Origin: Streptomyces sp. R41
GTDB lineage: Bacteria; Actinomycetota; Actinomycetes; Streptomycetales; Streptomycetaceae
Assembly: GCF_041053055.1 (NCBI RefSeq)
Contig: NZ_CP163443.1
Location: 5,749,001 to 5,813,000, forward strand
Direction: 5' to 3'
Length of the DNA: 64,000 nt
The notes under the pieces were generated by a model, which was not told where the DNA came from, did no database searches, and saw nothing but the letters and a program-made list of their open reading frames with translations. The position numbers and the translations under genes were made by a program. Numbering within the stretch: the stretch's first letter is position 1; every line of letters begins with the position of its first letter. This document shows positions 1 through 64,000 of this stretch, piece by piece.

Positions 1-2461
1 ATCGGGCGCTCCCCTCCGGCTTGCGCACCTTCTGCGCCAGAGCCTCGACGTCCTGGACGAAACGGCGCGCGTCGGTGATCTGCGCTCCTGCGGCGTGGGC
101 TCCTCTCTGGCACTGCTTGATGAGGTAGGCCGCCTGCGCTCCGTAGCGGTTTCTCACTTCCTCGTCGACGTCGCGGATCCGTGTGATGTCGCCGAACAGG
201 GCGAGCGCCGCGACCTTCGTGAACTTCTCGGCGTCGTCAACGGCGGCGTGCAATTCCTGCTCAGGTCCGCCGGAGAGGTGGTGCTTGATCCACGCGGCTT
301 CCAAGAAGGCATTCTCCAAGGCGATACGGCACAGGCTGGGCAGCACATGGGTCCGGGCCGCCAGCGGCAAGTCCGGGGTGCGGACGATGGCCATCGCGTC
401 GGCGATCGCCTGCGCGACCGGGTCGGTCACTCGCTCGACCTTCACCCTCGAGGCCTTGCTCCGCTCGACCTGGAACACCGTCACCGGCAACTCCTGGCTC
501 GTGAACGCCCGCTGGAGCCGGGTGTCGTGGGTGAACACGACGACCTGTCGGTGCTTGCCGAGCTCGTGCAGGACCTGAGCGAGCCCGTTGACCTTGGCGG
601 GATCCATGGACTGCACCGGGTCGTCGACGACTATGAAACCGAACGGGCTGTCGGCCGTAACGGCGCGGGGCAGGAACAGTGACAGCGCGAGGGAGTGCAG
701 CTCGCCCTGGCTCATGACGCCCAGCGCCGAGGCGTCCTGGCCGTCGACGGAGACGTCCATGACGAGCTTGCGTACGGTGGCCTTCTCGCTGCCGCGCAGG
801 CTCACACCGTTGAGGTCGATGTTGCTCTCCTGGCGGAGCTTCTCCCAGATGCGCTGCGACTGGTCGGCGAAGCCCTCCATGCGCCGCTCCCGCAGCTCGG
901 TGCTCAGTGCCTTGATCCAGGCACGGGCCCGCCGGATGTCTCTCAGCCGGGGATCGCTCTCCTTCGCGGCACGGGCCCGCTCCGCCCAGCCGGCCAGGCG
1001 GGTGACGAGCCGGCGCCAGCGTTCGTCCCGCTTCTCCAGCTCCCTCGTGGCGTTCTCTCTCACCGCGGCGCAAGCGTCAGCCAGCGTCCCGGCCGCCTCG
1101 TGGGCGCGCCGGACGAGCTCGCCCGGATCGCTGACCGTGCGGCAGGCGGCCCAGGCGTCCCACGGGTCGGTCAACGCGGCCGGGATCCGCTGGGGCCTGT
1201 GCACGAGGTCCTGCAGGACACGCACCGCCGACCGCAGTGCGCTGCGCGCGTCGTCGGCGGCCCTGGCTTCCTGCCGCAGTACGGCGATCTGCGCGGCGGC
1301 ACGCGCGGCCCACTCCCCGTCCAGGACGCGGTCCGTTCCGCAGACCGGGCAGGACCTCTCGTCGGGGTGCCGGTCGATGTGGGCCAGAGCCCTGGCGAGG
1401 AGGTCGGCGCGCTGGTGAGCGTCCTCGGCGCTCGTGCCGCGGACGTCCTCGGCATCGGCGAGGGCCTTGCGCAGCCCGACCACTGCGGCGGCGACCTGCT
1501 CCATGTCGGGGCCCTGCACGGCGACCGCGACCCGCAGCTCGGCGAGAAGGCCCTCGTCGGTGTCGGCGGGCAGTCCCGCCACCAGTGCCTCGACGGTGTC
1601 GAAGTCCGGGCTGCCCGGGGTGTCGATGGCCAGGAGGGCCTGCACTGCCCGCTCGTCGTCCTCCAGCGTGTACAGGGCGTCCACGAGTTCCGGGACTTCC
1701 GCCTTCGCCGCCTTCGCCGCGTCGTCGAGTACTTTCTCCTCCGCGCGAAGCCGGCTGTCCGCCGCGCTGAGATGCCGCAGGCCGAGGATAGTGGCGATGG
1801 CGTCGTACATCTCGGAGGGCTTGCCGCTGATCATGCGGTCGAGATCGACGTACGACAGAAAGGGCCGGTAGTCCTCCATGGCCTGCTTCCAGGCCACCTG
1901 GTCGAGAGGGACTCGTCCGTGTCCGGGCCGCTTGAACTCTGCCTGGGAGCCGCCGAAGTCCTCGCTCTCCCACGTGCGGGTGAGCGTGCTGCGGCCGGTG
2001 TCGCCCTCAATGGCGAGCTTGACCTCGATCTCCGGCTTGGCACCGTCCTCCAGGTGGAGGTTGCGCCAGTTGCTGCTGCGCGACGCGTGCAGCCCGTGCC
2101 AGCGCATGTTCGTGCCGGTGAACGCGGTCTCGATGCCCTCGGCGATGCTGGACTTGCCGGACCCGTTGCGGCCTACTACGAGGTTCACGCCTGGCCGGGG
2201 GCTGAGGTTCAGCCAGGTGCGGGGGCCGATGCCGCGGAATCCGGTAACGGCGACGGAGGCCAGGTAGATCCGGCCGACGGAGGATGGCCCTTCGGCCTCC
2301 TTCTCGCCCAGAGCGTCCTTGAGGAGCACCTTCACCGGCTCGCTGAGGACCGCCTCCGCGAGACGGGCCTCCACCAGTTCGGCTACGGGCATGGACGGGG
2401 CGGTCTGGGTCGGCTGGGTGGAAGGGTGCGCGGTGTGCTGGGGCTGTTCCGTCTCGGTCAT
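1..2461 (-). CDS. Rad50/SMC-like AAA ATPase with CxxC hook motif (partial, runs off left edge)
   Basis: About 820 codons are present and no stop is reached before position 1, so the C-terminus is missing. Visible motifs are a Walker A (GRNGSGKSS, near residue 95), one zinc-hook-like CPVCG near residue 372 inside a helical, charged middle region, an ABC-type signature-like SQGELHSLALSLF near residue 590, and a Walker B (FIVVDDPVQSMD) near residue 610 followed by FTHD. This is the layout of Rad50/SMC-type and DndD/PtuA-like ATPases that act on DNA ends or foreign DNA. The start is the ATG at 2459-2461, giving MTETEQPQ; the first 50 residues are low-complexity. It is the last visible gene of a leftward group that includes a DGQHR protein, so a defence role is inferred. 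The substrate cannot be read from sequence. Confidence 0.85.
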   Translation of the reverse strand, partial: MTETEQPQHTAHPSTQPTQTAPSMPVAELVEARLAEAVLSEPVKVLLKDALGEKEAEGPSSVGRIYLASVAVTGFRGIGPRTWLNLSPRPGVNLVVGRNGSGKSSIAEGIETAFTGTNMRWHGLHASRSSNWRNLHLEDGAKPEIEVKLAIEGDTGRSTLTRTWESEDFGGSQAEFKRPGHGRVPLDQVAWKQAMEDYRPFLSYVDLDRMISGKPSEMYDAIATILGLRHLSAADSRLRAEEKVLDDAAKAAKAEVPELVDALYTLEDDERAVQALLAIDTPGSPDFDTVEALVAGLPADTDEGLLAELRVAVAVQGPDMEQVAAAVVGLRKALADAEDVRGTSAEDAHQRADLLARALAHIDRHPDERSCPVCGTDRVLDGEWAARAAAQIAVLRQEARAADDARSALRSAVRVLQDLVHRPQRIPAALTDPWDAWAACRTVSDPGELVRRAHEAAGTLADACAAVRENATRELEKRDERWRRLVTRLAGWAERARAAKESDPRLRDIRRARAWIKALSTELRERRMEGFADQSQRIWEKLRQESNIDLNGVSLRGSEKATVRKLVMDVSVDGQDASALGVMSQGELHSLALSLFLPRAVTADSPFGFIVVDDPVQSMDPAKVNGLAQVLHELGKHRQVVVFTHDTRLQRAFTSQELPVTVFQVERSKASRVKVERVTDPVAQAIADAMAIVRTPDLPLAARTHVLPSLCRIALENAFLEAAWIKHHLSGGPEQELHAAVDDAEKFTKVAALALFGDITRIRDVDEEVRNRYGAQAAYLIKQCQRGAHAAGAQITDARRFVQDVEALAQKVRKPEGSAR

Positions 2462-2560
2462 GAGGTGCTCCGGGGTGGGCGCGGGAAAGTGTGGAAGAGC
2501 CCGAGGGCCGGGCCGAAGGCGAGGCAGGTTCACCGGATCCCCGGCCGGCAGCGGGGAAAG

Positions 2561-2700
2561 GCGGTCCGGGAGCGCCAGTAGTCGGCGAGGGCACCGACGG
2601 CCCACAGCGGGACCAGGCGCGGGAGTTCGGTGCGCGGGGCGTGTCACGCACGAAGTGCAGGCTGAGCTTGGCTAGGGAGTCGGCGGCCTCGTTGAGGGGT
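2561..2700 (-). pseudogene. Remnant duplicate of the 3' end of the RNase H-like gene
   Basis: This 140-bp stretch closely matches the 3' end of the RNase H-like gene at about 4040-4182 on the same strand. Both encode PLNEAADSLAKL and continue to the same Pro/Leu-rich tail ending in a YxRSR-type sequence. The upstream part of the gene is absent and the frame is open only over the tail. It therefore looks like a partial duplication left between the ATPase gene and the 144-aa gene. It shows that the two small membrane-protein genes lie between two copies of one sequence. Confidence 0.75.
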
Positions 2701-2752
2701 GCCGCGCTCGACGCGTCCACGTGACCTGCCGGTCAGTGCCAAGCGCCGCCGG

Positions 2753-3187
2753 TCAGGGCGCGGGGTCGGTCTTGGCGGTGTCGTTGACGTTGGTCAGGCA
2801 GGTCTTCATGAAGTCGTCGCGGTGGACGGTACCGCCGGTGGGCTCCTGGGAGATCTGCGCGTACTCCTGCGAGCAGGTGCTGTCGCTCGCGGTGTAGGTC
2901 ATGCTGCCGTCGTCGGTGTACACGCCCCCCGATATCAGGCCGGACGCGTAGGCGCCGAGGAGCGTCGAGCGGCCGAAGACGGGCTTGTCCACAGTCTTGG
3001 TGACCGTATGGGTGACGACCTTGGGCGGGCGGGACTCGGCCTGATGGGCACGGTGGTCGGCAGCAGCCGCCTGACGGCGGGCGGCGGCGAGCGCAGAGTG
3101 GGTACTGACGTGGTCCACCGTGGCCGCGATGACGGACAGGGCTGTCAACCCGCAGGCAGCAATGGCAATGACGTTGGCTCGGTTCAC
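2753..3187 (-). CDS. Small membrane-anchored or secreted protein of unknown function (144 aa)
   Basis: The GTG start at 3187 has a GAAGGAC ribosome site about 7 bases upstream. Residues 5-24 form one hydrophobic helix with few positive charges before it, so the protein is a signal-anchored or secreted protein. After it come an Ala/Arg-rich helical stretch and a soluble domain with two cysteines (DSTCSQEY and MKTCLTNV), which could form a disulfide outside the cell. I do not recognise the family. It follows the 190-aa membrane protein on the same strand with a gap of about 210 bases. The two could be functionally linked, because both end in a small Cys-containing extracellular domain. Confidence 0.7.
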   Translation of the reverse strand: MNRANVIAIAACGLTALSVIAATVDHVSTHSALAAARRQAAAADHRAHQAESRPPKVVTHTVTKTVDKPVFGRSTLLGAYASGLISGGVYTDDGSMTYTASDSTCSQEYAQISQEPTGGTVHRDDFMKTCLTNVNDTAKTDPAP

Positions 3188-3398
3188 GGTTGTCCTTCAG
3201 GTAAGGAATCGGAGGGTGAAAACCACGCAGCAGGTTGTGGCCGGGGGCGGCGCGGAGGCGGCGGAGCATCGCCTCGCCGCCGCACTCGAAGGCGCACTGA
3301 CCCGCTCGGGCAGCCAGTCAGCCGGCCCTGGTGTCAGTCCACTTGCCGCTGAAGAATGAGCTGCCGCCGCGCCACCATCACGGCCCTGGTCGAAGAGA

Positions 3399-3971
3399 TC
3401 AGTAGTTGGCGTTGGCGATGAGGTCGCCATCCTGGCCGTAGACGCTGACGAGCCCGTTCTTGGACTCGTAGCAGGACGTGAACGCAGAGGCGATGAGCTT
3501 CGCGTCCCCCTGGTTGTCGCTCATAAGCCCGCCAGTGAAGTCGGTGTAGACCTCAGCCGAGTCCAGGATGTCGTTCCGCTTGTCCGCGCCGGTCACCTTC
3601 GTCACGTGCTGGACGGCCTTCTTCTCCGTGGCCGTACCGGACTTGGCGACGCAGACCTTGAACTGCTCCGCCTGCGTCTTCGTCTTCTGCGCGGGCGTCG
3701 CTTCGGCCTTGTCGGACTCCGGCGTGCGGCCGGCGGCGACGGCCTTGTCCTTGGCGCCGGTGTCGGTGGAGTCGCCGTTTCCGCCGCTGGCCGCGGCGAC
3801 GATGCCGATCAGAACGAAGAGGGCAACGACGCCGAGGCAGCCGAAGCCGACGATCTTCCCTGCCTTCGACTTCTTCGGCGGCTGCGGCTGGAACGGCGGA
3901 GTGCCGTAACCCTGCTGCTGCGGGCCGCCCCAACCGGGCTGGGGCTGCTGCGGGTACTGCTGCTGGCTCAT
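3399..3971 (-). CDS. Pro/Gln-rich single-pass membrane protein of unknown function (190 aa)
   Basis: The ATG at 3971 follows a GGGGGGA ribosome site. The N-terminus is a Gln/Pro/Gly-rich cytoplasmic tail (about residues 1-32), then a KKSKAGK basic stop, one transmembrane helix (about 38-61), a Thr/Ala/Lys-rich linker and a soluble domain from about residue 100. That domain has two cysteines (FKVCVAKS, FTSCYESK). Proline-rich tails in front of a single helix are common in actinobacterial membrane proteins. The external domain resembles small actinomycete proteins of unknown function. No enzymatic motif is visible. Confidence 0.75.
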   Translation of the reverse strand: MSQQQYPQQPQPGWGGPQQQGYGTPPFQPQPPKKSKAGKIVGFGCLGVVALFVLIGIVAAASGGNGDSTDTGAKDKAVAAGRTPESDKAEATPAQKTKTQAEQFKVCVAKSGTATEKKAVQHVTKVTGADKRNDILDSAEVYTDFTGGLMSDNQGDAKLIASAFTSCYESKNGLVSVYGQDGDLIANANY

Positions 3972-4035
3972 GGTCCCCCCAGGGGATGTAGATGCACCTT
4001 GCGGGTGCGTGTGACGTGTGAAGCTGGAATGTGCG

Positions 4036-4671
4036 TCAGGCGGCCCGGGAGCGCCGGTAGTCGGCGAGGGCGCCGGAGGCCCACAACGGGACCAACCGCG
4101 GAAGTTCGGTGCGCGGGACGGCGCCGCGCACGCAGCGCAGGCCGAGCTTGGCGAGGGAGTCGGCGGCCTCGTTGAGGGGGTGACCGACGTGGGCCTTCTC
4201 GTGGACGAAGGTCAGGTGCGGGGTGTACTCGGCGAGCAACTGCAGCTTGACCAGGCTGGGCTGGCGGCCTTGGGCGCGCAGGTGGGTGTCGTAGCCCTCG
4301 GGCATGTCCGTCCCGCCCTGCTGCCAGCTGTGCAGGTGCCGCAGCGCCTGCAGGTTGTCCACGCGGACCTCGATGGGCTGGCCGGGGTGCGCGTGGAGGA
4401 CCGCTTTGAGGCCCCCGTACACGGCGCGCAGTTCGGTGACGACCACCCGGGAGCAGGGGCGTACGAGGTATTTCGGGTAGAGGTGGGCGCGCAGACCGGT
4501 GTGGCCGGTGGTGGAGAGGTAGCCGGAGGCCACCCGGTCCGGGCTGACCGAGGCGTCCGTGGCCAGCACGATCGGCCCGGTGACGGCCTTGACCTTGTCG
4601 TTCACGCGCACCTGGCGGAGAGTGGAGGTGGCGGGGCGGGGTGCGTGGGCGAGGGGAGAACGGTGACCCAT
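4036..4671 (-). CDS. RNase H-fold protein (211 aa)
   Basis: The protein shows the acidic residues expected of the RNase H fold, in order: TDAS near residue 27, TELRAV near 78, VDNLQ near 100 and NEAADSLAK near 165. These match the first Asp, Glu, second Asp and last Asp of the RNase HI active site, and the preceding HVGHPL is also typical. The normal role of the fold is cutting the RNA strand of RNA-DNA hybrids, but distant members have other nuclease roles. The ATG at 4671 has AGGAAGG about 10 bases upstream. It lies between a DGQHR gene and membrane-protein genes on the same strand. A decayed copy of its 3' end sits at 2561-2700. The fold is fairly sure; the substrate is not. Confidence 0.75.
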   Translation of the reverse strand: MGHRSPLAHAPRPATSTLRQVRVNDKVKAVTGPIVLATDASVSPDRVASGYLSTTGHTGLRAHLYPKYLVRPCSRVVVTELRAVYGGLKAVLHAHPGQPIEVRVDNLQALRHLHSWQQGGTDMPEGYDTHLRAQGRQPSLVKLQLLAEYTPHLTFVHEKAHVGHPLNEAADSLAKLGLRCVRGAVPRTELPRLVPLWASGALADYRRSRAA

Positions 4672-4831
4672 GGCAGTTGTTGCCTTCCTGTCTTCGTGAC
4701 GGGGCAGCGGGAGAGAGGGCGGGCGCGCGTGACGTCCGCCGAGCTGGGCCGTGCGGGTCAGGGGCCATCACCGTGTTGCGATGACCCCTGGAATCCGCCA
4801 GATGTGGAGAGGCTCCGGTGTTGCTGGTGGG

Positions 4832-6115
4832 TCAGATGGCAGCCGGGGCCTTCTTGTACCAGTCCGTGATCACCTTGGTCAGGTGCACGACGTTCTGCTG
4901 ACGCATGATCGGGGCGGAGGCGTTCGGCTCGAAGTCCTCGTTCGCGTCCGTGGTGCGCCAGATGCTGTCCTCGGTGACGGGGGCGGTCATGTGCCGGTCG
5001 AGCCGCTTGAAGAACTCTTGGATGTCACCGTCCTCGGCTCCGTCCTCCTTCAGGTTGCGGTAGACGCCGCCCAGGACGCGGAGCATGCCCACCGATCCCA
5101 GGAGCGAGGACTCGCGCAGCTTCATGGCCTTGGTGGGGGGCGCCGGCGGCTCGTTCTTCTTCTTCTCGGAGAGCGAGGGGTCGTAGTTGTCCACGTCCTC
5201 CTCGGTGATCTCCGCGAGCGCGGTGAAAGCGATGGAGATGACGTCCAGGAAGCCGCGGACGCTTTCGATGACCTCGTTGTCGGTCAGCGATTCGACCTTC
5301 TTGCTGACGCGGCCGCCGGGACCGGCGATGACGGCCCGCGTGATGTCGGCGACGTGCTTGGCGCCCATCAGGTTGCGGTTGGTCAGGGTCATCCGGTCCC
5401 GCTCGATGTCGACCTTGCCCAGGAAGAGGGGGTGGACGACGATGTCGCTGAGCGTGCGGTTGGCGATGCGCGAGGTGTCGAAGCGGGCCCGGACGGCACC
5501 GGAGATCCCCTTGGCGTTGTCCGCGACGTCGACGAACATCTGCTGGCCGCTGACGCCGTCGGGCTCCACGTAGATGTCGATGCCGACGAACTCGTCCTTG
5601 AGCCGCTGCATTCGGCCGATCAGCGCCTCGCGGTCCTGCTCCAGCTTCGCCTTCTTGGCCTCGTTGGCGCGGTGGATCTCCCGGTCGATGCGGGACACCT
5701 CGTCCGTGATGCGCTTCTTCTCCAGGTGGACCCCGAGGATGCGGTGCTGGCCGTCGATCGTGATCAGGCGTCCGATGCCGCCGATGGACCAGGGGACGGT
5801 GAGGTAGCCGACCGAGCCGTCTTCGCTGATCGGCTCGAAGCGGCAGCCGCCGGTGTCGCGGATGAGGAGGGCCGGAGCCACCCACCTGGGGTTGTCGGCG
5901 AGGTACTGGCCGAAGCCCTTGGCGTGGGTGATGTCCACCTTGCGGTTGTCCGGGTCCGGCTTGGCCGGGTCGGGGATGGTGAGGATGACCGAGAGGTCGG
6001 CGAGCGGAATGCGCGTCGTGTAGACGGTCCTGCCGCCCTGGCTGGTGCGGATCGCCAGGTAAGTGGACTCCTCACGCACCAGGGAGAGGCGCGAGGAGTC
6101 GACAGTGATGCTCAC
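4832..6115 (-). CDS. DGQHR-domain protein (DndB/DpdB-like, 427 aa)
   Basis: The sequence contains the diagnostic ITIDGQHRILG near residue 120 and the downstream blocks usual for this family, including NAKGISGAVRARFDTS and, near the C-terminus, SAPIMRQQNVVHL. DGQHR proteins include DndB, the regulator of DNA phosphorothioation, and DpdB of 7-deazaguanine DNA modification; many others are uncharacterised. The GTG start at 6115 is chosen because GGAAAGGAAG lies just upstream. In-frame codons farther upstream give only low-complexity sequence. No DndC/DndE or Dpd genes are visible, so the DNA modification served, if any, is unknown. It shares strand and order with the RNase H-like protein and the hook ATPase. 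Confidence 0.85.
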   Translation of the reverse strand: MSITVDSSRLSLVREESTYLAIRTSQGGRTVYTTRIPLADLSVILTIPDPAKPDPDNRKVDITHAKGFGQYLADNPRWVAPALLIRDTGGCRFEPISEDGSVGYLTVPWSIGGIGRLITIDGQHRILGVHLEKKRITDEVSRIDREIHRANEAKKAKLEQDREALIGRMQRLKDEFVGIDIYVEPDGVSGQQMFVDVADNAKGISGAVRARFDTSRIANRTLSDIVVHPLFLGKVDIERDRMTLTNRNLMGAKHVADITRAVIAGPGGRVSKKVESLTDNEVIESVRGFLDVISIAFTALAEITEEDVDNYDPSLSEKKKNEPPAPPTKAMKLRESSLLGSVGMLRVLGGVYRNLKEDGAEDGDIQEFFKRLDRHMTAPVTEDSIWRTTDANEDFEPNASAPIMRQQNVVHLTKVITDWYKKAPAAI

Positions 6116-6204
6116 GGATGACTTCCTTTCCGAGCAGGCAGCCCTCGAGGGCAGCGGGCGAGAGGGCAGGCGGCGCGTGACGCCCGCCGGGTGGGGCATA
6201 TGGG

Positions 6205-6534
6205 TCAGGCGCCGTTGGCGGTCGGCGGGTGGACCTGGCCGTAGACGGTGAGGAACAGCTCCAGGTCGGCGCGTTCGTCGGGCGCGGCGTGACCGGAGGC
6301 GAGGCGGGCTTGGGCATCGCGGCCTGCCCGGCGCAGGTAGCCGCTGCGCTCCAGGTGGCACCACAGGAGGCAGAACGCCTGCTGGTGGTCGTAGAGGGTG
6401 GTCTCGTAGGACGTGCCGGTGATGTGACGGGCCTGGACCAGCAAGGCCCGGAAGTTCTCCCCGGCGTCGCGCTTCAGCAACTGCGCCAGGTGGCGGTGGT
6501 ACACGGTCAGTTCGGGCTCATCCGTTTCGGCCAA
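6205..6534 (-). CDS. Small helical protein of unknown function (109 aa)
   Basis: I place the start at the TTG at 6534, behind GGAGAG. Longer in-frame starts would run into the consensus promoter at 6646-6675. The product is soluble, helix-rich and acidic, with several aromatic residues in the middle (LYDHQQAFCLLWCHLE). No known motif is visible. It is the first gene of the leftward group, 89 bases before the DGQHR gene, so it is probably co-transcribed with it. Confidence 0.6.
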   Translation of the reverse strand: MAETDEPELTVYHRHLAQLLKRDAGENFRALLVQARHITGTSYETTLYDHQQAFCLLWCHLERSGYLRRAGRDAQARLASGHAAPDERADLELFLTVYGQVHPPTANGA

Positions 6535-6645
6535 GCAGGTCTCTCCACTCGTGAGGCTTCTTCTGCCGTCCCGGGGAGGGCCGCAGCGATTGGTCCCCCT
6601 CCCCGAAGGGTGCTTCGTCGACCACCGCCGTCCGGAAGCATCTAC

Positions 6646-6675
6646 AGATAAGCATGGCACTGAAAGCACTGTCAA
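6646..6675 (-). promoter_or_regulatory. Sigma-70-type promoter for the leftward defence-like operon
   Basis: Read on the minus strand there is a perfect TTGACA (-35, 6675-6670), an 18-base spacer and TTATCT (-10, 6651-6646). Transcription would start near 6639, upstream of the TTG start at 6534. The same intergenic DNA must also carry the promoter of the divergent methylase gene starting at 6743. The DNA is visibly AT-richer than its surroundings. Confidence 0.65.
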
Positions 6676-6742
6676 ACCTGTTTACGTGTTTAGTCGATGG
6701 TGTAATGTGTGTGCTGTACTCGACGAGAGGTGAGACCACGCC

Positions 6743-8896
6743 ATGCCCCAGCCGTCAGCCCAGGTGACAGCCGCGGAGATCTCCCGCATCGCGGGAGTCA
6801 CACGCGCCACCGTCAGCAACTGGCGCCGCCGGCACGACGACTTCCCAGCACCAGCCGGCGGCAACGAGACCAGCCCGCTCTACGACCTGGAAACCGTGCG
6901 TGCCTGGCTGCGCTCCCGCGGCCAGACCTCCGCCGCCGCCCCAGCGGAGGAGCTACGCACCCTGTTGCGACTGCACCCCGCGGGCGCGGGCCCGGCCGCA
7001 CCGCTGCTCCCCCTGGTCCTCGCCACCTCCCGCCGTTCCCCACACGAGCTGAGCGAGCTGGCCGACCTGCCGGACGCCGACCTCGCCGCACGCGCGGACG
7101 CCGCCGTCGCCGACCTCACCGGCACACTTCCGCAGACCGAGGCAGCCCCCTTCACGGCAGCCGACGCGGCCATCGTGCGGGCGCTGATCCACTGCGTACG
7201 GGAGGAGGGCGCCCAGGCCGCCGTCGACGTACTCGCCGAGCGGGAACTGGAGGACAGCGCCTCCACCGGCACCTATCAAACCCCCGACCGCCTGGCCGAC
7301 CTCATGGCCCGCCTGCTGCCCGCGGACGCGGCCCGTGTCCTGGACCCCGCGTGCGGCAGCGGCACCCTGCTGGCCGCCGCCGCACGCCACGGCGCCCGCG
7401 AGCTGTACGGCCAGGACGCCCTGCCGGTGCAGGCCCAACGCAGCGCGGTACGCCTGCTGCTGGCCATGCCCGACGCGGCGGTGGCCGTACGGGCCGGCGA
7501 CAGCCTGCGCCACGACGCCTTCCCGCAGCCCCCGGTCGACGCGGTGCTGTGCAACCCGCCCTACGGCGACCGCGACTGGGGCCACGACGAGCTGGCCTAC
7601 GACCCCCGCTGGGCCTACGGCGTCCCGCCGCGCATGGAATCCGAACTCGCCTGGATCCAGCACGCCCTGGCCCACCTGCACCCCGGCGGGTACGCGGTGC
7701 TGCTGCTGCCCCCCGCCACCGCCGCCCGCGCCTCGGGCCGCCGCGTGCGCGCCGAACTGGTACGCGGCGGCGCCCTGCGCGCCGTCGTGGCCCTGCCGTC
7801 CGGCGCGGCCGCGCCCCTGCACATCGGCCTCCAGCTGTGGATCCTGCAGACCCCGCAGCCGGACGGCCCGGACCGCGCCTCGGTGCTGTTCGTGGACGCC
7901 GGCGCCGAGCGGCAACAGGACAGGCCACGCAACCGGGCCGACAGCACGCTCGGCTCATCGGGGACGCGCCGACGCCGCGACACCCTCGACTGGGCCGAGC
8001 TGACCGACACCGTGCTGGCCCACTGGACGGCCTTCCGCGCCAACCCGGAGTCCTTCTCCGACGAGCCCGGCATCGCCCGGGTCGTCCCCGTACTGGACCT
8101 CCTCGACGAGGTCGTCGACCTCACCCCGGCCCGCCAGGTCCGCGCCCTGCCCGCCTACATCGACCCGGCCCAGGTGGCACGGCAAGCCGACGACCACCGC
8201 AAGCAGCTCACCGAACACGCCAACCTCCTCGCCGAGACTGCTCAGGGCACATGGCAGCCCACCGGCGACTCCCCACGGCAGTGGCGCACGGCGACCCTCT
8301 CCGACCTCGCCCGCGGCGGCGCCCTGGAGATCCTGCGGGCGGCGACCGACACCCGGGAGAAGACCGAGGGCGCGCGATGGAGAGCCGAGAACACCGGACG
8401 GCTGGTCCTCCACGGAACCGACATCGCGGAAGGCGCACCCGCCTCCGCCACGTTCCTCGACAGCATTCCCCTGAAGTCGTCACCGGTCATCGCCGAAGGG
8501 GACATCCTGGTACGCGTGTTCACAGGGGACGGCGGAAACATGGCCCGACTGGCCGACAAGCAGGACATCGGCGTACTGCTCGGCCACGACCTCTACCTTC
8601 TGCGCCCCGACCCGACACGACTGGACCCCTGGTTCCTCGCGGGCTTCGTCGGCGCGCACGACAACATCACCGGGGCATCCACCGGCAGCACCACCGTCCA
8701 CCTCCAACCCGGCCGACTGCGCGTACCGTTGCTGCCCCTGCAGGAGCAGCGCCGCTACGGCGAAGCCTTCCGCCGCGTCCGCGAACTACGCACCGCCGCC
8801 CGCCAGGCCACCGACCTCGCCAGCGAGTACGCGGACCTCCTGACCACCGGCCTGACAGCGGGCGCACTGCTCCCACCCGAGACCGCATCAACCTGA
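6743..8896 (+). CDS. HTH-N6-adenine methylase-specificity fusion protein (717 aa)
   Basis: Three parts are visible. Residues about 5-65 form a MerR/phage-type helix-turn-helix (AEISRIAGVTRATVSNWR) ending in a wing-like YDLETVRAWL. Residues about 170-400 are an N6-adenine methyltransferase with motif I DPACGSGTLL near 200 and motif IV NPPYG near 270. Residues about 510-700 resemble one target-recognition half of an HsdS subunit, with LPLQEQRRYGEAF followed by a helical spacer. The protein could therefore recognise and methylate DNA by itself, like single-chain type I-like or type IIG modification halves, but no nuclease domain is seen. It sits 90 bases before hsdM. It may be a second modification enzyme, or a regulator that senses methylation through its HTH. 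Confidence 0.85.
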   Translation: MPQPSAQVTAAEISRIAGVTRATVSNWRRRHDDFPAPAGGNETSPLYDLETVRAWLRSRGQTSAAAPAEELRTLLRLHPAGAGPAAPLLPLVLATSRRSPHELSELADLPDADLAARADAAVADLTGTLPQTEAAPFTAADAAIVRALIHCVREEGAQAAVDVLAERELEDSASTGTYQTPDRLADLMARLLPADAARVLDPACGSGTLLAAAARHGARELYGQDALPVQAQRSAVRLLLAMPDAAVAVRAGDSLRHDAFPQPPVDAVLCNPPYGDRDWGHDELAYDPRWAYGVPPRMESELAWIQHALAHLHPGGYAVLLLPPATAARASGRRVRAELVRGGALRAVVALPSGAAAPLHIGLQLWILQTPQPDGPDRASVLFVDAGAERQQDRPRNRADSTLGSSGTRRRRDTLDWAELTDTVLAHWTAFRANPESFSDEPGIARVVPVLDLLDEVVDLTPARQVRALPAYIDPAQVARQADDHRKQLTEHANLLAETAQGTWQPTGDSPRQWRTATLSDLARGGALEILRAATDTREKTEGARWRAENTGRLVLHGTDIAEGAPASATFLDSIPLKSSPVIAEGDILVRVFTGDGGNMARLADKQDIGVLLGHDLYLLRPDPTRLDPWFLAGFVGAHDNITGASTGSTTVHLQPGRLRVPLLPLQEQRRYGEAFRRVRELRTAARQATDLASEYADLLTTGLTAGALLPPETAST

Positions 8897-8986
8897 CGCA
8901 CTGGCACGCTTCTTCACTCATCCACCACACTCGGCCGCACCCGCCCCCTCGCCCGGCGGAACGGCTCGGAAGGAACTCGGGGAACC

Positions 8987-10996
8987 TTGAACAGCAGCAA
9001 GCACACGGAACTGGCGAACCACGCCTGGTCCGTCGCCGATCTCCTGCGCGGCGACTACAAGCAGTCCGACTACGGCAAGGTCATCCTGCCGTTCACCGTG
9101 CTGCGACGCCTGGAATGCGTCCTGGAGCCCACACGGGACAAGGTCGTCGAGACGGTGACCCGCTTCGCCGGCCAGGACATCGACACCGACCGCTTCCTGC
9201 GGAAGGCCTCGGGCCACGCTTTCTACAACAAGAGCGAGCTCACGCTCAAGAAGATCGCGGCCGACCCGCAGAACGCGGCGAAGAACCTGCAGATCTACGT
9301 CGGTGCCTTCTCCGACAACGCCCGCGAGGTCCTCGACAAGTACGAGTTCAACCAGCAGGTCAGGAAGCTCGACGGCGCGAACCTGCTCTACCAGGTCATC
9401 GGCAAGTTCACCGACCTCGACCTGCACCCCGATGTCGTGCCCAACCACAACATGGGCTACATCTTCGAGGAGTTGATCCGCCGCTTCGCCGAGCAGTCGA
9501 ACGAGACCGCGGGTGAGCACTTCACCCCGCGCGAGGTCATCAAGCTGATGGTCAACCTGCTGGTGGCGCCCGACGGGGACGCCCTCAGCCTGCCGGGTGT
9601 CGTCCGCACGGTCATGGACCCGGCCTGCGGCACGGGCGGCATGCTCAGCGCCGCCGACGACCGCATCAAGGCCCTCAACCGGGACGCGACGGTCGAGGTG
9701 TACGGGCAGGAGCTCAACCCCGAGTCCTGGGCGATCTGCCGCTCCGACCTCATGATCAAGGGCCAGGACCCGGAGAACATCCGCTTCGGCAACTCCTTCT
9801 CCGACGACGGCCACGCCCGCCGCAGGTTCGACTACATCCTCGCCAACCCGCCGTTCGGCGTGGAGTGGAAGAAGGTCAAGGAGGAGGTCGAGTACGAGCA
9901 CAAGTCACTCGGCGACGCCGGCCGCTTCGGCGCGGGCCTGCCACGCATCAACGACGGCTCGCTGCTCTTCCTCCAGCACATGATCTCGAAGATGAAGCCG
10001 GTGGACGTGAACGGCGGGGGCGGCTCCCGCATCGCCATCGTCTTCAACGGCTCCCCACTCTTCACGGGCGCGGCCGAGTCCGGCGAGTCCAACATCCGCC
10101 GCTGGATCCTGGAGAACGACTGGCTGGAGGCCATCGTCGCCCTCCCGGACCAGCTCTTCTACAACACCGGCATCTCCACGTACTTCTGGATCCTCACCAA
10201 CCGCAAGGACGCCGACCATAAGGGCAAGGTCGTCCTGCTCGACGCGCGCGACCAGTGGCAGAAGATGCGCAAGTCGCTCGGCAACAAGCGCAAGGAACTC
10301 GGCGACGGGACGAACGGCCGCCCCGACCACATCGGCGACATCACCCGACTGTACGCGGAGGCCGCCCAGGTCGCGAAGGACCCCGAGCACCCGCTGCACG
10401 GCAAGGTGAAGCTCTTCGCCAACGAGGACTTCGGCTACCAGCGCATCACCGTCGAACGCCCGCTGAAGCTCCGCTTCGAGGTCACGGAGGAGACGTTGGC
10501 CGCGCTGGCGGAAGCCAAGCCGGTAGCGAAGCTGGAACGGAGCGAGGAGTTCGTCGCGGCGGTGCGTACGTTGCTCGGCTCGTCCTGGACGACGAAGTCC
10601 GAGGCGTTCATCGCGCTCAAGGACGCGGTGGTCGCGGCCGGCCTGACGTGGCCGTCGGGCGCGCCGTTCGCGAAGGCGGTACGGGAGACGATCGGCGTCC
10701 GGGACCCGGAGGGCGAGGTCCAGAAGATCAAGGGGGCCTCGGAGCCGGACGCAGACCTGCGGGACTACGAGAACGTCCCGCTTGGCGAGGACGTTGAGGA
10801 TTACCTCAAGCGCGAGGTGCTGCCGCACGTCCCGGACGCGTGGATCGACCACACCAAGACGAAGATCGGTTACGAGATCCCGTTCACGCGGCACTTCTAC
10901 GTGTACAAGCCGCCGAGGCCGCTGAGGGAGATCGACGCGGAGCTGAAGTCGCTTGAGGCGGAGATTCAGGCGCTGCTGGGTGAGGTGACCGAGTGA
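8987..10996 (+). CDS. hsdM: Type I restriction-modification methyltransferase subunit
   Basis: HsdM transfers a methyl group from SAM to adenine within the target chosen by HsdS. The N-terminal HsdM helical domain is clear (DYGKVILPFTVLRRLE). Motif I is DPACGTGGML near residue 210 and motif IV is NPPFG near 285. The protein is 669 aa, longer than the classic 480-530 aa, with a C-terminal extension after about residue 470. The TTG start at 8987 follows GAAGGAACTCGGGG. The stop overlaps the hsdS start (GTGA), which indicates coupled translation. With hsdS and hsdR it forms a complete system. Confidence 0.95.
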   Translation: MNSSKHTELANHAWSVADLLRGDYKQSDYGKVILPFTVLRRLECVLEPTRDKVVETVTRFAGQDIDTDRFLRKASGHAFYNKSELTLKKIAADPQNAAKNLQIYVGAFSDNAREVLDKYEFNQQVRKLDGANLLYQVIGKFTDLDLHPDVVPNHNMGYIFEELIRRFAEQSNETAGEHFTPREVIKLMVNLLVAPDGDALSLPGVVRTVMDPACGTGGMLSAADDRIKALNRDATVEVYGQELNPESWAICRSDLMIKGQDPENIRFGNSFSDDGHARRRFDYILANPPFGVEWKKVKEEVEYEHKSLGDAGRFGAGLPRINDGSLLFLQHMISKMKPVDVNGGGGSRIAIVFNGSPLFTGAAESGESNIRRWILENDWLEAIVALPDQLFYNTGISTYFWILTNRKDADHKGKVVLLDARDQWQKMRKSLGNKRKELGDGTNGRPDHIGDITRLYAEAAQVAKDPEHPLHGKVKLFANEDFGYQRITVERPLKLRFEVTEETLAALAEAKPVAKLERSEEFVAAVRTLLGSSWTTKSEAFIALKDAVVAAGLTWPSGAPFAKAVRETIGVRDPEGEVQKIKGASEPDADLRDYENVPLGEDVEDYLKREVLPHVPDAWIDHTKTKIGYEIPFTRHFYVYKPPRPLREIDAELKSLEAEIQALLGEVTE

Positions 10997-12309
10997 CGCT
11001 CGGATTCGAGGGCCTTCCCGGTCATTGGCGTACCTCTCGATTGGATTGGGTGGCAACTGTCAATGCTCGCATTGGCTGGAAAGCCCTGACTGCCGCAGAA
11101 TACCAACCCAGCGGATACGCTTTTCTAGCGACACCGAACATCAAGAGTCGTGAAATCGACTTCACCAATGTCAACTACATCTCCGAGTTCCGGTACGGGG
11201 AATCACCGGAACTGCAACTCTCCGAAGGCGATGTCCTCCTCACCAAGGATGGATTCACCATCGGGACCGTCAATATCGTGCGCTATCTCCCTCGCCCAGC
11301 TACAGTAAACGGCTCTATCGCTGTGCTGCGTCCCTTTGGGATCCATCCGGGATTTCTGTATTACGTCATCGCAAGCAGCGCAATTCAGGAGCACATCTGG
11401 TCCGTAAAGGATGGCATGGATGTACTCCACCTGTTTCAGCGTGACATCAAGAAATTCCCAATCCCTCTTCCGCCGTTTGAGGAGCAGCGCCGCATCGCCG
11501 ACTTCCTCGACGCCGAGACCGCTCGCATCGACGGACTGAATCGCGCAACCGAACGTCAACAGAAACTTGTCACGGAACGACAGGTCGTGGCATTCCACGA
11601 CAGCGTTCAGGCTGAAGGTGGGCCTGATCTCAACGTGATCGAGCCTGAAACCGCTAACCCCGACTGGCGCATGCTGCCACTAAACCACGCATTGAATCAG
11701 CTGACGAATGGATATGTCGGCCCAACGCGCGACCTGTTCGTAGATGACGGGGTTCGCTATCTTCAGTCTCTGCACATCAAGAATGGCAGAATTGACTTCG
11801 CGCGAAAGCCGTACTTCGTGAAGCAGGAGTGGGCTGATGAACGGCCGCGGATTCGTCTCGGCTTCGAAGACCTTCTTATCGTCCAGACCGGCGCTATCGG
11901 TGAGGTCGGCCTAGTCGATGACGAGTATGTGGGCGCCAGCTGTCATGCCCTGCTTATCGCGCGGACCGACAGGAATATCCTCTCTCCTCGATACTTGTGG
12001 CATGCATTTCGAAGCCACTGGGGTCGGAGTGCGCTTTTGCGGGAGCAGACGGGGGCGCTGCACCCGCACCTAGAAGCTGGCAACGTGCGCTTCATGAAGG
12101 TTCCTGTTCCTGCTCTCGACACACAACGGCGTGTAGTGGCACGCACGGAAGAGATCGCCAAGGACACGGTGGCAGTCGAGCATGCTCTGTCTCGCCGATT
12201 GAGGTTGCAATCCGAGCGCCGTCAAGCCCTCATCACCGCCGCCGTAACCGGCCAGTTCGACGTCTCCACCGCCAGCGGGCGCAACGTAACGGACGGAGTG
12301 AGCGCGTAG
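10993..12309 (+). CDS. hsdS: Type I restriction-modification specificity subunit
   Basis: HsdS recognises the bipartite DNA target through two target-recognition domains. Here domain 1 spans about residues 5-155 and ends in LPPFEEQRRIADFLD with a coiled spacer. Domain 2 spans about 220-390 and ends in a second helical spacer. Length (438 aa) is normal. It starts with GTG inside the end of hsdM. Its DNA is clearly less GC-rich than hsdM and hsdR on either side, as expected for specificity genes exchanged by recombination. Confidence 0.93.
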   Translation: MTLGFEGLPGHWRTSRLDWVATVNARIGWKALTAAEYQPSGYAFLATPNIKSREIDFTNVNYISEFRYGESPELQLSEGDVLLTKDGFTIGTVNIVRYLPRPATVNGSIAVLRPFGIHPGFLYYVIASSAIQEHIWSVKDGMDVLHLFQRDIKKFPIPLPPFEEQRRIADFLDAETARIDGLNRATERQQKLVTERQVVAFHDSVQAEGGPDLNVIEPETANPDWRMLPLNHALNQLTNGYVGPTRDLFVDDGVRYLQSLHIKNGRIDFARKPYFVKQEWADERPRIRLGFEDLLIVQTGAIGEVGLVDDEYVGASCHALLIARTDRNILSPRYLWHAFRSHWGRSALLREQTGALHPHLEAGNVRFMKVPVPALDTQRRVVARTEEIAKDTVAVEHALSRRLRLQSERRQALITAAVTGQFDVSTASGRNVTDGVSA

Positions 12310-12311
12310 CC

Positions 12312-15300
12312 ATGAGCCCCATCCACACGGAGTCCGCTTTCGGTGATGCCATCGTCGCCGCCATGGTCGAGCGCGGCTGGCGTGAGGCGCGCTCGCAGGA
12401 CTACCGGGCCGATCTCGGCCTGGACACCAACGAGTTGTTCACCTTCATCGGGGCGACCCAGCCTGACGAGTGGAACGAACTGCTCACCGTCTACGGCGGA
12501 GACCCGAACGAGGCGCAGCGCGGGTTCGCCGGTCGCCTCGACCAGGCCATCGCCACCAACGGGCTCTTGGATGTCCTCCGCAACGGCGTCAAGGACCGGG
12601 GCGTCCTCCTCCGCGTCGCTTACTTCAAGCCGAACCTCGTCGCCCACGACTCCGTGCTCGACGGCTACCGGGCCAACCGCCTCACCGTCGTCCGTGAACT
12701 CGAGTACGCGACGAAGCAGGCCGACTGGGGCAACCGGCTCGACCTCGCCCTCTTCCTCAACGGAATCCCCGTCGCCACGGCCGAGTTGAAGAACCCGCTG
12801 ACCAAGCAAGGCGTGGAGCAGGCCAAGGAGCAGTACCGCACCGACCGCGATCCCACCGAGCTGATCTTCACGCGCCGGGTCGTCGCGAACTTCGCCGTCG
12901 ACTCGGACCTGGTCTTCGTCGCCACCCAGCTGAAGGGCGAGAAGACCCGCTTCCTACCGTTCAACACCGGTTCCAACGGCCCCGGTCAGCCGGGCGGCGC
13001 AGGCAACCCGGCCCCCACCGCCTACGGCACGTACGCGACCTCCTACCTCTGGGAACAGGTCTGGCAGCCGGACAACTGGCTGGACCTGCTGCAGCGGTTC
13101 GTGCACCTGCACAAGAGCAAGACGCCCGGCGGCGGCACGACGAAGACGATGGTCTTCCCCCGGTTCCAGCAGTGGGACGCGGTCAAGAAGCTCACCGCGC
13201 ACGCCGCGACGCACGGCGCGGGACACGACTACCTGGTCATGGCCTCGGCCGGCTCGGGCAAGTCGAACACCATCGGCTGGCTCGCGCACCGCCTCAGCGA
13301 CCTGCACACCCCCACCGGCCCGTCGGAGCTCGACGCCGAGGCCGTGGCCAAGGGCCTCAAGCCGGGCGTGCCGGTCTTCGACAAGGTCATCGTCATCACC
13401 GACCGCCGCAACCTGGACGCCCAACTCCGGGAAACCGTAGGGAACTTCGAGCAGACCGCGGGTCTCGTCGTGAAGATCGACGAGAAGCACGGGGCGAAGG
13501 GTGAGCAGCTCGCCAAGGCCCTCTCCCGCGACACAGGGAAGATCGTCACCGTCACCCTGCACTCCTTCCCGGCGCTGCTCGACTACCTCCAGCGCAACCC
13601 CACCGAGATCCGGGGCAGCCGCTTCGCGATCATCGTGGACGAGGCACACTCCTCGCAGTCCGGCGACGCCGCCACCGCCGTACGGTCTGCCCTGCGGGAC
13701 CTCGGCCTGGACTCCGACTCGGACGACGCGGGCGCGACCACGGTCAAGGCCCCGGCCGCCGCCACCCTTGACGAGCAGCTCAAGAAGCGGGCCGAGCAGC
13801 GTTCCCGCGCCGCGAACCTCTCCTACTTCGCTTTCACCGCCACGCCGAAGGCCAAGACCCTCGAACTCTTTGGCACGTTGCAGGACATCGACGGCAAGGC
13901 GACCTACCGGCCCTTCCACACGTACTCCATGCGGCAGGCGATCGAGGAGGGCTTCATCCTCGACCCGCTGCGCAACTACGTCACGTACAACACGTACTGG
14001 AAGCTGGTGAACCAGAACCCCGACGAGCGGGAGGTCGACCCGTCGAAGGCGAACGGCTTGCTCGCCCGGTACGCGCTGACCCATGACTCGACGGTCGCCC
14101 AGCACGCCACGGTGATCGTGGAGCACTTCGTGGCGCACAGCCGGGGCCGTCTCGGCGGGCGGGCCAAGTCGATGGTGGTGACCGCCTCGCGGCAGTCCGC
14201 CGTACAGATGGCGCGCGCCATCAAGAGCTACATCAAGGACCGGGACTACGACACCAAGTACCCCGACCTGGGCGTCCTCGTCGCCTTCTCCGGCTCGCTC
14301 ACCGTCGACGGCGAGGAGACCACCGAACCGAAGGAGAACGGCGGGCTGTCGGAGAGCGCACTGCCGAAGGCGTTCGCGTACACGCGTGCCGACGACAAGG
14401 CCGCCCGCGCCGGCGGGGCGGGACAGCGCGAGTACAAGATCCTGGTCGTCGCGGAGAAGTACCAGACCGGGTTCGACCAACCGCTGCTGACGACGATGTA
14501 CGTCAACAAGACGCTGACCGGCATCTCCGCCGTGCAGACGCTGTCCCGGCTGAACCGGACCGCCGAACGCAAGACCCAGGCCGACCTGGCGGTCCTGGAC
14601 TTCGTCAACGAGGCCGAGGACATACAGGATTCCTTCCGCCCGTACTTCGAGGAGGCGAACACCCTCCCGTCCGACCCCAACCTGCTCTACACCGCGCAGA
14701 GCCGGGTCATGCAGGCGCCGATTCTGTCCGGGCAGGAGATGGACGAGTTCGCCGCCGCGTACTTCGCAGCCAAGGAGAAGGCGGCAGGCTCGCAGTCCAA
14801 GTGGGAGAAGCTGCACGCCGAGCTGTACCGGCTGCTGTCCCCCGCCGTCGCCCGTTTCACGCCCTTGCTCGAAAGCGAGGACGAGGACGACCAGGAGACG
14901 GCGGAGGGCTTCCGCGCCGACCTCAACGACTACGTCAGGAAGTACGGCTTCCTCGCGCAGATCGTCCCCTACCGGGACGCCGAGCTGGAGCGGCTCCACC
15001 TCTACGGCCGCTACCTCCTCAACCGGCTGCCGCGCCGCGCGGACGGCGGCGTGGACATAGGCGAGATCGACCTCAGCCACATGCGGGTGGAGAAGACCGG
15101 CGAGTACGACGTCTCCCTCACCTCCGAGGGGCCGACGACGATGCAGGGCTTCGGCGACGGCTCGGGCGGCGCGAAAGAAGCGGAGAAGTCGCTGCTCTCG
15201 CAGTTGATCGACAAGTTCAACGAACGCTTCGGCACCGAGTTCACCGAGCAGGACGTCATCCGCCCGTTCGAGGAGGCCAAGGCCGACCCGAAGGTGCGGG

Positions 15301-15512
15301 CGGCGGCCGTCGTCAATGACGAGGACAACTTCGGCCTCGTCTTCGACAACGTCTTCGCGGACAAGATGGCCGACCACATCGACACCATCGCGGGCATGGG
15401 CCGCCAGTACTTCGGCCCGGACAAGGGCTTCAAGTCCAGCCTGGACCGCAGCGCCCGCAAGGCCGCGTGGCGGATGATCCGCCGCGAGGAGGGCCTGGAC
15501 GACGACGTCTGA
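12312..15512 (+). CDS. hsdR: Type I restriction endonuclease subunit
   Basis: HsdR is the DNA-translocating, cutting subunit. The N-terminal nuclease is seen as NRLDLALFLNG followed by TAELKN (the D and ExK of a PD-(D/E)xK site, near residues 142-158). The helicase motor follows: Walker A ASAGSGKSN near 313, DEAH (VDEAHSSQ) near 441, FTATPK near 512 and a C-terminal RecA-like lobe with YQTGFDQP and LSRLNRT. The ATG at 12312 starts 2 bases after the hsdS stop; in-frame codons farther upstream overlap hsdS and are not credible. Length 1066 aa is normal. No frameshift was found, so the system looks functional. Confidence 0.95.
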   Translation: MSPIHTESAFGDAIVAAMVERGWREARSQDYRADLGLDTNELFTFIGATQPDEWNELLTVYGGDPNEAQRGFAGRLDQAIATNGLLDVLRNGVKDRGVLLRVAYFKPNLVAHDSVLDGYRANRLTVVRELEYATKQADWGNRLDLALFLNGIPVATAELKNPLTKQGVEQAKEQYRTDRDPTELIFTRRVVANFAVDSDLVFVATQLKGEKTRFLPFNTGSNGPGQPGGAGNPAPTAYGTYATSYLWEQVWQPDNWLDLLQRFVHLHKSKTPGGGTTKTMVFPRFQQWDAVKKLTAHAATHGAGHDYLVMASAGSGKSNTIGWLAHRLSDLHTPTGPSELDAEAVAKGLKPGVPVFDKVIVITDRRNLDAQLRETVGNFEQTAGLVVKIDEKHGAKGEQLAKALSRDTGKIVTVTLHSFPALLDYLQRNPTEIRGSRFAIIVDEAHSSQSGDAATAVRSALRDLGLDSDSDDAGATTVKAPAAATLDEQLKKRAEQRSRAANLSYFAFTATPKAKTLELFGTLQDIDGKATYRPFHTYSMRQAIEEGFILDPLRNYVTYNTYWKLVNQNPDEREVDPSKANGLLARYALTHDSTVAQHATVIVEHFVAHSRGRLGGRAKSMVVTASRQSAVQMARAIKSYIKDRDYDTKYPDLGVLVAFSGSLTVDGEETTEPKENGGLSESALPKAFAYTRADDKAARAGGAGQREYKILVVAEKYQTGFDQPLLTTMYVNKTLTGISAVQTLSRLNRTAERKTQADLAVLDFVNEAEDIQDSFRPYFEEANTLPSDPNLLYTAQSRVMQAPILSGQEMDEFAAAYFAAKEKAAGSQSKWEKLHAELYRLLSPAVARFTPLLESEDEDDQETAEGFRADLNDYVRKYGFLAQIVPYRDAELERLHLYGRYLLNRLPRRADGGVDIGEIDLSHMRVEKTGEYDVSLTSEGPTTMQGFGDGSGGAKEAEKSLLSQLIDKFNERFGTEFTEQDVIRPFEEAKADPKVRAAAVVNDEDNFGLVFDNVFADKMADHIDTIAGMGRQYFGPDKGFKSSLDRSARKAAWRMIRREEGLDDDV

Positions 15513-15515
15513 TAC

Positions 15516-15542
15516 GCCCCGGCTGGACATGCCAGCCGGGGC
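15516..15542 (+). terminator. Terminator after hsdR
   Basis: Four bases after the hsdR stop, an 11-bp perfect GC-rich stem (GCCCCGGCTGG and its complement) closes a 5-base loop and is followed by ACCCTTT. It ends the restriction operon. Confidence 0.8.
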
Positions 15543-15704
15543 ACCCTTTGGCCTCGATTCGTCTGCGGCCTGACGGCCGTAGGTGATCTGGTGGGTTGCC
15601 CCGGTGATCGTCAGTTCACCGGCGCCTGCAACTGAGTACCCGAGGTTCATACCGTTCTTGTCGGACGTCAGCCATGGGCTGTTGTTGGAAAACAAAGGGA
15701 GACG

Positions 15705-17015
15705 ATGACTGAAGACCGCAAGGCAATCGTTCCGGTGTGGACGCTGGCGACCGGTGACGTCCGGGGGCCCGCATTGACCGGAGACGAGCCGATGACGGCT
15801 GAGCGCCTGGCTGAACTGCGCGGTGTGCTGGCCGTCCTGGCCGACGAGCCGATTGCCACACTTGAGGTACATCCGCTACCCGACCAGCTCGACCGCAGCC
15901 GAGGTATTCCGCTCGATGCCGCGAGTCCCTTGGCACAGCACCTGTCGCAGCTCATCACGCAATCAGCGCGAAATTCCTCTGTGGCGGCTACAGCGACCGC
16001 TGCCAGCGAAGGCCTGTATCGCATGGTGGTTCCGGCGAAGGTCGCCGCCCAGTTCGGCCAGGGCATCATTCGCCCGATGGCAGCGAAGGGGGCGGCCGAC
16101 GGCATCCGCGGTGCACTCGTGAACTCAACGGGCAGCATCGTCGGCCAGCCGACGTTCGTGCCAGTCGGTAAGGCGGCAGCAGCAGGCGCAGTCGGTGGAG
16201 CCGGCGCAACAGCCGGCGTCGCTGTCGCCGGCAGCGCGGCGCTCACCGTAGCCGCGCCGCTTGTGCTCATGGCCGTAGCGGTGGGGGCGAGCGCAAATGC
16301 CGACTACAAGCGCCAGCAGGCTATCGAACACATCACAGAACTGCTGGAGCAACTGCACGAACAGAAGCTCGAAGACGAGCACAGCGAACTCGACGGCTGC
16401 CGCGATGCTATTGACAAAGCCACCGCCATTCTGCTCGACCAGGGCAAGCTCGGTGTCTCGCTAGGACTGGACTCGGCAGTGCATGCCATCAACACGGCGC
16501 TGGGCGCCGCTGACCGCCGCCTTGCCCGGTGGCAGAGCGCACTCGACAAGCTGCCCGACGCCAAACCCGTCGAGATCGGCACGCTGACCAAGTCGTTCCC
16601 CGGCGTCGACGACCATGGCGGCACGTTCCGCACCCACCTCGAACTCGCTGCCTTGGCCATTGCGCTGAAGCGGCGTGTCATCGTCCTGCAGGCCGTCGAG
16701 CATGCCCAGGACGACCCTGACAACTTGTTCGAGAACTTCGCCCGCGCACTCAAGCGCGACCAGCAGCGCCTCGACGAACTGGAGTCGAGCATCGCTGGTG
16801 TCCTGGAACGCCTGTCGGCGCTGGAGCTGGCAGGCCCGCAAGGTTTGCGACCCGTCTTCACGACCGGTGAAGTCGATCGCCTGATGCGCGCGGCAAACCG
16901 GATTCACAAGCTGGGCGACGGCGTAATGGTCAACAGCCGCACGACAGACGTGGCGATTGAGATTGCCCGCAACAAGGACGGCTCGGTGGTCGTGTTCCCT
17001 GCGCTGCCCATGTAG
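15705..17015 (+). CDS. Uncharacterised protein with hydrophobic hairpin and coiled coils (436 aa)
   Basis: The ATG at 15705 follows AAAGGGAG. Residues about 150-200 are an Ala/Gly/Val-rich hydrophobic stretch that could form a membrane hairpin. Residues 205-290 and 330-380 are strongly helical, with coiled-coil character (HITELLEQLHEQKLEDEHSE). The C-terminal 60 residues look like a small beta-rich domain. I know no family. It lies directly behind the terminated restriction operon, with its own 190-base leader. A hydrophobic hairpin plus coiled coils would suit a membrane-acting effector, but that is only a guess. Codon usage is somewhat less GC-biased than in hsdR. Confidence 0.7.
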   Translation: MTEDRKAIVPVWTLATGDVRGPALTGDEPMTAERLAELRGVLAVLADEPIATLEVHPLPDQLDRSRGIPLDAASPLAQHLSQLITQSARNSSVAATATAASEGLYRMVVPAKVAAQFGQGIIRPMAAKGAADGIRGALVNSTGSIVGQPTFVPVGKAAAAGAVGGAGATAGVAVAGSAALTVAAPLVLMAVAVGASANADYKRQQAIEHITELLEQLHEQKLEDEHSELDGCRDAIDKATAILLDQGKLGVSLGLDSAVHAINTALGAADRRLARWQSALDKLPDAKPVEIGTLTKSFPGVDDHGGTFRTHLELAALAIALKRRVIVLQAVEHAQDDPDNLFENFARALKRDQQRLDELESSIAGVLERLSALELAGPQGLRPVFTTGEVDRLMRAANRIHKLGDGVMVNSRTTDVAIEIARNKDGSVVVFPALPM

Positions 17016-17030
17016 GCGTAGGCGCGCTCG

Positions 17031-17047
17031 CACTCACTTGGTGAGTG
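17031..17047 (+). terminator. Short hairpin after the 436-aa gene
   Basis: A 7-bp perfect stem (CACTCAC / GTGAGTG) with a 3-base loop lies 15 bases after the stop. There is no T-tract, so it is a weak terminator candidate. Confidence 0.35.
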
Positions 17048-17063
17048 GTGTGGGGTTGCCCGA

Positions 17064-17450
17064 AACTTCAGTGCGGACGCGATCGTCATCATCTTCTTCA
17101 GTGTCCGCACCTGCCCACCGATCGCTGCTGAGTTCGCTGTCAGCGCCGTCCGGCACGGCCGGGTCTCCGGCCGCGACTTCCACCTCGCGTTGGCCTGCGA
17201 CGCCATGACCGTACGGATCGAGGTCACAGACACTCGCACCGAAGGCATACCGGTCGTAACGACGCCCACGGACCTCCGCGACACCGGCCGCGGCCTGCTC
17301 CTGGTTGAGTACCTCGCTGACCGCTGGGACTGGCACCCGCGCCAGGGCGGCCCGGCAATACGGTCTGGGCGGACTACGTCCTGTCGGCGCGAAGCCGACC
17401 GGCCGCCGCCCCCTCTCGCCTGTCGTCTACCGCCGCGCCCGTGCATGTAG
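17064..17450 (+). pseudogene. Broken anti-sigma-type ATP-binding protein (HATPase, RsbW/SpoIIAB-like)
   Basis: One frame reads AAEFAVSAVRHGRVSG, then VRIEVTDTR, then DTGRGLLLVEYLADRWDW, which are the N box and G1/G2 boxes of the small ATP-binding regulators abundant in Streptomyces. The last strand, PGNTVWADYV, is in another frame, so there is a frameshift near 17352. The N-terminus lacks a recognisable start. In intact form such proteins bind ATP and act as anti-sigma or kinase switches; this copy is dead. Confidence 0.7.
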
Positions 17451-17535
17451 CACCGCGACCGCTGGACGGCAGATCGACGCAGCGGTCACACTTGACCCCT
17501 GACCGTGACTGTTCATCACGCACACCGGGGGCAAG

Positions 17536-19122
17536 GTGCCGCAGGAGGCGATCTCCGACCGTTACGAACTCCTGGAGGAGCTCAGCCACGGCGGCATGGG
17601 CGACGTGTGGCGCGGCTACGACGCCGTGCTCGACCGGCCCGTCGCCGTGAAGCTCATCCGGCAGGCGTCGGTCACCTCCCCGCAGCTGGCCGAGGAGTTC
17701 GCCAAACGCTTCCGCCGCGAGGCCCGCATCACCGCGCGCATCCAGCACCCCGGCGTGCCGCAGGTGTACGACGCGGTGCTCGACGCGTCGTACGAGCGGC
17801 TGTTCCTGGTGATGGAACTCGTCGACGGCGTACCGCTGTCCGCCTACCTCGACCCCGGCCGACCGCTGCCGGTCAGCTGGGCGGCAGCCGTCGCCGCACA
17901 GGTCGCGACCGTGCTGTCGTACGCGCACGACGTGCCGGTCATCCACCGAGACCTCAAGCCGGGCAACATCCTCGTCTCACGCGACGGCACCGTGAAGGTC
18001 CTCGACTTCGGCATCGCGGCGATCCTGCGCACCGACGTCACCAAACTGACCGCCACCGGCAGCCCCATCGGCACCCACCAGTACATGTCGCCCGAGCAGG
18101 TCCGCGGCGGACGCATCACCCCGCAGACCGACCTGTACGCGCTGGGCTGTGTGCTGCACGAACTCCTCAGCGGACGCGTCGTGTTCGAGGCGGAGAACGA
18201 ATACCTGCTGATGTATCAGCACGTCAACGCCGCCCCCACCCCGCTGCGACAACTGCGGCCCGACGTCCCCGAGGCGCTGGAGGAGCTGGTCCTGCACCTG
18301 CTGCGCAAGGCGCCCGAGGCGCGGCCCGCCGACACACAGGAGGTGTACGCGCGGCTGCTGCCGTTCCTCCCGCCACCAGGCGGAGAACCCGGCACAGCCG
18401 ATGCTGGGCCGACCGGCGTACCCGACCCGACGGGCGTGTTCCGTCGCCCTTTCGCACCCCGCGCCCGCGCCCAGGCCCCCGCACCCGGCGGTTCGACGCC
18501 GACAGCCGTCCTCCCAGGGGCCCAGCCGGTGCCCGTCCCCGCCCAGCTGCGCGAGGACATCAAGGAGGCGTACGCCCACTCCGACGCCCTGTTGGAGGAG
18601 GAGCGGTTCGCACAGGCCGCCGAGGTGCTCGGCGAAGTCATCGAACCCGCGGGCCTCGCCCTGGGCCCCGAGAGCAAGCAGGTCCTGGCGCTGCGCCGCC
18701 AGCGAGCAGCGATCCGCCTCCTCGGCGGCGACTACCGGGCCGCCCTGCCCGAATTCGACGCCCTCGCCGACGCGTACGCCCGCATCGCCGGACCCACCAG
18801 CGAGAAGGCCCGCGCCTGCCGCGCCCAGGCAGCCCGATGCCGCGCCGAACTCGGCCAGGTCACCGACGCGCTCGACGCGCTCCAGGGCGTGCTGAACGTC
18901 GTACGGGCCGTCGACAGCGACGCGAGCGAGGAAGCCGTGGAGCTACGGCACAACATAGGGATGCTGCTACTCGCCCAGGGCCGGGCCGTCGAAGCCCGGC
19001 AGGTCCTCGAACCGCTCCACCAGGACATGTGCATGGTGTTCGGCCCTGACGACGAGATGACCGTCGAGATCGCCGAGGCACTCGCCGTGATCCGCCTCGG
19101 CATCGACGGTCCAGCTTCCTGA
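17536..19122 (+). CDS. Soluble Ser/Thr protein kinase with C-terminal repeat domain (528 aa)
   Basis: The kinase domain spans about residues 8-275: Gly loop LSHGGMGDVW, VAVKLI, catalytic loop HRDLKPGN near 136, DFG near 156 and APE-like SPEQ. It is a Hanks-type (PknB-like) kinase, but no transmembrane helix or PASTA domain follows. After a Pro/Ala linker (275-335) comes a helical TPR-like domain (about 335-520) likely to bind a partner. The GTG at 17536 follows GGGGGCAAG. Downstream lie a decayed copy of this repeat domain and an OGG-fold gene. Its substrate is unknown. Confidence 0.9.
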   Translation: MPQEAISDRYELLEELSHGGMGDVWRGYDAVLDRPVAVKLIRQASVTSPQLAEEFAKRFRREARITARIQHPGVPQVYDAVLDASYERLFLVMELVDGVPLSAYLDPGRPLPVSWAAAVAAQVATVLSYAHDVPVIHRDLKPGNILVSRDGTVKVLDFGIAAILRTDVTKLTATGSPIGTHQYMSPEQVRGGRITPQTDLYALGCVLHELLSGRVVFEAENEYLLMYQHVNAAPTPLRQLRPDVPEALEELVLHLLRKAPEARPADTQEVYARLLPFLPPPGGEPGTADAGPTGVPDPTGVFRRPFAPRARAQAPAPGGSTPTAVLPGAQPVPVPAQLREDIKEAYAHSDALLEEERFAQAAEVLGEVIEPAGLALGPESKQVLALRRQRAAIRLLGGDYRAALPEFDALADAYARIAGPTSEKARACRAQAARCRAELGQVTDALDALQGVLNVVRAVDSDASEEAVELRHNIGMLLLAQGRAVEARQVLEPLHQDMCMVFGPDDEMTVEIAEALAVIRLGIDGPAS

Positions 19123-19164
19123 CCCGTCATCCAGAAGTGCATTGTGCTGCGTCGGCATCAGCGG

Positions 19165-19680
19165 CCCCGCCAGGCTCCGCGAGGACATCCGGCAGGCCGG
19201 CGCATACAGACGTCCTGCTCGTGGAGGAGCTGTCTCGCCCAGGCTGCCGAGTTCCCCAGTGACGTTGTCGAGTCGGCCGCCGCGGCGCTCGACCTGTGCA
19301 TGGAGCGGGCCACGGTCCGCTTCCTCTGCGGCAACTACCGCCTGGTCCCGCCCGAGTTCGACGCCCTCACGGGCGCTTTCTCCGCACCGCCGAACCCAAA
19401 AGGGTGCGCTCCTGCCGCCCCAGGCCGCGCACCGCCGCGTCGAACTGGGCCAAGTGACCGTCGCCCTGCAAAAGGTCGAGGCCGTCCGGCGGCAGGTGTG
19501 GGCCGGACAGCGACGCCAGCGACGACGCGATCGAACTGCGGCGCGCCATCGAATTCCTGGACTGTCCGAGGGACAACTCGTCGAGGCCCGGCGGATGCTC
19601 GAACCGCTCCACGACGACATGTGCGTGGTCTACGGCCCCGACGACGAGGACACCGTCGGGATCGCCGATCCGCACTCGCT
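19165..19680 (+). pseudogene. Decayed duplicate of the kinase C-terminal repeat domain
   Basis: This stretch matches the last 180 codons of the kinase just upstream (LREDI, RRVELGQVTVAL, EARRMLEPLHDDMCVVYGPDDE), but it is spread over at least two frames with small deletions. It carries no kinase domain. It looks like a tandem duplication of the partner-binding tail followed by decay. The match is strongest at the 3' end (19580-19670). Confidence 0.75.
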
Positions 19681-19707
19681 TCTCCGCATCTGCAGCAAGG
19701 AGCCACA

Positions 19708-20385
19708 GTGATCGTCCTGCCACACGACCTCGACCTGCCGGACCACGACACAGTGCTCGGCCAGGCGATCCCCTTCGATCGAGCCCGCTGGATACCCGCG
19801 CTGCCAGACGCCACGTGGTGGCCGGCCGAACTCGACTCATGCCCGCTCGTAGGAAAGTGGCCGCGGGTGGACCGCCGAACCGTGCTCAGCATCGCTCACA
19901 AAGCGGACACCGTTGAAGGACGTCGGCACCTGCTCGTTGCGGTGCTGGTTTGGGGCACGGGCACCAAGGCCCGGTCAGTAGGCAGGAGCGCGCAAATCTT
20001 TCGCCACTCTTCAGATACTGACATCGACGCGCGACTCGACGCGGCACTCGCGGCACTCCGAGAGCGAGGGGCTACGGAGGCATACTGGGCCTTTAACAAC
20101 GACCAGCACATCCCCTACCTGGGGGCGGCGTTCTTCACCAAGGTGCTGTACTTCGCCGGGGGCGAGAGCCCCGCCCGGCCCTATCGGCCGGTCATCCTGG
20201 ACAGCGTCGTCTCGCGAGCTCTCAAAGACCAGGGAGCGGTCGACACCAGCTGGCCGGAGAACGGCTGGACCACGGACCAGTACAGGCAGTACCTGGAGGG
20301 AGTACAGGACTACGCGCAGAAACGAGGCGTCCTGCCAGAGCAGGTCGAGGCGGCGCTGTTCTCCCACGGCAAGCAACAGCCCTGA
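19708..20385 (+). CDS. OGG-fold (8-oxoguanine DNA glycosylase-like) protein (225 aa)
   Basis: The GTG at 19708 follows AAGGAG. The sequence IPYLGAAFFTKVLYFAG and the following VILDSVVSRAL are the hairpin and helix blocks I associate with the actinobacterial OGG-fold family, which has the helix-hairpin-helix glycosylase fold. No clear catalytic Lys of true OGG enzymes can be assigned, so enzyme activity is uncertain. It sits behind the kinase and its decayed tail copy, a placement that suggests a kinase-linked stress or defence role. Family assignment is from memory of the pattern, without a search. Confidence 0.65.
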   Translation: MIVLPHDLDLPDHDTVLGQAIPFDRARWIPALPDATWWPAELDSCPLVGKWPRVDRRTVLSIAHKADTVEGRRHLLVAVLVWGTGTKARSVGRSAQIFRHSSDTDIDARLDAALAALRERGATEAYWAFNNDQHIPYLGAAFFTKVLYFAGGESPARPYRPVILDSVVSRALKDQGAVDTSWPENGWTTDQYRQYLEGVQDYAQKRGVLPEQVEAALFSHGKQQP

Positions 20386-20665
20386 TCGCCAAGCTACATG
20401 CACGGCATCGGCATGCTCTCTGTGTATCCCGATCAACAGGTGCCAGCGTCACGGGTTCGAGCCGAGCATCTCTGACGATGTCCCGGACAGCGTCAGCGAC
20501 GACGGGCTATCGAGCATCCCCACACCCACCGCCTGCATCGACGCCGACGCCCACGGCGCCATTCCCCGAGACGCTGGACGCTGTGCGGCCAGACCCTCGG
20601 CTACTTCGACGACTGGACTACGCCGCCGCCTCGCGCGCCTGCCGTGCCGTGAACATATCTGCAGC
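20386..20665. other. Gene-poor stretch after the OGG-fold gene
   Basis: I see no convincing gene on either strand. Short open frames lack family patterns and good ribosome sites. A T-arm-like GGGTTCGAGCC near 20452 is not part of a foldable tRNA. Confidence 0.5.
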
Positions 20666-20700
20666 CCCCGCTCGGTCGTCTTAGCCGGGCGGGGTCTTCT
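20666..20700 (+). terminator. Terminator before the toxin-antitoxin pair
   Basis: A 10-bp stem with one mismatch (CCCCGCTCGG / CCGGGCGGGG), a 9-base loop and a following TCTTCTGTTT form a good intrinsic terminator. It separates upstream transcription from the DUF433/PIN pair. Confidence 0.6.
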
Positions 20701-20785
20701 GTTTACGCATAGCTCTGCACACGCCGGGACGGCTGTGTATCGTCCTGCGCTCGGGGCTGGGAGACTGGGAGAGGAGGTGGTAGCC

Positions 20786-21514
20786 GTGGCTGGCAGCAGT
20801 GAAGAAGTGCGCTTCAGCGTGCCGCTGTATACGCAGGCCGAGGCCGCTGGCTACCTGGACATGGCACCCTCGACCTTGCGTAGATGGGCCAGGGGCTACC
20901 ACAACAAGTTCCTGAACCGTCCCGACGTGTTTGGCGAACCCTTGATCACTTACTTGGGTTCCCCTCATTCGCCGCATCCGTCGATCCCTTTCATCGGTCT
21001 GGCGGAGGGTATGTTCCTGTCCGCGCTGCGTCGAGCGAACGTGCCGCTGCAGAAGATCAGGCCAGCCCTTGAGCTGGTCCGGCAGCAGCTTGGCGTCCAG
21101 CACGCCCTCGCTTCACGCAGGCTGTACGTGGCGGGAGCCCAGCTGCTGTACGAGATCGGCGACGACCTGGGAGGCGACGACAAGCGGGAGACACGCAAGC
21201 TGATCGTTCTGAAGGATGGTCAGTACGTCTTCCGTGAGGTGATCGACCGATACCTCACCCGGATCGAATACGACGACTCAGGCAACGAGTACGCCCGAAA
21301 GATCGATCTTCCCGGCTACGAGGTTGCGGACATCACGGTGCTGCCGGGAGTGAACTTCGGCCAGCCGTTCTTCATCAAGACCGGCACCCCCCTGTACGTG
21401 GTCCAGCGTGACCTGCGCGCGGGCGAGTCCGTCCAGGATGTCGCTGACGACTATGCGCTGCCAGTGGATCAGGTCGACGAGGTGCAGGAACGGATCGAAC
21501 GCGAGGCTGCATGA
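20786..21514 (+). CDS. DUF433-type antitoxin with N-terminal DNA-binding domain (242 aa)
   Basis: The GTG at 20786 sits behind a strong GGAGAGGAGG. The N-terminal part (YTQAEAAGYLDMAPSTLRRWARGY, about residues 15-40) is a helix-turn-helix. The C-terminal 70 residues (LPGVNFGQPFFIKTGTPLYVV to YALPVDQVDEV) match the DUF433 fold. DUF433 proteins are antitoxins of PIN-like toxins (VapBC45-type), and usually repress their own promoter. The stop overlaps the toxin start by four bases (ATGA), so the two are translated together. Confidence 0.85.
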   Translation: MAGSSEEVRFSVPLYTQAEAAGYLDMAPSTLRRWARGYHNKFLNRPDVFGEPLITYLGSPHSPHPSIPFIGLAEGMFLSALRRANVPLQKIRPALELVRQQLGVQHALASRRLYVAGAQLLYEIGDDLGGDDKRETRKLIVLKDGQYVFREVIDRYLTRIEYDDSGNEYARKIDLPGYEVADITVLPGVNFGQPFFIKTGTPLYVVQRDLRAGESVQDVADDYALPVDQVDEVQERIEREAA

Positions 21515-21978
21515 CCACAGCGGGGGGATTGCGTCTGTTCCTGGATCGGAGCACGAACGCAAAGCGGTTCGCGGAAGCCGCTCGGGAGCTGTGCCCGGAC
21601 GTTCAGACCATCGGGGATCTCTACGGCGTCACACCCGCTGAGGCGGTCCTGGACGAGCAGTGGATAGCGGACGCAAGCGTCGCCGGCCGGATCTGCGTTG
21701 GGGCAGACCAGCGCATCCTCAGCAACCTGCTAGAGCTCGAAGCGATCATCAATCATTCGGCTCGGTATCTGGTCTTTGCTGACAACAACACCCCCACCCG
21801 GCAGCGGATTGCCCACTTTCGAGAGCTGTACCCCCAGCTCGAACCTCTCGCCGACATCCCGGGCCCGTGGGTCTACAAGCTGACGAGGGGCGGCCTGCAA
21901 GAGGTGAACGGCGATGTACTGCGCGCCCGCCTCGCTCAGGCGCGTGAGCGGCTGTTGAAACCGGGCTTGAAGTCTTGA
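21511..21978 (+). CDS. PIN-like domain toxin partner of the DUF433 protein (155 aa)
   Basis: The protein begins with a buried strand and acidic residue (RLFLDRSTN), followed by ICVGADQRIL and YLVFADNNTP, the spaced Asp residues of PIN-like RNases. Its position directly behind a DUF433 antitoxin with ATGA overlap supports a toxin-antitoxin pair. The presumed activity is RNA cleavage when free of antitoxin. A terminator follows at 22118. Confidence 0.8.
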   Translation: MTTAGGLRLFLDRSTNAKRFAEAARELCPDVQTIGDLYGVTPAEAVLDEQWIADASVAGRICVGADQRILSNLLELEAIINHSARYLVFADNNTPTRQRIAHFRELYPQLEPLADIPGPWVYKLTRGGLQEVNGDVLRARLAQARERLLKPGLKS

Positions 21979-22117
21979 CGAACGCCGCCGATGCCTTGGC
22001 GCCCCCGGAGTCCGGAGCCCTCGCCGACGCCTGCTCGCCAGCCGACGCGGCTAAGCAAGTGCCATCACCAACGTAAACCAGCAGGTCAAACTAACGAACA
22101 GTGTTTCTATGCGGCGG

Positions 22118-22145
22118 AGGCCCTACCGGGGTAGGGCCTCTTTGC
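22118..22145 (+). terminator. Terminator of the toxin-antitoxin operon
   Basis: A perfect 10-bp stem (AGGCCCTACC and its complement) with a tiny GG loop is followed by CTTTGCG. It lies 140 bases after the toxin stop. Confidence 0.7.
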
Positions 22146-22322
22146 GTCGCAAGGTCGGTGCGCTGGACGCCCCTTTGCCGCCCGGCCCTGAACTGGAGGC
22201 CCGCCCGGCTGGGGCCCGGCCAGCCCGCCGACGGGGCTTCCCTGGGGCCCGGATGGGGCCGGAAGGGCAGTGAAACCCCGTGAACGATCACCAAGCCCCG
22301 GGCACCACCGTGCCCTCTGACC

Positions 22323-23750
22323 GGTCGTGTCCCTCGTCGTGGTGTTGGGGATCAACTGGCGGGCGTGTTTGGAGTGTTGGGCAGCGCCGGGTCGCTTTCG
22401 GGGAGTTCGCGGTAGATCTCGCCCATGCTGCCTTCGGGGAGGTAGCGGCGGGGAAAGGCGATCCATTCGTCGTGCATCTCGAAGAGCACGGCGGTGACCA
22501 GCCGGATGAGCGCGTCGTCGTTGGGAAAGACCTGGACGACATCGATCCTGCGCTTGATCTCCCGGTTCACCCGTTCCAGCGGGTTCGTCGACTGGATCTT
22601 CTTCCAGTGCCGCGGCGGGAAGTCCGCGAACGCGGTCAGATCCTCCTTCGCCTCCAGCAGCATCGCTTTGACCTTGGGGAACTGGGTGCCGAGCATGTCT
22701 GCGACGGTGTCCAGCTGCGTGCGCACGAGGCCGGCGGTGGGCTGGGTGAAGATCGTGCGGATCGTCGCGGCGACCATTTCACCGGAATCCCGGTCGATCA
22801 CGCTGAAGGCATTTCGCAGGAAATGAACCCTGCACCGCTGCCAGGCGGCGCCGAGCATCACCTTGCGGACCGCAGCGACCAGCCCGGCGTGCTGGTCGGT
22901 GATGACCAGGCGAACCCCGGACAGGCCGCGCTCTCGCAGCGAGCGCAGGAATTCCTTCCAGAACGCCTCGCTCTCGCTGTCGCCGACCATCAGGCCCAGG
23001 ACCTCGCGGTTGCCGTCCTCGGTGATGCCGGTGGCGACGACCACGGCCCGGGAGACGATCTGATGGTTCACCCGCGCCTTGCAGTAGGTCGCGTCCAAGT
23101 AGACGTAGGGGAAGCGGACGTGGTCCAGCGGGCGGGTGCGGAATGCGGTCAGCGGCTCATCCAGCATCGTGCAGATCCGCGAGACCTCGGACTTGGAGAT
23201 CCCGCTGTCCCCGCCCAGGGCTTTGACCAGGTCATCGACGCTGCGAGTGGAGACGCCATGCACGTATGCCTCCATGATGACCGCGTAGAGGGCCTGGTCG
23301 ATGCGGCGCCGGCGCTCCAGCAGGCTGGGGAAGAAGCTGCCGGTGCGGACCTTGGGGATCTCCAGGTCCAGGTCGCCGGCCAGCGTGGTCAGCACCTTCT
23401 CGCGGTGCCCGTTGCGGACGTTGGTCCGCGTCGGCGTGCGCTCGTTCCACTCCGCACCGATGTGAGCACTCGCCTCGGCCTCGATCAACTCCTGCACCAT
23501 TCGCTCGGCGATGGCGCGGATGAGCTCGATTCCGTCGGTCGAGCGTAGTGACTCAAGCAGCCGTATCAGTTCAGACTGGGACAGGGCCATCGTGCACTCC
23601 TCGTGGTTGAACTGGGCGTTCACCAAGGAGAGTTACGCGATGGCCCACCTCCTGTTCAGGGAGCGGTCCTCACCCGTGGAAGTGCGCCCCGGGCAGACGC
23701 CCGCGCACTCCCAGCCACTGATCCCGTACACCACGACAAGGGACACCATC
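22323..23750 (-). mobile_element. IS256-family insertion sequence, complete, 1428 bp
   Basis: The element has a transposase on the minus strand and imperfect terminal inverted repeats of about 32 bp. The left end starts GGTCGTGTCCCTCGTCGTGG; the right end, reversed, starts GATGGTGTCCCTTGTCGTGG. An exact 8-bp direct repeat, CTCTGACC, lies at 22315-22322 and 23751-23758, the target duplication size expected for IS256. Intact ends, an intact gene and matching flanks suggest recent insertion. It landed between the toxin-antitoxin pair and the first tRNA-Thr remnant. Confidence 0.92.
22352..23590 (-). CDS. IS256-family (Mutator-type) transposase (412 aa)
   Basis: DDE transposase with the family signature blocks: VYLDATYCKAR (first Asp), LVITDQHAGLVAAV (second Asp), CRVHFLRN, and a C-terminal NPLERVNREIKRR containing the Glu. 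Length is typical. The ATG at 23590 (MALSQSELIR) is preferred over in-frame codons closer to the element's end. It fills nearly the whole element, and no frameshift or stop was found, so it should be active. Confidence 0.93.
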   Translation of the reverse strand: MALSQSELIRLLESLRSTDGIELIRAIAERMVQELIEAEASAHIGAEWNERTPTRTNVRNGHREKVLTTLAGDLDLEIPKVRTGSFFPSLLERRRRIDQALYAVIMEAYVHGVSTRSVDDLVKALGGDSGISKSEVSRICTMLDEPLTAFRTRPLDHVRFPYVYLDATYCKARVNHQIVSRAVVVATGITEDGNREVLGLMVGDSESEAFWKEFLRSLRERGLSGVRLVITDQHAGLVAAVRKVMLGAAWQRCRVHFLRNAFSVIDRDSGEMVAATIRTIFTQPTAGLVRTQLDTVADMLGTQFPKVKAMLLEAKEDLTAFADFPPRHWKKIQSTNPLERVNREIKRRIDVVQVFPNDDALIRLVTAVLFEMHDEWIAFPRRYLPEGSMGEIYRELPESDPALPNTPNTPAS

Positions 23751-23815
23751 CTCTGACCTGCACGGATGGTGAAGGCGGGGAACGTCAGGGAAGTCCGGCG
23801 TAATGCTCTGGCGAT

Positions 23816-23859
23816 CTCGTAATGCGTAGGTCTCGGGTTCGAATCCCGAAGGCGGCTCT
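23816..23859 (+). repeat. attachment-site copy 1: 3' half of tRNA-Thr(CGT)
   Basis: 44 bases identical to 39304-39347 and 48124-48167. They read anticodon loop CTCGTAA, anticodon-stem half TGCG, T-arm TCGGG/TTCGAAT/CCCGA and acceptor strand AGGCGGC plus T. The 5' half (acceptor, D-arm) is missing at all three sites. This is what a tRNA-targeting integrase leaves at the far end of an integrated element. A terminator-like hairpin follows at 23864-23902. Confidence 0.85.
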
Positions 23860-23995
23860 GTGGAAGCCTCAGGACTCACTCGCCGTGACCTGGGGCTTTT
23901 GCTTTTCCTTGACCAATGAGTGGTCTAAACCACCGCCTCGTGAGGTGGGCTTGAGGGTCAGATGGGGCCCGATGGGCCCAGATCGTCTTGCGCAT

Positions 23996-24039
23996 CTGTA
24001 ATGCGTAGGTTGTGGGTTTGAATGCCGAAGGCAACTCCA
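23996..24039 (+). repeat. Degenerate second tRNA-Thr 3' half
   Basis: Aligns with the 44-bp tRNA half 180 bases upstream: it shares TAATGCGTAGGT and the T-arm frame, but has changes such as GGGTTTGAATGCC. The same relic occurs at 39484-39527. It looks like an older, decayed attachment site carried inside the repeat. Confidence 0.6.
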
Positions 24040-24406
24040 AGGTGAATCCCGGGCCAGGCCTACGAGCTGGGGTCTTCCCTTTCGGGTGGCCATGGAGTTC
24101 CGGCAAAGTGGGCACGCGTGCCCTGTGATGGCGGCAGGTGATCAGGGTGCTGTGCGGCCCTTGGATCACGGGGCTGCCGCCCGACCGGGGTGCGGGAGAA
24201 ACGGCCCGTACAGGAAACGGCCCGAAGGGACACTCGGGGTGTGCGTGGACGCCTTGTGGGCGCGGTAGCTGTGCTGGACCGAGGAGACGGTTCTTCTGGG
24301 GCCTGTCCGTGGTCGTGATCAGCGGGCCTGCAGGAGGCTGCTGACCCAGAGGGTTCGTTCGCGGGAGGCGGAGTTTGGCGAGGTAGCTCGCGGACGTTTC
24401 GTCGTA

Positions 24407-25035
24407 AGCAGTTACCGCCTGCTGCGCCACGCGCGCGCCCGCCGGGTGCTGTTCCTGGTGGACCGTAACAACCTGGGCAGACAGGCGTACAACGAGTACC
24501 GGGACTTCGTACCGCTCGGGGCCAAGACGCCCTTGCACGAGCAGATGCCGCTGCGTTTGTTCAGCAAGGGCGCGGTCGCGGACTCGGACAAGATCGTGAT
24601 CTCCACGATCCAGCGGCTGTGGTGCAAGCTCTCGGGGATCCCCGTGCCGGCCGAGGACGACGAGAGTTTCGAGACCGAGCGGGCCGACCGGCTGGCGGGC
24701 CGCGTGGCGTCCGTGAGCTACTGCCCCGACCTGCCGCCCGACCACTTCGACGTGATCGTGGTCGACGAGTGCCACCGGTCGATCTACGGGCGGTGGCGCC
24801 CGGTCCTGGAGTACTTCGACGCCCATGTGGTCGGTCTGACCGCGACGCCGATCCAGCAGACCTTCGCCTTCTTCGACAACAACCTGGTCAGCCAGTACAC
24901 GTACGAACAGGCCGTCGCCGACAGCGTCAACGTCGACTACGACATCTACAAGATCGGCACACGGATCACCCAGCAGGGATCGGTCATCCCCGCGTCGAGC
25001 ACGGAGGTCCATCCCGACGGCACCGTCCTGCACGA
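24407..25035 (+). pseudogene. Fragment of a second type I restriction HsdR gene
   Basis: The frame contains RRVLFLVDRNNLGRQ, VISTIQRLW, a DEAH-type box VVDECHRSIYGRW and GLTATP, the middle of an EcoAI-like HsdR motor. Nuclease and Walker A regions are missing on the left, where the 591-bp repeat ends abruptly, and the second RecA lobe is missing on the right. It is unlike the intact HsdR at 12312-15512, so it is not a piece of that gene. Confidence 0.85.
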
Positions 25036-25127
25036 TCACCGTCCGCACCCTGCGCCTGACACCCGCCGACCTCGTACGGCTCCGCACGGAAGCCGATCTG
25101 GCGCTGGCGGATATCCGCACCGAAGCA

Positions 25128-25475
25128 TGTGGGACCTCCCCGTCGGCAAGAGCGAACCCGGTGAGCCCATTACCGAGACCGCCGTGCGCGAGCTATACGA
25201 AGAGACCGGCCTGACAGTGCAACCGGAGGCCCTGAAGATCGCCCACATCATCCACGGGGCGTGGGGCGTCGAAGCGCCCAATGGCTTCCTCACCGTTGTC
25301 TTCGCTGCCCACGAGTGGACTGGTGAGCCCGAAAACCCGCGAGCTGCGCAAGCACGCCCAGGTCTGCTGGATCGACACCAGCGTCATCCCCGCGGAATTC
25401 GTCGGTACGACCGAAAGCGCCCTCCACCACTACTTGGTCGACGGACCACAAGTGTCGTTGGACGGATGGCGGAGC
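25128..25475 (+). pseudogene. Truncated, frameshifted Nudix hydrolase
   Basis: A full Nudix box is present (GKSEPGE ... AVRELYEETGL) in one frame. The continuation HAQVCWIDTSVIPAEF to VSLDGW is in another, so there is a frameshift near 25335. The N-terminal strands before WDLPVGK are missing, the frame being joined to the HsdR fragment. In intact form it would hydrolyse a nucleoside diphosphate derivative; this copy should be inactive. Confidence 0.75.
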
Positions 25476-25609
25476 ACAACGAGGAGTTCAGCAGGGGGAG
25501 GCTCGGAGCCCCTCACCCTGCCGAGCGAAGCTCACCAACAGCAAAGCATAGGTAGTTGGTGCCCGAGGCGTGGGTGCCCGCCTGGAGCTACCCAGGAGTC
25601 GACCCGCGC

Positions 25610-26836
25610 TCAGGATCTCGTCGAACTCGCCACCAGCCGAGGCGACGTAGCCAGCGAGGCCAAGTAGACGATCGCGGCGAAGCCGGCGCTCACGGCGACC
25701 AAGAGCAGCCAGAATTCACGGCTCACGGCTCCGTGATCGGAGGACAGAGCGGCGGCCAGGCCATTGGCGGCGGCTCCGCCTGCGGCTATGGCGGTGCCAA
25801 TGAAGCCGAAGGCCATGCCGTGCCGGTGCGCGGGCATCGAGGCGGCGATTTCGCTGTCGATCCGGGGGTCGATGAGCACCTCTCCGATGGAGAACAGCAG
25901 AACACTCGCGATCAGGCCGGGCATCGTTCCCAGGGAGGCAGCCGCGAAGCTCGTTGCCATCAGGAGGAGCGAGCCGGAGATGACAAGCGCTGAACTGCTG
26001 GTCTTGCTGAGGGACTGGTTCAGGGGTACCTGGAGCAGCACCACGGCCAGGGCATTGACGGTGAACAGCACGCCGACGAACGAGGGGTTCTGCACGCTAC
26101 CGGTGAAGATCGGCAGTGCGTACTCCAGTTGGATGTAGCAGAAGCCGAAGGCGAAGGCGCACAGCACGATCCAGGAGAGATTCCGGTAGTCAATGGGAGC
26201 TCGTGCGGTTGCGGGGTCCCCTGTTGCCGTGCCCCTCGTGTTTGTCGGTTGGTCGGTTGCCAGCAGGGGACGCAGACGCAGAAGGACGACGGCCAGCACC
26301 ACGAAGAGGGCGCTGGTGATCAGGAAGCCGATCCGGGCGTCGGCGAGGAACAGCAGGAGGCTGCCTGCCAAGGGGCCGAGGGCGTTGCCTGCGTTGTTCG
26401 CCGTACTGCGGAGGGCGAACACGGTCCTGAGCTGTTCGCCGGCGCCCAGGAGCCGTACCAGTGCCGATTTCGAGGCCGGAACGTAGATTGCGCCGCCGAA
26501 CCCGAGGAGGGCACAGGCGCAGATGACAGTTGCGGATCCGGAGACCGTGAGCAGCAGCAGGTAGGACAGAGCTCTGACGAGCAGACCGGTGCATACGGCA
26601 GTCGCGGCGCCGGCGCGGTCGGCGATCCAACCGCCGAGCATGGTCAGGCCCTGCTGGGACCAGAACTTCACCGTGATGGCGAGGGCCACGACGACCGGGC
26701 TGAGGTGCTCTTCCCGGGTGAGGAAGACGGCGAGGTAGGGAAGCACGATGTTGCTGCCGAAGGCGACGGCGAAGTTGCCGATCAGCAGGAGCAGACAGCC
26801 CGGCGTACGCCTGGCAAGGCGCAGCGTCTCGATCAT
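25610..26836 (-). CDS. MFS transporter, probable exporter of the cluster product (408 aa)
   Basis: Twelve predicted membrane helices, with the major facilitator loop between helices 2 and 3 present as GGWIADRAGAATAV and a long central loop (about 195-220). Start ATG at 26836 overlaps the stop of the upstream ATP-grasp gene by four bases, so it is the third gene of a tight leftward operon. Export of, or resistance to, the peptide-like product is inferred from position. Confidence 0.85.
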   Translation of the reverse strand: MIETLRLARRTPGCLLLLIGNFAVAFGSNIVLPYLAVFLTREEHLSPVVVALAITVKFWSQQGLTMLGGWIADRAGAATAVCTGLLVRALSYLLLLTVSGSATVICACALLGFGGAIYVPASKSALVRLLGAGEQLRTVFALRSTANNAGNALGPLAGSLLLFLADARIGFLITSALFVVLAVVLLRLRPLLATDQPTNTRGTATGDPATARAPIDYRNLSWIVLCAFAFGFCYIQLEYALPIFTGSVQNPSFVGVLFTVNALAVVLLQVPLNQSLSKTSSSALVISGSLLLMATSFAAASLGTMPGLIASVLLFSIGEVLIDPRIDSEIAASMPAHRHGMAFGFIGTAIAAGGAAANGLAAALSSDHGAVSREFWLLLVAVSAGFAAIVYLASLATSPRLVASSTRS

Positions 26837-28083
26837 TGGCTGCCTTCGCCTTCGGGCCGGATGACGGTGGACTGCTCGAACCAGTTCAGAGCCTCACCCA
26901 ATACCGTCTCGACCTCACTGCGTGTCTCTCCGGTGGCGAGCACAGAACCCATCTTGTCCACGCTCATCCGGGCGGCCGCGAGGACCGTTCCCGGTTCGGC
27001 ATGGCGGCGGTACTCGGTGGTGCCGGCGACAGGGCATTCGGCGGGGATGTCGATCACAGTGCCTGGGCGTGGCGGGAACAGTGACCAGCCGGAGATCTGC
27101 ACCGGCAGGGCGGGGATCTGGGGCAGTTCGTTGCCGCTCAGGGCTTTGACGTAGAGCTCGGGCAGTTTGACGCCGAAGCTCAGCTCCAGAATGTGTTCGG
27201 TTCTGCCGCCCCCCATTCGGCTGGCAATCTCATTGAACACCAGCCGTCGATCGGCATCGAGAAAGATCTCGGCGTGGAACATGGAGGTGTCCGGGGTCGG
27301 CAACGCGACCAGGGCCTGGCGGGTGAGGTTCCGTATGGGCTCGAGCAGCGGGTCGGACGGGTCGAGGAGAGAGCTCTGGAGCGCACCTCCCTCCTTGAAG
27401 TCCAGGCAGGTGGTGTGGCCATGGGTCGAGGGCCACATCAACAGGGTTTCCCCGGCCACGATGATGCCGTCGACAGGGAAGAGCTCATGCTCGATGTACT
27501 TCTCGGCGAGCAGGTGGGCGCCGTCGTCGGTGCCCAAGTCGCGGTGGGCTGCGAGGAGGCTTTCGACGTCCTGCTGGCCGTGGAGGATGGCGACGTCGAT
27601 GGAGCCGCCGCCCGATCGCGGCTTGACGACGATGGGGTATCCCTGCTGGTCGATGAATTCGAGCAGGTCTGTGAGGTGGGCGACCGGTGCGTAGGGGGCC
27701 AGTGGGACTCCAGCCCTTTCCAGTATTCGCTTCATCTCCAGCTTGTCACGGAACGCGGTCGCGCTGGCGACGTCCTGTCCGGGTACGGCGAACAGTTCAC
27801 GCAGCCGGGCGGCGCGCAGGATGTCGAACTCGGAGAGTGCGATGACCCGATCGAATCCCCATTTCTGGTGAAGCGTCAGGGCTTCGTTCTCCACCAGGGG
27901 GTTGAAGTGGAAGTCGTCCATAACTTCCACGTGCGCATAGCCTGCCAATTGGGCAGAACGCACTTCCGGGTCGGACGAGACGGCGGCCGCGTCGGTCAGG
28001 AGTACGGCCTCGTGGTCGGCGCCGAGCCAGTCGGGGAAGCGGCGCCCGGTGAGCGGGGTCCGGTTGAGTACCAGGTATCTCAT
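26833..28083 (-). CDS. ATP-grasp ligase 1 (416 aa)
   Basis: ATP-grasp enzymes join a carboxylate, activated as acyl phosphate, to an amine or thiol. Visible: ATP-binding YPIVVKPRSGGGSIDV (about residues 150-165), EKYIEHELFPVDG near 190, and the metal-binding LVFNEIASRMGGG near 290. The N-terminal preATP-grasp domain and C-terminal lid are full length. It overlaps both neighbours by four bases. With the second ATP-grasp gene it suggests two condensation steps, for instance a tripeptide or an amide-capped dipeptide. Confidence 0.88.
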   Translation of the reverse strand: MRYLVLNRTPLTGRRFPDWLGADHEAVLLTDAAAVSSDPEVRSAQLAGYAHVEVMDDFHFNPLVENEALTLHQKWGFDRVIALSEFDILRAARLRELFAVPGQDVASATAFRDKLEMKRILERAGVPLAPYAPVAHLTDLLEFIDQQGYPIVVKPRSGGGSIDVAILHGQQDVESLLAAHRDLGTDDGAHLLAEKYIEHELFPVDGIIVAGETLLMWPSTHGHTTCLDFKEGGALQSSLLDPSDPLLEPIRNLTRQALVALPTPDTSMFHAEIFLDADRRLVFNEIASRMGGGRTEHILELSFGVKLPELYVKALSGNELPQIPALPVQISGWSLFPPRPGTVIDIPAECPVAGTTEYRRHAEPGTVLAAARMSVDKMGSVLATGETRSEVETVLGEALNWFEQSTVIRPEGEGSQ

Positions 28084-29342
28084 CGGACCTCCACGTTGAT
28101 GGCGTCGCGGAACTCGCCGAATGCCGCGTCCACGGCTTCGGGGGTGGCGGCGGAGAAAACGACATGCCCGTGGGCCGCCGAGGCGTGCGGAGGAACGAGA
28201 ACCTGATCACCGGGCTGTCCGTACAGCATGATTTCGCTGACCCGGCTGTCGGTCTCAACCGTCTCCAGGCCCGCTACGCCGACCAGTTCACCGGCCCGCT
28301 CGGCGAAGAAGAGGTAAAAGCCGGTGGGAGTGGGCGCGTTCGGCACGTCGAGCTGCGGCTCGCGGCCGGTCGCGACGTCGAGCAGGGCGTCGACCATGTC
28401 GATACCCGTGCTCAGAAGGACGGACTGGTAGACGGGTCCGCCGCCCAGGCGTGCGGCCGTTTCGAGGATGTACGGTTCATCGTCCGCGGTGATGCGGAAT
28501 TCGGTGTGGGTGGCGCCGGTGCTGATACCGAGCGCGTCATGGGCGGCTTCGACGGCCGTGGTGATGCGCTCGACCAGTTCCGCGGAAAGCCGGGTCGGCG
28601 TCGTGTAGTAGACCTCTTCGAAGAAGGGCCCTTCCATCGGGAGCGGCTTGTCATGGATGGCCACGACCCGGGTCCCGCCGTCGACGACGATCGATTCGAC
28701 GCTGATCTCGGAACCGGGGACGTACGCCTCCAGGAGCACCGCCTCGTTGTACTGCTCCCGGGTGCGGGTGTGCAGCGGGTCGTGGGCGAAGCCGGTCCAG
28801 GCGCCCTTCTGAATGGGCCCGAAGTGCTCGGCCAGCTCCGCGGCGTCGTTCACCCGGCGTACGTACTTGCTGCCGCCGCCGATCAACGGCTTGAGGACCA
28901 GGGGATATCCGAGCTTGTCCGCGCCCTCGACGGCCTCCTCCAGGTTTGCGGCAAGGTGGAATCCCGGCTGCAGAAGGCCGGCCCGGCCGAATGCGGAGCG
29001 CATCGCGTATTTGTCGCGAGCGAGATAGGCGGCCTTTTCCTCGAGGGATGGGAGACCCAGCTCCGCCGCCACGGCGGCTACTGCCGGGACGCTCTGCTCG
29101 ACGAAAGTCACCACGCCGCGTACGGGTTCGTCCTCGGTGGCGATCAGAGCGCGAACCGCGGCCACGGTCTCTTCGATGCTGGTTGTATCCGCCGATACGA
29201 CACGATCGACGTAGGAACTCTCCCAGGTGGCGTCCTTCATGACCATCAAAAGGCGGTCGCCGTGTTCCCGGGCGTAATCCCGCACCCGAGCTAGGTGATT
29301 GCGGCGACTGAGATTCCTCGTGTGCAGCAGCAGAATACTCAC
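28080..29342 (-). CDS. ATP-grasp ligase 2 (420 aa)
   Basis: The ATP-binding part reads YPLVLKPLIGGGSKYV (about residues 140-155), with a following EAYVPGSEISVESIVV and a metal-binding ILETAARLGGG near 300. It is related to, but clearly distinct from, ATP-grasp 1 downstream. I take the GTG at 29342 (MSILLLHTRN) as start. A GTG 33 bases upstream is in frame but adds residues unlike the family N-terminus. First gene of the leftward operon, divergent from the NeuB operon, so both halves probably share regulation. Confidence 0.86.
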   Translation of the reverse strand: MSILLLHTRNLSRRNHLARVRDYAREHGDRLLMVMKDATWESSYVDRVVSADTTSIEETVAAVRALIATEDEPVRGVVTFVEQSVPAVAAVAAELGLPSLEEKAAYLARDKYAMRSAFGRAGLLQPGFHLAANLEEAVEGADKLGYPLVLKPLIGGGSKYVRRVNDAAELAEHFGPIQKGAWTGFAHDPLHTRTREQYNEAVLLEAYVPGSEISVESIVVDGGTRVVAIHDKPLPMEGPFFEEVYYTTPTRLSAELVERITTAVEAAHDALGISTGATHTEFRITADDEPYILETAARLGGGPVYQSVLLSTGIDMVDALLDVATGREPQLDVPNAPTPTGFYLFFAERAGELVGVAGLETVETDSRVSEIMLYGQPGDQVLVPPHASAAHGHVVFSAATPEAVDAAFGEFRDAINVEVR

Positions 29343-29500
29343 AGATCCATGTCTCTCAATTAGTCGAAGTGTCACGCCGCACCTAAGAGCGGCGGAAGGG
29401 GCTTCCGTTACCTCGGTAGCCGATCGCGTTCAATTCGGACATGCATCATCATTCATGACAACTAAGCACACAGCTGGGCTAGTTGGAAGAAGGCAATGCG

Positions 29501-29521
29501 TGTCAACATGATCAGATCATG
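29501..29521. promoter_or_regulatory. Candidate operator/promoter between the divergent biosynthetic operons
   Basis: A perfect 15-bp palindrome (CATGATC-A-GATCATG) at 29507-29521 abuts TGTCAA (29501-29506), which on the minus strand is a consensus TTGACA -35 for the ATP-grasp operon. The matching -10 is weak (CTAGCC). A factor on the palindrome could control both directions. The whole 29343-29615 leader is AT-richer than the genes. Confidence 0.4.
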
Positions 29522-29615
29522 CTACCGTTCGGTCGGTCAATCACCCGGGGGGCGAGATATGCATTATGTCCCGTTGATCTCCCGGGGTAATGTACATGTA
29601 AGGGAAAATCGACCC

Positions 29616-30665
29616 ATGCCCCGCAATATCACTATCGGTGAGAACCAAATTACCGACAGTGCAGATGCTTATGTCATCGCCGAGATCGGACACAATCACG
29701 GCGGTGATGTAGAGAAGGCGGCCGAACTCATCCGTATGGCCGCGGAATCCGGCGCAAGCGCCGCGAAGCTTCAGAAGCGCGACAACAAGGCCCTGTTCAC
29801 CAAGGCTATGTACAACGAGCCCTACACGGGTCGGAACAGCTTCGGTCCGACGTATGGCGCGCACCGCGAAGCGGTGGAGTTCGGGTTCGACGAGTACCGG
29901 CAACTCGCCGAGCTTTCACGCGAGTTGGGCATCGATTTCTTCTCGACTGCCTTTGATTTCCCGAGTGTTGACTTCCTCGCGGAACTCGGTGTTCCGGCCA
30001 TCAAGATTGCCTCTGGTGATCTGACCAATACGCCCCTGCTCGCCCACGCGGCCAAGACGGGTATTCCCCTCATCGTGAGTACCGGTGGCGCGGACATGGA
30101 AGAGGTCCGCAGGGCCGTCGACACCATCGCGCCGCTCAACTACCAGCTCGCGCTGCTGCAGTGCACTGCGGCGTACCCCGCCACCCCCGACGTACTGAAC
30201 CTCTCGGTGATCAACACCTATCGCGAGGAGTTCCCGGACGTGGTGGTCGGCCTGTCGGGCCACGACGTCGAGACCGAGTCGAGTGTGATCGCCTACACGC
30301 TGGGTGCCCGCGTGATCGAGAAGCACGTCACCATGGACCGCACCCTGCCGGGCAGCGACCACCACTTCTCGCTGGAGGCGAACCACCTGCGCGAGCTGGT
30401 GGACAGCCTCGAGCGGACCCGCCGTTCCCTGGGCAGTCCCGAGAAGCGTCAGCTTCCCGTCGAGGCCCCGGCCCTGCGCAAGATGGCGAAGAAGCTTGTC
30501 GCCGCCCGCGACTTGAGCGCCGGGCAGGTCCTGACCGTCGAGGACATCGCCATCAAGTCCCCTGGGGACGGCCTGCGTCCGTACCTCCTCGACGAGGTGA
30601 TCGGCCGCCCGCTGCTGGCGCCGCTGGTCGCCGACGACGCCATACAGTTCGACAACCTCGGCTGA
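29616..30665 (+). CDS. NeuB/SpsE-like ulosonic acid synthase (349 aa)
   Basis: Condenses PEP with an aldose to give a 3-deoxy-2-ulosonic acid. Typical blocks: AEIGHNHGGDVEKA, KLQKRDNKALFT, DFFSTAFDFPSVDFL, IKIASGDLTNTPLL, LLQCTAAYPA, GLSGHD and EKHVTMDRTLPGSDHHFSL, with a C-terminal SAF domain (about 285-349, LVAARDLSAGQVLTVEDI). The ATG at 29616 (MPRNITIGE) follows TAAGGGAAAA; longer in-frame versions add nothing family-like. It opens the rightward operon. No CMP-transferase or epimerase of sialic-acid pathways is nearby, so the product is probably not a surface sialic acid. Confidence 0.9.
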   Translation: MPRNITIGENQITDSADAYVIAEIGHNHGGDVEKAAELIRMAAESGASAAKLQKRDNKALFTKAMYNEPYTGRNSFGPTYGAHREAVEFGFDEYRQLAELSRELGIDFFSTAFDFPSVDFLAELGVPAIKIASGDLTNTPLLAHAAKTGIPLIVSTGGADMEEVRRAVDTIAPLNYQLALLQCTAAYPATPDVLNLSVINTYREEFPDVVVGLSGHDVETESSVIAYTLGARVIEKHVTMDRTLPGSDHHFSLEANHLRELVDSLERTRRSLGSPEKRQLPVEAPALRKMAKKLVAARDLSAGQVLTVEDIAIKSPGDGLRPYLLDEVIGRPLLAPLVADDAIQFDNLG

Positions 30666-30672
30666 GCGCCTC

Positions 30673-31482
30673 GTGAGTACGCAGATCGACCTCAGCGGGC
30701 AGGTCGCGGTGGTGACGGGCGTGCTGGGCCGCCTTGGTGGGATTTGGACGGACGCCCTCCTCGGCGCGGGCGCCGTCGTGGTGGGTGTCGACCGCACCAC
30801 GGCGATTCCGCAGGGGTTCGGGGAGCTGCTCGCCCGTCATCCTGCCGACCGCTTCCGCCTCCTCGAAGCCGATGTAACGGACGCGGAGAGCCTTCGCCGG
30901 GCCCTGGAGATGTGCCTGGCTGAGGCGGGCTCCCCGACGGTTCTCGTCAACAACGCGGGGATCGACCAGCCGCCGAGTGCGACGGGCGGCAGTTGGCTCT
31001 TCGGCGACATTCCCGCCGAGGTCTCCGACGCTGTTTTGAACGTCAACGCCCTTGGCGTACTGAGGGTGTGCCAAGTGTTCGGCTCGGAGATGGCCCGCAA
31101 GGGCGCCGGGTCCGTCATCAACATTGGCTCTCTGTACGGCAGCATGGCGCCGGATCCGCGCCTGTACGAACATCTGCCGCAGGACCCCCCGTTCCTCAAG
31201 CCGCCGGCCTACGGCATGTCCAAGGCGGGCGTCGCTGCTCTCACCCGGTATCTCGCCGCGTTGTGGGGCCCGCAGGGCGTACGCGTCAACACGCTTTCCC
31301 CGGGCGGGGTGCTGGGAGGTCAGGACCAGCTCTTCCGCGGCAAGTTCAGCGATCGTGTCCCGCTGCGCCGCATGGCCGAGGCCACGGATCTGACCGGGCC
31401 CCTGCTCTTCCTCGCCTCCGACATGAGCAGCTATGTGACCGGCACCGAGCTGCTGGTGGACGGCGGCTACGTCTGCTGGTGA
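30673..31482 (+). CDS. Short-chain dehydrogenase/reductase (269 aa)
   Basis: Classical SDR. The nucleotide-binding GVLGRLGG deviates slightly from TGxxxGxG; NNAG and the Ser/YGMSK (YxxxK) active site are present, and it ends with the usual TGTELLVDGGY. It resembles the PtmA-type SDRs that accompany NeuB homologues in surface-glycan loci. It starts with GTG at 30673, seven bases after the synthase stop. The likely job is oxidation or reduction of a sugar hydroxyl or keto group in the NeuB product or its precursor. Confidence 0.88.
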   Translation: MSTQIDLSGQVAVVTGVLGRLGGIWTDALLGAGAVVVGVDRTTAIPQGFGELLARHPADRFRLLEADVTDAESLRRALEMCLAEAGSPTVLVNNAGIDQPPSATGGSWLFGDIPAEVSDAVLNVNALGVLRVCQVFGSEMARKGAGSVINIGSLYGSMAPDPRLYEHLPQDPPFLKPPAYGMSKAGVAALTRYLAALWGPQGVRVNTLSPGGVLGGQDQLFRGKFSDRVPLRRMAEATDLTGPLLFLASDMSSYVTGTELLVDGGYVCW

Positions 31483-31514
31483 GCCGGTCCGCCGCCCGTA
31501 CTTCTGGAGAAGTC

Positions 31515-33428
31515 ATGAACATCTCTCTCGCCTGGCTGTCCGCTGCCGAGTTCACGCGCATCCTGGACGGCATCGACGATCCGTACGACCGCAGTCGTGC
31601 CTTCGCGGACGCGTCCCGGATCAACACCCTGTACAGCATCATGCGCGCCGGATCCGGGCACCTCGGATCCAGTTTCAGCGCGGCCGACGCGGTCGCCTGG
31701 CTGCTGCTCCATGAGATGCGCTCGCCCTTCGAGCCGGACGGAGACATCTACTTCTCCTCCAAGGGGCATGATGCTCCGGGCCTGTACGCGTCCCTGACGG
31801 GGCTCGGCGCGCTGCCCGAGGACAAGCTGCACCAGCTCCGCAGGCTGGGCGGTCTGCCGGGCCACCCCGATGTGAGCATCCCGCACATGCACGCCAACAC
31901 CGGATCCCTCGGTATGGGGATCTCCCGGGCCAAGGGCATGATCCTCGCCGACCGGCTGGCCGGAGTGAGCCGTCGCATCTTCGTCCTGACCGGCGACGGA
32001 GAGTTGCAGGAAGGGCAGAACTGGGAGGCGCTGGCCGGTGCGGTTCACCATTCCATGGGTGAACTGACCGTCATCGTCGACCACAACAAGATCCAGTCCG
32101 ACACCTGGGTCGCCGATGTGAGCGACCTGGGTGACCTGGAGGCGAAGTTCCGCTCCTTCGGCTGGGGTGTGCTGCGCTGCGACGGCAACTCGGCGCAGGA
32201 GCTGGACACCGCGTTCCGGCTTCGGCAGAAGGAACACTCCGGGGTGCCCGCCGTCATCATCGCCGACACGGTGAAGGGGGCCGGCGCCGCCACCTTCGCG
32301 GCCACGTCGATGCCCGAGGGGGAGTGGCGCTACCGCTTCCACAGCGGAGCCCCGGCGGTGGAGGACTACCGCAGCGCCCACCAGGAACTGCTCACCTCGC
32401 TGAACGCGGTGCTCGCCCGACACGGTCTCGCTCCGGCCGAACTGTCCGTGGCCGACGTCACCCTGCCGGTCAAGGCGATGGGCCCCCAGCTTCCGCAGGT
32501 CTACGGCCGTGCCCTGGTGGAGCGCGCTCTCGCCGACGAGCGGATCGTGGCCCTGGACGCGGACCTGGTGCTCGACACCGGTCTGATCCCGTTCTCCGAG
32601 ACGCTGCCGCAGCGCTTCTTCGAGTGCGGCATCGCGGAACAGGACATGGTGTCGATGGCCGGCGGTCTGGCCTCACGCGACTTGCTGCCCTTCGTACACT
32701 CGTTCTCCTGCTTCCTGCATGCCCGGCCGAACGAGCAGATGTACACCAACGCGTCGGAGCACCGGAAGATCGTCTATGTGGGCTCGCTCGCAGGTCTGAT
32801 CCCGGCCGCGCCCGGCCATTCCCACCAGGCCGTACGCGATGTCAGCGCGTTGGGCGCGATCCCAGGGCTCGTCGTACTGGAGCCGGCCAACTCGGCCGAG
32901 ACCGAGGCGGCGCTCGACTTCTGCATCGCTTCCGAGTCGAGCACCTACCTCCGACTCGTCAGCACCCCGGTCTCCGCAGAGGCCGAGGCGCTCGGCGCCG
33001 AGCCGCTGACGCTCGGCCGAGGCCGCGTCGTGCGCGCCGGCGGCAGGGCGGTGGCGATCGGATCCGGTCCCATCGTGCTCACCCAACTGGTCAGGGCCGC
33101 CGAGCTGTTGGCGGCACAAGGCATCGAACTGACCGTTGTCGACCTGCCCTGGCTGAACCGCGTCGACTCCGCCTGGCTCGCGGACCTGACCGCCGAAGCC
33201 GACGAGCTCTTCGTCGTCGAGAACCACTACACCCACGGTGGCCAGGCGGACCTGATCGCCCGAGCCCTGCTGGAGCGCGGGGACCACAGGGTTCCCGCCT
33301 TCACCGGAATCGGTCTGACCGAGGTGCCGAAGTGCGGCACCGAGGCGGAAGTCCTCGATGCCCACGGGCTGAGTGCCGAACGGCTCGCCGCGCGGTTCCG
33401 GGCCCGGATCCGCCCGAGCGAGCACTGA
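31515..33428 (+). CDS. Transketolase, single-chain (637 aa)
   Basis: Complete thiamine-diphosphate enzyme: N-terminal GHLGSSFSAADAV, GSLGMGISRAKG, the TPP/Mg motif GDGELQEGQNWE to DHNK, then the pyrimidine domain with the conserved Glu (ECGIAEQDMVSMA) and the C-terminal domain. Primary-metabolism transketolase is about 660-700 aa; this one is closer to pathway-dedicated forms. It moves a two-carbon ketol unit between sugars. The ATG at 31515 has CTGGAGAAG upstream. In this operon it probably builds or trims a carbon skeleton before or after the NeuB step. Confidence 0.92.
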   Translation: MNISLAWLSAAEFTRILDGIDDPYDRSRAFADASRINTLYSIMRAGSGHLGSSFSAADAVAWLLLHEMRSPFEPDGDIYFSSKGHDAPGLYASLTGLGALPEDKLHQLRRLGGLPGHPDVSIPHMHANTGSLGMGISRAKGMILADRLAGVSRRIFVLTGDGELQEGQNWEALAGAVHHSMGELTVIVDHNKIQSDTWVADVSDLGDLEAKFRSFGWGVLRCDGNSAQELDTAFRLRQKEHSGVPAVIIADTVKGAGAATFAATSMPEGEWRYRFHSGAPAVEDYRSAHQELLTSLNAVLARHGLAPAELSVADVTLPVKAMGPQLPQVYGRALVERALADERIVALDADLVLDTGLIPFSETLPQRFFECGIAEQDMVSMAGGLASRDLLPFVHSFSCFLHARPNEQMYTNASEHRKIVYVGSLAGLIPAAPGHSHQAVRDVSALGAIPGLVVLEPANSAETEAALDFCIASESSTYLRLVSTPVSAEAEALGAEPLTLGRGRVVRAGGRAVAIGSGPIVLTQLVRAAELLAAQGIELTVVDLPWLNRVDSAWLADLTAEADELFVVENHYTHGGQADLIARALLERGDHRVPAFTGIGLTEVPKCGTEAEVLDAHGLSAERLAARFRARIRPSEH

Positions 33429-33468
33429 CCGACCGGCTAAAGCCGCCTCATCAGAACAGGAAGACCTC

Positions 33469-34143
33469 ATGGACACCATCTACAACGACCTCACCCGTCC
33501 CCCGCAGGAGATCGTCGACGGCTTCGTAGAGCTGCTCGCCGAGTACAGCCCCAGCTGTGTGGTGACCGACGGGCAGCGCCGCGCTGGCGCCATCGGCGGA
33601 TTCCAGGTCGTACGGCACGACCAGAAGGTCGCTGGCCCCGCGTTCACCATCGACCTCTCGATCGACGACTGGGTCAACACGCTGCCGATCCTGTCCCGCG
33701 CCCAGCCCGGTGACGTCATCGTCATGGCCTGCCACGGCGTGGCCACCACGGCGATGTGGGGCGGCCTCACCGCGACGGTCTCCCACAAGTTCGGCGTGGC
33801 CGGGGCGATCATCGACGGCGCCGCACGGGACATCGACGAGATCCGCGACATCGGTTTCCCCGTCTGGTACCGCACCACCTCCCCGCGGCAGTCGCCCGGT
33901 GCCGTCCACGACCGCATCGAGCCGGTCCAGGTGAACGTCCCCGTGTCGGTCGGCGGGCAGGTCATCTTCCCCGGCGACATCGTCGTGGCCGACGAGAACG
34001 GCGTGGCGACTGTGCCGTCGGCGCGGGCCAAGGACGTGCTGGAGAGCGCCCGTGAGGTGGCGCGCCGCGAGAACGAGATCCGCGACCGCATCGCCTCCGG
34101 TGCTACCGCCGCGGACCTGCGGGCCGAGTTCGGCAACCTCTGA
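33469..34143 (+). CDS. RraA-family protein, probable aldolase (224 aa)
   Basis: Has the RraA fold signatures: GDVIVMACHG, GAIIDGAARDIDEIR (the DGxxRD metal/substrate motif), FPVWYRTTSP and the end motif GDIVVADENGVATVP. Family members with these residues cleave 4-hydroxy-2-oxoacids (4-hydroxy-4-methyl-2-oxoglutarate aldolase) and can decarboxylate oxaloacetate. A 2-oxoacid substrate fits the NeuB product made by the first gene. The ATG at 33469 has ACAGGAAGA upstream. Retro-aldol versus aldol direction cannot be told. Confidence 0.82.
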   Translation: MDTIYNDLTRPPQEIVDGFVELLAEYSPSCVVTDGQRRAGAIGGFQVVRHDQKVAGPAFTIDLSIDDWVNTLPILSRAQPGDVIVMACHGVATTAMWGGLTATVSHKFGVAGAIIDGAARDIDEIRDIGFPVWYRTTSPRQSPGAVHDRIEPVQVNVPVSVGGQVIFPGDIVVADENGVATVPSARAKDVLESAREVARRENEIRDRIASGATAADLRAEFGNL

Positions 34144-34152
34144 GGAGAAACG

Positions 34153-35061
34153 ATGCGTCTCTACATCACCGGTGCGGACGGAAGCCTCGGCAAGGCCCTG
34201 ACGCAGGAACTGGGTGCCGATCCTCGCACGGCCGCCTGGACCGTCCAGGGTGTCTCCGTCCACGACTTCGACATCGCCGACGAAGCCGCGGTATCCGCTT
34301 CCATCGGCAGCTTCCGCCCCGACATCGTTCTCCACCTGGCCGCCATCTCCATCGTGGCCCCCTGCGAGACCGACCCCGCACTCGCGCTGCGCGTCAATGT
34401 CTCGGGCGTCCACCAGGTGGCCGAAGCCTGCCGCAGGGGCGGCAGCCGGATGGTCTACATCTCCAGCGACTACGTCTTCGACGGCGTCGAGGCCCCGGCG
34501 GACGGCTACGGGGAGAAAGATGTTCCCAACCCGCTGAGCGTGTACGCACTGACGAAGCTCGCCGGGGAGCAGATCACCGCGCATGTGCCGGAACACCTGG
34601 TGATCCGCACCTCGTGGCTCTTCGGCGGTGCCGCGGAGAACAACGACGACGTACTGGCCACCATCAGGGCGGCCGAGCGGGGCGAGCAGCAGGAGCTGAT
34701 CGACGATCAGTACAGCCGCCCCACCTACACGGTGGACCTGGCCCGCGCGATTATCCACCTGATCACGCGGGACGAGTTCCCGACTGGCATCGTGCACGTC
34801 GCCAACGAAGGGTGGGCGACCCGGTACGAACTCGGGGCCTACGCGCTGATGCAGTACGACCCGAAGCTCAACGCGGACCACCCGCCCACCGCGATCTCCT
34901 ACGACGACTGCGAGTTCGTCGGAGGCCGGCCTAGGACGTCCGCCTTCAGCACCGCCCGGCTGGCGCAGCTCGGACACGTCATGCCCGACTGGCAGGACGC
35001 CGTGGACCGGCACTGCGCCGTTCTGCCCCGCCCGGCTGCTCCCGAAAGGACCATCGCATGA
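34153..35061 (+). CDS. RmlD-like NAD(P)-dependent reductase (302 aa)
   Basis: Extended SDR close to dTDP-4-dehydrorhamnose reductase: ITGADGSLGKAL at the N-terminus, HLAAISIVAPCE, ISSDYVFDG and the YALTKLAGE (YxxxK) site near residue 131. No RmlA/B/C genes are present, so the substrate is probably a free or otherwise activated sugar or keto acid rather than dTDP-rhamnose. It is nine bases behind the RraA gene and overlaps the next gene by four bases. Confidence 0.85.
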   Translation: MRLYITGADGSLGKALTQELGADPRTAAWTVQGVSVHDFDIADEAAVSASIGSFRPDIVLHLAAISIVAPCETDPALALRVNVSGVHQVAEACRRGGSRMVYISSDYVFDGVEAPADGYGEKDVPNPLSVYALTKLAGEQITAHVPEHLVIRTSWLFGGAAENNDDVLATIRAAERGEQQELIDDQYSRPTYTVDLARAIIHLITRDEFPTGIVHVANEGWATRYELGAYALMQYDPKLNADHPPTAISYDDCEFVGGRPRTSAFSTARLAQLGHVMPDWQDAVDRHCAVLPRPAAPERTIA

Positions 35062-36386
35062 GACTGCGTACCGGACGCTCAGACGCCACGGCCCGGTGGC
35101 GCAACTGGGCCGGCTCGGCCCAGTGCACTCCGCACCGTCTGGTCCACGCGACCGACGAGAGCGACATCGTCGACGCCGTGCGCCATGCCGCGAGCAGCGG
35201 TCTGACGCTGCGGGCTGCGGGGACGGGGCACTCCTTCAACCCCATCGCGACCACCAGCGGTGTGCTCCTCGATCTGACGGGCTACACCGGCGTCGTCGCT
35301 CTCGACCCCGCGACGCCCTCCGTGACCGTGCGGGGCGGGACCCTGCTCAGGGAGCTCAACTGGGCCCTGGACAAGGCCGGGCTAGCACTGTCAAACATGG
35401 GCACCCTGGAGGAGCAGACCATCGCGGGTGCCATCTCCACGGGCAACCACGGCAGCGGCCTGCACCACCGTCCGTTCTCCGGCCATGTGCTGGGGCTCAC
35501 CCTGGTCACCGCGGACGGCAGCGTCCGCTCGTGCAGCCCCGAGGAGAACCCGGAGCTCTTCCAGGCCGCGGTCACCTCCCTGGGCGCGCTGGGTGTCATC
35601 TCCACCGTCACCCTGCGGTGCGTACCCAAGTTCAATCTGCGGGTGACGGAGGGCAGTCAGCCGCTGGAGAGCATCCTCGAGGACATCGAGGCGTACGCCG
35701 GCAGCGCGGAACACGCCACCTTCTCCCTCAAGGGGTGGAGCGACAACGCGTCGACGCTCAAACTCGAGCCCACCGACGCTCCCGTCTCCGCCGACGCCGC
35801 GCGCCGCCGCCGGGCCAACACCCTCGGCGAGGTGCGGTGCGCCACGGCCGGCCTGGTGGGCAGGATCGACCAGCGGGCCGTGCAGCGCATCATGACTGCG
35901 CAGTTGGGTGGCAGTTCGGGCCCGGCCGACTATGTCGACGTCAGCTACAACGCCTTCACCTTCCCGCAGCCGGTCAAGTTCCTCTCCCTGGAATACGCCC
36001 TGCCCCTGGCGAGGGCCACCGACGCGGTGCGCTACGTCCATGAGGACGTCAAGCGCTTCGGACTGCGCACCCCGTACTCGATCACCGTGCGCTTCGGCGC
36101 CGGTGATGACTACCTGCTCAGCCCGGCCCAGGGGCGTACGACGGCCTACGTGAACATCACCGTCCCGCGTACCGTCGGCTACACCGAACTCCTTCGCGTC
36201 TTCGAAGCCGCTCTGCAGGAGCACGACGGACGACCGCACTGGGGCAAGGCACACACCGCGACGGCGGAGACGGTCGCTGACCTCTACCCGGGCTGGAAGG
36301 CGTTCCAGGACATCCGGGCCGAGCTCGACCCCGACTCCATGTTCACCAGTGACTACATCAGGCGTGTGCTCGGCGGCGCGCGCTGA
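35058..36386 (+). CDS. FAD-linked oxidase of the aldonolactone oxidase family (442 aa)
   Basis: An FAD-binding type 4 domain (about 15-185) with AAGTGHSFNPIA, where the His could carry FAD, and GAISTGNHGSG, followed by an ALO domain whose end holds the RPHWGKAH motif typical of L-gulono/D-arabinono lactone and alditol oxidases. These oxidise a polyol or lactone carbon with O2. It suits oxidation of a terminal sugar alcohol or lactone in the pathway. DprE1-type epimerising oxidases are distant relatives, but the HWGK ending favours ALO. It overlaps both neighbours. Confidence 0.88.
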   Translation: MRLRTGRSDATARWRNWAGSAQCTPHRLVHATDESDIVDAVRHAASSGLTLRAAGTGHSFNPIATTSGVLLDLTGYTGVVALDPATPSVTVRGGTLLRELNWALDKAGLALSNMGTLEEQTIAGAISTGNHGSGLHHRPFSGHVLGLTLVTADGSVRSCSPEENPELFQAAVTSLGALGVISTVTLRCVPKFNLRVTEGSQPLESILEDIEAYAGSAEHATFSLKGWSDNASTLKLEPTDAPVSADAARRRRANTLGEVRCATAGLVGRIDQRAVQRIMTAQLGGSSGPADYVDVSYNAFTFPQPVKFLSLEYALPLARATDAVRYVHEDVKRFGLRTPYSITVRFGAGDDYLLSPAQGRTTAYVNITVPRTVGYTELLRVFEAALQEHDGRPHWGKAHTATAETVADLYPGWKAFQDIRAELDPDSMFTSDYIRRVLGGAR

Positions 36387-37057
36387 TGTCGACCGAGGCA
36401 CTCCTGTGGGACTTCGACGGTCTCATCTGCGACACCGAGCGGGCTGCGCACCGGTCCTGGGAGCTGCTCTACGCCCGGCACGGCCTGGTCTTCCCCGACG
36501 AGACCTGGGGAGCGATGGCAGGCCGGGCGACCGGAGAGTCGTACGCCGCACAGGACCTGGCCGAACGGCTCGGCCGGGACCTGTCCGCCGGGGAAATGGC
36601 AGAGCGACGCGGTCTGAAGGCTCGGCTCGCGGATGCCGAACCCCTGCGGCCCGGGGTGGCGCAGCTACTGGAGAGCGCCGCGCGCCGGGGGATCCGGTGC
36701 GCGGTCGTTTCCAGCTCCGACGGAGACTGGGTACGCGGTCACCTGGAGCGGCTGCAGGTGCTCGACCGGTTCGCCATGGTGGTCACGGGTGAGCAGGTCG
36801 AGGCCCGCAAACCCGCCCCTGACCTGTATCTGCGTGCTCTGGACCTGCTGGGCACCGGCCCGGACAGGGGCCTCGCGCTGGAGGACTCGCCGACCGGCGT
36901 GGCGGCGGCGAAGGCCGCTGGGCTGACCTGCGTGGCGGTACCGGGGGCGCGGGGCAGGCGAGCCGAGCTGACGGCGGCCGACCTGGTCCTCGACAGCCTG
37001 GAACAGCTGGAACGGTTCGACGTTCCAGGTAAGACAACAAAGGTGATATCCGCATGA
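36386..37057 (+). CDS. HAD-family phosphatase/phosphomutase-like protein (223 aa)
   Basis: Beta-phosphoglucomutase-like HAD: motif I DFDGLICDTE, motif II SSSDGDW, motif III Lys in EARKPAPDLY and motif IV LEDSPTGVAAA. It has a helical cap of about 70 residues. In a pathway with a NeuB-like step and transketolase it most likely removes phosphate from a sugar phosphate intermediate. Start and stop overlap the adjoining genes, marking it as part of the operon. Confidence 0.88.
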   Translation: MSTEALLWDFDGLICDTERAAHRSWELLYARHGLVFPDETWGAMAGRATGESYAAQDLAERLGRDLSAGEMAERRGLKARLADAEPLRPGVAQLLESAARRGIRCAVVSSSDGDWVRGHLERLQVLDRFAMVVTGEQVEARKPAPDLYLRALDLLGTGPDRGLALEDSPTGVAAAKAAGLTCVAVPGARGRRAELTAADLVLDSLEQLERFDVPGKTTKVISA

Positions 37058-38043
37058 CGACCGAACAAGAGCTCGACGCGACAGCCATGTCCATCATGGA
37101 CTCGCTCGTGCGAAAGGACCGGGCTCGTCCCGACTGGCTGTGGCGCAGCGGGGCACTGGTCCCCTGGGCGGACGCGAACATCCACGTCAACGCCGTCGGT
37201 CACGCGTCGGTCGCCTCGGTCTTCGAGGGGATCAAGGCATACGTGTCCCACGACGGGACCCGGCTGCTGGCCTTCCGCCTCGACGAGCACCTCAAGCGGC
37301 TGTACGAGTCGGCGCGCATCGTCCGGCTCGACATTCCGTACGGACTTGAGACCCTGCGCGCCGCCGTGATCGAGGTCATCCGTGCGAACGCCTACCGCGA
37401 GGACGTGTATCTGCGGCCCTGGGCCTTCCCGGCGGGCATCATTCAGGAGCAGATGGTGCCGGCGGGTGTCGCCTGCGAACTCGTGGTGGACAGCTGGACG
37501 TTCCAGAGCGGACTCGGCACCGAGCGCGGCTGCCGCGCGGCGGTGAGCTCCTGGACCCGTATCAACGAGTCGTCCATGCCGCCGCGGGTGAAGGCGTTCT
37601 CCAACTACCACAACGGTCGGCTCGCCATGATCGAGGCGCGGGAGAACGGCCATGACTGGCCCATCCTCCTGAATGAGCGCGGGAAAGTCAGTGAAGGGCC
37701 GGGGGCATGTATCGCCGTCGTCCGCGACGGCGTGGTCTCGACGCCTTCCACCACCAGCGGGATCCTCGAGAGCCTGACGCGCGAGACGTCGATCACCCTG
37801 CTGCGCGAGCTGGGGTACGCGGTCGTCGAGCGGGACGTCGACCGCACCGAGCTGTACCTGGCGGACGAAGTCTTCTTTATGGGCACAGGGTGGGAGATCC
37901 TGCCGGTGACCTGGGTGGACGGACTCAAGGTGGGGGAGGGAACGGCCGGTCCGGTGACCCGTGCGCTGGACGAGGCGTACGCCTCCGTGGTGCGGGGCAC
38001 GTATCCGGGGCACGCAGACTGGCTGACCGAGATTCCGTTCTGA
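37054..38043 (+). CDS. Class IV (branched-chain type) aminotransferase (329 aa)
   Basis: PLP enzyme of the IlvE/D-amino-acid transaminase fold. ASVFEGIKAYV near residue 55 and the PLP lysine in RVKAFSNYHNGRLA near 180 are clear, as is SEGPGACIAVVRDG. It aminates a 2-oxoacid. The NeuB-like enzyme makes a 2-oxoacid, so conversion of that product to an unusual polyhydroxy amino acid is a reasonable inference, and the ATP-grasp ligases would then use it. ATG at 37054 overlaps the HAD stop. Confidence 0.9.
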   Translation: MTTEQELDATAMSIMDSLVRKDRARPDWLWRSGALVPWADANIHVNAVGHASVASVFEGIKAYVSHDGTRLLAFRLDEHLKRLYESARIVRLDIPYGLETLRAAVIEVIRANAYREDVYLRPWAFPAGIIQEQMVPAGVACELVVDSWTFQSGLGTERGCRAAVSSWTRINESSMPPRVKAFSNYHNGRLAMIEARENGHDWPILLNERGKVSEGPGACIAVVRDGVVSTPSTTSGILESLTRETSITLLRELGYAVVERDVDRTELYLADEVFFMGTGWEILPVTWVDGLKVGEGTAGPVTRALDEAYASVVRGTYPGHADWLTEIPF

Positions 38044-38196
38044 TCACCCTTTGGGGTCCGGGTGCCGTTCTCACCTCATGTGCGTGCAATCGACCCCGTC
38101 CGCACGAGACGGCGCCCTGGCCCCGGCTGCCGGTAACGTCGCGCTACTGCGATGATGCTCCGGCGACGGCTGGCCAGACACGTGTAGGAGAGAGCC

Positions 38197-39027
38197 TTGA
38201 CCCTTACTGATCCTGAGATGTCGGCACTGTGGGCTGACGGAACGCCCGAGGAGGCGGCTCGTCAGCCGTCTCCCTCAAAGCTTTCGGTCGCCGATGTGCT
38301 GACGCTGGGTAACGCGGTCTGCGGATTCTCCTCCATCTACTTCATCACGACGGCCGTCCTGGTCCCGTACCTCACGGACGGCCGGGGCGATGGTTCGGTG
38401 CGGCAGGGCGCGGCCGCCGCGGTCATGCTCATCCTGATGGCCTCGCTCTTCGATCTGTGCGACGGGCTGGTCGCTCGGAGGTTCCGCAGCTCCGGGATGG
38501 GTGCGGAGCTCGACAACCTCTCGGACCTAGTCAGCTTCGGCCTCTCACCTGCGTACTTCGTGGTGGTGTGGGGACTCGTCACCGAGGATGCGCACCTGGG
38601 GCTCGTCGTTGCGGCTGCCGTCGCCGTACTGCTGGGCGGCTTGCTGCGTCTCGCGCGCTTCTCCGTCACCACGATGCAGGACGGCATGTTCCAGGGCATG
38701 CCGATCCCGTTCGCAGCGCTCACGGTCGTTTCGGTCGTTCTGCTTGAACTGCCTTTCGTGGTCACCTTGATCGCCGTGCTCGGCGTCGCCTGGCTCATGG
38801 TGAGCCGGGTCGAATACCCCAAGCCCACCGGCAAGATGGCCATCGCCACGGTGGGATGGGCAGCGGTCAACATCGCCTGCCTGGTCGCCTGGGCCGCCGA
38901 CGCCCCCGGCGGCGAGGTCCTCCTGGTGGCCGGTTGCGCGCTCCAGCTCACCCTTGCGGCAGTGCTTCCTCTGTTCGCCACGGCGCGCCGCATCAACATG
39001 GCGCGCAGCGCCCGCTCGGCCGGGTAG
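38197..39027 (+). CDS. CDP-alcohol phosphatidyltransferase, PssA-like (276 aa)
   Basis: Integral membrane enzyme with the family motif DG(x)2AR(x)8G(x)3D(x)3D, seen in DLCDGLVARRFRSSGMG and the following AELDNLSD, and about eight hydrophobic helices. Normal family members join a CDP-diacylglycerol-type donor to an alcohol such as serine or inositol phosphate. The TTG at 38197 follows AGGAGAGAG. It lies 153 bases behind the aminotransferase, so it may be an extra member of the cluster or a separate gene. If in the pathway, it could transfer a lipid or CMP-linked group to the hydroxylated product. Confidence 0.85.
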   Translation: MTLTDPEMSALWADGTPEEAARQPSPSKLSVADVLTLGNAVCGFSSIYFITTAVLVPYLTDGRGDGSVRQGAAAAVMLILMASLFDLCDGLVARRFRSSGMGAELDNLSDLVSFGLSPAYFVVVWGLVTEDAHLGLVVAAAVAVLLGGLLRLARFSVTTMQDGMFQGMPIPFAALTVVSVVLLELPFVVTLIAVLGVAWLMVSRVEYPKPTGKMAIATVGWAAVNIACLVAWAADAPGGEVLLVAGCALQLTLAAVLPLFATARRINMARSARSAG

Positions 39028-39303
39028 GGGCCGCCTTACTAAGACAGTTACGGGTTCGCCAAGGGGGAATCCGCGCTGCCTGAGTTTGACCGCTTCTGTC
39101 GTTGACGCGGATAGGGCGTTGGTTCCTGAAAACGAGCACGGACATTTGGCCCCTTGCCTTGGGCCGCGTGAGCGATGCGTGAGCGGACGGAGCAGCACAC
39201 GCTGGACGGGGCGTCCCGTACTTCAGGGGGCGATGGCCATCTGACCAGGAAAAACGAGATCCAGCGTCATCACCCGGCACCCGCCATCACGATCTTGCAG
39301 GCC
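39028..39303. other. Non-coding end of the biosynthetic element
   Basis: No supportable gene. The sequence abutting the tRNA-Thr half could be the remains of an element end, but I cannot identify an integrase in it. Confidence 0.4.
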
Positions 39304-39347
39304 CTCGTAATGCGTAGGTCTCGGGTTCGAATCCCGAAGGCGGCTCT
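39304..39347 (+). repeat. attachment-site copy 2: 3' half of tRNA-Thr(CGT)
   Basis: Same 44 bases as at 23816 and 48124. It marks the right end of the element carrying the NeuB/ATP-grasp cluster. Immediately after it, AAGCCTCAGG (39352) pairs with CCTGAGGCTT (39377) before TTTGCTTTT, a terminator hairpin that would have ended the original tRNA transcript. Confidence 0.85.
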
Positions 39348-39894
39348 GTGGAAGCCTCAGGACTCACTCGCCGTGACCTGAGGCTTTTGCTTTTCCTTGA
39401 CCAATGAGTGGTCTAAACCACCGCCTCGTGAGGTGGGCTTGAGGGTCAGATGGGGCCCGATGGGCCCAGATCGTCTTGCGCATCTGTAATGCGTAGGTTG
39501 TGGGTTTGAATGCCGAAGGCAACTCCAAGGTGAATCCCGGGCCAGGCCTACGAGCTGGGGTCTTCCCTTTCGGGTGGCCATGGAGTTCCGGCAAAGTGGG
39601 CACGCGTGCCCTGTGATGGCGGCAGGTGATCAGGGTGCTGTGCGGCCCTTGGATCACGGGGCTGCCGCCCGACCGGGGTGCGGGAGAAACGGCCCGTACA
39701 GGAAACGGCCCGAAGGGACACTCGGGGTGTGCGTGGACGCCTTGTGGGCGCGGTAGCTGTGCTGGACCGAGGAGACGGTTCTTCTGGGGCCTGTCCGTGG
39801 TCGTGATCAGCGGGCCTGCAGGAGGCTGCTGACCCAGAGGGTTCGTTCGCGGGAGGCGGAGTTTGGCGAGGTAGCTCGCGGACGTTTCGTCGTA
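39304..39894 (+). repeat. 591-bp direct repeat, copy 2
   Basis: Second copy of 23816-24406, one mismatch. Unlike copy 1, sequence on its right continues the transposase remnant without a break, so copy 2 is probably the parent arrangement and copy 1 the derived one. Confidence 0.92.
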
Positions 39895-40008
39895 GCAGGT
39901 GGCGATGCCTGGCCAGGCCTTCACTTTGTTGATGGCCCGCTCGATGGTGTTGCGGTCGCTGTAGGGGCGGTGTCGTGGGTGACGGGCTTGCCGCCCCGGC
40001 TGCCTGTC
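39790..40008 (-). pseudogene. C-terminal remnant of an IS5-family transposase
   Basis: On the minus strand, RPYSDRNTIERAINKVKAWPG followed by DETSASYLAKL is the C-terminal end of IS5-type DDE transposases. The N-terminal two thirds are missing, and the frame runs on into unrelated sequence. Part of it is inside the 591-bp repeat. Confidence 0.75.
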
Positions 40009-40569
40009 TTCGTGCGGTTCGCGGCAGCGTCCTACCGGATCCGCACCCCCAACCGAGGCTTGATCACGGCTGAAGGCACACCCTGGCGCCACACCCACGC
40101 CCGACCGATCCCGCCGCGGTGCCCGCCGCACCCGCCCCGTTTGACGTCGCTGGTGTGCGGCCGATGCCGCCCGCCCGGACAACGGCGGGGCCTGTGGCTC
40201 AGCCCGCGCGCCTCCTATGGTTCCGGTTCGGCGTCTGCGGTCGTTTCTTCCGCGATGGCCCGGGCCTCGTCCAGCAGGCCGACGCCTACATCTCCTGCCC
40301 GGCCAGGCGCAGCGCGCCAGCGAGGGTCCGCAGGCGGTAGGTGTCCGGGTCTGTCCCGGCCAGGCGGCGATGATCGCCAGCGCCTCGCGACCGATGATCA
40401 CAGCGGCGTCCGGGCTGCCGGTGTCGCGCTGCCGGATGCTGAGGTGCGTTGACCGTGACTGGTCAGGCCATGCACGTGGAACAGAGGGACGACGCCCAGC
40501 ATGATGTCGTTGGTCCGGAAGCCGAGGACGGCACCGATGCTGGTGCAGGTCACGAACATTTAGAAATGG
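40009..40569. other. Decayed coding debris without an intact gene
   Basis: Several short frames carry protein-like runs. On the minus strand, about 40205-40440 reads TDPDTYRLRTLAGALRLAG and, in another frame, LLDEARAIAEETTADAEPEP before a stop, which looks like the frameshifted end of one gene. No family could be assigned. Confidence 0.4.
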
Positions 40570-40866
40570 ATCAGTTCGGCGCCTTTTGGCCGCCCCATCG
40601 CGCGCGGACCAGCCTCGCTCAGCTCGATGGATGGATCGTGGACGGGGAGCGCCGGGAGGCGGAGCGCCTCCCGCTTCCTCCTGAGTGGTTGATCGAGCGC
40701 GGCTTGAACCGCGTCAACGTCGCCGCAGTCCACAGGGCTCGACCGCCGGGACCCCGGCAAGCGACACATTGAGGTGACCCGGGCCCAGGCGCTCGATGCG
40801 CTACGTCTGCAGGTGCCCGAGTGCCCGAAGTGCAGACCGGACACGTTGCTCGGGTTCCTGGAGTGA
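40570..40866 (+). pseudogene. Frameshifted DUF6233-type gene remnant
   Basis: One frame gives WIVDGERREAERLPLPPEWLI, another gives VTRAQALDALRLQVPECPKCRP and ends DTLLGFLE with a stop at 40864-40866. Together these match the layout of small Streptomyces DUF6233 proteins (basic helix, PEWLIE, then CxxC-RPDT end). The break lies near 40735. Function of the family is unknown. Confidence 0.65.
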
Positions 40867-40903
40867 GCTTGCTCCGCTTTGACGGACACCATCGGTGTGG
40901 TGG

Positions 40904-41776
40904 TCAGGCCGCGAGTGCGGTCTCGTACTCGGCGGGACTGCGGTAGCCGAGGCTGCTGTGCAGCCGGTGCAAGTTGTACCAGCCCTCGATGAAGTCGAAG
41001 ATCGCGGTGCGGGCTGCGGCCCGACTGCGCCAGGAGCTCGTGTCGAGCAACTCCCGTTTGATGGTGGCGAAGAACGACTCGGCTAGCGCGTTGTCCCAGC
41101 ACTGCCCGGTGCGCCCGACGGAAAGCCGAACGCCCAACTCCCTTGCCAGGGCGGCGAATTGCTGACTGGTGTACTGACAGCCGCGATCCGAGTGAAAGAT
41201 CACCGGCCGGGCGGGACGACGCAGGCGACAGGCGGACCTGAGAGCGTCCGCGACCAGTTCGGTCCGCAGGTGGTCGGCGGTGGACCAGCCGACCACGCGG
41301 CGGGAGGCGATGTCGATGACGGTGGCCAGATAGAGCCAGCCCTCGTCGGTGGCAACGTAGGTGATGTCACCGCACCAGCGGGTGTCGAGGCCGTCCTGGG
41401 CGGGAGCGAAGTCGCGAACGACGAGGTCGGGCCGAGCGGCGGCCCGCGGGTCGGGGATCGTCGTCAGCTGCCGCCGCCTGCGGTGCCGGCCCTGCAGTCC
41501 GGCGCTGCGCATCAGTCTGGCGATGCGGCGGCGGCCGCAGCCCTCGCCCTGCCGCTGCAGGACGGCGTGGATGCGCGGGGCTCCGTAGGTTCCGCGGGAG
41601 GTCTCATGGACTTCGGTGATCTTCTCGGTCAGCTCGGCATCGCGGACCGCCTGCGAACCGGGCCTGCCACTGCGACGGGCATAGAAGGCGGCTCGGGAGA
41701 CCTTAAGCAGTTCACACGCGCGCTTGACGTTGTGACCGTCTCGCTTCTCCGCCTCGATGAACGGATGCACCGTCAC
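40904..41776 (-). CDS. IS3-family transposase OrfB, integrase core (290 aa)
   Basis: Starts with an HTH_21 region (NVKRACELLKVSRAAFYARR) followed by the rve integrase core: first Asp in WCGDITYV, second in IFHSDRGCQYTS, and Glu in NALAESFFATIKRE, then a C-terminal HSSLGYRSPAEYE. Full length with no disruption. Start overlaps the orfA stop, the usual IS3 arrangement for coupled or frameshift expression. Confidence 0.93.
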   Translation of the reverse strand: MTVHPFIEAEKRDGHNVKRACELLKVSRAAFYARRSGRPGSQAVRDAELTEKITEVHETSRGTYGAPRIHAVLQRQGEGCGRRRIARLMRSAGLQGRHRRRRQLTTIPDPRAAARPDLVVRDFAPAQDGLDTRWCGDITYVATDEGWLYLATVIDIASRRVVGWSTADHLRTELVADALRSACRLRRPARPVIFHSDRGCQYTSQQFAALARELGVRLSVGRTGQCWDNALAESFFATIKRELLDTSSWRSRAAARTAIFDFIEGWYNLHRLHSSLGYRSPAEYETALAA

Positions 41777-42081
41777 CGGGTCTCCTTCGCGAAGAAAGCC
41801 GTGGCCCGCTTGAGGACCTCCACGTCCTCCCGCAACCTGCGGTTCTCCCGCCGCAACGCGGCCAGCTCCTCGCGCTCGCTGCTGGTCAGCCCGTCACGCT
41901 CGCCCGCGTCGACCTCGGCCTGGCTGACCCACAGCCGCACCGCCGTCTCCGTCAGATCGAAGTCCTTGGCGACCTGACCAACCGAACGGTCACCGCGCCG
42001 GCACAGCTCGACGATCTCGGCCTTGAACTCCGGCGTGAACGAACGGCGAGGCCGAGGCTTCTTCTTCCCCATGCTCTCCAT
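41773..42081 (-). CDS. IS3-family transposase OrfA (102 aa)
   Basis: Small DNA-binding part of the transposase: a homeodomain-like helix-turn-helix (RRSFTPEFKAEIVELCRRG to LTETAVRLWV), then a leucine-zipper coiled coil (REELAALRRENRRLREDVEVL). The ATG at 42081 is chosen because GGAAGG lies nine bases upstream; an ATG at 42090 is too close to that site. Confidence 0.9.
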   Translation of the reverse strand: MESMGKKKPRPRRSFTPEFKAEIVELCRRGDRSVGQVAKDFDLTETAVRLWVSQAEVDAGERDGLTSSEREELAALRRENRRLREDVEVLKRATAFFAKETR

Positions 42082-42141
42082 GATGGACATCCTTCCGGGG
42101 CAGAACCCCTGATCTCAGATGTCCGTCAAAGCGGATCAAGC

Positions 42142-42562
42142 CCAGAGTAGGTCACCGGGGGCGGGTGTTGGCGTGGCTTGGACGCACGCTGAAGAGGTGG
42201 AGTTCCTTCTCAACGTCGTGCTCGCGGAGTTGGTGCCGACACTGCCGACGGGGCCGGGCTGGTGGTAGCCAAGGTAGATACCCACGGTGTCGTTGTCGGC
42301 GATCTGCTTTCCGATGCGCCGCAGGATCGCCCGGAAGCGAGATGTATCAGGTGGTGGCGCGGAGGCGTTCCACCTCGCTGTCATGGCCTACTCGGCATCG
42401 CAGGGGCTGGCTCGATACGACGTCGAGATGGCCGCGAAGAAGGCTGTGGGGCATCCCGATCTGAAGTGCCGAGACCGTGTGAATTGCCATAGACGGCTTG
42501 GCCGTAGGTTCAGCACTGTGGGCGGCGGCGCAGCGTAAGAACTGATCTCCGGAGAGCGGCTA
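42142..42562. other. 420 bp without a confident gene
   Basis: On the plus strand a protein-like run, AFHLAVMAYSASQGLARYDVEM (first part in frame near 42364), suggests the tail of a decayed gene, and 42172-42270 has another short open run. Neither has a good start or a recognised family. Confidence 0.4.
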
Positions 42563-43357
42563 TTAGGCGCCCTCCGCTGGTGTCGGCTGCAGAGGGAACT
42601 CGATCAGCGTCGCCGCACGCAGTTCCTCGTTCCGCAGCAGGGCGAGCACCTCAGGCGGCTCGTCGCTCATGACCAAGGCTGCTCCCGGGAGCACGGCTTG
42701 GCGCAGCATTGCCTGCCACACGTCGGCGAACGGCTGCCCCTTCAGTACGTCCAGGGCATCGCGCTCGGCCTCTGCGTCTCCCTGTTGCCGGGCTCGGCCC
42801 CAGTCCCTCGGCACACTCCGAATGTTGAGCTGCGCCAATTTCCGGCCGGCTATCAGGCGTCTCTCGGGCAGGTTGAGGCCGAGCACGCTGACGGTCGTCC
42901 GTCCCTTGTCCGTCTCACCGCGGTACTTGCCTTCCCTGAGGTTCAGCAGCAAGTGGTCGAACGGGTCGTCCCGGGTCGGGTCGATCAGCAGGGGCTCGCC
43001 GGTCTGGTCGTCGCACTCCCACCAGTCCCGCGTGTAAGTGCTGTTGCACGGCCCGCACACTAGAAGGTGGTTGGGCCAGAAGAAGGTCTTGAGCGCGTCG
43101 TGTTCCCGTGGTTCGAAGTGCTCGATATCGGTCGCGGTGAAACCACCGCAGTACATGCAACAGCCGAGAACTCCCGGGGCCATCGTGAGTAGTACCGCAC
43201 GCAGCCCCTGCTTGACCTCGCCTTCGTCATTCCACAGATTGTCCGCGTACCTTTTGCGCGCACCACCTGCTACGTCCCTGAGCCCGATCCGCCCCGTGAG
43301 CACCGCCATTCGCGCCATGACAGCCTCGGGTAGCCCGAGACGTTGAATCGGGATCAC
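42563..43357 (-). CDS. HNH endonuclease-type protein (264 aa)
   Basis: A zinc-ribbon HNH nuclease: CCMYCGG, then DIEHFEPRE (catalytic His) and NHLLVCGPCNS (second Cys pair and Asn/His), followed by LLIDPTRDDPFDHL. The layout is like the TIGR02646/PtuB-type HNH proteins and a common Streptomyces family. PtuB works with a PtuA ATPase in Septu defence, but no ATPase is adjacent here, so a solitary nuclease of unknown target is more likely. GTG start at 43357 with GGGAG upstream. Confidence 0.85.
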   Translation of the reverse strand: MIPIQRLGLPEAVMARMAVLTGRIGLRDVAGGARKRYADNLWNDEGEVKQGLRAVLLTMAPGVLGCCMYCGGFTATDIEHFEPREHDALKTFFWPNHLLVCGPCNSTYTRDWWECDDQTGEPLLIDPTRDDPFDHLLLNLREGKYRGETDKGRTTVSVLGLNLPERRLIAGRKLAQLNIRSVPRDWGRARQQGDAEAERDALDVLKGQPFADVWQAMLRQAVLPGAALVMSDEPPEVLALLRNEELRAATLIEFPLQPTPAEGA

Positions 43358-43524
43358 GCGTCGCGCTCCCGGGACGGCACAGGACTACCTCGCACGGCTT
43401 CACTCGCTCGCAGGGGAAAAGCCCGGCTTCATGCCTCGGTGACCTTAGCCGGTCCGACCTGAGCCCTTTCCGAAGCAGACTCATATTGCTGAGCTTCATT
43501 TCAAACATTTGCACAGGCACCACC

Positions 43525-43898
43525 ACAGTTGCTGGGCGCGGTGGCCGGCGGCCGGGTGGCCCGGCACGGCCAGGGCTCCCGCCGCCGCTGGATCCGGCTG
43601 ACCCTGGCGGCGGAGGCCGCACTGGTCGTTCGCGATAGCCCTGCGCAACGCGACGGTCCGCAAGCTCCACGTGCCCGACCTGACCACCACCACCGTCCTG
43701 ACCATGACCCTGACCAGCCTGGCCTCCGAGTCCCGCCTCGGCGACGCCACGGGCCACCGCTCCCCGCGCCGCTCGGCCTCGGTCCTCGCCATGGCCGGCG
43801 GCGCCTGGCTGGTCCTGCACCACGGCCTGGGCGTCCCGCTGCTGCTCGCGGCACTGGCGTCAGGACTCATGGCGGTGCTCGCGTCGGGCCGGGAGTGA
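43525..43898 (+). pseudogene. C-terminal remnant of a DUF1275 (YoaK-like) membrane protein
   Basis: One frame has LLGAVAGGRVARHG to LTLAAEAALV and another has ALRNATVRKLHVPDLTTT and the final helix LLLAALASGLMAVL. These are consecutive parts of DUF1275 proteins, with about 40 residues deleted and the frame shifted near 43627. The N-terminal half is absent. Confidence 0.75.
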
Positions 43899-43957
43899 CT
43901 CGGCCGAACGGAGCAACCCCGGCGGCCTGCCGGACCCTGCGGCATGAGCATGGCGCC

Positions 43958-45214
43958 ATGGAACCCACACAGCCCGTTGTGCGCCGCGGAAGGATATCCG
44001 GCGGATTCACGGCCGCTGGCCTGGTCGCGGCTGCCGCCTTGCTCGTCTATCTGGGGCAAGCGGACACCCGTCATGCGCTGTCGTATGCCGGTCGCCTCGC
44101 CGGCGGGATCCTCGTCGTCGCGGGACTGGCGGCCTTCGCCGGGGCGATCTGCGCCGTCGTGGACCGATTCGCGGGGCGCGGAACGAAATACACGACCGCG
44201 ATCACCCTTTTCGGAGTGCTGGCCGTACTGGGCGTCGGTCTGATGCTGCTGGCGATCCAGATAGAGGAGTACACGCGCTGGCTCTGGGCCTGGCTGGGCC
44301 TCATCGCGTGGTCGGCCTGGGCACTGTGGGACCTCCTCCACCGCCGCCGGGCGTGGCGGGAGATCACCTTCCGCCGCAACTTCGCGGCGATCGCCTCCTT
44401 CACCGCGCTGATCACCGTCGCGAACTTCGTCTACACGCAGATCTACACGCCCTACGCCTCACCCATGACGGTGGTCATCTCCGCGAAGATCGGGAACATC
44501 CGCAAGGACAAGGAGACCACGTACGTGCCGCTGACGTTCCAGATGGAGAACACCGGGAAGGTGGCCGCCTACGTCGTGGGGGCGAGTTACTCGCTCACCG
44601 GGGTCAACTGGAAGTCGACGTACCAGCCCTTCAGAAGCGTCAAGGAGTGGGAGAAGGAGATCGACAGCGACGGGCTGACCGACCTGAACGCGTTCGCCGA
44701 CAAGCCGGAAGCCTTCACGGTCAGCCTCGGACTGCTCCTGGCGCCCTTCGATTACAAACTGGACCCGGGCGAGAAATACGTGCAGGAGAAGACCATCGAA
44801 CTGCCGACCCAGGCGTACCGGGCGGTCCAGGTCGAAAGCGATGCATATCTGCTGAGGAAGGACAGGATGGTCCAGCAAGCACCCGTGGGGGAATACCACT
44901 CCTGGGCCGAAAAGGGAGAGAAAGCCCCCGAATGGGTGACGAGGTGGCTAGGGATCCCCGCGGATTCCGCCTACGTCAAGTACAGCGTCCCGGTCAGTTA
45001 CAGCAACCAGATCCTGAACTTCACGAGGAAGCGCAGGCACATCACCCTGTGGTGGATGCTGGGCACCGAGAACACGAACCCGCTCAGCCCCATGGCCGCT
45101 TCCCTGGTGTCTGACGGGGAAGAAAAGGAACCGTCCTACTCCGAATCGCAGCAGGAACTGGAGAAGTACGGCTTCTCGTACCTGAGCACCGGATCGGCGA
45201 CGGCGGTCCTGTAG
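43958..45214 (+). CDS. Polytopic membrane protein with large C-terminal domain (418 aa)
   Basis: Four to five hydrophobic helices occupy about residues 14-165 (FTAAGLVAAAALLVYLG, LAGGILVVAGLAAFAG, LFGVLAVLGVGLMLLAI, IASFTALITVANFVY). From about 170 a soluble, beta-rich domain follows (VVISAKIGNI, YVPLTFQMENTG). I know no family with this layout. The ATG at 43958 is preferred because everything upstream in this frame is the DUF1275 remnant. It is likely intact and separate from its decayed neighbours. Confidence 0.75.
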   Translation: MEPTQPVVRRGRISGGFTAAGLVAAAALLVYLGQADTRHALSYAGRLAGGILVVAGLAAFAGAICAVVDRFAGRGTKYTTAITLFGVLAVLGVGLMLLAIQIEEYTRWLWAWLGLIAWSAWALWDLLHRRRAWREITFRRNFAAIASFTALITVANFVYTQIYTPYASPMTVVISAKIGNIRKDKETTYVPLTFQMENTGKVAAYVVGASYSLTGVNWKSTYQPFRSVKEWEKEIDSDGLTDLNAFADKPEAFTVSLGLLLAPFDYKLDPGEKYVQEKTIELPTQAYRAVQVESDAYLLRKDRMVQQAPVGEYHSWAEKGEKAPEWVTRWLGIPADSAYVKYSVPVSYSNQILNFTRKRRHITLWWMLGTENTNPLSPMAASLVSDGEEKEPSYSESQQELEKYGFSYLSTGSATAVL

Positions 45215-45218
45215 CCGG

Positions 45219-45380
45219 TCAGTCCGCCCTGACCCGCAGTTCCTTCACCCCGTTGATCCAGGCCGAGCGCAGGCGGCGCGGGGGGTCGGTCAGGCGGAGG
45301 CCGGGCATCGCGTCGGCCACGGCGTTGAAGATGAGGTCGATCTCCAGGACCGCGAGGGACTTGCCGAGGCAATCGGGCCA
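45219..45380 (-). pseudogene. C-terminal fragment of a cytochrome P450
   Basis: The minus strand encodes the haem-ligand tail CLGKSLAVLEIDLIF, then AMPGLRLTDPPRRL and GVKELRVRAD before a stop. Only about the last 52 residues remain. Upstream, toward 45400, the reading frame turns into unrelated sequence containing GGGGGCCAAA-type repeats. Confidence 0.8.
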
Positions 45381-45659
45381 CTGCCTGACCATCCTGCGGA
45401 CCGTCGAATGCGCAGGTCAGGGTAGATCCAGCGGCCAGGCGTGGGGGGCCAAACAGGGGGCCAAACGGTGCAGCCGGGCCAGGACCGTCCCGGACAGTAA
45501 TGGACTGCCCGGAGGCGAACGAGCAGGTCAGTAACCCCGAAGCAAGGTCACAGAGGGGTCTAATCGCGTTCGGGACGAAGGGGTCGTAGCCAGCCGCTGG
45601 ACGGCCACGCCTTGCCCAAAGTGATGACGCCGGCCCATGTCCCCGTCGATGATGGCGGC

Positions 45660-47819
45660 ATGAGGTGGGGGAAGCTTCGTCTGTGGTTCGCGCTGGTTGG
45701 ACCGCTGTTGGCGGTGGTGGTGTTCACTGCGGCACCAGCAGGAATGAAGACCGGTGAACTGCCTTGGCCCAAGTGGCTGGTGGCAGGTGTGGTGGCGGCT
45801 GGCGGCGTGCTGGTTGCTGTGTGGACGCCGCTGGTCAAGGCACGGACAGACGCTTTGGCCGCGCGGACCACGCGCGCCGCGGAACGGGATGCGCAGGCCG
45901 AAGAGGCGCTCAGTCGTCTGCCAACGCTTAAAGGGAAAGTCCTGCTCGTTAAGGATGTTACCGACCGTGCTCTCCTCGGCATCCACGAGGCAATCCCCCT
46001 GCCAGTGGGCAGCGCCACCGAGCGCGGTCTCTCCGCCGAACTACCCGCCTACGTCCTTCGCGACATTGACGCCGATCTGCGCACCGCAGTCGAAGCCAGG
46101 AGCAAGACCGGCGGGTTTGTGCTGTTGGTCGGTCCGGCTGCCGCTGGCAAGACGCGCTGCGCTTATGAAGCCATCCAAGCTGTGCTCCCGCACTGGCGAT
46201 TGTTCATGCCACCTGATGCTGCCACTCTGTCCGAACTCGTGACTGGTGGCGCAGACCTCAAGCACAGCGTGGTGTGGCTCAACGAGACGCAGAACTTCCT
46301 CACCGGGCCGGACCGCCTCAAAGCCGGAACGGTACGGCGGATGTTGGCCGACACTGCCCGCCCCGTGATTCTGATGGGCACCATATGGCCCACCACCTAC
46401 GACCAGCTACGCACCGCTGCCCCCACAGACGGCGAGCATGAGGACGGGCAGGATCTCAACAAAGATGCACGAGAGGTCCTGGAATTGGCCCGCCGCTTCT
46501 CACTCGGCAAGTGGAGTAATCAGGAGTGGGAGCGCGCGGCGGAACTCACCTCGGTCGATCCCCGCATCGGTCAGGTCTTGCGCCACCGCGGGCAGACGGG
46601 ACTGGCCCAGATGTTGTCCGCTGTCCCGGAACTCGTCCACCGCTGGGAGCAGGCTGACAACCCATTCGGCCAAGCCGTCATCACCGCTGCGGTCGTCGCC
46701 CGACGCTGCAACCACCCTCTGGCTGTACCTGTCCCCATCATCGAAGCCCTGGCCAGGGAATTCCTCACCAGGAGCGAGCGCGCATCCGCTGGTGAAGAAT
46801 GGCTAGCCGAGGCGCTGACGTGGGCTTGCCAGCCCGTGCAACACAGTGGCGGCATTGCTCCTCTCCAAACGGTCGGAGAGGCAATAGGCCGAGTCGATGG
46901 CTATCAGGTCTCCGACATCCTCGTCGATTACGAGGCCCAATCTGCCCCAGTCTCTCAAGAGCAGATCACGCCCAGCATCTGGGAAAGCTTGGCGAACTGG
47001 GCTACCCCACAGGCCTGTCTCCCGATCGGTGTCGGAGCCTACTTTGCCGGCATCCCGGCCACTTCCGCTTCTGCGTGGGAGCGTGCGGCGGATTCTGGAA
47101 GTTCCGAGGCCATGTTCAACCTCGGCGTCCTAACGAACGACCAGGGCGACGTCGAAGGCGCCCGCACCTGGTACGTCCGTGCAGCCGAAGCCGGACACAC
47201 CGACGCCATGTGCAACTTCGGCCTCCTCCTGAACGACCAGGGCGACGTCGAAGGCGCCCGCACCTGGTGGCAACGCGCAGCCGAGGCCGGACACACCGAC
47301 GCCACGTACAACTTAGGCCACCTCCTGGAGGACCAGGGCGACGTCGAAGGCGCCCGCACCTGGTACACCCGCGCAGCCGAAGCCGGACACGCCGACGCCA
47401 CGTACAACTTAGGCCACCTCCTGGAGGACCAGGGCGACGTCGAAGGCGCCCGCACCTGGTACACCCGCGCAGCCGAAGCCGGACACACCAGCCCTACGTA
47501 CAACCTCGGCCTCCTCCTGAACAACCAGGGCGACTTCGAAGGCGCCCGCACCTGGTGGCAACGCGCAGCCGAAGCCGGACACACCGACGCCATGTTCGGC
47601 CTCGGCGTCCTCCTGAACAACCATGGCGACTTCGAAGGCGCCCGCACCTGGTGGCAACGCGCAGCCGACGCCGGACACGCCGACGCCACGTACAACTTCG
47701 GCGTCCTCCTGAACGACCAGGGCGACTTCGAAGGCGCCCGCACCTGGTGGCAACGCGCAGCCGAAGCCGGACACACCGACGCCGCAGCAGCATTGAGCTA
47801 TCTCAGAGCCGAGGAGTGA
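45660..47819 (+). CDS. Membrane-anchored P-loop NTPase with Sel1/TPR-like repeats (719 aa)
   Basis: Two membrane helices near the N-terminus (about 6-26 and 35-55) are followed by a P-loop region: Walker A LLVGPAAAGKTRCAYEA (about residue 155) and Walker B VVWLNETQNFL (about 220). A helical linker leads to seven near-identical 32-residue repeats of the form NLGxLLxDQGDxEGARTWWxRAAEAGH (about 484-707). The build is like a STAND-type signalling or defence NTPase with a repeat sensor. Start could also be a TTG at 45612; the ATG at 45660 gives the more usual positive N-terminus. Confidence 0.78.
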   Translation: MRWGKLRLWFALVGPLLAVVVFTAAPAGMKTGELPWPKWLVAGVVAAGGVLVAVWTPLVKARTDALAARTTRAAERDAQAEEALSRLPTLKGKVLLVKDVTDRALLGIHEAIPLPVGSATERGLSAELPAYVLRDIDADLRTAVEARSKTGGFVLLVGPAAAGKTRCAYEAIQAVLPHWRLFMPPDAATLSELVTGGADLKHSVVWLNETQNFLTGPDRLKAGTVRRMLADTARPVILMGTIWPTTYDQLRTAAPTDGEHEDGQDLNKDAREVLELARRFSLGKWSNQEWERAAELTSVDPRIGQVLRHRGQTGLAQMLSAVPELVHRWEQADNPFGQAVITAAVVARRCNHPLAVPVPIIEALAREFLTRSERASAGEEWLAEALTWACQPVQHSGGIAPLQTVGEAIGRVDGYQVSDILVDYEAQSAPVSQEQITPSIWESLANWATPQACLPIGVGAYFAGIPATSASAWERAADSGSSEAMFNLGVLTNDQGDVEGARTWYVRAAEAGHTDAMCNFGLLLNDQGDVEGARTWWQRAAEAGHTDATYNLGHLLEDQGDVEGARTWYTRAAEAGHADATYNLGHLLEDQGDVEGARTWYTRAAEAGHTSPTYNLGLLLNNQGDFEGARTWWQRAAEAGHTDAMFGLGVLLNNHGDFEGARTWWQRAADAGHADATYNFGVLLNDQGDFEGARTWWQRAAEAGHTDAAAALSYLRAEE
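47109..47780 (+). repeat. Seven tandem 96-bp coding repeats
   Basis: Seven units of exactly 96 bp, each encoding one 32-residue Sel1/TPR-like repeat. Units 3 and 4 are nearly identical in DNA, including the uncommon TTA leucine codon (47310-47315 region and 96 bases on). Near-identity at silent sites points to recent unit duplication and possible copy-number variation between strains. Confidence 0.93.
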
Positions 47820-47852
47820 CCGCCCGCGGAGGCGTCCTGTGCTGGGAGAAAT

Positions 47853-47874
47853 CTGGGAGAAGATCTTCTCCCAG
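47853..47874. repeat. Perfect 22-bp palindrome
   Basis: Arms CTGGGAGAAGA and TCTTCTCCCAG join without a loop; the left arm is preceded by another CTGGGAGAA at 47842. It lies 33 bases after the repeat-protein stop. A dimer-binding site or part of a terminator are both possible. Confidence 0.8.
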
Positions 47875-47939
47875 TACTTCAGTGGCGCCCCGGCTGACCA
47901 GCTCATAGCAAGGACCTGACCTGTATGAACGCGTAACAC

Positions 47940-47968
47940 GTCAGGCCTGGATCTTGGCCTGACCTTAT
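47940..47968 (+). terminator. Hairpin near the element end
   Basis: GTCAGGCC (47940-47947) pairs with GGCCTGAC (47956-47963) over an 8-base loop and is followed by CTTATT. A moderate intrinsic terminator. Confidence 0.5.
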
Positions 47969-48123
47969 TCGGGACGAAGAGGTCGTGGTCTCAATTGCGG
48001 TCTCAATAGCCGCTCAGTCCAGGGTGATCCACCGGCGTCCGTCGTAGTCCGGCAGACCCTCTGACCAGGCGCGGGAGCCGTACGGCGAACGCCTGTGGAC
48101 GCCCCCGGACCAAGATCAGACAA

Positions 48124-48167
48124 CTCGTAATGCGTAGGTCTCGGGTTCGAATCCCGAAGGCGGCTCT
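48124..48167 (+). repeat. attachment-site copy 3: 3' half of tRNA-Thr(CGT)
   Basis: Same 44 bases as copies 1 and 2, again lacking the 5' half of the tRNA. A strong T-rich terminator follows within ten bases. This copy is the best candidate for the original chromosomal tRNA end displaced by the integrated elements. Confidence 0.85.
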
Positions 48168-48174
48168 TTTGTGG

Positions 48175-48209
48175 GCCCAGCTCAGACATCGTCTGAGCTG
48201 GGCTTTTTC
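48175..48209 (+). terminator. Strong intrinsic terminator after tRNA-Thr half
   Basis: A perfect 13-bp stem (GCCCAGCTCAGAC and complement) with a 3-base loop, followed by TTTTTCC. Its position right after the tRNA 3' end fits the native tRNA terminator. Confidence 0.85.
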
Positions 48210-48325
48210 CTTGTTCCGGTGTGCGGGCACGGCTTCTTCGAGTGATCGTTGCGGGGCTGGGTGAACGGGCCTCGGGTCGCGAAGGCCCCGTCCAGACTGG
48301 CCTGCCCCTGACCACAAGAGCTCCA

Positions 48326-48925
48326 TCACGCCGCGAACAGCCTTCTGGAACGCGGCCCGGAGAGTGCCATCCGCTCCACACGGCGTGCCTGGTCCAGACC
48401 GCCGGCGTCGGCATAGCTGAAGGGCGTGGCGGCGCACATCCGCATGAACTTCTGCTTCGCCTCGTCATCGTCGGAGATCACGGAGATTTCGGGGACGGCC
48501 GAGTCGTGTCCCCCGTCGAAGGCCTCCCACCAGACGTTCTTGAAGGCGCCAACGAGCCGCGCCTGCGGGAACGCGGTGGCGAGGTCCTCGGCGCCACCGG
48601 CCGCCCAGGGACTCACGAAGTCGACGTGATCGCCGGTGAACGGATTGGTGACGTCCACCAGGATCTTGCCGCGTAACTCGGCGCGCCAGGGCCTGAGCTG
48701 TTGAACCGCTCCCTGCGCGCCGAGGACGGCGGGGATCACCACCGAGGCTTCCGTGACGGCTTCCTCGTAGTGCCCGCCGCTCAGTCCGGCACAGCCCAGC
48801 CTGGCGGCTGCCATGCGCCCACGCTGGGCGTCCGATGAGCCGATCTTCACCTCGTGGCCGCCCCGGGCGAACATCACCGCCAGTGTGGTGGCGATGCGGC
48901 CCGTTCCCAGTACACCGATCGTCAT
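48326..48925 (-). CDS. NADP/F420-type oxidoreductase (NAD(P)-binding, 199 aa)
   Basis: Begins with the dinucleotide fold MTIGVLGTGRIATTLA, then VKIGSSDAQRGR, VIPAVLGAQ, LVDVTNPF and VGAFKNVWWEAF, matching the F420-dependent NADP reductase (Fno-like) family. Such enzymes move hydride between NADPH and F420 or a bound substrate. ATG at 48925 with a GGGGGGAAC site. It follows the first ketosynthase by 30 bases and closes the leftward cluster. Whether it reduces F420 or an acyl intermediate is open. Confidence 0.8.
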   Translation of the reverse strand: MTIGVLGTGRIATTLAVMFARGGHEVKIGSSDAQRGRMAAARLGCAGLSGGHYEEAVTEASVVIPAVLGAQGAVQQLRPWRAELRGKILVDVTNPFTGDHVDFVSPWAAGGAEDLATAFPQARLVGAFKNVWWEAFDGGHDSAVPEISVISDDDEAKQKFMRMCAATPFSYADAGGLDQARRVERMALSGPRSRRLFAA

Positions 48926-48955
48926 AGTGGTGTTCCCCCCGTCTCAGGTCCTGGC

Positions 48956-50176
48956 TCAGGCCGTTCGCGTCAGCACCAGGCTGACGTTGTGTCCCCCGAA
49001 GCCGAAGGAGTTCGCGAGCGCCGCATCCCATCGGCCCGTCCGGTTCCCGCCGCTGACCACGTCCAGTTGAACGCGCGAGTCCAGCTCGTCCAGGTTGCGA
49101 GTGGCCGGGACCACCCCGTGATGGAGCGACAGCAGGGCAGACATGGCCCCGAACGCACCGGAGGCGCCGAGCATGTGCCCGGTCATGGACTTGGTCGCGG
49201 TCACCGCGGTGTGCCCGCCCACTGCCTTCGCCACCGCGTCGGCTTCGGCGGCGTCACCGCCTGGGGTCGACGTGGCATGGGCGTGCACATGCCCGACATC
49301 TCGCGGTTCCACCTCCGCGTCCCGCAGCGCCGCTTGCATCGCCAGGACCTGCCCATCGGTGTCGGGCGCCGAAATGTGCTGGGCACTCGAGTTGACGGCC
49401 GCCCCGGACACCGCACCGTAGACGCGAGCTCCCCGTGCACGAGCGAACTCCGCGCGTTCCAGGACCAGGACGGCCGCGCCCTCGGCGATGACGAACCCCG
49501 AGCGGGCGGCGTCGAACGGCCGGGACACGGCAGCCGGATCTCCCTCTTGCCGTGACAGTGCCTTCATCTGCGCGAACGCGGCCACGATGAACGGGTGCAC
49601 GCTCGCCTCGGTGCCTCCGACGACCACGACGTCGGCGCGGCCCAGGCGAATCAAGTCCAGTCCCAGGGCTATCGATTCGGCGCCCGACGCACAGGCGCTG
49701 ACCGGCGCTCGCGCTCCGCCCCGCGCCCCCAGATCCATGCTGACCCACGCCGCCGGTCCGTTCGGCATCAGCATGGGGACCGCGTACGAGGACAGCTTCC
49801 GCATGCCTGACTGCTCGTACAGCTCGTTCTGTCCGAGTGTGCTGAGCACGCCGCCGATCCCGGTGCCGACGACCACGGCCAGGCGCTCCGGTTCCACCTC
49901 AGGCTGCCCCGCGTCCCGGAATGCCTCTCGGGCGGCCGCCACGGCCAGCCGCTCCCCGCGGTCCAGCTTGCGGGCGTGCACCCGGCCGAGCACCTCGACC
50001 GGGTCCGCGGTCACCGACCCGGCGATCCGCACAGGCAGCTCCTGCGGCCACTCCTCGTGCAGCGTGCGCACGCCGGAACGTCCGTCCAGCAACGCCTGCC
50101 ACGACTCGGCCGCGCTCCCGCCGAGCGGTGTCATGGCACCCAGTCCCGTCACGAGTACGCCACTGTCCCGACTCAT
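48956..50176 (-). CDS. Ketosynthase 1 (KAS II/FabF-like, 406 aa)
   Basis: Beta-ketoacyl-ACP synthase with a complete catalytic set: Cys in VSACASGAES (about 161), first His in HAHATSTPGGD (about 297), second His in KSMTGHMLGASGA, and the end motif GFGGHNVSL. The HATST form resembles actinobacterial KasA-type enzymes. The ATG at 50176 follows GGAAGGA. It should elongate an acyl chain on a carrier protein with a malonyl unit. It pairs with the altered ketosynthase 2, separated only by the PurU gene. Confidence 0.92.
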   Translation of the reverse strand: MSRDSGVLVTGLGAMTPLGGSAAESWQALLDGRSGVRTLHEEWPQELPVRIAGSVTADPVEVLGRVHARKLDRGERLAVAAAREAFRDAGQPEVEPERLAVVVGTGIGGVLSTLGQNELYEQSGMRKLSSYAVPMLMPNGPAAWVSMDLGARGGARAPVSACASGAESIALGLDLIRLGRADVVVVGGTEASVHPFIVAAFAQMKALSRQEGDPAAVSRPFDAARSGFVIAEGAAVLVLERAEFARARGARVYGAVSGAAVNSSAQHISAPDTDGQVLAMQAALRDAEVEPRDVGHVHAHATSTPGGDAAEADAVAKAVGGHTAVTATKSMTGHMLGASGAFGAMSALLSLHHGVVPATRNLDELDSRVQLDVVSGGNRTGRWDAALANSFGFGGHNVSLVLTRTA

Positions 50177-50286
50177 CCGCTGTCCTTCCCAGTCCTGATA
50201 CGAGGCCTGATGTGAGGAGTGACACGAGGCCTGATGTGAGGCCTGATATGCGGCCGACTTCCGGACGGAGCGGCCGTGTTCGCTCG

Positions 50287-51195
50287 TCAGGCGAAGACGA
50301 TGGTGTGGTTGCCATGGAGGATCACGCGGTCCTCGCTGTGCCACTGCACCGCGCGGGAGAGCACCGCCCGTTCCACGTCCGCGCCGCGCCGCTGGAGTTC
50401 GCTGGCGGTGTCCGCATGGCTTACGCGGACCACGTCCTGCTCGATGATCGGGCCCTCGTCCAGGTTCTCGGTGACGTAGTGGGCGGTGGCACCGACGAGT
50501 TTGACGCCGCGTTCCTTGGCCTTGGCGTAGGGGCCGGCGCCGATGAACGCGGGCAGGAAGGAGTGATGGATGTTGATGATCGGTACGCCGACCTGCTTGA
50601 TGAAGTCCCCCGACAGGATCTGCATGTAGCGGGCCAGCACGATGAAGTCGACGTTGCCCTTCAGCAGACGCAGGTTGTGAGTCTCGGCGGCGGACTTGTC
50701 CGGGCCCGTGGACGGGACGTGGAAGAAGGGGATGCCGAAGGAGCGGACCTCCTCGGCCGTGTCGGGGTGATTGGAGATCACCATCGCGACCGATACGGGG
50801 AGTTGGCCACGGCGATGGCGCCACAGCAGGTCGAGCAGGCAGTGGTCGGACTTCGAGGCGAAGATCGCCACTCGCTTGGGTACGGACAGGTCCCGCAGGG
50901 TGAACTCGAGGTCGAAGTCCTTCGCCGTCTTCTCGGCCAGGTCGTGCTCGATGGACGGTAGGGCAGCCTGCAGGTCGTCGAGGCCGAAGACGGTGCGCTG
51001 GAAGAACGCGCCGCCCTGCGGATTGTCGGAGTACTGGTCGAGGGAGACGATGTTCGCACCGTGGTCGCTGAGAACCGAGCCGACGGCCGCGACGATGCCC
51101 GGCCGGTCCTTGCCCAGGACGATCAGTGAGGCGCGGTGGTGCCTCCCGGGCTCCCGCGTCGTCGCGGGCGCGGAGGACTCCTGGGTGATCGACAC
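50287..51195 (-). CDS. purU: Formyltetrahydrofolate deformylase (302 aa)
   Basis: An N-terminal ACT domain (LIVLGKDRPGIVAAVGSVL, residues about 22-95) is followed by a formyl-transferase fold with INIHHSFLPAFIGAGPYAKA and a conserved TAHYVTENLDEGPIIEQ. PurU releases formate and THF from 10-formyl-THF. GTG start at 51195 behind GAAGGGAAG. Its place between two ketosynthases on one strand is unusual for a housekeeping gene. It may feed or balance one-carbon units, or act as a formyl-transfer enzyme, for this pathway. Confidence 0.92.
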   Translation of the reverse strand: MSITQESSAPATTREPGRHHRASLIVLGKDRPGIVAAVGSVLSDHGANIVSLDQYSDNPQGGAFFQRTVFGLDDLQAALPSIEHDLAEKTAKDFDLEFTLRDLSVPKRVAIFASKSDHCLLDLLWRHRRGQLPVSVAMVISNHPDTAEEVRSFGIPFFHVPSTGPDKSAAETHNLRLLKGNVDFIVLARYMQILSGDFIKQVGVPIINIHHSFLPAFIGAGPYAKAKERGVKLVGATAHYVTENLDEGPIIEQDVVRVSHADTASELQRRGADVERAVLSRAVQWHSEDRVILHGNHTIVFA

Positions 51196-51282
51196 GTCAC
51201 TTCCCTTCTCTGTGCCGAAGTTGGCTGCCGGGGCCCGGTTCCCGGGCCCCGGCAGCGGAGCCGAAACGACGAGGAGTGCCGA

Positions 51283-52614
51283 TCAGTCGACGGACCGGGC
51301 GGCAACGCCTCGGAAGGTCAGGGCCACGTTGTGGCCACCGAATCCAGCCGAGTTCTTCACCGCGATGATCTGTTCGTTCCCCAGCTTGAGCGGGGTGCCG
51401 TGCACCACGTCGACCGAGAGGTCCTCATCCAGGCGGGTGAAGTTGCGGGTCGGCGGTACCAGGCCGTGATGAAGGGCGAGGATCGTGGTGATCGACTCGA
51501 TCGCGCCTGCCGCACCGAGGCTGTGACCGGTCATCGACTTGTTCGCAGTGACCGCCGGCCCCTGGGAGGCGTCCCCGAACACGGCCTGCACCGCGCGTGC
51601 CTCGGCCGCGTCGCCGGGCACGGTCGCCGTGCCGTTGGCGTTGAAGTGCGCGACGTCCGCGGGCGAAACAGCGGCGTCGTCGAGCGAGGCCCGGACGGCC
51701 GTGGCGGTTCCGGCGCCGTTCGGCTCCGGCTGCACCATGTGGTACGCGTCCGAGGAGATCCCCACTCCGGCGAGCTCGGCGTAGATCCTGGCGCCGCGCT
51801 CCCGCGCGTGCTGCTCGGACTCCAGGACGAGGATGCCCGCCCCCTCGCCGAGGACCATCCCGTCGCGCTCCGCGTCGTAGGGGCGGCACGCCGACGCGGG
51901 ATCGTCCGCCCGCTGCGACAGCGCCCGCATGGCCGCGAACGACGAGAGGACCATGGGGTGCAATGGAGCCTCCGCGCCACCTGCCACCACGATGTCCGCG
52001 TCTCCGCGGCGGATCAGGTCGGCCGCCGTCACCAGCGCCTGAGTCCCGGACGAGCAGGCGTTCACCGTGGCGTGCACACCGACGCGTGCGTTCACGAGCA
52101 GGGCGACGGCAGCCGCGGAGCCGTTGCCCATGGACATGGGCACCGTCATGGGGGGCACCCGCTTCCAGCCCCGCTGCTTCAGCAACTCCCAACCGTCGAT
52201 GATCGAGGTCATGTCACCCAGCGCGGCCGATACGACCACGGCCACCCGCTGCGGGGGGACGGAGGCGTCGTCGAGGCCCGCGTCGTTCCACGCCTCCGAC
52301 GCGGCGGTCACGGCGAACTGGGCGGTGCGGCTGAGGCGCCGGCGCTGCTTGTGCTCGAGGCCGGGGCCGGGCTCGACCCGCACGCGCCCGCCGAGCAGTG
52401 GCGGCAGTTCCTTCGCCCAGGGCTCGTCGTCGAGCAGGTGTATGCCGCTGTCACCGCGCACCATCGCGTCCCACGTACTGGCGACGTCACCGCCGAGCGC
52501 GGTGGTCTCCCCGAGCCCGGTGATGACGACTTTCGTACGTTCCGGACTCACGGCGCTGTCCCCGGTCCGACTGCGGTTCGGCATGATCTCTTCTTGACGG
52601 GTTTCCGCTGGCAT
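51283..52614 (-). CDS. Ketosynthase 2 with altered active site (443 aa)
   Basis: FabF-like fold throughout. The nucleophile Cys is present (VNACSSGTQA, about 188) and the second His too (NKSMTGHSLGAAGA), but the first catalytic His is Asn: NANGTATVPGD (about 326) where HGT or HAT is expected. Decarboxylation of malonyl-ACP should be impaired, so it could act as a chain-length-type partner of ketosynthase 1, or do acyl transfer or non-decarboxylative condensation. The ATG at 52614 follows AGGAGAAG; a later in-frame ATG at 52584 is less likely. Confidence 0.88.
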   Translation of the reverse strand: MPAETRQEEIMPNRSRTGDSAVSPERTKVVITGLGETTALGGDVASTWDAMVRGDSGIHLLDDEPWAKELPPLLGGRVRVEPGPGLEHKQRRRLSRTAQFAVTAASEAWNDAGLDDASVPPQRVAVVVSAALGDMTSIIDGWELLKQRGWKRVPPMTVPMSMGNGSAAAVALLVNARVGVHATVNACSSGTQALVTAADLIRRGDADIVVAGGAEAPLHPMVLSSFAAMRALSQRADDPASACRPYDAERDGMVLGEGAGILVLESEQHARERGARIYAELAGVGISSDAYHMVQPEPNGAGTATAVRASLDDAAVSPADVAHFNANGTATVPGDAAEARAVQAVFGDASQGPAVTANKSMTGHSLGAAGAIESITTILALHHGLVPPTRNFTRLDEDLSVDVVHGTPLKLGNEQIIAVKNSAGFGGHNVALTFRGVAARSVD

Positions 52615-52838
52615 GACTTCTCCTGTCCAGGACACTGATGTGGTGGGGGACCGGCGCGCCGGGGCACGGCTCGGCGCGAAGGTGAAGTGGTGCGCGCGTT
52701 CGGCCCCGCCTCCGGAGCGCCGCTGAGAACGGCGGCGGCAGGGCCGTACGACGGTCGGCGGTGATGCCCCGCTCGCCGGAGGCCGCCCTGCCGCCGGCGA
52801 GCGGGATGACGCGTGAACATCCGCGCGTGGACGACCGC

Positions 52839-53291
52839 TCAGGGCCGGGTCCGCGCCTCCTGCCTCAGCTTTTCGGCCAGCTTGCCGGAGTCCTTCTTGA
52901 CCGAGTTGACGAGCACCTTCCGCAGCAGGGACTTCGGCATGATGCCGAAGTAGTCCCCGGGCTCCACCTCGAACGTCCAGTGCACGCCGGTGGACCCGTC
53001 CTCGTTCTCGGTGTAGTCGTAGGTGCCGATGTATCGGAACGGCCCCTCCAGCACGTGGAACTTCGAGCGGTGGCCCGGCTCGAACTCGGTGACCTCGACG
53101 GTGAAGGTCATCCGCTTGCCGATCAGCTGGAAGGTGATCTCATACCGGCTGCCTGCTCGCGCGGCCCCGTTCAGCAACCGCACGTCCACGCATGCCGCTT
53201 GCCACTCGGGGTCCTGGGCCGGGTCCGAGAGGAGCGCGAACGCTTCCTTCGGCGATACCGGAAGGTCGAATGCGTACTCAGCCTTGATCAT
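52839..53291 (-). CDS. SRPBCC (START/polyketide cyclase-like) protein (150 aa)
   Basis: Helix-grip fold protein: starts MIKAEYAFDLPVSPKEAFALLSD is typical in pattern (only the first 20 residues define it), with YEITFQLIGKRMTF, EFEPGHRSKFHVL and a long C-terminal helix. Such proteins bind hydrophobic ligands and include aromatases/cyclases. Its ATG lies 14 bases inside the end of the NRPS gene, so it is co-translated. A role in cyclising or shielding the acyl intermediate is inferred. Confidence 0.8.
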   Translation of the reverse strand: MIKAEYAFDLPVSPKEAFALLSDPAQDPEWQAACVDVRLLNGAARAGSRYEITFQLIGKRMTFTVEVTEFEPGHRSKFHVLEGPFRYIGTYDYTENEDGSTGVHWTFEVEPGDYFGIMPKSLLRKVLVNSVKKDSGKLAEKLRQEARTRP

Positions 53292-56200
53292 CGTTGGTGT
53301 GCCCTCCCATGTGCTGTGCGATCGCCTGCGCGGCGACGGCGGCGTGCGGCGGATACATCACCGAGTTGTGGTCCCCGGAGACGTCGACGACCTGCAGTGA
53401 TCCCTTGATCAGTGCCTCCCAGCCGAGCTTCGGCCCGTAGTCCACCGTCTCGTCGACCGCGCGCAGCAGCACCAGGTCGAGGTCGTTCGGTTCGGGGAGG
53501 TAGGTCTGCAGGGCAATGCCGTTGGCGAGGTACGCCTCGAAGTAGCGGAGGATTTGCGCTCGGTCCGCGTCCTCGGCCAGCACGCCGATGGCGGCGGCCT
53601 GTTCCAGGATGTGGTCGAACGCGGCGTCACCGCCGAGTGCCCGCAGGTCCTCCGCGGGGATGTCGAGGCTCTTGCCGTAGGGCACCGCGAGGTCCCGCGC
53701 GAACCACGAGAGGATCGTCGAGTCGTCCGCGGACTCCGGGATGTTCTCCTCGATCGGTGCGCGGCTGTCGATGCCGACGAGGAACTCGATCTCCTCTCCC
53801 GCCGCGCGCAGTTGGCCGGCCACCTCGTAGGCGATCACACCGCCGAAGCACCATCCGCCCAGGGCGTACGGGCCGGTCGGCTGGATCTCCTTGACGTATT
53901 CGATGTAGCGCGCGGCCATCGCCTCCACGCTGATCTCGGCCTCGCCCTCGTTCTCGATGCCGGGGGCCTCGATCGCCAGGACCGCCCTGCCCTGCGGGAG
54001 GTGGCGCGTCAGCTCGACGTAGCAGAAGACGGTGCCGCCGAAGGGGTGGAACAGGAAGACCGGCCGTTCGCCCGCTTCCCCTTCCCGCAGCGTGACGATC
54101 GGGGCGCGCGAGTTCTCCTGGCCGCCGCGACGCACGATGGTGGCCAGTTCGGCGATGGTGCCCTGCCGCAGCAGTACGGAGATCGGGATCTCCACGTCCC
54201 ACTCCTTGCGGATGGCCGCGCTGAGCCGGACGGCAAGCAGGGAATGGCCGCCCACGTCGAAGAAGTTGTCGTGGACGCCGACCTGGGAGATCCCCAGGAT
54301 CTCGGTCCACATCCGCGCCAGCGTGATCTCCGTGGCGTCGCGCGGCTTCTCGAAGGTGGCGTCCGAGGTGACGACGGGCTCCGGCAGCCGGTTGCGGTCG
54401 ATCTTCTTGTTGGCCGTCAGCGGCAGTTCGTCCAGGACGACCATGATGCCGGGCACCATGTACTGCGGAAGCGACACCGCTGCCGCCGACTTGACGTCCG
54501 CCACCTTCAACTCGGTCCCGGGCTCCGCCACCAGGTAGCCGACGAGCCGGTCGTCCCGGACGACGACGACGGCCGCGGACACCCCGTCCACTGCTTCGAG
54601 GACGGCCTCGACCTCCGCGAGTTCGATGCGGTAACCGCGCAGCTTGACCTGGTTGTCCAGACGACCGTGGTGCAGCAGCCGGCCGTCGCTGGTCCACCGT
54701 GCCCGGTCGCCGGTGCGGTAAAGGCGCTGCTGGGGAGCGGCCGGCAACCCCGTGACGAATCGCTGCGACGTCAGCTCCGTCCGGTCCCAGTAGCCGATGG
54801 CAAGGCCGTCGCCGCCGATCCACAGCTCGCCGGGAAAGTTCGGCTCGACGCTGCGCCCTTGCGGGTCGAGGACGTACAGCTGGGTGTTGGCGAGCGGCAC
54901 GCCGATGTCGATGCCGGAAGAGGGCTCGACCAGACCCACGGTGGACCAGATGGTCGTCTCGGTCGGCCCGTAGGCGTTGCGCAGGCTCGCCACCCGGCCG
55001 GTCATGAACTCGGCAAGGTCGAGCGGCAGTTCCTCACCGCCGCAGATCACATTCAGCCGCGGGCTGCCGTTCCAGCCGGCGTCACGGAGCATGCGCCACG
55101 ACGTGGGGGTCGCCTGCATCCACGTGGCGCCGGAGTCCTCGACACGGGCCGCGAGGGCGGCGCCGTCGGCGGCCGTCTCGCTGTCGCACACGATGACGCG
55201 TCCGCCGGCCACCAGGGGCATGAACAGCTCCACGCCGGCGATGTCGAACGAGATCGTGGTGACGGCGAGCAGGCTGTCCGAGGAGGAGAACCCGGTGTTC
55301 TCCCGCATCGCCAGGAGCAGGTTCGTCAGGGCGTGGTGGGGGATCGCCACGCCCTTCGGCCGTCCGGTGGAGCCCGAGGTGTAGAGGATGTACGCCAGGT
55401 CCGACGGGGCGGTCGCGTCTCCGTTCCCGCTCCCGCCGTCCGCGGGGGCCGGCGCGGTGGCGCCGGAGACACCGGCCCGCAGGTCGTCCAGCGTCAGAAC
55501 CGGGAGGCCGGGCAGCCAACTCTCGCGCAGGCACTCCTGGCTGAGCAGCAGCCGCGCCCGGGAGTCCTCGGCCATGTAGGTCAGCCGCTCGACGGGGAGC
55601 TTGGGATCCAGCGGCACGTAGGCGGCGTCGGCTTCCAGGACACCCAGGAGGGCGGCCACGAGCGGCGCGCCGCGCTCCGCCATCACCGCGACGCGATCAC
55701 CCGCGGCTATGCCGCCCGCGCGCAGGGCCGCCGCGACCTTCTCGACCGCCGCCAGGAGCCGGGCGTAGCTCCATTCCTCGCCGTCGGCGACAAGCGCGGT
55801 CGCGTCGGGCGTCCGCTGGGCCTGGTCCCGGAAGAGTTCCGGAAGCCTGGCCGGGGGCAGTTCGCGCTCGGGGCCGGAGCCCTTGTCGGCAAGCAGCGCC
55901 AGCTGTCGCTCGTCACCTCGTACGAGGCTGCGCAGCGGCTCGTCCGGGTTGCGGACCAGGGTCTCCACCGTGGTGACGAACGTGGCGGCCAGTTCGCGGG
56001 CCGTGCCGGCCAGGAAGATGTCGGTGTTGTAGCGCAGGACGCCCGCGTAGGCTCCCTGCCGCTCCGCGCCCATCTCGATCCACAGATCGGTCTGGCCCTC
56101 CTGCTGCGGCAGCGGATACGGGCGCACGGTGGCGCCCGCGATGCTCAGCTCGGCGTCCGGGCCCGGCTCCAGCAGGAAGAACTCGTCCATGTCGTTGAGG

Positions 56201-57297
56201 AACGGCAGCCGGTCCCAGGCGAAGCCGGCCTGGTACAGCGGAGTCCGGCTCGGGTCCCGTGGCGGCGCCAGTTCCCGGACCAGCCAGGGGAAGGGCAGCG
56301 CCTGCGCCCGCGTCGCCTCGAGCACCCGCTCACGGGCGGACGAGAGCAACTGGCGGTACGTCGACTCCTCGTCGACCTCGCCACGTACGACGACGGTGTT
56401 GACGAAGTTGCCGATGGCGTCGCGGAACTGCCGTTGCAGGCGACCGGACGTCGGGGTGCCGACCAGGATGTCCGACTGGCCGCTCAGTCGGCTCAGCAGC
56501 ACGAAGTAGGCGGACAGCAAGACCATGTACGGCGTCGCCGAGGTCTCACGCGCCAGTTGCCGCACCGCCTCGGTCGCGGCGGCCGAGAGCGCGAACGGCG
56601 CCGAGCCGCCGTCGTACGACGGCGCGGGCGGCCGTGGCCGGTCGCCGTACAGGTCCAGGCTGGGCGGCACCTCCGCCAGCCGCTTCGCCTCGCCGTCGAG
56701 CAGTGCCCTGGCCTTGTCGGTGGTCAGGAAGGAGTGCTGCTGCTCGGCGTAGGCCGCGAAGGCACCGCCGTCGAGCACGAATTGACTCGGCGTACCCTCC
56801 AGGCGGCTGCGCACCTCGGAGAGCAGGAGCGCCAGCGACCAGAAGTCGGACGCGACGTGGTGCATCACGACCGTGAACACCCACGTGCGCTCCGCGGTGC
56901 GGTAGAGGTGAATGCGCCACAGCGGCGGCTGGGACAGGTCGAACGGTGTCCGGCTGTCCGTCCTGATGCGGTCCCGCAGCGTCTCCGGGGCCACGTCCCG
57001 CGCGTCGGTGTGCCGGATGTCGAGCGGCACGGAGTCCTGCACCCACTGCGTGGGCCCGTCCGCGCCGGGGCGGAAACTGATCCGGAGGGCGTCGTGCTCG
57101 CGCATCAGGTCGTCGAGGATCTCCCTGACCCTGGCTCCCAGCTCGGCGTCGGCGGTGACCTCCGCGGCGAACACGATGTGGTAGGCGGAGCACTCCGGGT
57201 CGGTCTCGTGGATGAACCAGAGGCCGGCCTGTTGCGCATTGACGAAAGGCAGGGAAATCGCCGGCGAATCGGCGGACTTGGATGTCACGGTCGTCAT
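53278..57297 (-). CDS. Single-module NRPS, C-A-PCP-TE (1339 aa)
   Basis: Condensation domain about 15-440 with HHVASDF near 146 (DF instead of DG). Adenylation domain about 470-960: ILYTSGSTGRPKG, NAYGPTETTIWS, GELWIGGDGLAIGYWDR, TGDRARW. The pocket residues I read, D-I-V-Q-I-G-A-I-W, are closest to the glycine-type code DILQLGLIW; a tentative call. PCP near 1000-1060 (FFDVGGHSLLAV). TE about 1085-1335 with GWCFGG near 1148, where Ser is normal, giving a Cys nucleophile. ATG at 57297 overlaps the carrier-protein stop by one base (TGATG). It would join an acyl group from the carrier protein to one amino acid and release it. Confidence 0.93.
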   Translation of the reverse strand: MTTVTSKSADSPAISLPFVNAQQAGLWFIHETDPECSAYHIVFAAEVTADAELGARVREILDDLMREHDALRISFRPGADGPTQWVQDSVPLDIRHTDARDVAPETLRDRIRTDSRTPFDLSQPPLWRIHLYRTAERTWVFTVVMHHVASDFWSLALLLSEVRSRLEGTPSQFVLDGGAFAAYAEQQHSFLTTDKARALLDGEAKRLAEVPPSLDLYGDRPRPPAPSYDGGSAPFALSAAATEAVRQLARETSATPYMVLLSAYFVLLSRLSGQSDILVGTPTSGRLQRQFRDAIGNFVNTVVVRGEVDEESTYRQLLSSARERVLEATRAQALPFPWLVRELAPPRDPSRTPLYQAGFAWDRLPFLNDMDEFFLLEPGPDAELSIAGATVRPYPLPQQEGQTDLWIEMGAERQGAYAGVLRYNTDIFLAGTARELAATFVTTVETLVRNPDEPLRSLVRGDERQLALLADKGSGPERELPPARLPELFRDQAQRTPDATALVADGEEWSYARLLAAVEKVAAALRAGGIAAGDRVAVMAERGAPLVAALLGVLEADAAYVPLDPKLPVERLTYMAEDSRARLLLSQECLRESWLPGLPVLTLDDLRAGVSGATAPAPADGGSGNGDATAPSDLAYILYTSGSTGRPKGVAIPHHALTNLLLAMRENTGFSSSDSLLAVTTISFDIAGVELFMPLVAGGRVIVCDSETAADGAALAARVEDSGATWMQATPTSWRMLRDAGWNGSPRLNVICGGEELPLDLAEFMTGRVASLRNAYGPTETTIWSTVGLVEPSSGIDIGVPLANTQLYVLDPQGRSVEPNFPGELWIGGDGLAIGYWDRTELTSQRFVTGLPAAPQQRLYRTGDRARWTSDGRLLHHGRLDNQVKLRGYRIELAEVEAVLEAVDGVSAAVVVVRDDRLVGYLVAEPGTELKVADVKSAAAVSLPQYMVPGIMVVLDELPLTANKKIDRNRLPEPVVTSDATFEKPRDATEITLARMWTEILGISQVGVHDNFFDVGGHSLLAVRLSAAIRKEWDVEIPISVLLRQGTIAELATIVRRGGQENSRAPIVTLREGEAGERPVFLFHPFGGTVFCYVELTRHLPQGRAVLAIEAPGIENEGEAEISVEAMAARYIEYVKEIQPTGPYALGGWCFGGVIAYEVAGQLRAAGEEIEFLVGIDSRAPIEENIPESADDSTILSWFARDLAVPYGKSLDIPAEDLRALGGDAAFDHILEQAAAIGVLAEDADRAQILRYFEAYLANGIALQTYLPEPNDLDLVLLRAVDETVDYGPKLGWEALIKGSLQVVDVSGDHNSVMYPPHAAVAAQAIAQHMGGHTNDDQG

Positions 57298-57587
57298 CAC
57301 TGACCGTCCGTGGCCGCGGACACGGGCTCGGCGTTCATCAGCTTCCAGAGCGCCTCGGCCAGGGTGTCGACCGTCGGGTGGTCCCACAGCAGGTCCACCG
57401 GCGGGTCGGAAAGGCCGCAGGCGTCCTCGATCTCCATTCCGACGGAGAGCGCCGCCATGGAATCGAGGCCGTACGAGGTAAAGGGCTGGTCGGTCTCTAA
57501 CTCGGCGGGAGAGATGCCGGCTTCGGCAGCCACGGCTTTGACGAGTACGTCCTTCACGTCGTCGATCGTCATGTTCTTCGTGCTCAT
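57297..57587 (-). CDS. Stand-alone acyl carrier protein (96 aa)
   Basis: Carrier protein with the phosphopantetheine serine in YGLDSMAAL (about residue 43) and the helix III region DLLWDHPTVDTLAEAL, which is closer to PKS/FAAL-associated carriers than to FabC-type ACP. ATG at 57587 with GGAAGG upstream. It sits between the dehydrogenase and the NRPS with coupled translation into the NRPS, so it probably carries the acyl chain that the NRPS C domain accepts. Confidence 0.93.
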   Translation of the reverse strand: MSTKNMTIDDVKDVLVKAVAAEAGISPAELETDQPFTSYGLDSMAALSVGMEIEDACGLSDPPVDLLWDHPTVDTLAEALWKLMNAEPVSAATDGQ

Positions 57588-57635
57588 TGCAGGTCGAAAC
57601 CTTCCGATGTTCCGGTGTGGGCAGGTTGGGGTCGT

Positions 57636-59504
57636 TCAGGCGACGGCCGACTCGTGATCCTGGCTCGCCTCTCGCGCACCCGGCTCGGCCAGGCGCACGG
57701 TCCGGATGGAAAAGAATTCGTTGTTGGTGCGCTGGAGGTTCATTTGGGTGAAGAGCTTCCAGGTGGTCGACGGCTGAAGGTCACCGGCCTCGTACTGGTG
57801 GATCTGCTTGCGGGCCAGAGCGGCCTGCAGCCATTCGCCATCGGCGAAGAACTCACCTAGGTGGTCACGGTTGAACAGCCATATTCCGAGCGCCGCCACC
57901 TTGGCGTGCAGGGCGCTCAATTCCTCCGCCACCCGGATCAGCCGGGGCGGGGTGGTCTTGGCGGACGCCGACGGCCCCGCGGGCTGGGCGGCGGACCACC
58001 GTCGCACCTCGTGGACCCGCTCGAGCAGCGCGTCGAGCTCCTGCCGCAGCTGCTCGGCCTGGGCGCGCAGGACGGCGAGCCGGTCCTCGTCGCAGCCGGC
58101 GGACGGCGACAGCTCGGCGAGGCGGCTGATCAGTGCGGGCAGGCTGGCGAACGTCGCGTCCCTGCCGCGGCCGAACACGCTCACCCGGTCCGGCTCGAAG
58201 GCGGGCAGTTCGGCCCGCAGGTCGTACAGCGTGCGCCAGTCCTCGTCCTGGTCCTTGCCATGGGCCTTGGCCAGGGCGGGCAGTTGGAGCGCGATGCTGT
58301 CCAGGCAGACCGGTTCACTGCCGTCGAAAACCGATACGACGGCACCGTCGCGGAGCATTTTCTGGAAAGTGCCCGCGTGCTCCGGGGCACGCATGAAATA
58401 CCGGGCGCCCAGCGTGCGGGAAAGCGCCTTGCTGTTGAAGTCGACCAGGCGGGCCACCTGCACCTTGGCCAGGTTCCCCCAGATGCTGAACTGCTCGGTG
58501 TACAGATGGAGCCCGCGCATCGCCACCAGGCTCTCGCATTCCGCGACCAGCATGCTCAGGTACGCGTTGGCGAGGGATTCCGAAACGTACGGGATCTCGC
58601 TTGCCGGGCCGTCGTAAAGGACCCTGTCGGACAGAAATCCGCTCACCGCCCGCAGCATGGTGTCGCCCGTGCCGAGCGACAGTCCGGTGCAGAAGGTCCG
58701 GGTGATCAGCAGGCCCCGCAGGGCCAGTTCGAGTCCCTCTCCCTCGGCGCCCAGTCGGGCCGAGGCATCCACCCGGGCGTCGTTGAAGGCGACTCCGCTG
58801 ATGTCGCATCCGCGCAGGCCGTAGGTGGGAACGCGGGGGACACCCGTCACCTCGCCGGATATGACCTGCGACCTGTCCACGAGGAACATGGACTGCTTGC
58901 GCTTGGCCGGCACTTCATCGTTCCCGGTGGTACCGAGCAGCACCACGTGGGTCGATGTCCGGCCTCGGTTGATCGGCCACTTCTCGCCGGACAGGACGTA
59001 CTGCGAACCGTCCGGGGTGGCCACGAACCGGTTGGCGGCCAGGTCGGCACCGTGCCCTGGCTCGGAGTAGGCCAGACAGGGGACGACCCCTCCGCGCAGC
59101 ACCGTGGCCGCGTACTTCGCCTGCTGTTCGGCATCGCCGCCGATCCAGGCGAGCATCATCCACACCTGCGTGCTCTCGCTCACCGCGACATTCATGTCCC
59201 GGCGCGCGATCACACGGGTGAGCATCAAGATGTCCTCGGCGGCCCGGAGATCACCGCCCAGCCACTCGGGAACGAAGTACCGGTTGAATCCGAATGCACG
59301 CACTTGATTGATACCGGCGGCCGGTAATTCATCACGCTCGTCGAGCTCCAGGGCCCGAACAAAGGATATGGAATTTGACTCCAATTCGGGGTCACCCAGC
59401 CAGTCCTCCAGAGCCTCTGCCAGGGCAGGGGCTTCCACGGGACGTTGCACGGCCCCACCGGATATGGCGCTCACAGGAGACATTTCGACGTCTGACTTGG
59501 TCAT
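57636..59504 (-). CDS. Acyl-CoA dehydrogenase-like flavoprotein, long form (622 aa)
   Basis: ACAD fold: AYSEPGHGADLAANRF and VLSGEKWPINRG (FAD and substrate region), YGLRGCDISGVAFND and a helical C-terminal half. It is longer than the usual 380-400 aa, with about 200 extra residues at the C-terminus. The usual catalytic Glu cannot be assigned with confidence. Next to a carrier protein it likely desaturates a carrier-bound acyl chain. The ATG at 59504 follows TTGGAG; an in-frame ATG at 59522 has no good site. It is the first gene of the leftward cluster. Confidence 0.87.
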   Translation of the reverse strand: MTKSDVEMSPVSAISGGAVQRPVEAPALAEALEDWLGDPELESNSISFVRALELDERDELPAAGINQVRAFGFNRYFVPEWLGGDLRAAEDILMLTRVIARRDMNVAVSESTQVWMMLAWIGGDAEQQAKYAATVLRGGVVPCLAYSEPGHGADLAANRFVATPDGSQYVLSGEKWPINRGRTSTHVVLLGTTGNDEVPAKRKQSMFLVDRSQVISGEVTGVPRVPTYGLRGCDISGVAFNDARVDASARLGAEGEGLELALRGLLITRTFCTGLSLGTGDTMLRAVSGFLSDRVLYDGPASEIPYVSESLANAYLSMLVAECESLVAMRGLHLYTEQFSIWGNLAKVQVARLVDFNSKALSRTLGARYFMRAPEHAGTFQKMLRDGAVVSVFDGSEPVCLDSIALQLPALAKAHGKDQDEDWRTLYDLRAELPAFEPDRVSVFGRGRDATFASLPALISRLAELSPSAGCDEDRLAVLRAQAEQLRQELDALLERVHEVRRWSAAQPAGPSASAKTTPPRLIRVAEELSALHAKVAALGIWLFNRDHLGEFFADGEWLQAALARKQIHQYEAGDLQPSTTWKLFTQMNLQRTNNEFFSIRTVRLAEPGAREASQDHESAVA

Positions 59505-60502
59505 TGACCGCTCCAATTCCATGCTTGAGAGGACAGGGGGCAGCCCTGTCCGGCAATTACTGGTAGTGGAGGAAGAATTTAACCGCGAATCGCGCGCAGC
59601 ACGACACACAAAGGGCGCAGTGCGGCGCAACGGAAATAGAGTAGGCATGGCCCGGCTGCATTGACGGACTATGCAACAGTGAGAACGGCGCGAAAGGGCG
59701 CGCGTCTTTCGACGCCAGCGCTATCTACAACAGCAGCCGAACGAAAAATGAATCACTTCAACGTCCCCCGTGACGTGAATTCGGAAACTCGGCCTGGTCC
59801 CGGCGAGCTCCTTGTTTTCGAGCCTCACTGAGGCTCGCTTCCCCGTTGTCCGGTTGCGAAGGTTACCTGGTCGCCAAGGTGAATGGCGCGCTGCCAGACG
59901 GTCTTGCCGCGCGGTTCCCGATTGGCGGATGCGTGGCTTTCGATTTCGTCGCCATGCGTTGCCCGGCCACCGCAAGTAGTGATCGAACCCGACGCTGCGG
60001 GACTGTAGCAGGCAGGCCACCACGCGCCATGTGACGCCAGCCACATTCTTATTCTCGGGTCTTGACTGGATATCAAATTCTGCAAGCCCTTACCGCGAGG
60101 CTGACCTCGATCATTCGCCGTGAATGACTCATTCCATTTCCGGTCATGTGGACCGTGCTATTCCGTTCAGCTCTCCGCTCGCGAGGTGGCTGAGCTGCGG
60201 CTTTGGATTACGGAGGAGTGAATTCCGCGTTACTCACCACCTCGCGGGACGCGACCGGGTCGTGGCCGCTTGCTCCGTCCGGGGCGGCGGGCGTCCTGCG
60301 GCGCGAGTGCGCGACGTGGCCGGAACGCGTCCCGCGGCGCGGCTGCTTGAGGTGGCCGGAACGCGTCCCGCGTCGCAGCTGTGCGACGTGGCTGGATCGC
60401 GCCGCCGGCTGTGGCGATCACCACGGCTGGGCAGGTTCCATTCCCGGGAAACATTGTTATCTTCGATAGTGGAGATTACGGATGATTGAAGGGAGTCCGC
60501 TC
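59505..60502. other. 1-kb intergenic regulatory region
   Basis: No supportable gene on either strand. It must hold the promoter of the leftward NRPS/ketosynthase operon and of marR. An inverted repeat, TCATTC(5)GAATGA, lies at 60111-60127, and TATC-TTC-GATA lies near 60458-60470, just upstream of marR. A 36-bp repeat block is listed separately. Confidence 0.5.
60316..60420 (+). repeat. Three tandem 36-bp repeats upstream of marR
   Basis: Units start GTGGCCGGAACGCGTCCCGC at 60316 and 60352, with a diverged third (GTGGCTGGATCGCGCC) at 60388. Not part of a credible gene. Confidence 0.75.
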
Positions 60503-61000
60503 ATGGCGCGCAGCGGCAACGCCGAGCGAGAAGGGGCGCACCTGTCGCCCCGGAAGGACTTCCTCATCGCCGAGCGCCCCGGCTATCTGCTCCACAAGGC
60601 GGGATTGCTGCTGGTGGAGGACGTGGAGAAGGCGCTGGGAGCGATCGGCATGCGCAGCCGCTACTTCTTCGTGCTGGCCGCCCTGGCCGGCGGACCCGAG
60701 CTCTCCCAGCAGGATCTGAGTCGACTGCTCAACCTCGACCCGACCACGGTCGTGACAGTGATCGACGAGATGGAGCGCAATCAGCACGTCGAGCGCAGGC
60801 GCAATCCGGCTGACCGACGGCGCTACAACCTGATCCTCACCGAGTCCGGCCGCGAGGCGCTCGCGACGGCGGACCGGGTGGCCACGGAGGTCGAGTCGGC
60901 CTTCTTCGGCACGCTCGCGGAGGGCGAGCGCGACGCGTTGCGCGAGATGCTCGGCAGGATGCTGGCGGGCCGCTGGCCGGCGTCCGTCTGTTCCGACTGA
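60503..61000 (+). CDS. MarR-family transcriptional regulator (165 aa)
   Basis: Winged-helix protein: LSQQDLSRLLNLDPTTVVTVIDEME (recognition helix) and the wing VERRRNPADRRRYNLILTESG. MarR proteins usually repress a nearby exporter until a ligand binds. The ATG at 60503 is chosen because AAGGGAG lies 7 bases upstream; an ATG at 60482 lacks a site. It lies between the biosynthetic operon and the exporter gene, so it is the likely switch for product-induced export. Confidence 0.92.
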   Translation: MARSGNAEREGAHLSPRKDFLIAERPGYLLHKAGLLLVEDVEKALGAIGMRSRYFFVLAALAGGPELSQQDLSRLLNLDPTTVVTVIDEMERNQHVERRRNPADRRRYNLILTESGREALATADRVATEVESAFFGTLAEGERDALREMLGRMLAGRWPASVCSD

Positions 61001-61085
61001 CGCAGGCCGCCTGGCCGGCGTCCGTCTGTTCCGACCGACGCAGGCCGCCTGGCCGGCGTCCCGTCTGTTCAGACTGAGACCCACG
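60972..61085 (+). repeat. 38-bp tandem repeats covering the marR stop
   Basis: Units begin CTGGCCGGCGTCCGTCTGTT at 60972, 61010 and (diverged) 61048. Unit 1 contains the marR stop codon; in unit 2 the matching bases read CCGACCGAC, so the stop is not repeated. Confidence 0.85.
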
Positions 61086-61485
61086 GCGTCGGGCGGATCC
61101 GATTGAGGCGCTCACGGCGCCGGGCGGACCGGCTTCACTCCCTTCGTGCTGTCCGCGCGACGTTGCGCGGGGGCTGACGGCTCGAGCCGTCGAGGTTCGC
61201 ATCACCTGACCCACACACCTTCACTGCACCGCTTTCGCGTGCCTGGCGGTTTTCGCGTGCCCGGCACTCGAGCCCTCATGCTGTCGACGGCCGGCACCCA
61301 ACCCCGGCCCGGTCCCACCGCGTCAAGAATGGTCACTCTGCGTGAGGATATGCGCACCGAAAGTGGGTGGCGGCCGGGTTGCGAGATCGGCTGGGCGCTA
61401 CCGACCGTGACGACTGTTGACGCCCGACTTTCCAATCATCTAGATTTCCATCATCGATTGATCCTGCTGATTGGAGCCTTCCACC
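61086..61485. other. Leader region of the exporter gene
   Basis: About 400 bases with no gene. The last 60 bases are AT-rich, with CAATCATCTAGAT and ATCGATTGATC, candidate half-sites for the MarR regulator, just before the ribosome site TTGGAG. Confidence 0.45.
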
Positions 61486-63102
61486 ATGTCCGCAGAACGC
61501 GCACCATCGCCCACGAGGTGGTGGACACTCGGGATCGTCGCGTTGGGCACGTTCATGCTGATGCTCGATCTGAGCGTGGTGTCCATCGCTCTGCCGCAGA
61601 TCCACGAGTCCCTGGGCAGCAGCTTCTCCGACCTGCAATGGGTGTTCGACGCCTACGCCCTCACGCTCGCGATCTTCCTGGTGGCGGCGGGCTCACTCGC
61701 CGACCGGATCGGCCGCAAGAAGCTCTTCCAGGTGGGCTTCGCCATCTTCACCGCTGCTTCTTTAGCCTGTGGCCTGGCCGATGGTGCCGGGGCGCTGAGC
61801 TCCTTCCGCGCCATCCAGGGCATCGGTGCCGCCATCATGTTCGCGGTCGGTCCGGCGATGCTCAGCCATGAATTCCACGGCAAGGAGCGGGCGACAGCCT
61901 TCACCGCCTTCGGCGCCGCTGTCGGTCTCGCCGTCGCCACCGGCCCGCTCATCGGCGGCTCGCTGATCAACTCGCTGTCCTGGCGCTGGATCTTCTACAT
62001 CAACGTGCCGGTCGGTGTCGTCGCCATCCTCATCGGCGCCCTGCGCGTCCGGGAGTCGCTCAACAAGCGGGCCCACCCCACCGACTGGGCCGGCCTCGCC
62101 ACCTTCAGCATCGCGCTCGCGGCACTGGTCTTCGCCACCATCCGCGCGCCCGAGGAGGGCTGGACCAGCGCCACCACGCTGGGTCTCTACGCGGCCAGTG
62201 CGATCTTCCTGGTCCTGTTCGTGGCCATCGAGCGGCGGCTGGGCGAGCGCGCCATGATCGACCTGGCGTTCTTCCGCAACCCCACCTTCGTCGGCATCTC
62301 CCTCGTCGCCATGATCGGCAACGCCGGAGCCCTGCCTTCGGTGTTCTTCGAGACCAGCTACCTCGAGAACATGCTGCATGTGGACGCCTGGGGCACTGGC
62401 CTGCGCTTCCTGCCGCTGACGGGCGCGATGTTCGTGGCCGGCGCCATCGGCGGCGGCCTCATCGGCAAGGTCCCCTTCCGAGTGCTGCTGGGTGGCTCGA
62501 CCCTGGTCATGGCCATCGGCATTCTGTGCCTGAACCTGACGGAGGCCGACTCGTCCTGGACCGTGCTCATCCCGGCGCTGGTCATCGCCGGCATCGGCAT
62601 GGGCGCCTTCAACCCGGCCCGGGCGGCGCTGGCCATCGGTGTCACGGAGCCGGCCAAGTCCGGTGTGGCCTCCGGCATCAACGAGACCTTCCAGCAGGTC
62701 GGCATCGCGGTCGGTATCGCCGGCGTGGGCGCGTTCTTCCAGAACCGCGTGTCCAATGACTTCACCTCCTCCGAGGCCGGCAAGCAGATGGGGCACGATG
62801 CCGCGGAGCAGGCCTCCCACGGCATCAGCGCCGGAGGACTCGACGCCGTCGCGAAGGCCGCGGGACCCCTGCACGACCGGGTACTGGCCGCCGGGCAGGA
62901 CGCGTTCATGAGCGCCTTCCACAGTGCCATGACCCTGAGCGCGATCCTCGGGTTCGTCGCCGCGTTCATCGGCTTCCTCATGCTGCGTACGCAGGACCTG
63001 CACTCCAGTGCGCTGTCGACGATTCCGCCGGACGTCGACGAGGACGGCGAGGTACGGCCGGGCGACGCGTCGCCGGACGTCGCGGTGGGCGTGTCCGCCT
63101 GA
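61486..63102 (+). CDS. EmrB/QacA-type drug exporter, 14 TM helices (538 aa)
   Basis: DHA2-family MFS protein. LMLDLSVVSIALPQI in helix 1, LADRIGRKKLF in loop 2-3 and motif C AVATGPLIGGSL in helix 5 are all present, with 14 hydrophobic helices. It exports drugs or metabolites by proton antiport. The ATG at 61486 (MSAERAPS) has TTGGAG at normal spacing. Divergent from nothing and directly behind marR, it is the likely self-resistance pump for the NRPS product. Confidence 0.93.
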   Translation: MSAERAPSPTRWWTLGIVALGTFMLMLDLSVVSIALPQIHESLGSSFSDLQWVFDAYALTLAIFLVAAGSLADRIGRKKLFQVGFAIFTAASLACGLADGAGALSSFRAIQGIGAAIMFAVGPAMLSHEFHGKERATAFTAFGAAVGLAVATGPLIGGSLINSLSWRWIFYINVPVGVVAILIGALRVRESLNKRAHPTDWAGLATFSIALAALVFATIRAPEEGWTSATTLGLYAASAIFLVLFVAIERRLGERAMIDLAFFRNPTFVGISLVAMIGNAGALPSVFFETSYLENMLHVDAWGTGLRFLPLTGAMFVAGAIGGGLIGKVPFRVLLGGSTLVMAIGILCLNLTEADSSWTVLIPALVIAGIGMGAFNPARAALAIGVTEPAKSGVASGINETFQQVGIAVGIAGVGAFFQNRVSNDFTSSEAGKQMGHDAAEQASHGISAGGLDAVAKAAGPLHDRVLAAGQDAFMSAFHSAMTLSAILGFVAAFIGFLMLRTQDLHSSALSTIPPDVDEDGEVRPGDASPDVAVGVSA

Positions 63103-63152
63103 CGCAGGCTTGGACGGGACCGGCTGACGACGCCGGGCCCTCCCCCTCAGTC

Positions 63153-63192
63153 ACCGTCCCGGTGGTTTGTTCCCCCGCGCCACCGGGACGGT
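63153..63192. terminator. Bidirectional terminator between convergent genes
   Basis: Perfect 13-bp arms (ACCGTCCCGGTGG and complement) enclose 14 bases. It lies between the exporter stop and the end of the convergent ABC permease gene. Confidence 0.75.
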
Positions 63193-63307
63193 TCACCGCG
63201 TGAATCCGTAGGACGCCTTCGCCTCGGGCGGCAGTGTCGTAGGGGCCATCCCCACCGCCACAGCCGCTTGGCCGTCAGGAGGAGCCGTCACCAGGCAGCG
63301 TGATGCG

Positions 63308-64000
63308 TCAGGCCTTGATGGTTCCGGTGGTGAGGCCGCCGGTGATGAAGCGTTGGAAGACGGCGAAGACGCAGACCACGGGGATGCTGATGAGAGTGGC
63401 GGTGGCCATCAAGGCTCCCCATGCGGTTCCGTGTTGGCCGACGAAGGCGCTGAGCAGGACCGTGACCGGTTGTACGTCGGGCTTCTCGGCGAGCGTGAGG
63501 CCGAAGACGAACTCGCCCCAGCCGATCAGGAAGGAGAGTCCGGCCACCGCGACCAGGCCGGGCACCATGATCGGGAGGACGATGCGGAGCAGTACGCCCA
63601 TCGGGCCGCAGCCGTCGACCAGGGCCGCTTCCTCCAGTTCCCTGGGGACGCTGCGCAGCACCGGGCGCAGCACGATCACCGCGAAGGGCAGCGTGAGGGT
63701 GGTGTCCGCGGCGATCAGTCCCAGATACGTGTCGTCGAGTCCGGCCCGGCGTTCGAGGATGAACAGCGGTGCCGCGAGCACGATGCTGGGCGGCAGTTGG
63801 GCGATGAGGAGTACGAGCACCATGGTGCCGGAGCCGCGCATCGGGATGCGGGCGAGCGCGTAGGCGAGAGGGACGCCCAGCAGCAGGGTGAGCGCGACCA
63901 CTCCGCAGGAGATCACCAGGCTGTTGAACAAGGCCTGGAGCAGTGCGCCGTCGGACAGCGCCCTCGCGTAGTTCTCCGTGGTGGCCGGGGCGGGGACCCA
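63308..64000 (-). CDS. ABC transporter permease, sugar type (MalG-like), 5' end beyond window
   Basis: Open to the right edge; 230 codons are visible to the stop at 63308. Membrane helices and the EAA loop EELEEAALVDGCGPMGVLLRI (first 20 residues EELEEAALVDGCGPMGVLLR) are typical of MalG-type inner-membrane permeases of carbohydrate ABC importers. The upstream frame continues TTENYARALSD, which fits the family N-terminus, so the start is outside the window. Its ATPase and binding protein genes are not visible. Confidence 0.88.
   Translation of the reverse strand, partial: WVPAPATTENYARALSDGALLQALFNSLVISCGVVALTLLLGVPLAYALARIPMRGSGTMVLVLLIAQLPPSIVLAAPLFILERRAGLDDTYLGLIAADTTLTLPFAVIVLRPVLRSVPRELEEAALVDGCGPMGVLLRIVLPIMVPGLVAVAGLSFLIGWGEFVFGLTLAEKPDVQPVTVLLSAFVGQHGTAWGALMATATLISIPVVCVFAVFQRFITGGLTTGTIKA

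What the first reader, a model, noticed from the sequence alone, without database searches (positions are those of the whole stretch)
25610..39027. Unrecognised biosynthetic cluster: NeuB-like synthase, transketolase, RraA, lactone oxidase, aminotransferase and two ATP-grasp ligases
The gene set fits one route: a 3-deoxy-2-ulosonic acid is made, its skeleton and oxidation state changed, phosphate removed, the 2-oxoacid transaminated, and the amino acid ligated by two ATP-grasp steps and exported. I know no described pathway with this combination. The divergent operons are tightly overlapped and are bounded by attachment sites, so the cluster is mobile as a unit. This is my best candidate for an undescribed system.
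Basis: inference. Interest (0 to 1): 0.8.

Follow-up and report, generated by a model that had tools for sequence, protein, structure and literature searches.

The report
Mobile sugar-acid-to-peptide gene cluster
A Streptomyces genome carries, on a 15.5 kb unit parked behind a transfer-RNA gene, a rare but real gene cluster that shares the front end of a surface-sugar pathway and probably uses it to build an unusual amino acid for a small peptide; its product is unknown.

Summary
They lie between exact 44-bp copies of the tRNA-Thr(CGT) 3' half, 15,488 bp apart. NeuB-SDR-TK-RraA-RmlD-ALO-HAD-BCAT recurs in one order in eight other actinomycete genomes; in seven an ATP-grasp relative is near, in the eighth the contig ends. 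It is rare: a close TK in 7 of 392 Streptomyces genomes. The NeuB belongs to a subfamily, apart from ordinary sialic acid synthases, whose other members mostly sit with SDR, aldehyde dehydrogenase, transketolase and cytidylyltransferase. Most likely an ulosonic acid is remodelled, dephosphorylated, transaminated, ligated into a small peptide and exported; every reaction is inferred. PssA2 forms a clade apart from the housekeeping enzyme and may mark the product's target. Ten text searches of an open-access library gave no matching pathway; cluster databases were not available. No PF00589 integrase lies in the tRNA-Thr array, so mobility would need help in trans.

The parts
23816..23859 (+). 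left att-like copy: 3' half of tRNA-Thr(CGT), 44 bp
   Evidence: exact copies at 39304 and 48124; four copies in the genome, one inside the intact tRNA gene
23816..24411 (.). 596-bp left end of the unit, repeated at 39304-39898 at 99.7%
24446..25555 (+). open frame with a restriction-helicase piece (ResIII/SWI2_SNF2) followed by a NUDIX piece; probably a decayed remnant, not biosynthetic
25610..26836 (-). MFS exporter
   Evidence: PF07690; 70-71% relative next to GraspB in L137
26833..28083 (-). GraspB: ATP-grasp / L-amino acid ligase type; nearest solved chain 4wd3 (L-amino acid ligase); 33% to plasmid proteins annotated NikS
   Evidence: 61% in Actinokineospora enzanensis
28080..29375 (-). 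GraspA: ATP-grasp / L-amino acid ligase type (start 29342 in my gene caller); nearest solved chain 3vot
   Evidence: 51-66% relatives in 7 of 8 other loci with the eight-gene order
29616..30665 (+). NeuB-family PEP-condensing synthase with SAF domain, of the TK-linked subfamily
   Evidence: PF03102, PF08666; below NnaB and PseI equivalog cut-offs; tree
30673..31482 (+). short-chain dehydrogenase/reductase
   Evidence: PF13561
31515..33428 (+). transketolase, N, pyrimidine-binding and C domains
   Evidence: PF00456, PF02779, PF02780; invariant columns
33469..34143 (+). RraA/aldolase-like protein; DG..RD motif in 7 of 7 aligned
   Evidence: PF03737; alignment; meaning of the motif recalled
34153..35061 (+). 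RmlD-like NAD(P)-dependent reductase
   Evidence: PF04321; just under TIGR01214 cut-off
35058..36386 (+). ALO-type FAD oxidase (aldonolactone/alditol oxidase family)
   Evidence: PF04030, TIGR01679 over cut-off; nearest solved chain 2vfr xylitol oxidase
36386..37057 (+). HAD phosphatase, beta-phosphoglucomutase-like
   Evidence: PF13419; best NCBIfam TIGR02009, below its cut-off
37054..38043 (+). class IV aminotransferase of branched-chain type (BCAT)
   Evidence: PF01063; PRK06606 and ilvE_I over cut-off
38197..39027 (+). PssA2: second phosphatidylserine-synthase homologue of the genome
   Evidence: TIGR00473 over cut-off; 62% to own PssA1; tree; motif
39304..39347 (+). right att-like copy: 3' half of tRNA-Thr(CGT), 44 bp

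Best explanation
A horizontally spread biosynthetic cluster that shares the front half of a surface-sugar pathway and turns it to peptide synthesis. Proposed order (all inferred): NeuB condenses phosphoenolpyruvate with a sugar aldehyde, probably a sugar phosphate, to a 3-deoxy-2-ulosonic acid; SDR oxidises a hydroxyl near the far end to an alpha-hydroxy ketone; transketolase removes or transfers a two-carbon ketol, leaving an aldehyde; RraA (aldolase/decarboxylase fold) and RmlD adjust the skeleton and reduce a carbonyl; the ALO-type FAD enzyme re-oxidises a polyol or lactone position; HAD removes phosphate; BCAT aminates the 2-oxo acid to an unusual, perhaps self-cyclising, polyhydroxylated amino acid; GraspA and GraspB ligate it to ordinary amino acids; MFS exports the product; PssA2 protects the producer or modifies lipid or product. 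The cluster plus PssA2 is one unit bounded by tRNA-Thr(CGT) 3' halves and carries no PF00589 integrase. Shown: gene content, families, co-conservation, boundaries, kinship of NeuB. Inferred: every reaction and the product.
For: Eight-gene order NeuB..BCAT kept at 49-80% identity in 8 other genomes of Streptomyces, Kitasatospora, Actinokineospora, Actinomadura and Micromonospora. ATP-grasp relative of 51-66% in 7 of those 8 (the eighth contig ends). NeuBs of 17 actinomycete loci form one group (SH-aLRT 95) inside a subfamily of 64 (99); the genome's own second NeuB is outside. In the other members of the subfamily with at least 8 kb of 3' flank (n=29): SDR 27, aldehyde dehydrogenase 23, cytidylyltransferase 22, TK 19, KdsC-like HAD 18; ordinary NeuB loci (n=16): SDR 4, aldehyde dehydrogenase 0, cytidylyltransferase 12, TK 0, HAD 4. 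HADs of different Pfam types accompany the NeuB in the two contexts, which hints at a phosphorylated intermediate. PssA2 relatives share contig lengths with GraspA or GraspB relatives in five cases. G924 keeps a BCAT 3' remnant plus PssA2, 84.5% identical in DNA to window 37613-39020.
Against: No metabolite and no biochemistry. Five loci of another type lack ALO and BCAT in the stretch held, and their class III aminotransferase (one tested) passes the L-lysine 6-transaminase cut-off, so there the sugar-derived unit need not become an amino acid. The window lacks the Zn-ADH that 7, and the AKR that 6, of the 8 other eight-gene loci carry; the best Zn-ADH relative elsewhere in its genome is 47% (the AKR was not searched there). 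RraA's role is a guess. PssA2 also occurs without the cluster. A cytidylyltransferase is as frequent near ordinary NeuB (12 of 16) as in the subfamily (22 of 29), so that partner is not special to it.
Confidence: 0.55

Rival explanations
1. The unit makes a sugar acid or its conjugate, not an amino acid: BCAT acts on a partner keto acid, and the ATP-grasp enzymes attach ordinary amino acids to a carboxylate of the ulosonic or ulosaric product.
For: The subfamily's other loci mostly carry aldehyde dehydrogenase and a cytidylyltransferase (PseF-like, below cut-off, in the one tested); five actinomycete loci lack ALO and BCAT.
Against: BCAT is in all 9 loci with the eight-gene order and in the reduced Micromonospora rosaria form NeuB-SDR-TK-RraA-BCAT-ADH.
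Confidence: 0.25
2. TK acts before NeuB: TK and SDR build the rare aldose that NeuB then extends. (A variant of the route; not exclusive with the best explanation.)
For: No sugar-nucleotide epimerase or sugar aminotransferase that would supply an aldehyde was recognised in the cluster; loci with NeuB and no TK in the stretch held exist (L024, L028).
Against: None direct; gene order alone does not decide.
Confidence: 0.3
3. An ordinary surface-polysaccharide (nonulosonic acid) locus.
For: NeuB, SDR and TK are shared with such loci.
Against: None of the 12 cluster ORFs matches a cytidylyltransferase or glycosyltransferase at E <= 0.001; NeuB is below both synthase cut-offs; two L-amino-acid-ligase-type enzymes and a BCAT belong to amino-acid chemistry; the NeuBs of these loci form their own group.
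Confidence: 0.06
4. A decayed, non-functional relic on a genomic island.
For: No PF00589 integrase in the array, a broken helicase/NUDIX frame beside it, a remnant of the same unit in G924.
Against: All 12 frames are open and full length, overlaps intact, conserved motifs kept where aligned.
Confidence: 0.08

Closest known systems
NeuB/SpsE/PseI ulosonate synthases (sialic and pseudaminic acid pathways)
   Same: PF03102 plus SAF; nearest solved chains SpsE 1vli, a sialic acid synthetase 6ncs and pseudaminic acid synthase 8h2c
   Different: below both NCBI equivalog cut-offs, separate subfamily in the tree, no cytidylyltransferase among the 12 ORFs
TK-linked NeuB loci of many phyla (NeuB with HAD, SDR, aldehyde dehydrogenase, cytidylyltransferase, TK); I know no name for them
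   Same: NeuB 48-58%, SDR 38-59%, TK 41-54%
   Different: no RraA, RmlD, ALO or BCAT relative in any of 49 such loci at E <= 1e-8; many contigs are short
ATP-grasp peptide clusters (bacilysin BacD, rhizocticin RizA, nikkomycin NikS)
   Same: two L-amino-acid-ligase-type enzymes with LAL_C2 domain and an MFS; GraspB 33% to proteins annotated NikS
   Different: the genes that would make the amino acid are of another kind (from recall of those pathways)
Scleric acid cluster of S. sclerotialus (PMC6335953; search listing and six passages seen)
   Same: transketolase-type domains, an ATP-grasp enzyme and an MFS in one cluster
   Different: the words NeuB and sialic do not occur in its text; split transketolase domains load a glycolyl unit onto a carrier protein, and one NRPS module takes part
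Azinomycin/vazabitide and anisomycin (recalled), 7-deoxysedoheptulose (abstract start seen)
   Same: recalled: a transketolase moves a two-carbon unit to make an unusual metabolite
   Different: no NeuB partner known to me; no carrier-protein domain among the 12 ORFs
Housekeeping PssA of Streptomyces
   Same: TIGR00473 over cut-off, full catalytic motif
   Different: separate group in the tree, no decarboxylase gene beside it, 19 group-specific columns of 275, four of them (88, 95, 96, 100) within the motif stretch

Membership tests
NeuB-type N-acetylneuraminate / pseudaminate synthase | NeuB and SAF domains | tested here: met
NeuB-type N-acetylneuraminate / pseudaminate synthase | score over the equivalog cut-off of NnaB (399.65) or PseI (340.25) | tested here: not met
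   282.4 and 228.3 bits; so not filed as a sialic or pseudaminic acid synthase
NeuB-type N-acetylneuraminate / pseudaminate synthase | condenses PEP with ManNAc or its kin | not testable with these tools
   needs an enzyme assay
CMP-ulosonate surface sugar pathway | cytidylyltransferase in the locus | tested here: not met
   no such match among the 12 ORFs at E <= 0.001
NRPS-independent ATP-grasp peptide cluster | L-amino acid ligase(s) with ATP-grasp core and LAL_C2 | tested here: met
   for GraspB, LAL_C2 and CPSase_L_D2 pass, ATP-grasp and ATP-grasp_4 stay below their curated cut-offs
NRPS-independent ATP-grasp peptide cluster | a peptide product | not testable with these tools
   needs metabolite analysis
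tRNA-integrated genomic island | direct repeats of a tRNA 3' end bounding the unit | tested here: met
tRNA-integrated genomic island | integrase on the element | tested here: not met
   0 of 15 PF00589 matches in the genome lie between 5741433 and 5797167; serine recombinases were not searched for
tRNA-integrated genomic island | empty site in a relative | tested here: inconclusive
   the right flank is itself a biosynthetic cluster, not core: 5 of 30 other genomes have a kin of its ketosynthase, at 53-62%; not pursued further
CDP-diacylglycerol-serine phosphatidyltransferase (PssA) | TIGR00473 over cut-off and D..DG..AR...G...D...D motif | tested here: met
   114.6 against 107 bits; motif positions shared at 95% or more by 27 PssA2 and 92 PssA1 rows; activity itself not testable

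The most novel reading that the evidence does not exclude
A new biosynthetic logic: the NeuB-SDR-transketolase front end of an undescribed surface-sugar pathway has been captured on mobile units and turned, through RraA, RmlD, ALO, HAD and BCAT, into a route to a polyhydroxylated amino acid; the ATP-grasp peptide made from it inhibits phosphatidylserine synthase, and PssA2 is the self-resistant target copy carried on the same unit.
Probability: 0.15. Interest if true: 0.85.

Novelty: new variant of a known kind. Interest (0 to 1): 0.6.

Why it matters
If the route is as proposed, it adds a way to make non-proteinogenic amino acids from phosphoenolpyruvate and sugars, shows secondary metabolism sharing a surface-sugar pathway, and gives genome miners an eight-gene signature. 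The wider loci with NeuB, SDR, aldehyde dehydrogenase, TK and cytidylyltransferase point to a bacterial sugar pathway for which I found no description. A target-copy reading of PssA2 would be directly testable and would point at membrane lipid synthesis as an antibiotic target.

Tried and rejected
Rejected: an ordinary sialic-acid or polysaccharide locus (no cytidylyltransferase or glycosyltransferase match, NeuB below cut-offs). Chance grouping (order kept in eight other genomes). PssA as an unrelated neighbour (shared contig lengths, remnant in G924, own group in the tree), although PssA2 also stands alone in other genomes. Naming the product: none of the pathways that I could recall fits. 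Ten text searches returned nothing or papers whose titles and abstract starts concern other things; of one, the scleric acid paper, I read six passages, and it has no NeuB. Naming the FAD enzyme an alditol oxidase: the nearest solved chain is one, but parts of the aligned sequence look closer to gulonolactone oxidases as I remember them, so I left it at family level. Empty-site test: flank not core. Far-side att copy in the Kitasatospora relatives: not found in the fetched stretches. The promoter/terminator scan was at chance level. Not used: structure prediction and fold search, viral contigs.

The set of 49 includes two loci (L052, L077) with none of the partner genes and several on short contigs. 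In one search I gave 56 of 126 PssA rows, 119 of 126 (six unplaced or odd rows and the G924 row left out). One search kept the best 80 of 562 relatives, itself a capped list.
Full report
WHAT IS THERE. Between 25610 and 39027 lie twelve intact genes. On the minus strand: MFS, GraspB, GraspA, each overlapping the next by 4 bp. On the plus strand: NeuB, SDR, transketolase (TK), RraA-like, RmlD-like, ALO-type FAD oxidase, HAD phosphatase, branched-chain-type aminotransferase (BCAT), then after 153 bp a PssA homologue.

BOUNDARIES. A 44-bp sequence equal to the 3' half of tRNA-Thr(CGT) stands at 23816, 39304 and 48124. The whole genome has these three and a fourth, one mismatch away, inside the intact tRNA-Thr gene at 5741401-5741476, all on one strand. 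This is the usual picture of elements stacked behind one tRNA gene: unit 1 about 31 kb (with type I restriction-modification and DndB-like genes), unit 2 of 15,488 bp (this cluster with PssA), unit 3 of 8.8 kb. Units 2 and 3 share their first 596 bp at 99.7%. None of 15 PF00589 integrase matches in the genome falls inside the array, so the unit looks stranded; other recombinase families were not searched for. G140 has two copies with a phage-integrase gene between them, the nearer one about 0.26 kb from GraspA; G014 has the intact tRNA gene and one copy, about 3.5 kb from GraspA. No copy was found on the far side within the stretches fetched (to 3431800 in G140 and 493800 in G014), so these clusters are next to the repeats, not bracketed by them.

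HOW OFTEN AND WITH WHOM. A TK relative at E <= 1e-100 occurs in 6 of 297 Streptomycetaceae, 7 of 392 Streptomyces and 3 of 396 Actinomycetota genomes; the window's own genome is counted in each, and the samples overlap. I opened eight of the other genomes with a TK of 63-70%. All eight have NeuB-SDR-TK-RraA-RmlD, then HAD, in one order; five (G080, G044, G146, G140, G014) also have ALO and BCAT. A further one, G697, was not opened by handle, but its coordinates match the NBC_01237 plasmid (L009), which was. G466, with a TK of 44-46%, has none of the other genes in its 20 kb. From the 80 loci kept of 562 NeuB relatives (capped list), nine are of this actinomycete type; two of those (L022, L025) have the contig lengths of G014 and G146. 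Of the other seven, Actinokineospora enzanensis, Actinomadura hibisca and Micromonospora sp. KC606 have the full eight-gene order, S. zaomyceticus has the form without ALO and BCAT, Micromonospora rosaria has NeuB-SDR-TK-RraA-BCAT-ADH beside NRPS genes, and two (L024, L028) have NeuB without TK in the stretch held. So nine genomes, the window included, share the eight-gene order. A. enzanensis also has GraspA (66%) and GraspB (61%) in the same order and orientation, divergent from NeuB; a third ATP-grasp gene (32% to GraspA) and two MFS genes follow. GraspA relatives of 51-66% are in seven of the eight others; the contig of the eighth (G146) ends first. A relative of GraspB above 60% was seen in none of the eight but A. 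enzanensis; G080, G044, G140, G014 and KC606 have a different second ATP-grasp (25-33%).

VARIANTS. Zn-ADH occurs in seven and AKR in six of the eight other eight-gene loci; neither was found in the 64 kb window or the 21 kb held of A. enzanensis. A second form (NBC_01237 plasmid, G811, G947, G1013, S. zaomyceticus: five loci) has NeuB-SDR-TK-RraA-RmlD-HAD plus a class III aminotransferase, a glyoxalase-fold dioxygenase, an FMN dehydrogenase, a further PLP enzyme and a methyltransferase; I read the first three of these as hydroxyphenylglycine genes from memory, no model said so. In NBC_01237 a two-module NRPS follows. The class III aminotransferase of NBC_01237 passes the NCBI cut-off for L-lysine 6-transaminase (569 against 521 bits), so I do not take it as a sign that the NeuB product is aminated there.

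KINSHIP OF THE FRONT END. In a tree of 87 NeuBs, 17 from the actinomycete loci (L024 and L028 included) form one group (SH-aLRT 95), inside a subfamily of 64 (99) that excludes 23 ordinary NeuBs, the genome's own second copy among them (quick method, no bootstrap). Among 49 other loci of the subfamily, the 29 with at least 8 kb of 3' flank have SDR 27, aldehyde dehydrogenase 23, cytidylyltransferase 22, TK 19 and KdsC-like HAD 18; RraA, RmlD, ALO and BCAT are in none of 49 (a GraspA-like hit of 27% is in one). Of 16 ordinary NeuB loci with that flank, TK and aldehyde dehydrogenase are in none, SDR in 4, HAD in 4 and a cytidylyltransferase in 12. In the one tested the cytidylyltransferase is PseF-like, below cut-off; in the two loci inspected, glycosyltransferase, Wzz or sugar-nucleotide genes are nearby. 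So NeuB, SDR and TK travel together in many phyla, probably to make a CMP-activated ulosonic acid; the actinomycete clusters share that front end and continue differently. Which came first the tree does not say.

PssA2. The genome's other copy, PssA1, sits beside a gene that I read as phosphatidylserine decarboxylase (sequence; no model was run). PssA2 is 62% identical to PssA1 and belongs to a separate group of 28 rows (96/97) in a 56-row tree, with the full catalytic motif and 19 group-specific columns of 275. PssA2 relatives appear on contigs of the same length as GraspA or GraspB relatives in five cases (68481, 142263, 380516, 517450, 179801; equal length is a proxy, not proof). In Streptomyces G924 only the last 138 or so residues of a BCAT (93%) and a PssA2 (88-90%) remain, followed by a weak tRNA-Thr-like stretch (35 nt, 83%, E 0.001), between a tRNA-Lys gene and a 48-bp copy of its 3' end. 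At E <= 1e-103, 107 of 392 Streptomyces genomes have a PssA match; five besides the own one have it at 68-88%, the rest listed at 59-66%. Of those five, G924 has the BCAT remnant and four show no core gene of the cluster in the stretch fetched. PssA2 is thus cargo of this unit but not tied to it. That it is a self-resistant target copy is my inference.

MECHANISM. The chemistry is given under Best explanation. Two points lean on evidence: HAD phosphatases of different types here and in the polysaccharide-like loci hint at a phosphorylated intermediate, and the ATP-grasp enzymes are of the L-amino-acid-ligase type (nearest solved chains 3vot for GraspA, 4wd3 for GraspB), which suggests peptide bonds to amino acids. 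The direction of the TK step, what RraA does and what the FAD enzyme oxidises are open.

NOVELTY. Ten searches of a 5.39-million-paper open-access library found no paper on such a combination; the nearest listing, scleric acid, has no NeuB (passages). Subscription papers and cluster databases were not searched. Hence 'new variant of a known kind' (an ATP-grasp peptide cluster with a front end that I found nowhere described), interest 0.6.

Noticed in passing
L035, L036, L037, L042, L043, L045, L046, L048-L051, L055, L057, L060, L061, L064: Loci in many phyla with a NeuB of this subfamily plus SDR, aldehyde dehydrogenase, cytidylyltransferase and transketolase: look like an undescribed CMP-ulosonic (perhaps ulosaric) acid pathway.
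   Followed up: partly
window 38197-39027; L160-L164: Accessory PssA group of Streptomyces, separate from the housekeeping enzyme, found with and without the cluster.
   Followed up: partly
L160:14227-15922 and L167:6667-6714 (G924): Scar of the same unit: BCAT 3' end, PssA2 and a weak tRNA-Thr-like end, inside a tRNA-Lys-bounded stretch.
   Followed up: partly
L009:3252-25437, L023, L114, L115, L116: Relatives that combine NeuB-SDR-TK-RraA-RmlD-HAD with a lysine-6-transaminase-type enzyme and hydroxyphenylglycine-like genes; an NRPS was seen in L009.
   Followed up: partly
L018:5175-6587, L024:5872-8540, L027:6674-9375, L016:15727-17049, L017:15513-16841: A family of about 450 residues, in two copies in L024 and L027, beside MFS and ATP-grasp genes in relatives; no Pfam or NCBIfam match for the two members tested.
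   Followed up: no
window 4832-15512: The first unit behind tRNA-Thr carries DndB-like and type I restriction-modification genes, a defence island.
   Followed up: no
window 48326-63102: Another biosynthetic cluster right of the array: two ketosynthases, a formyltransferase with ACT domain, a one-module NRPS with thioesterase, MFS.
   Followed up: no
window 45744-47819: TPR protein whose gene holds tandem copies with a 96-bp period at 47104-47783.
   Followed up: no
L011:13748-16582 (G080): Methylaspartate (glutamate) mutase E subunit with a small neighbouring frame, plus a second Zn-ADH relative, beside the cluster.
   Followed up: no
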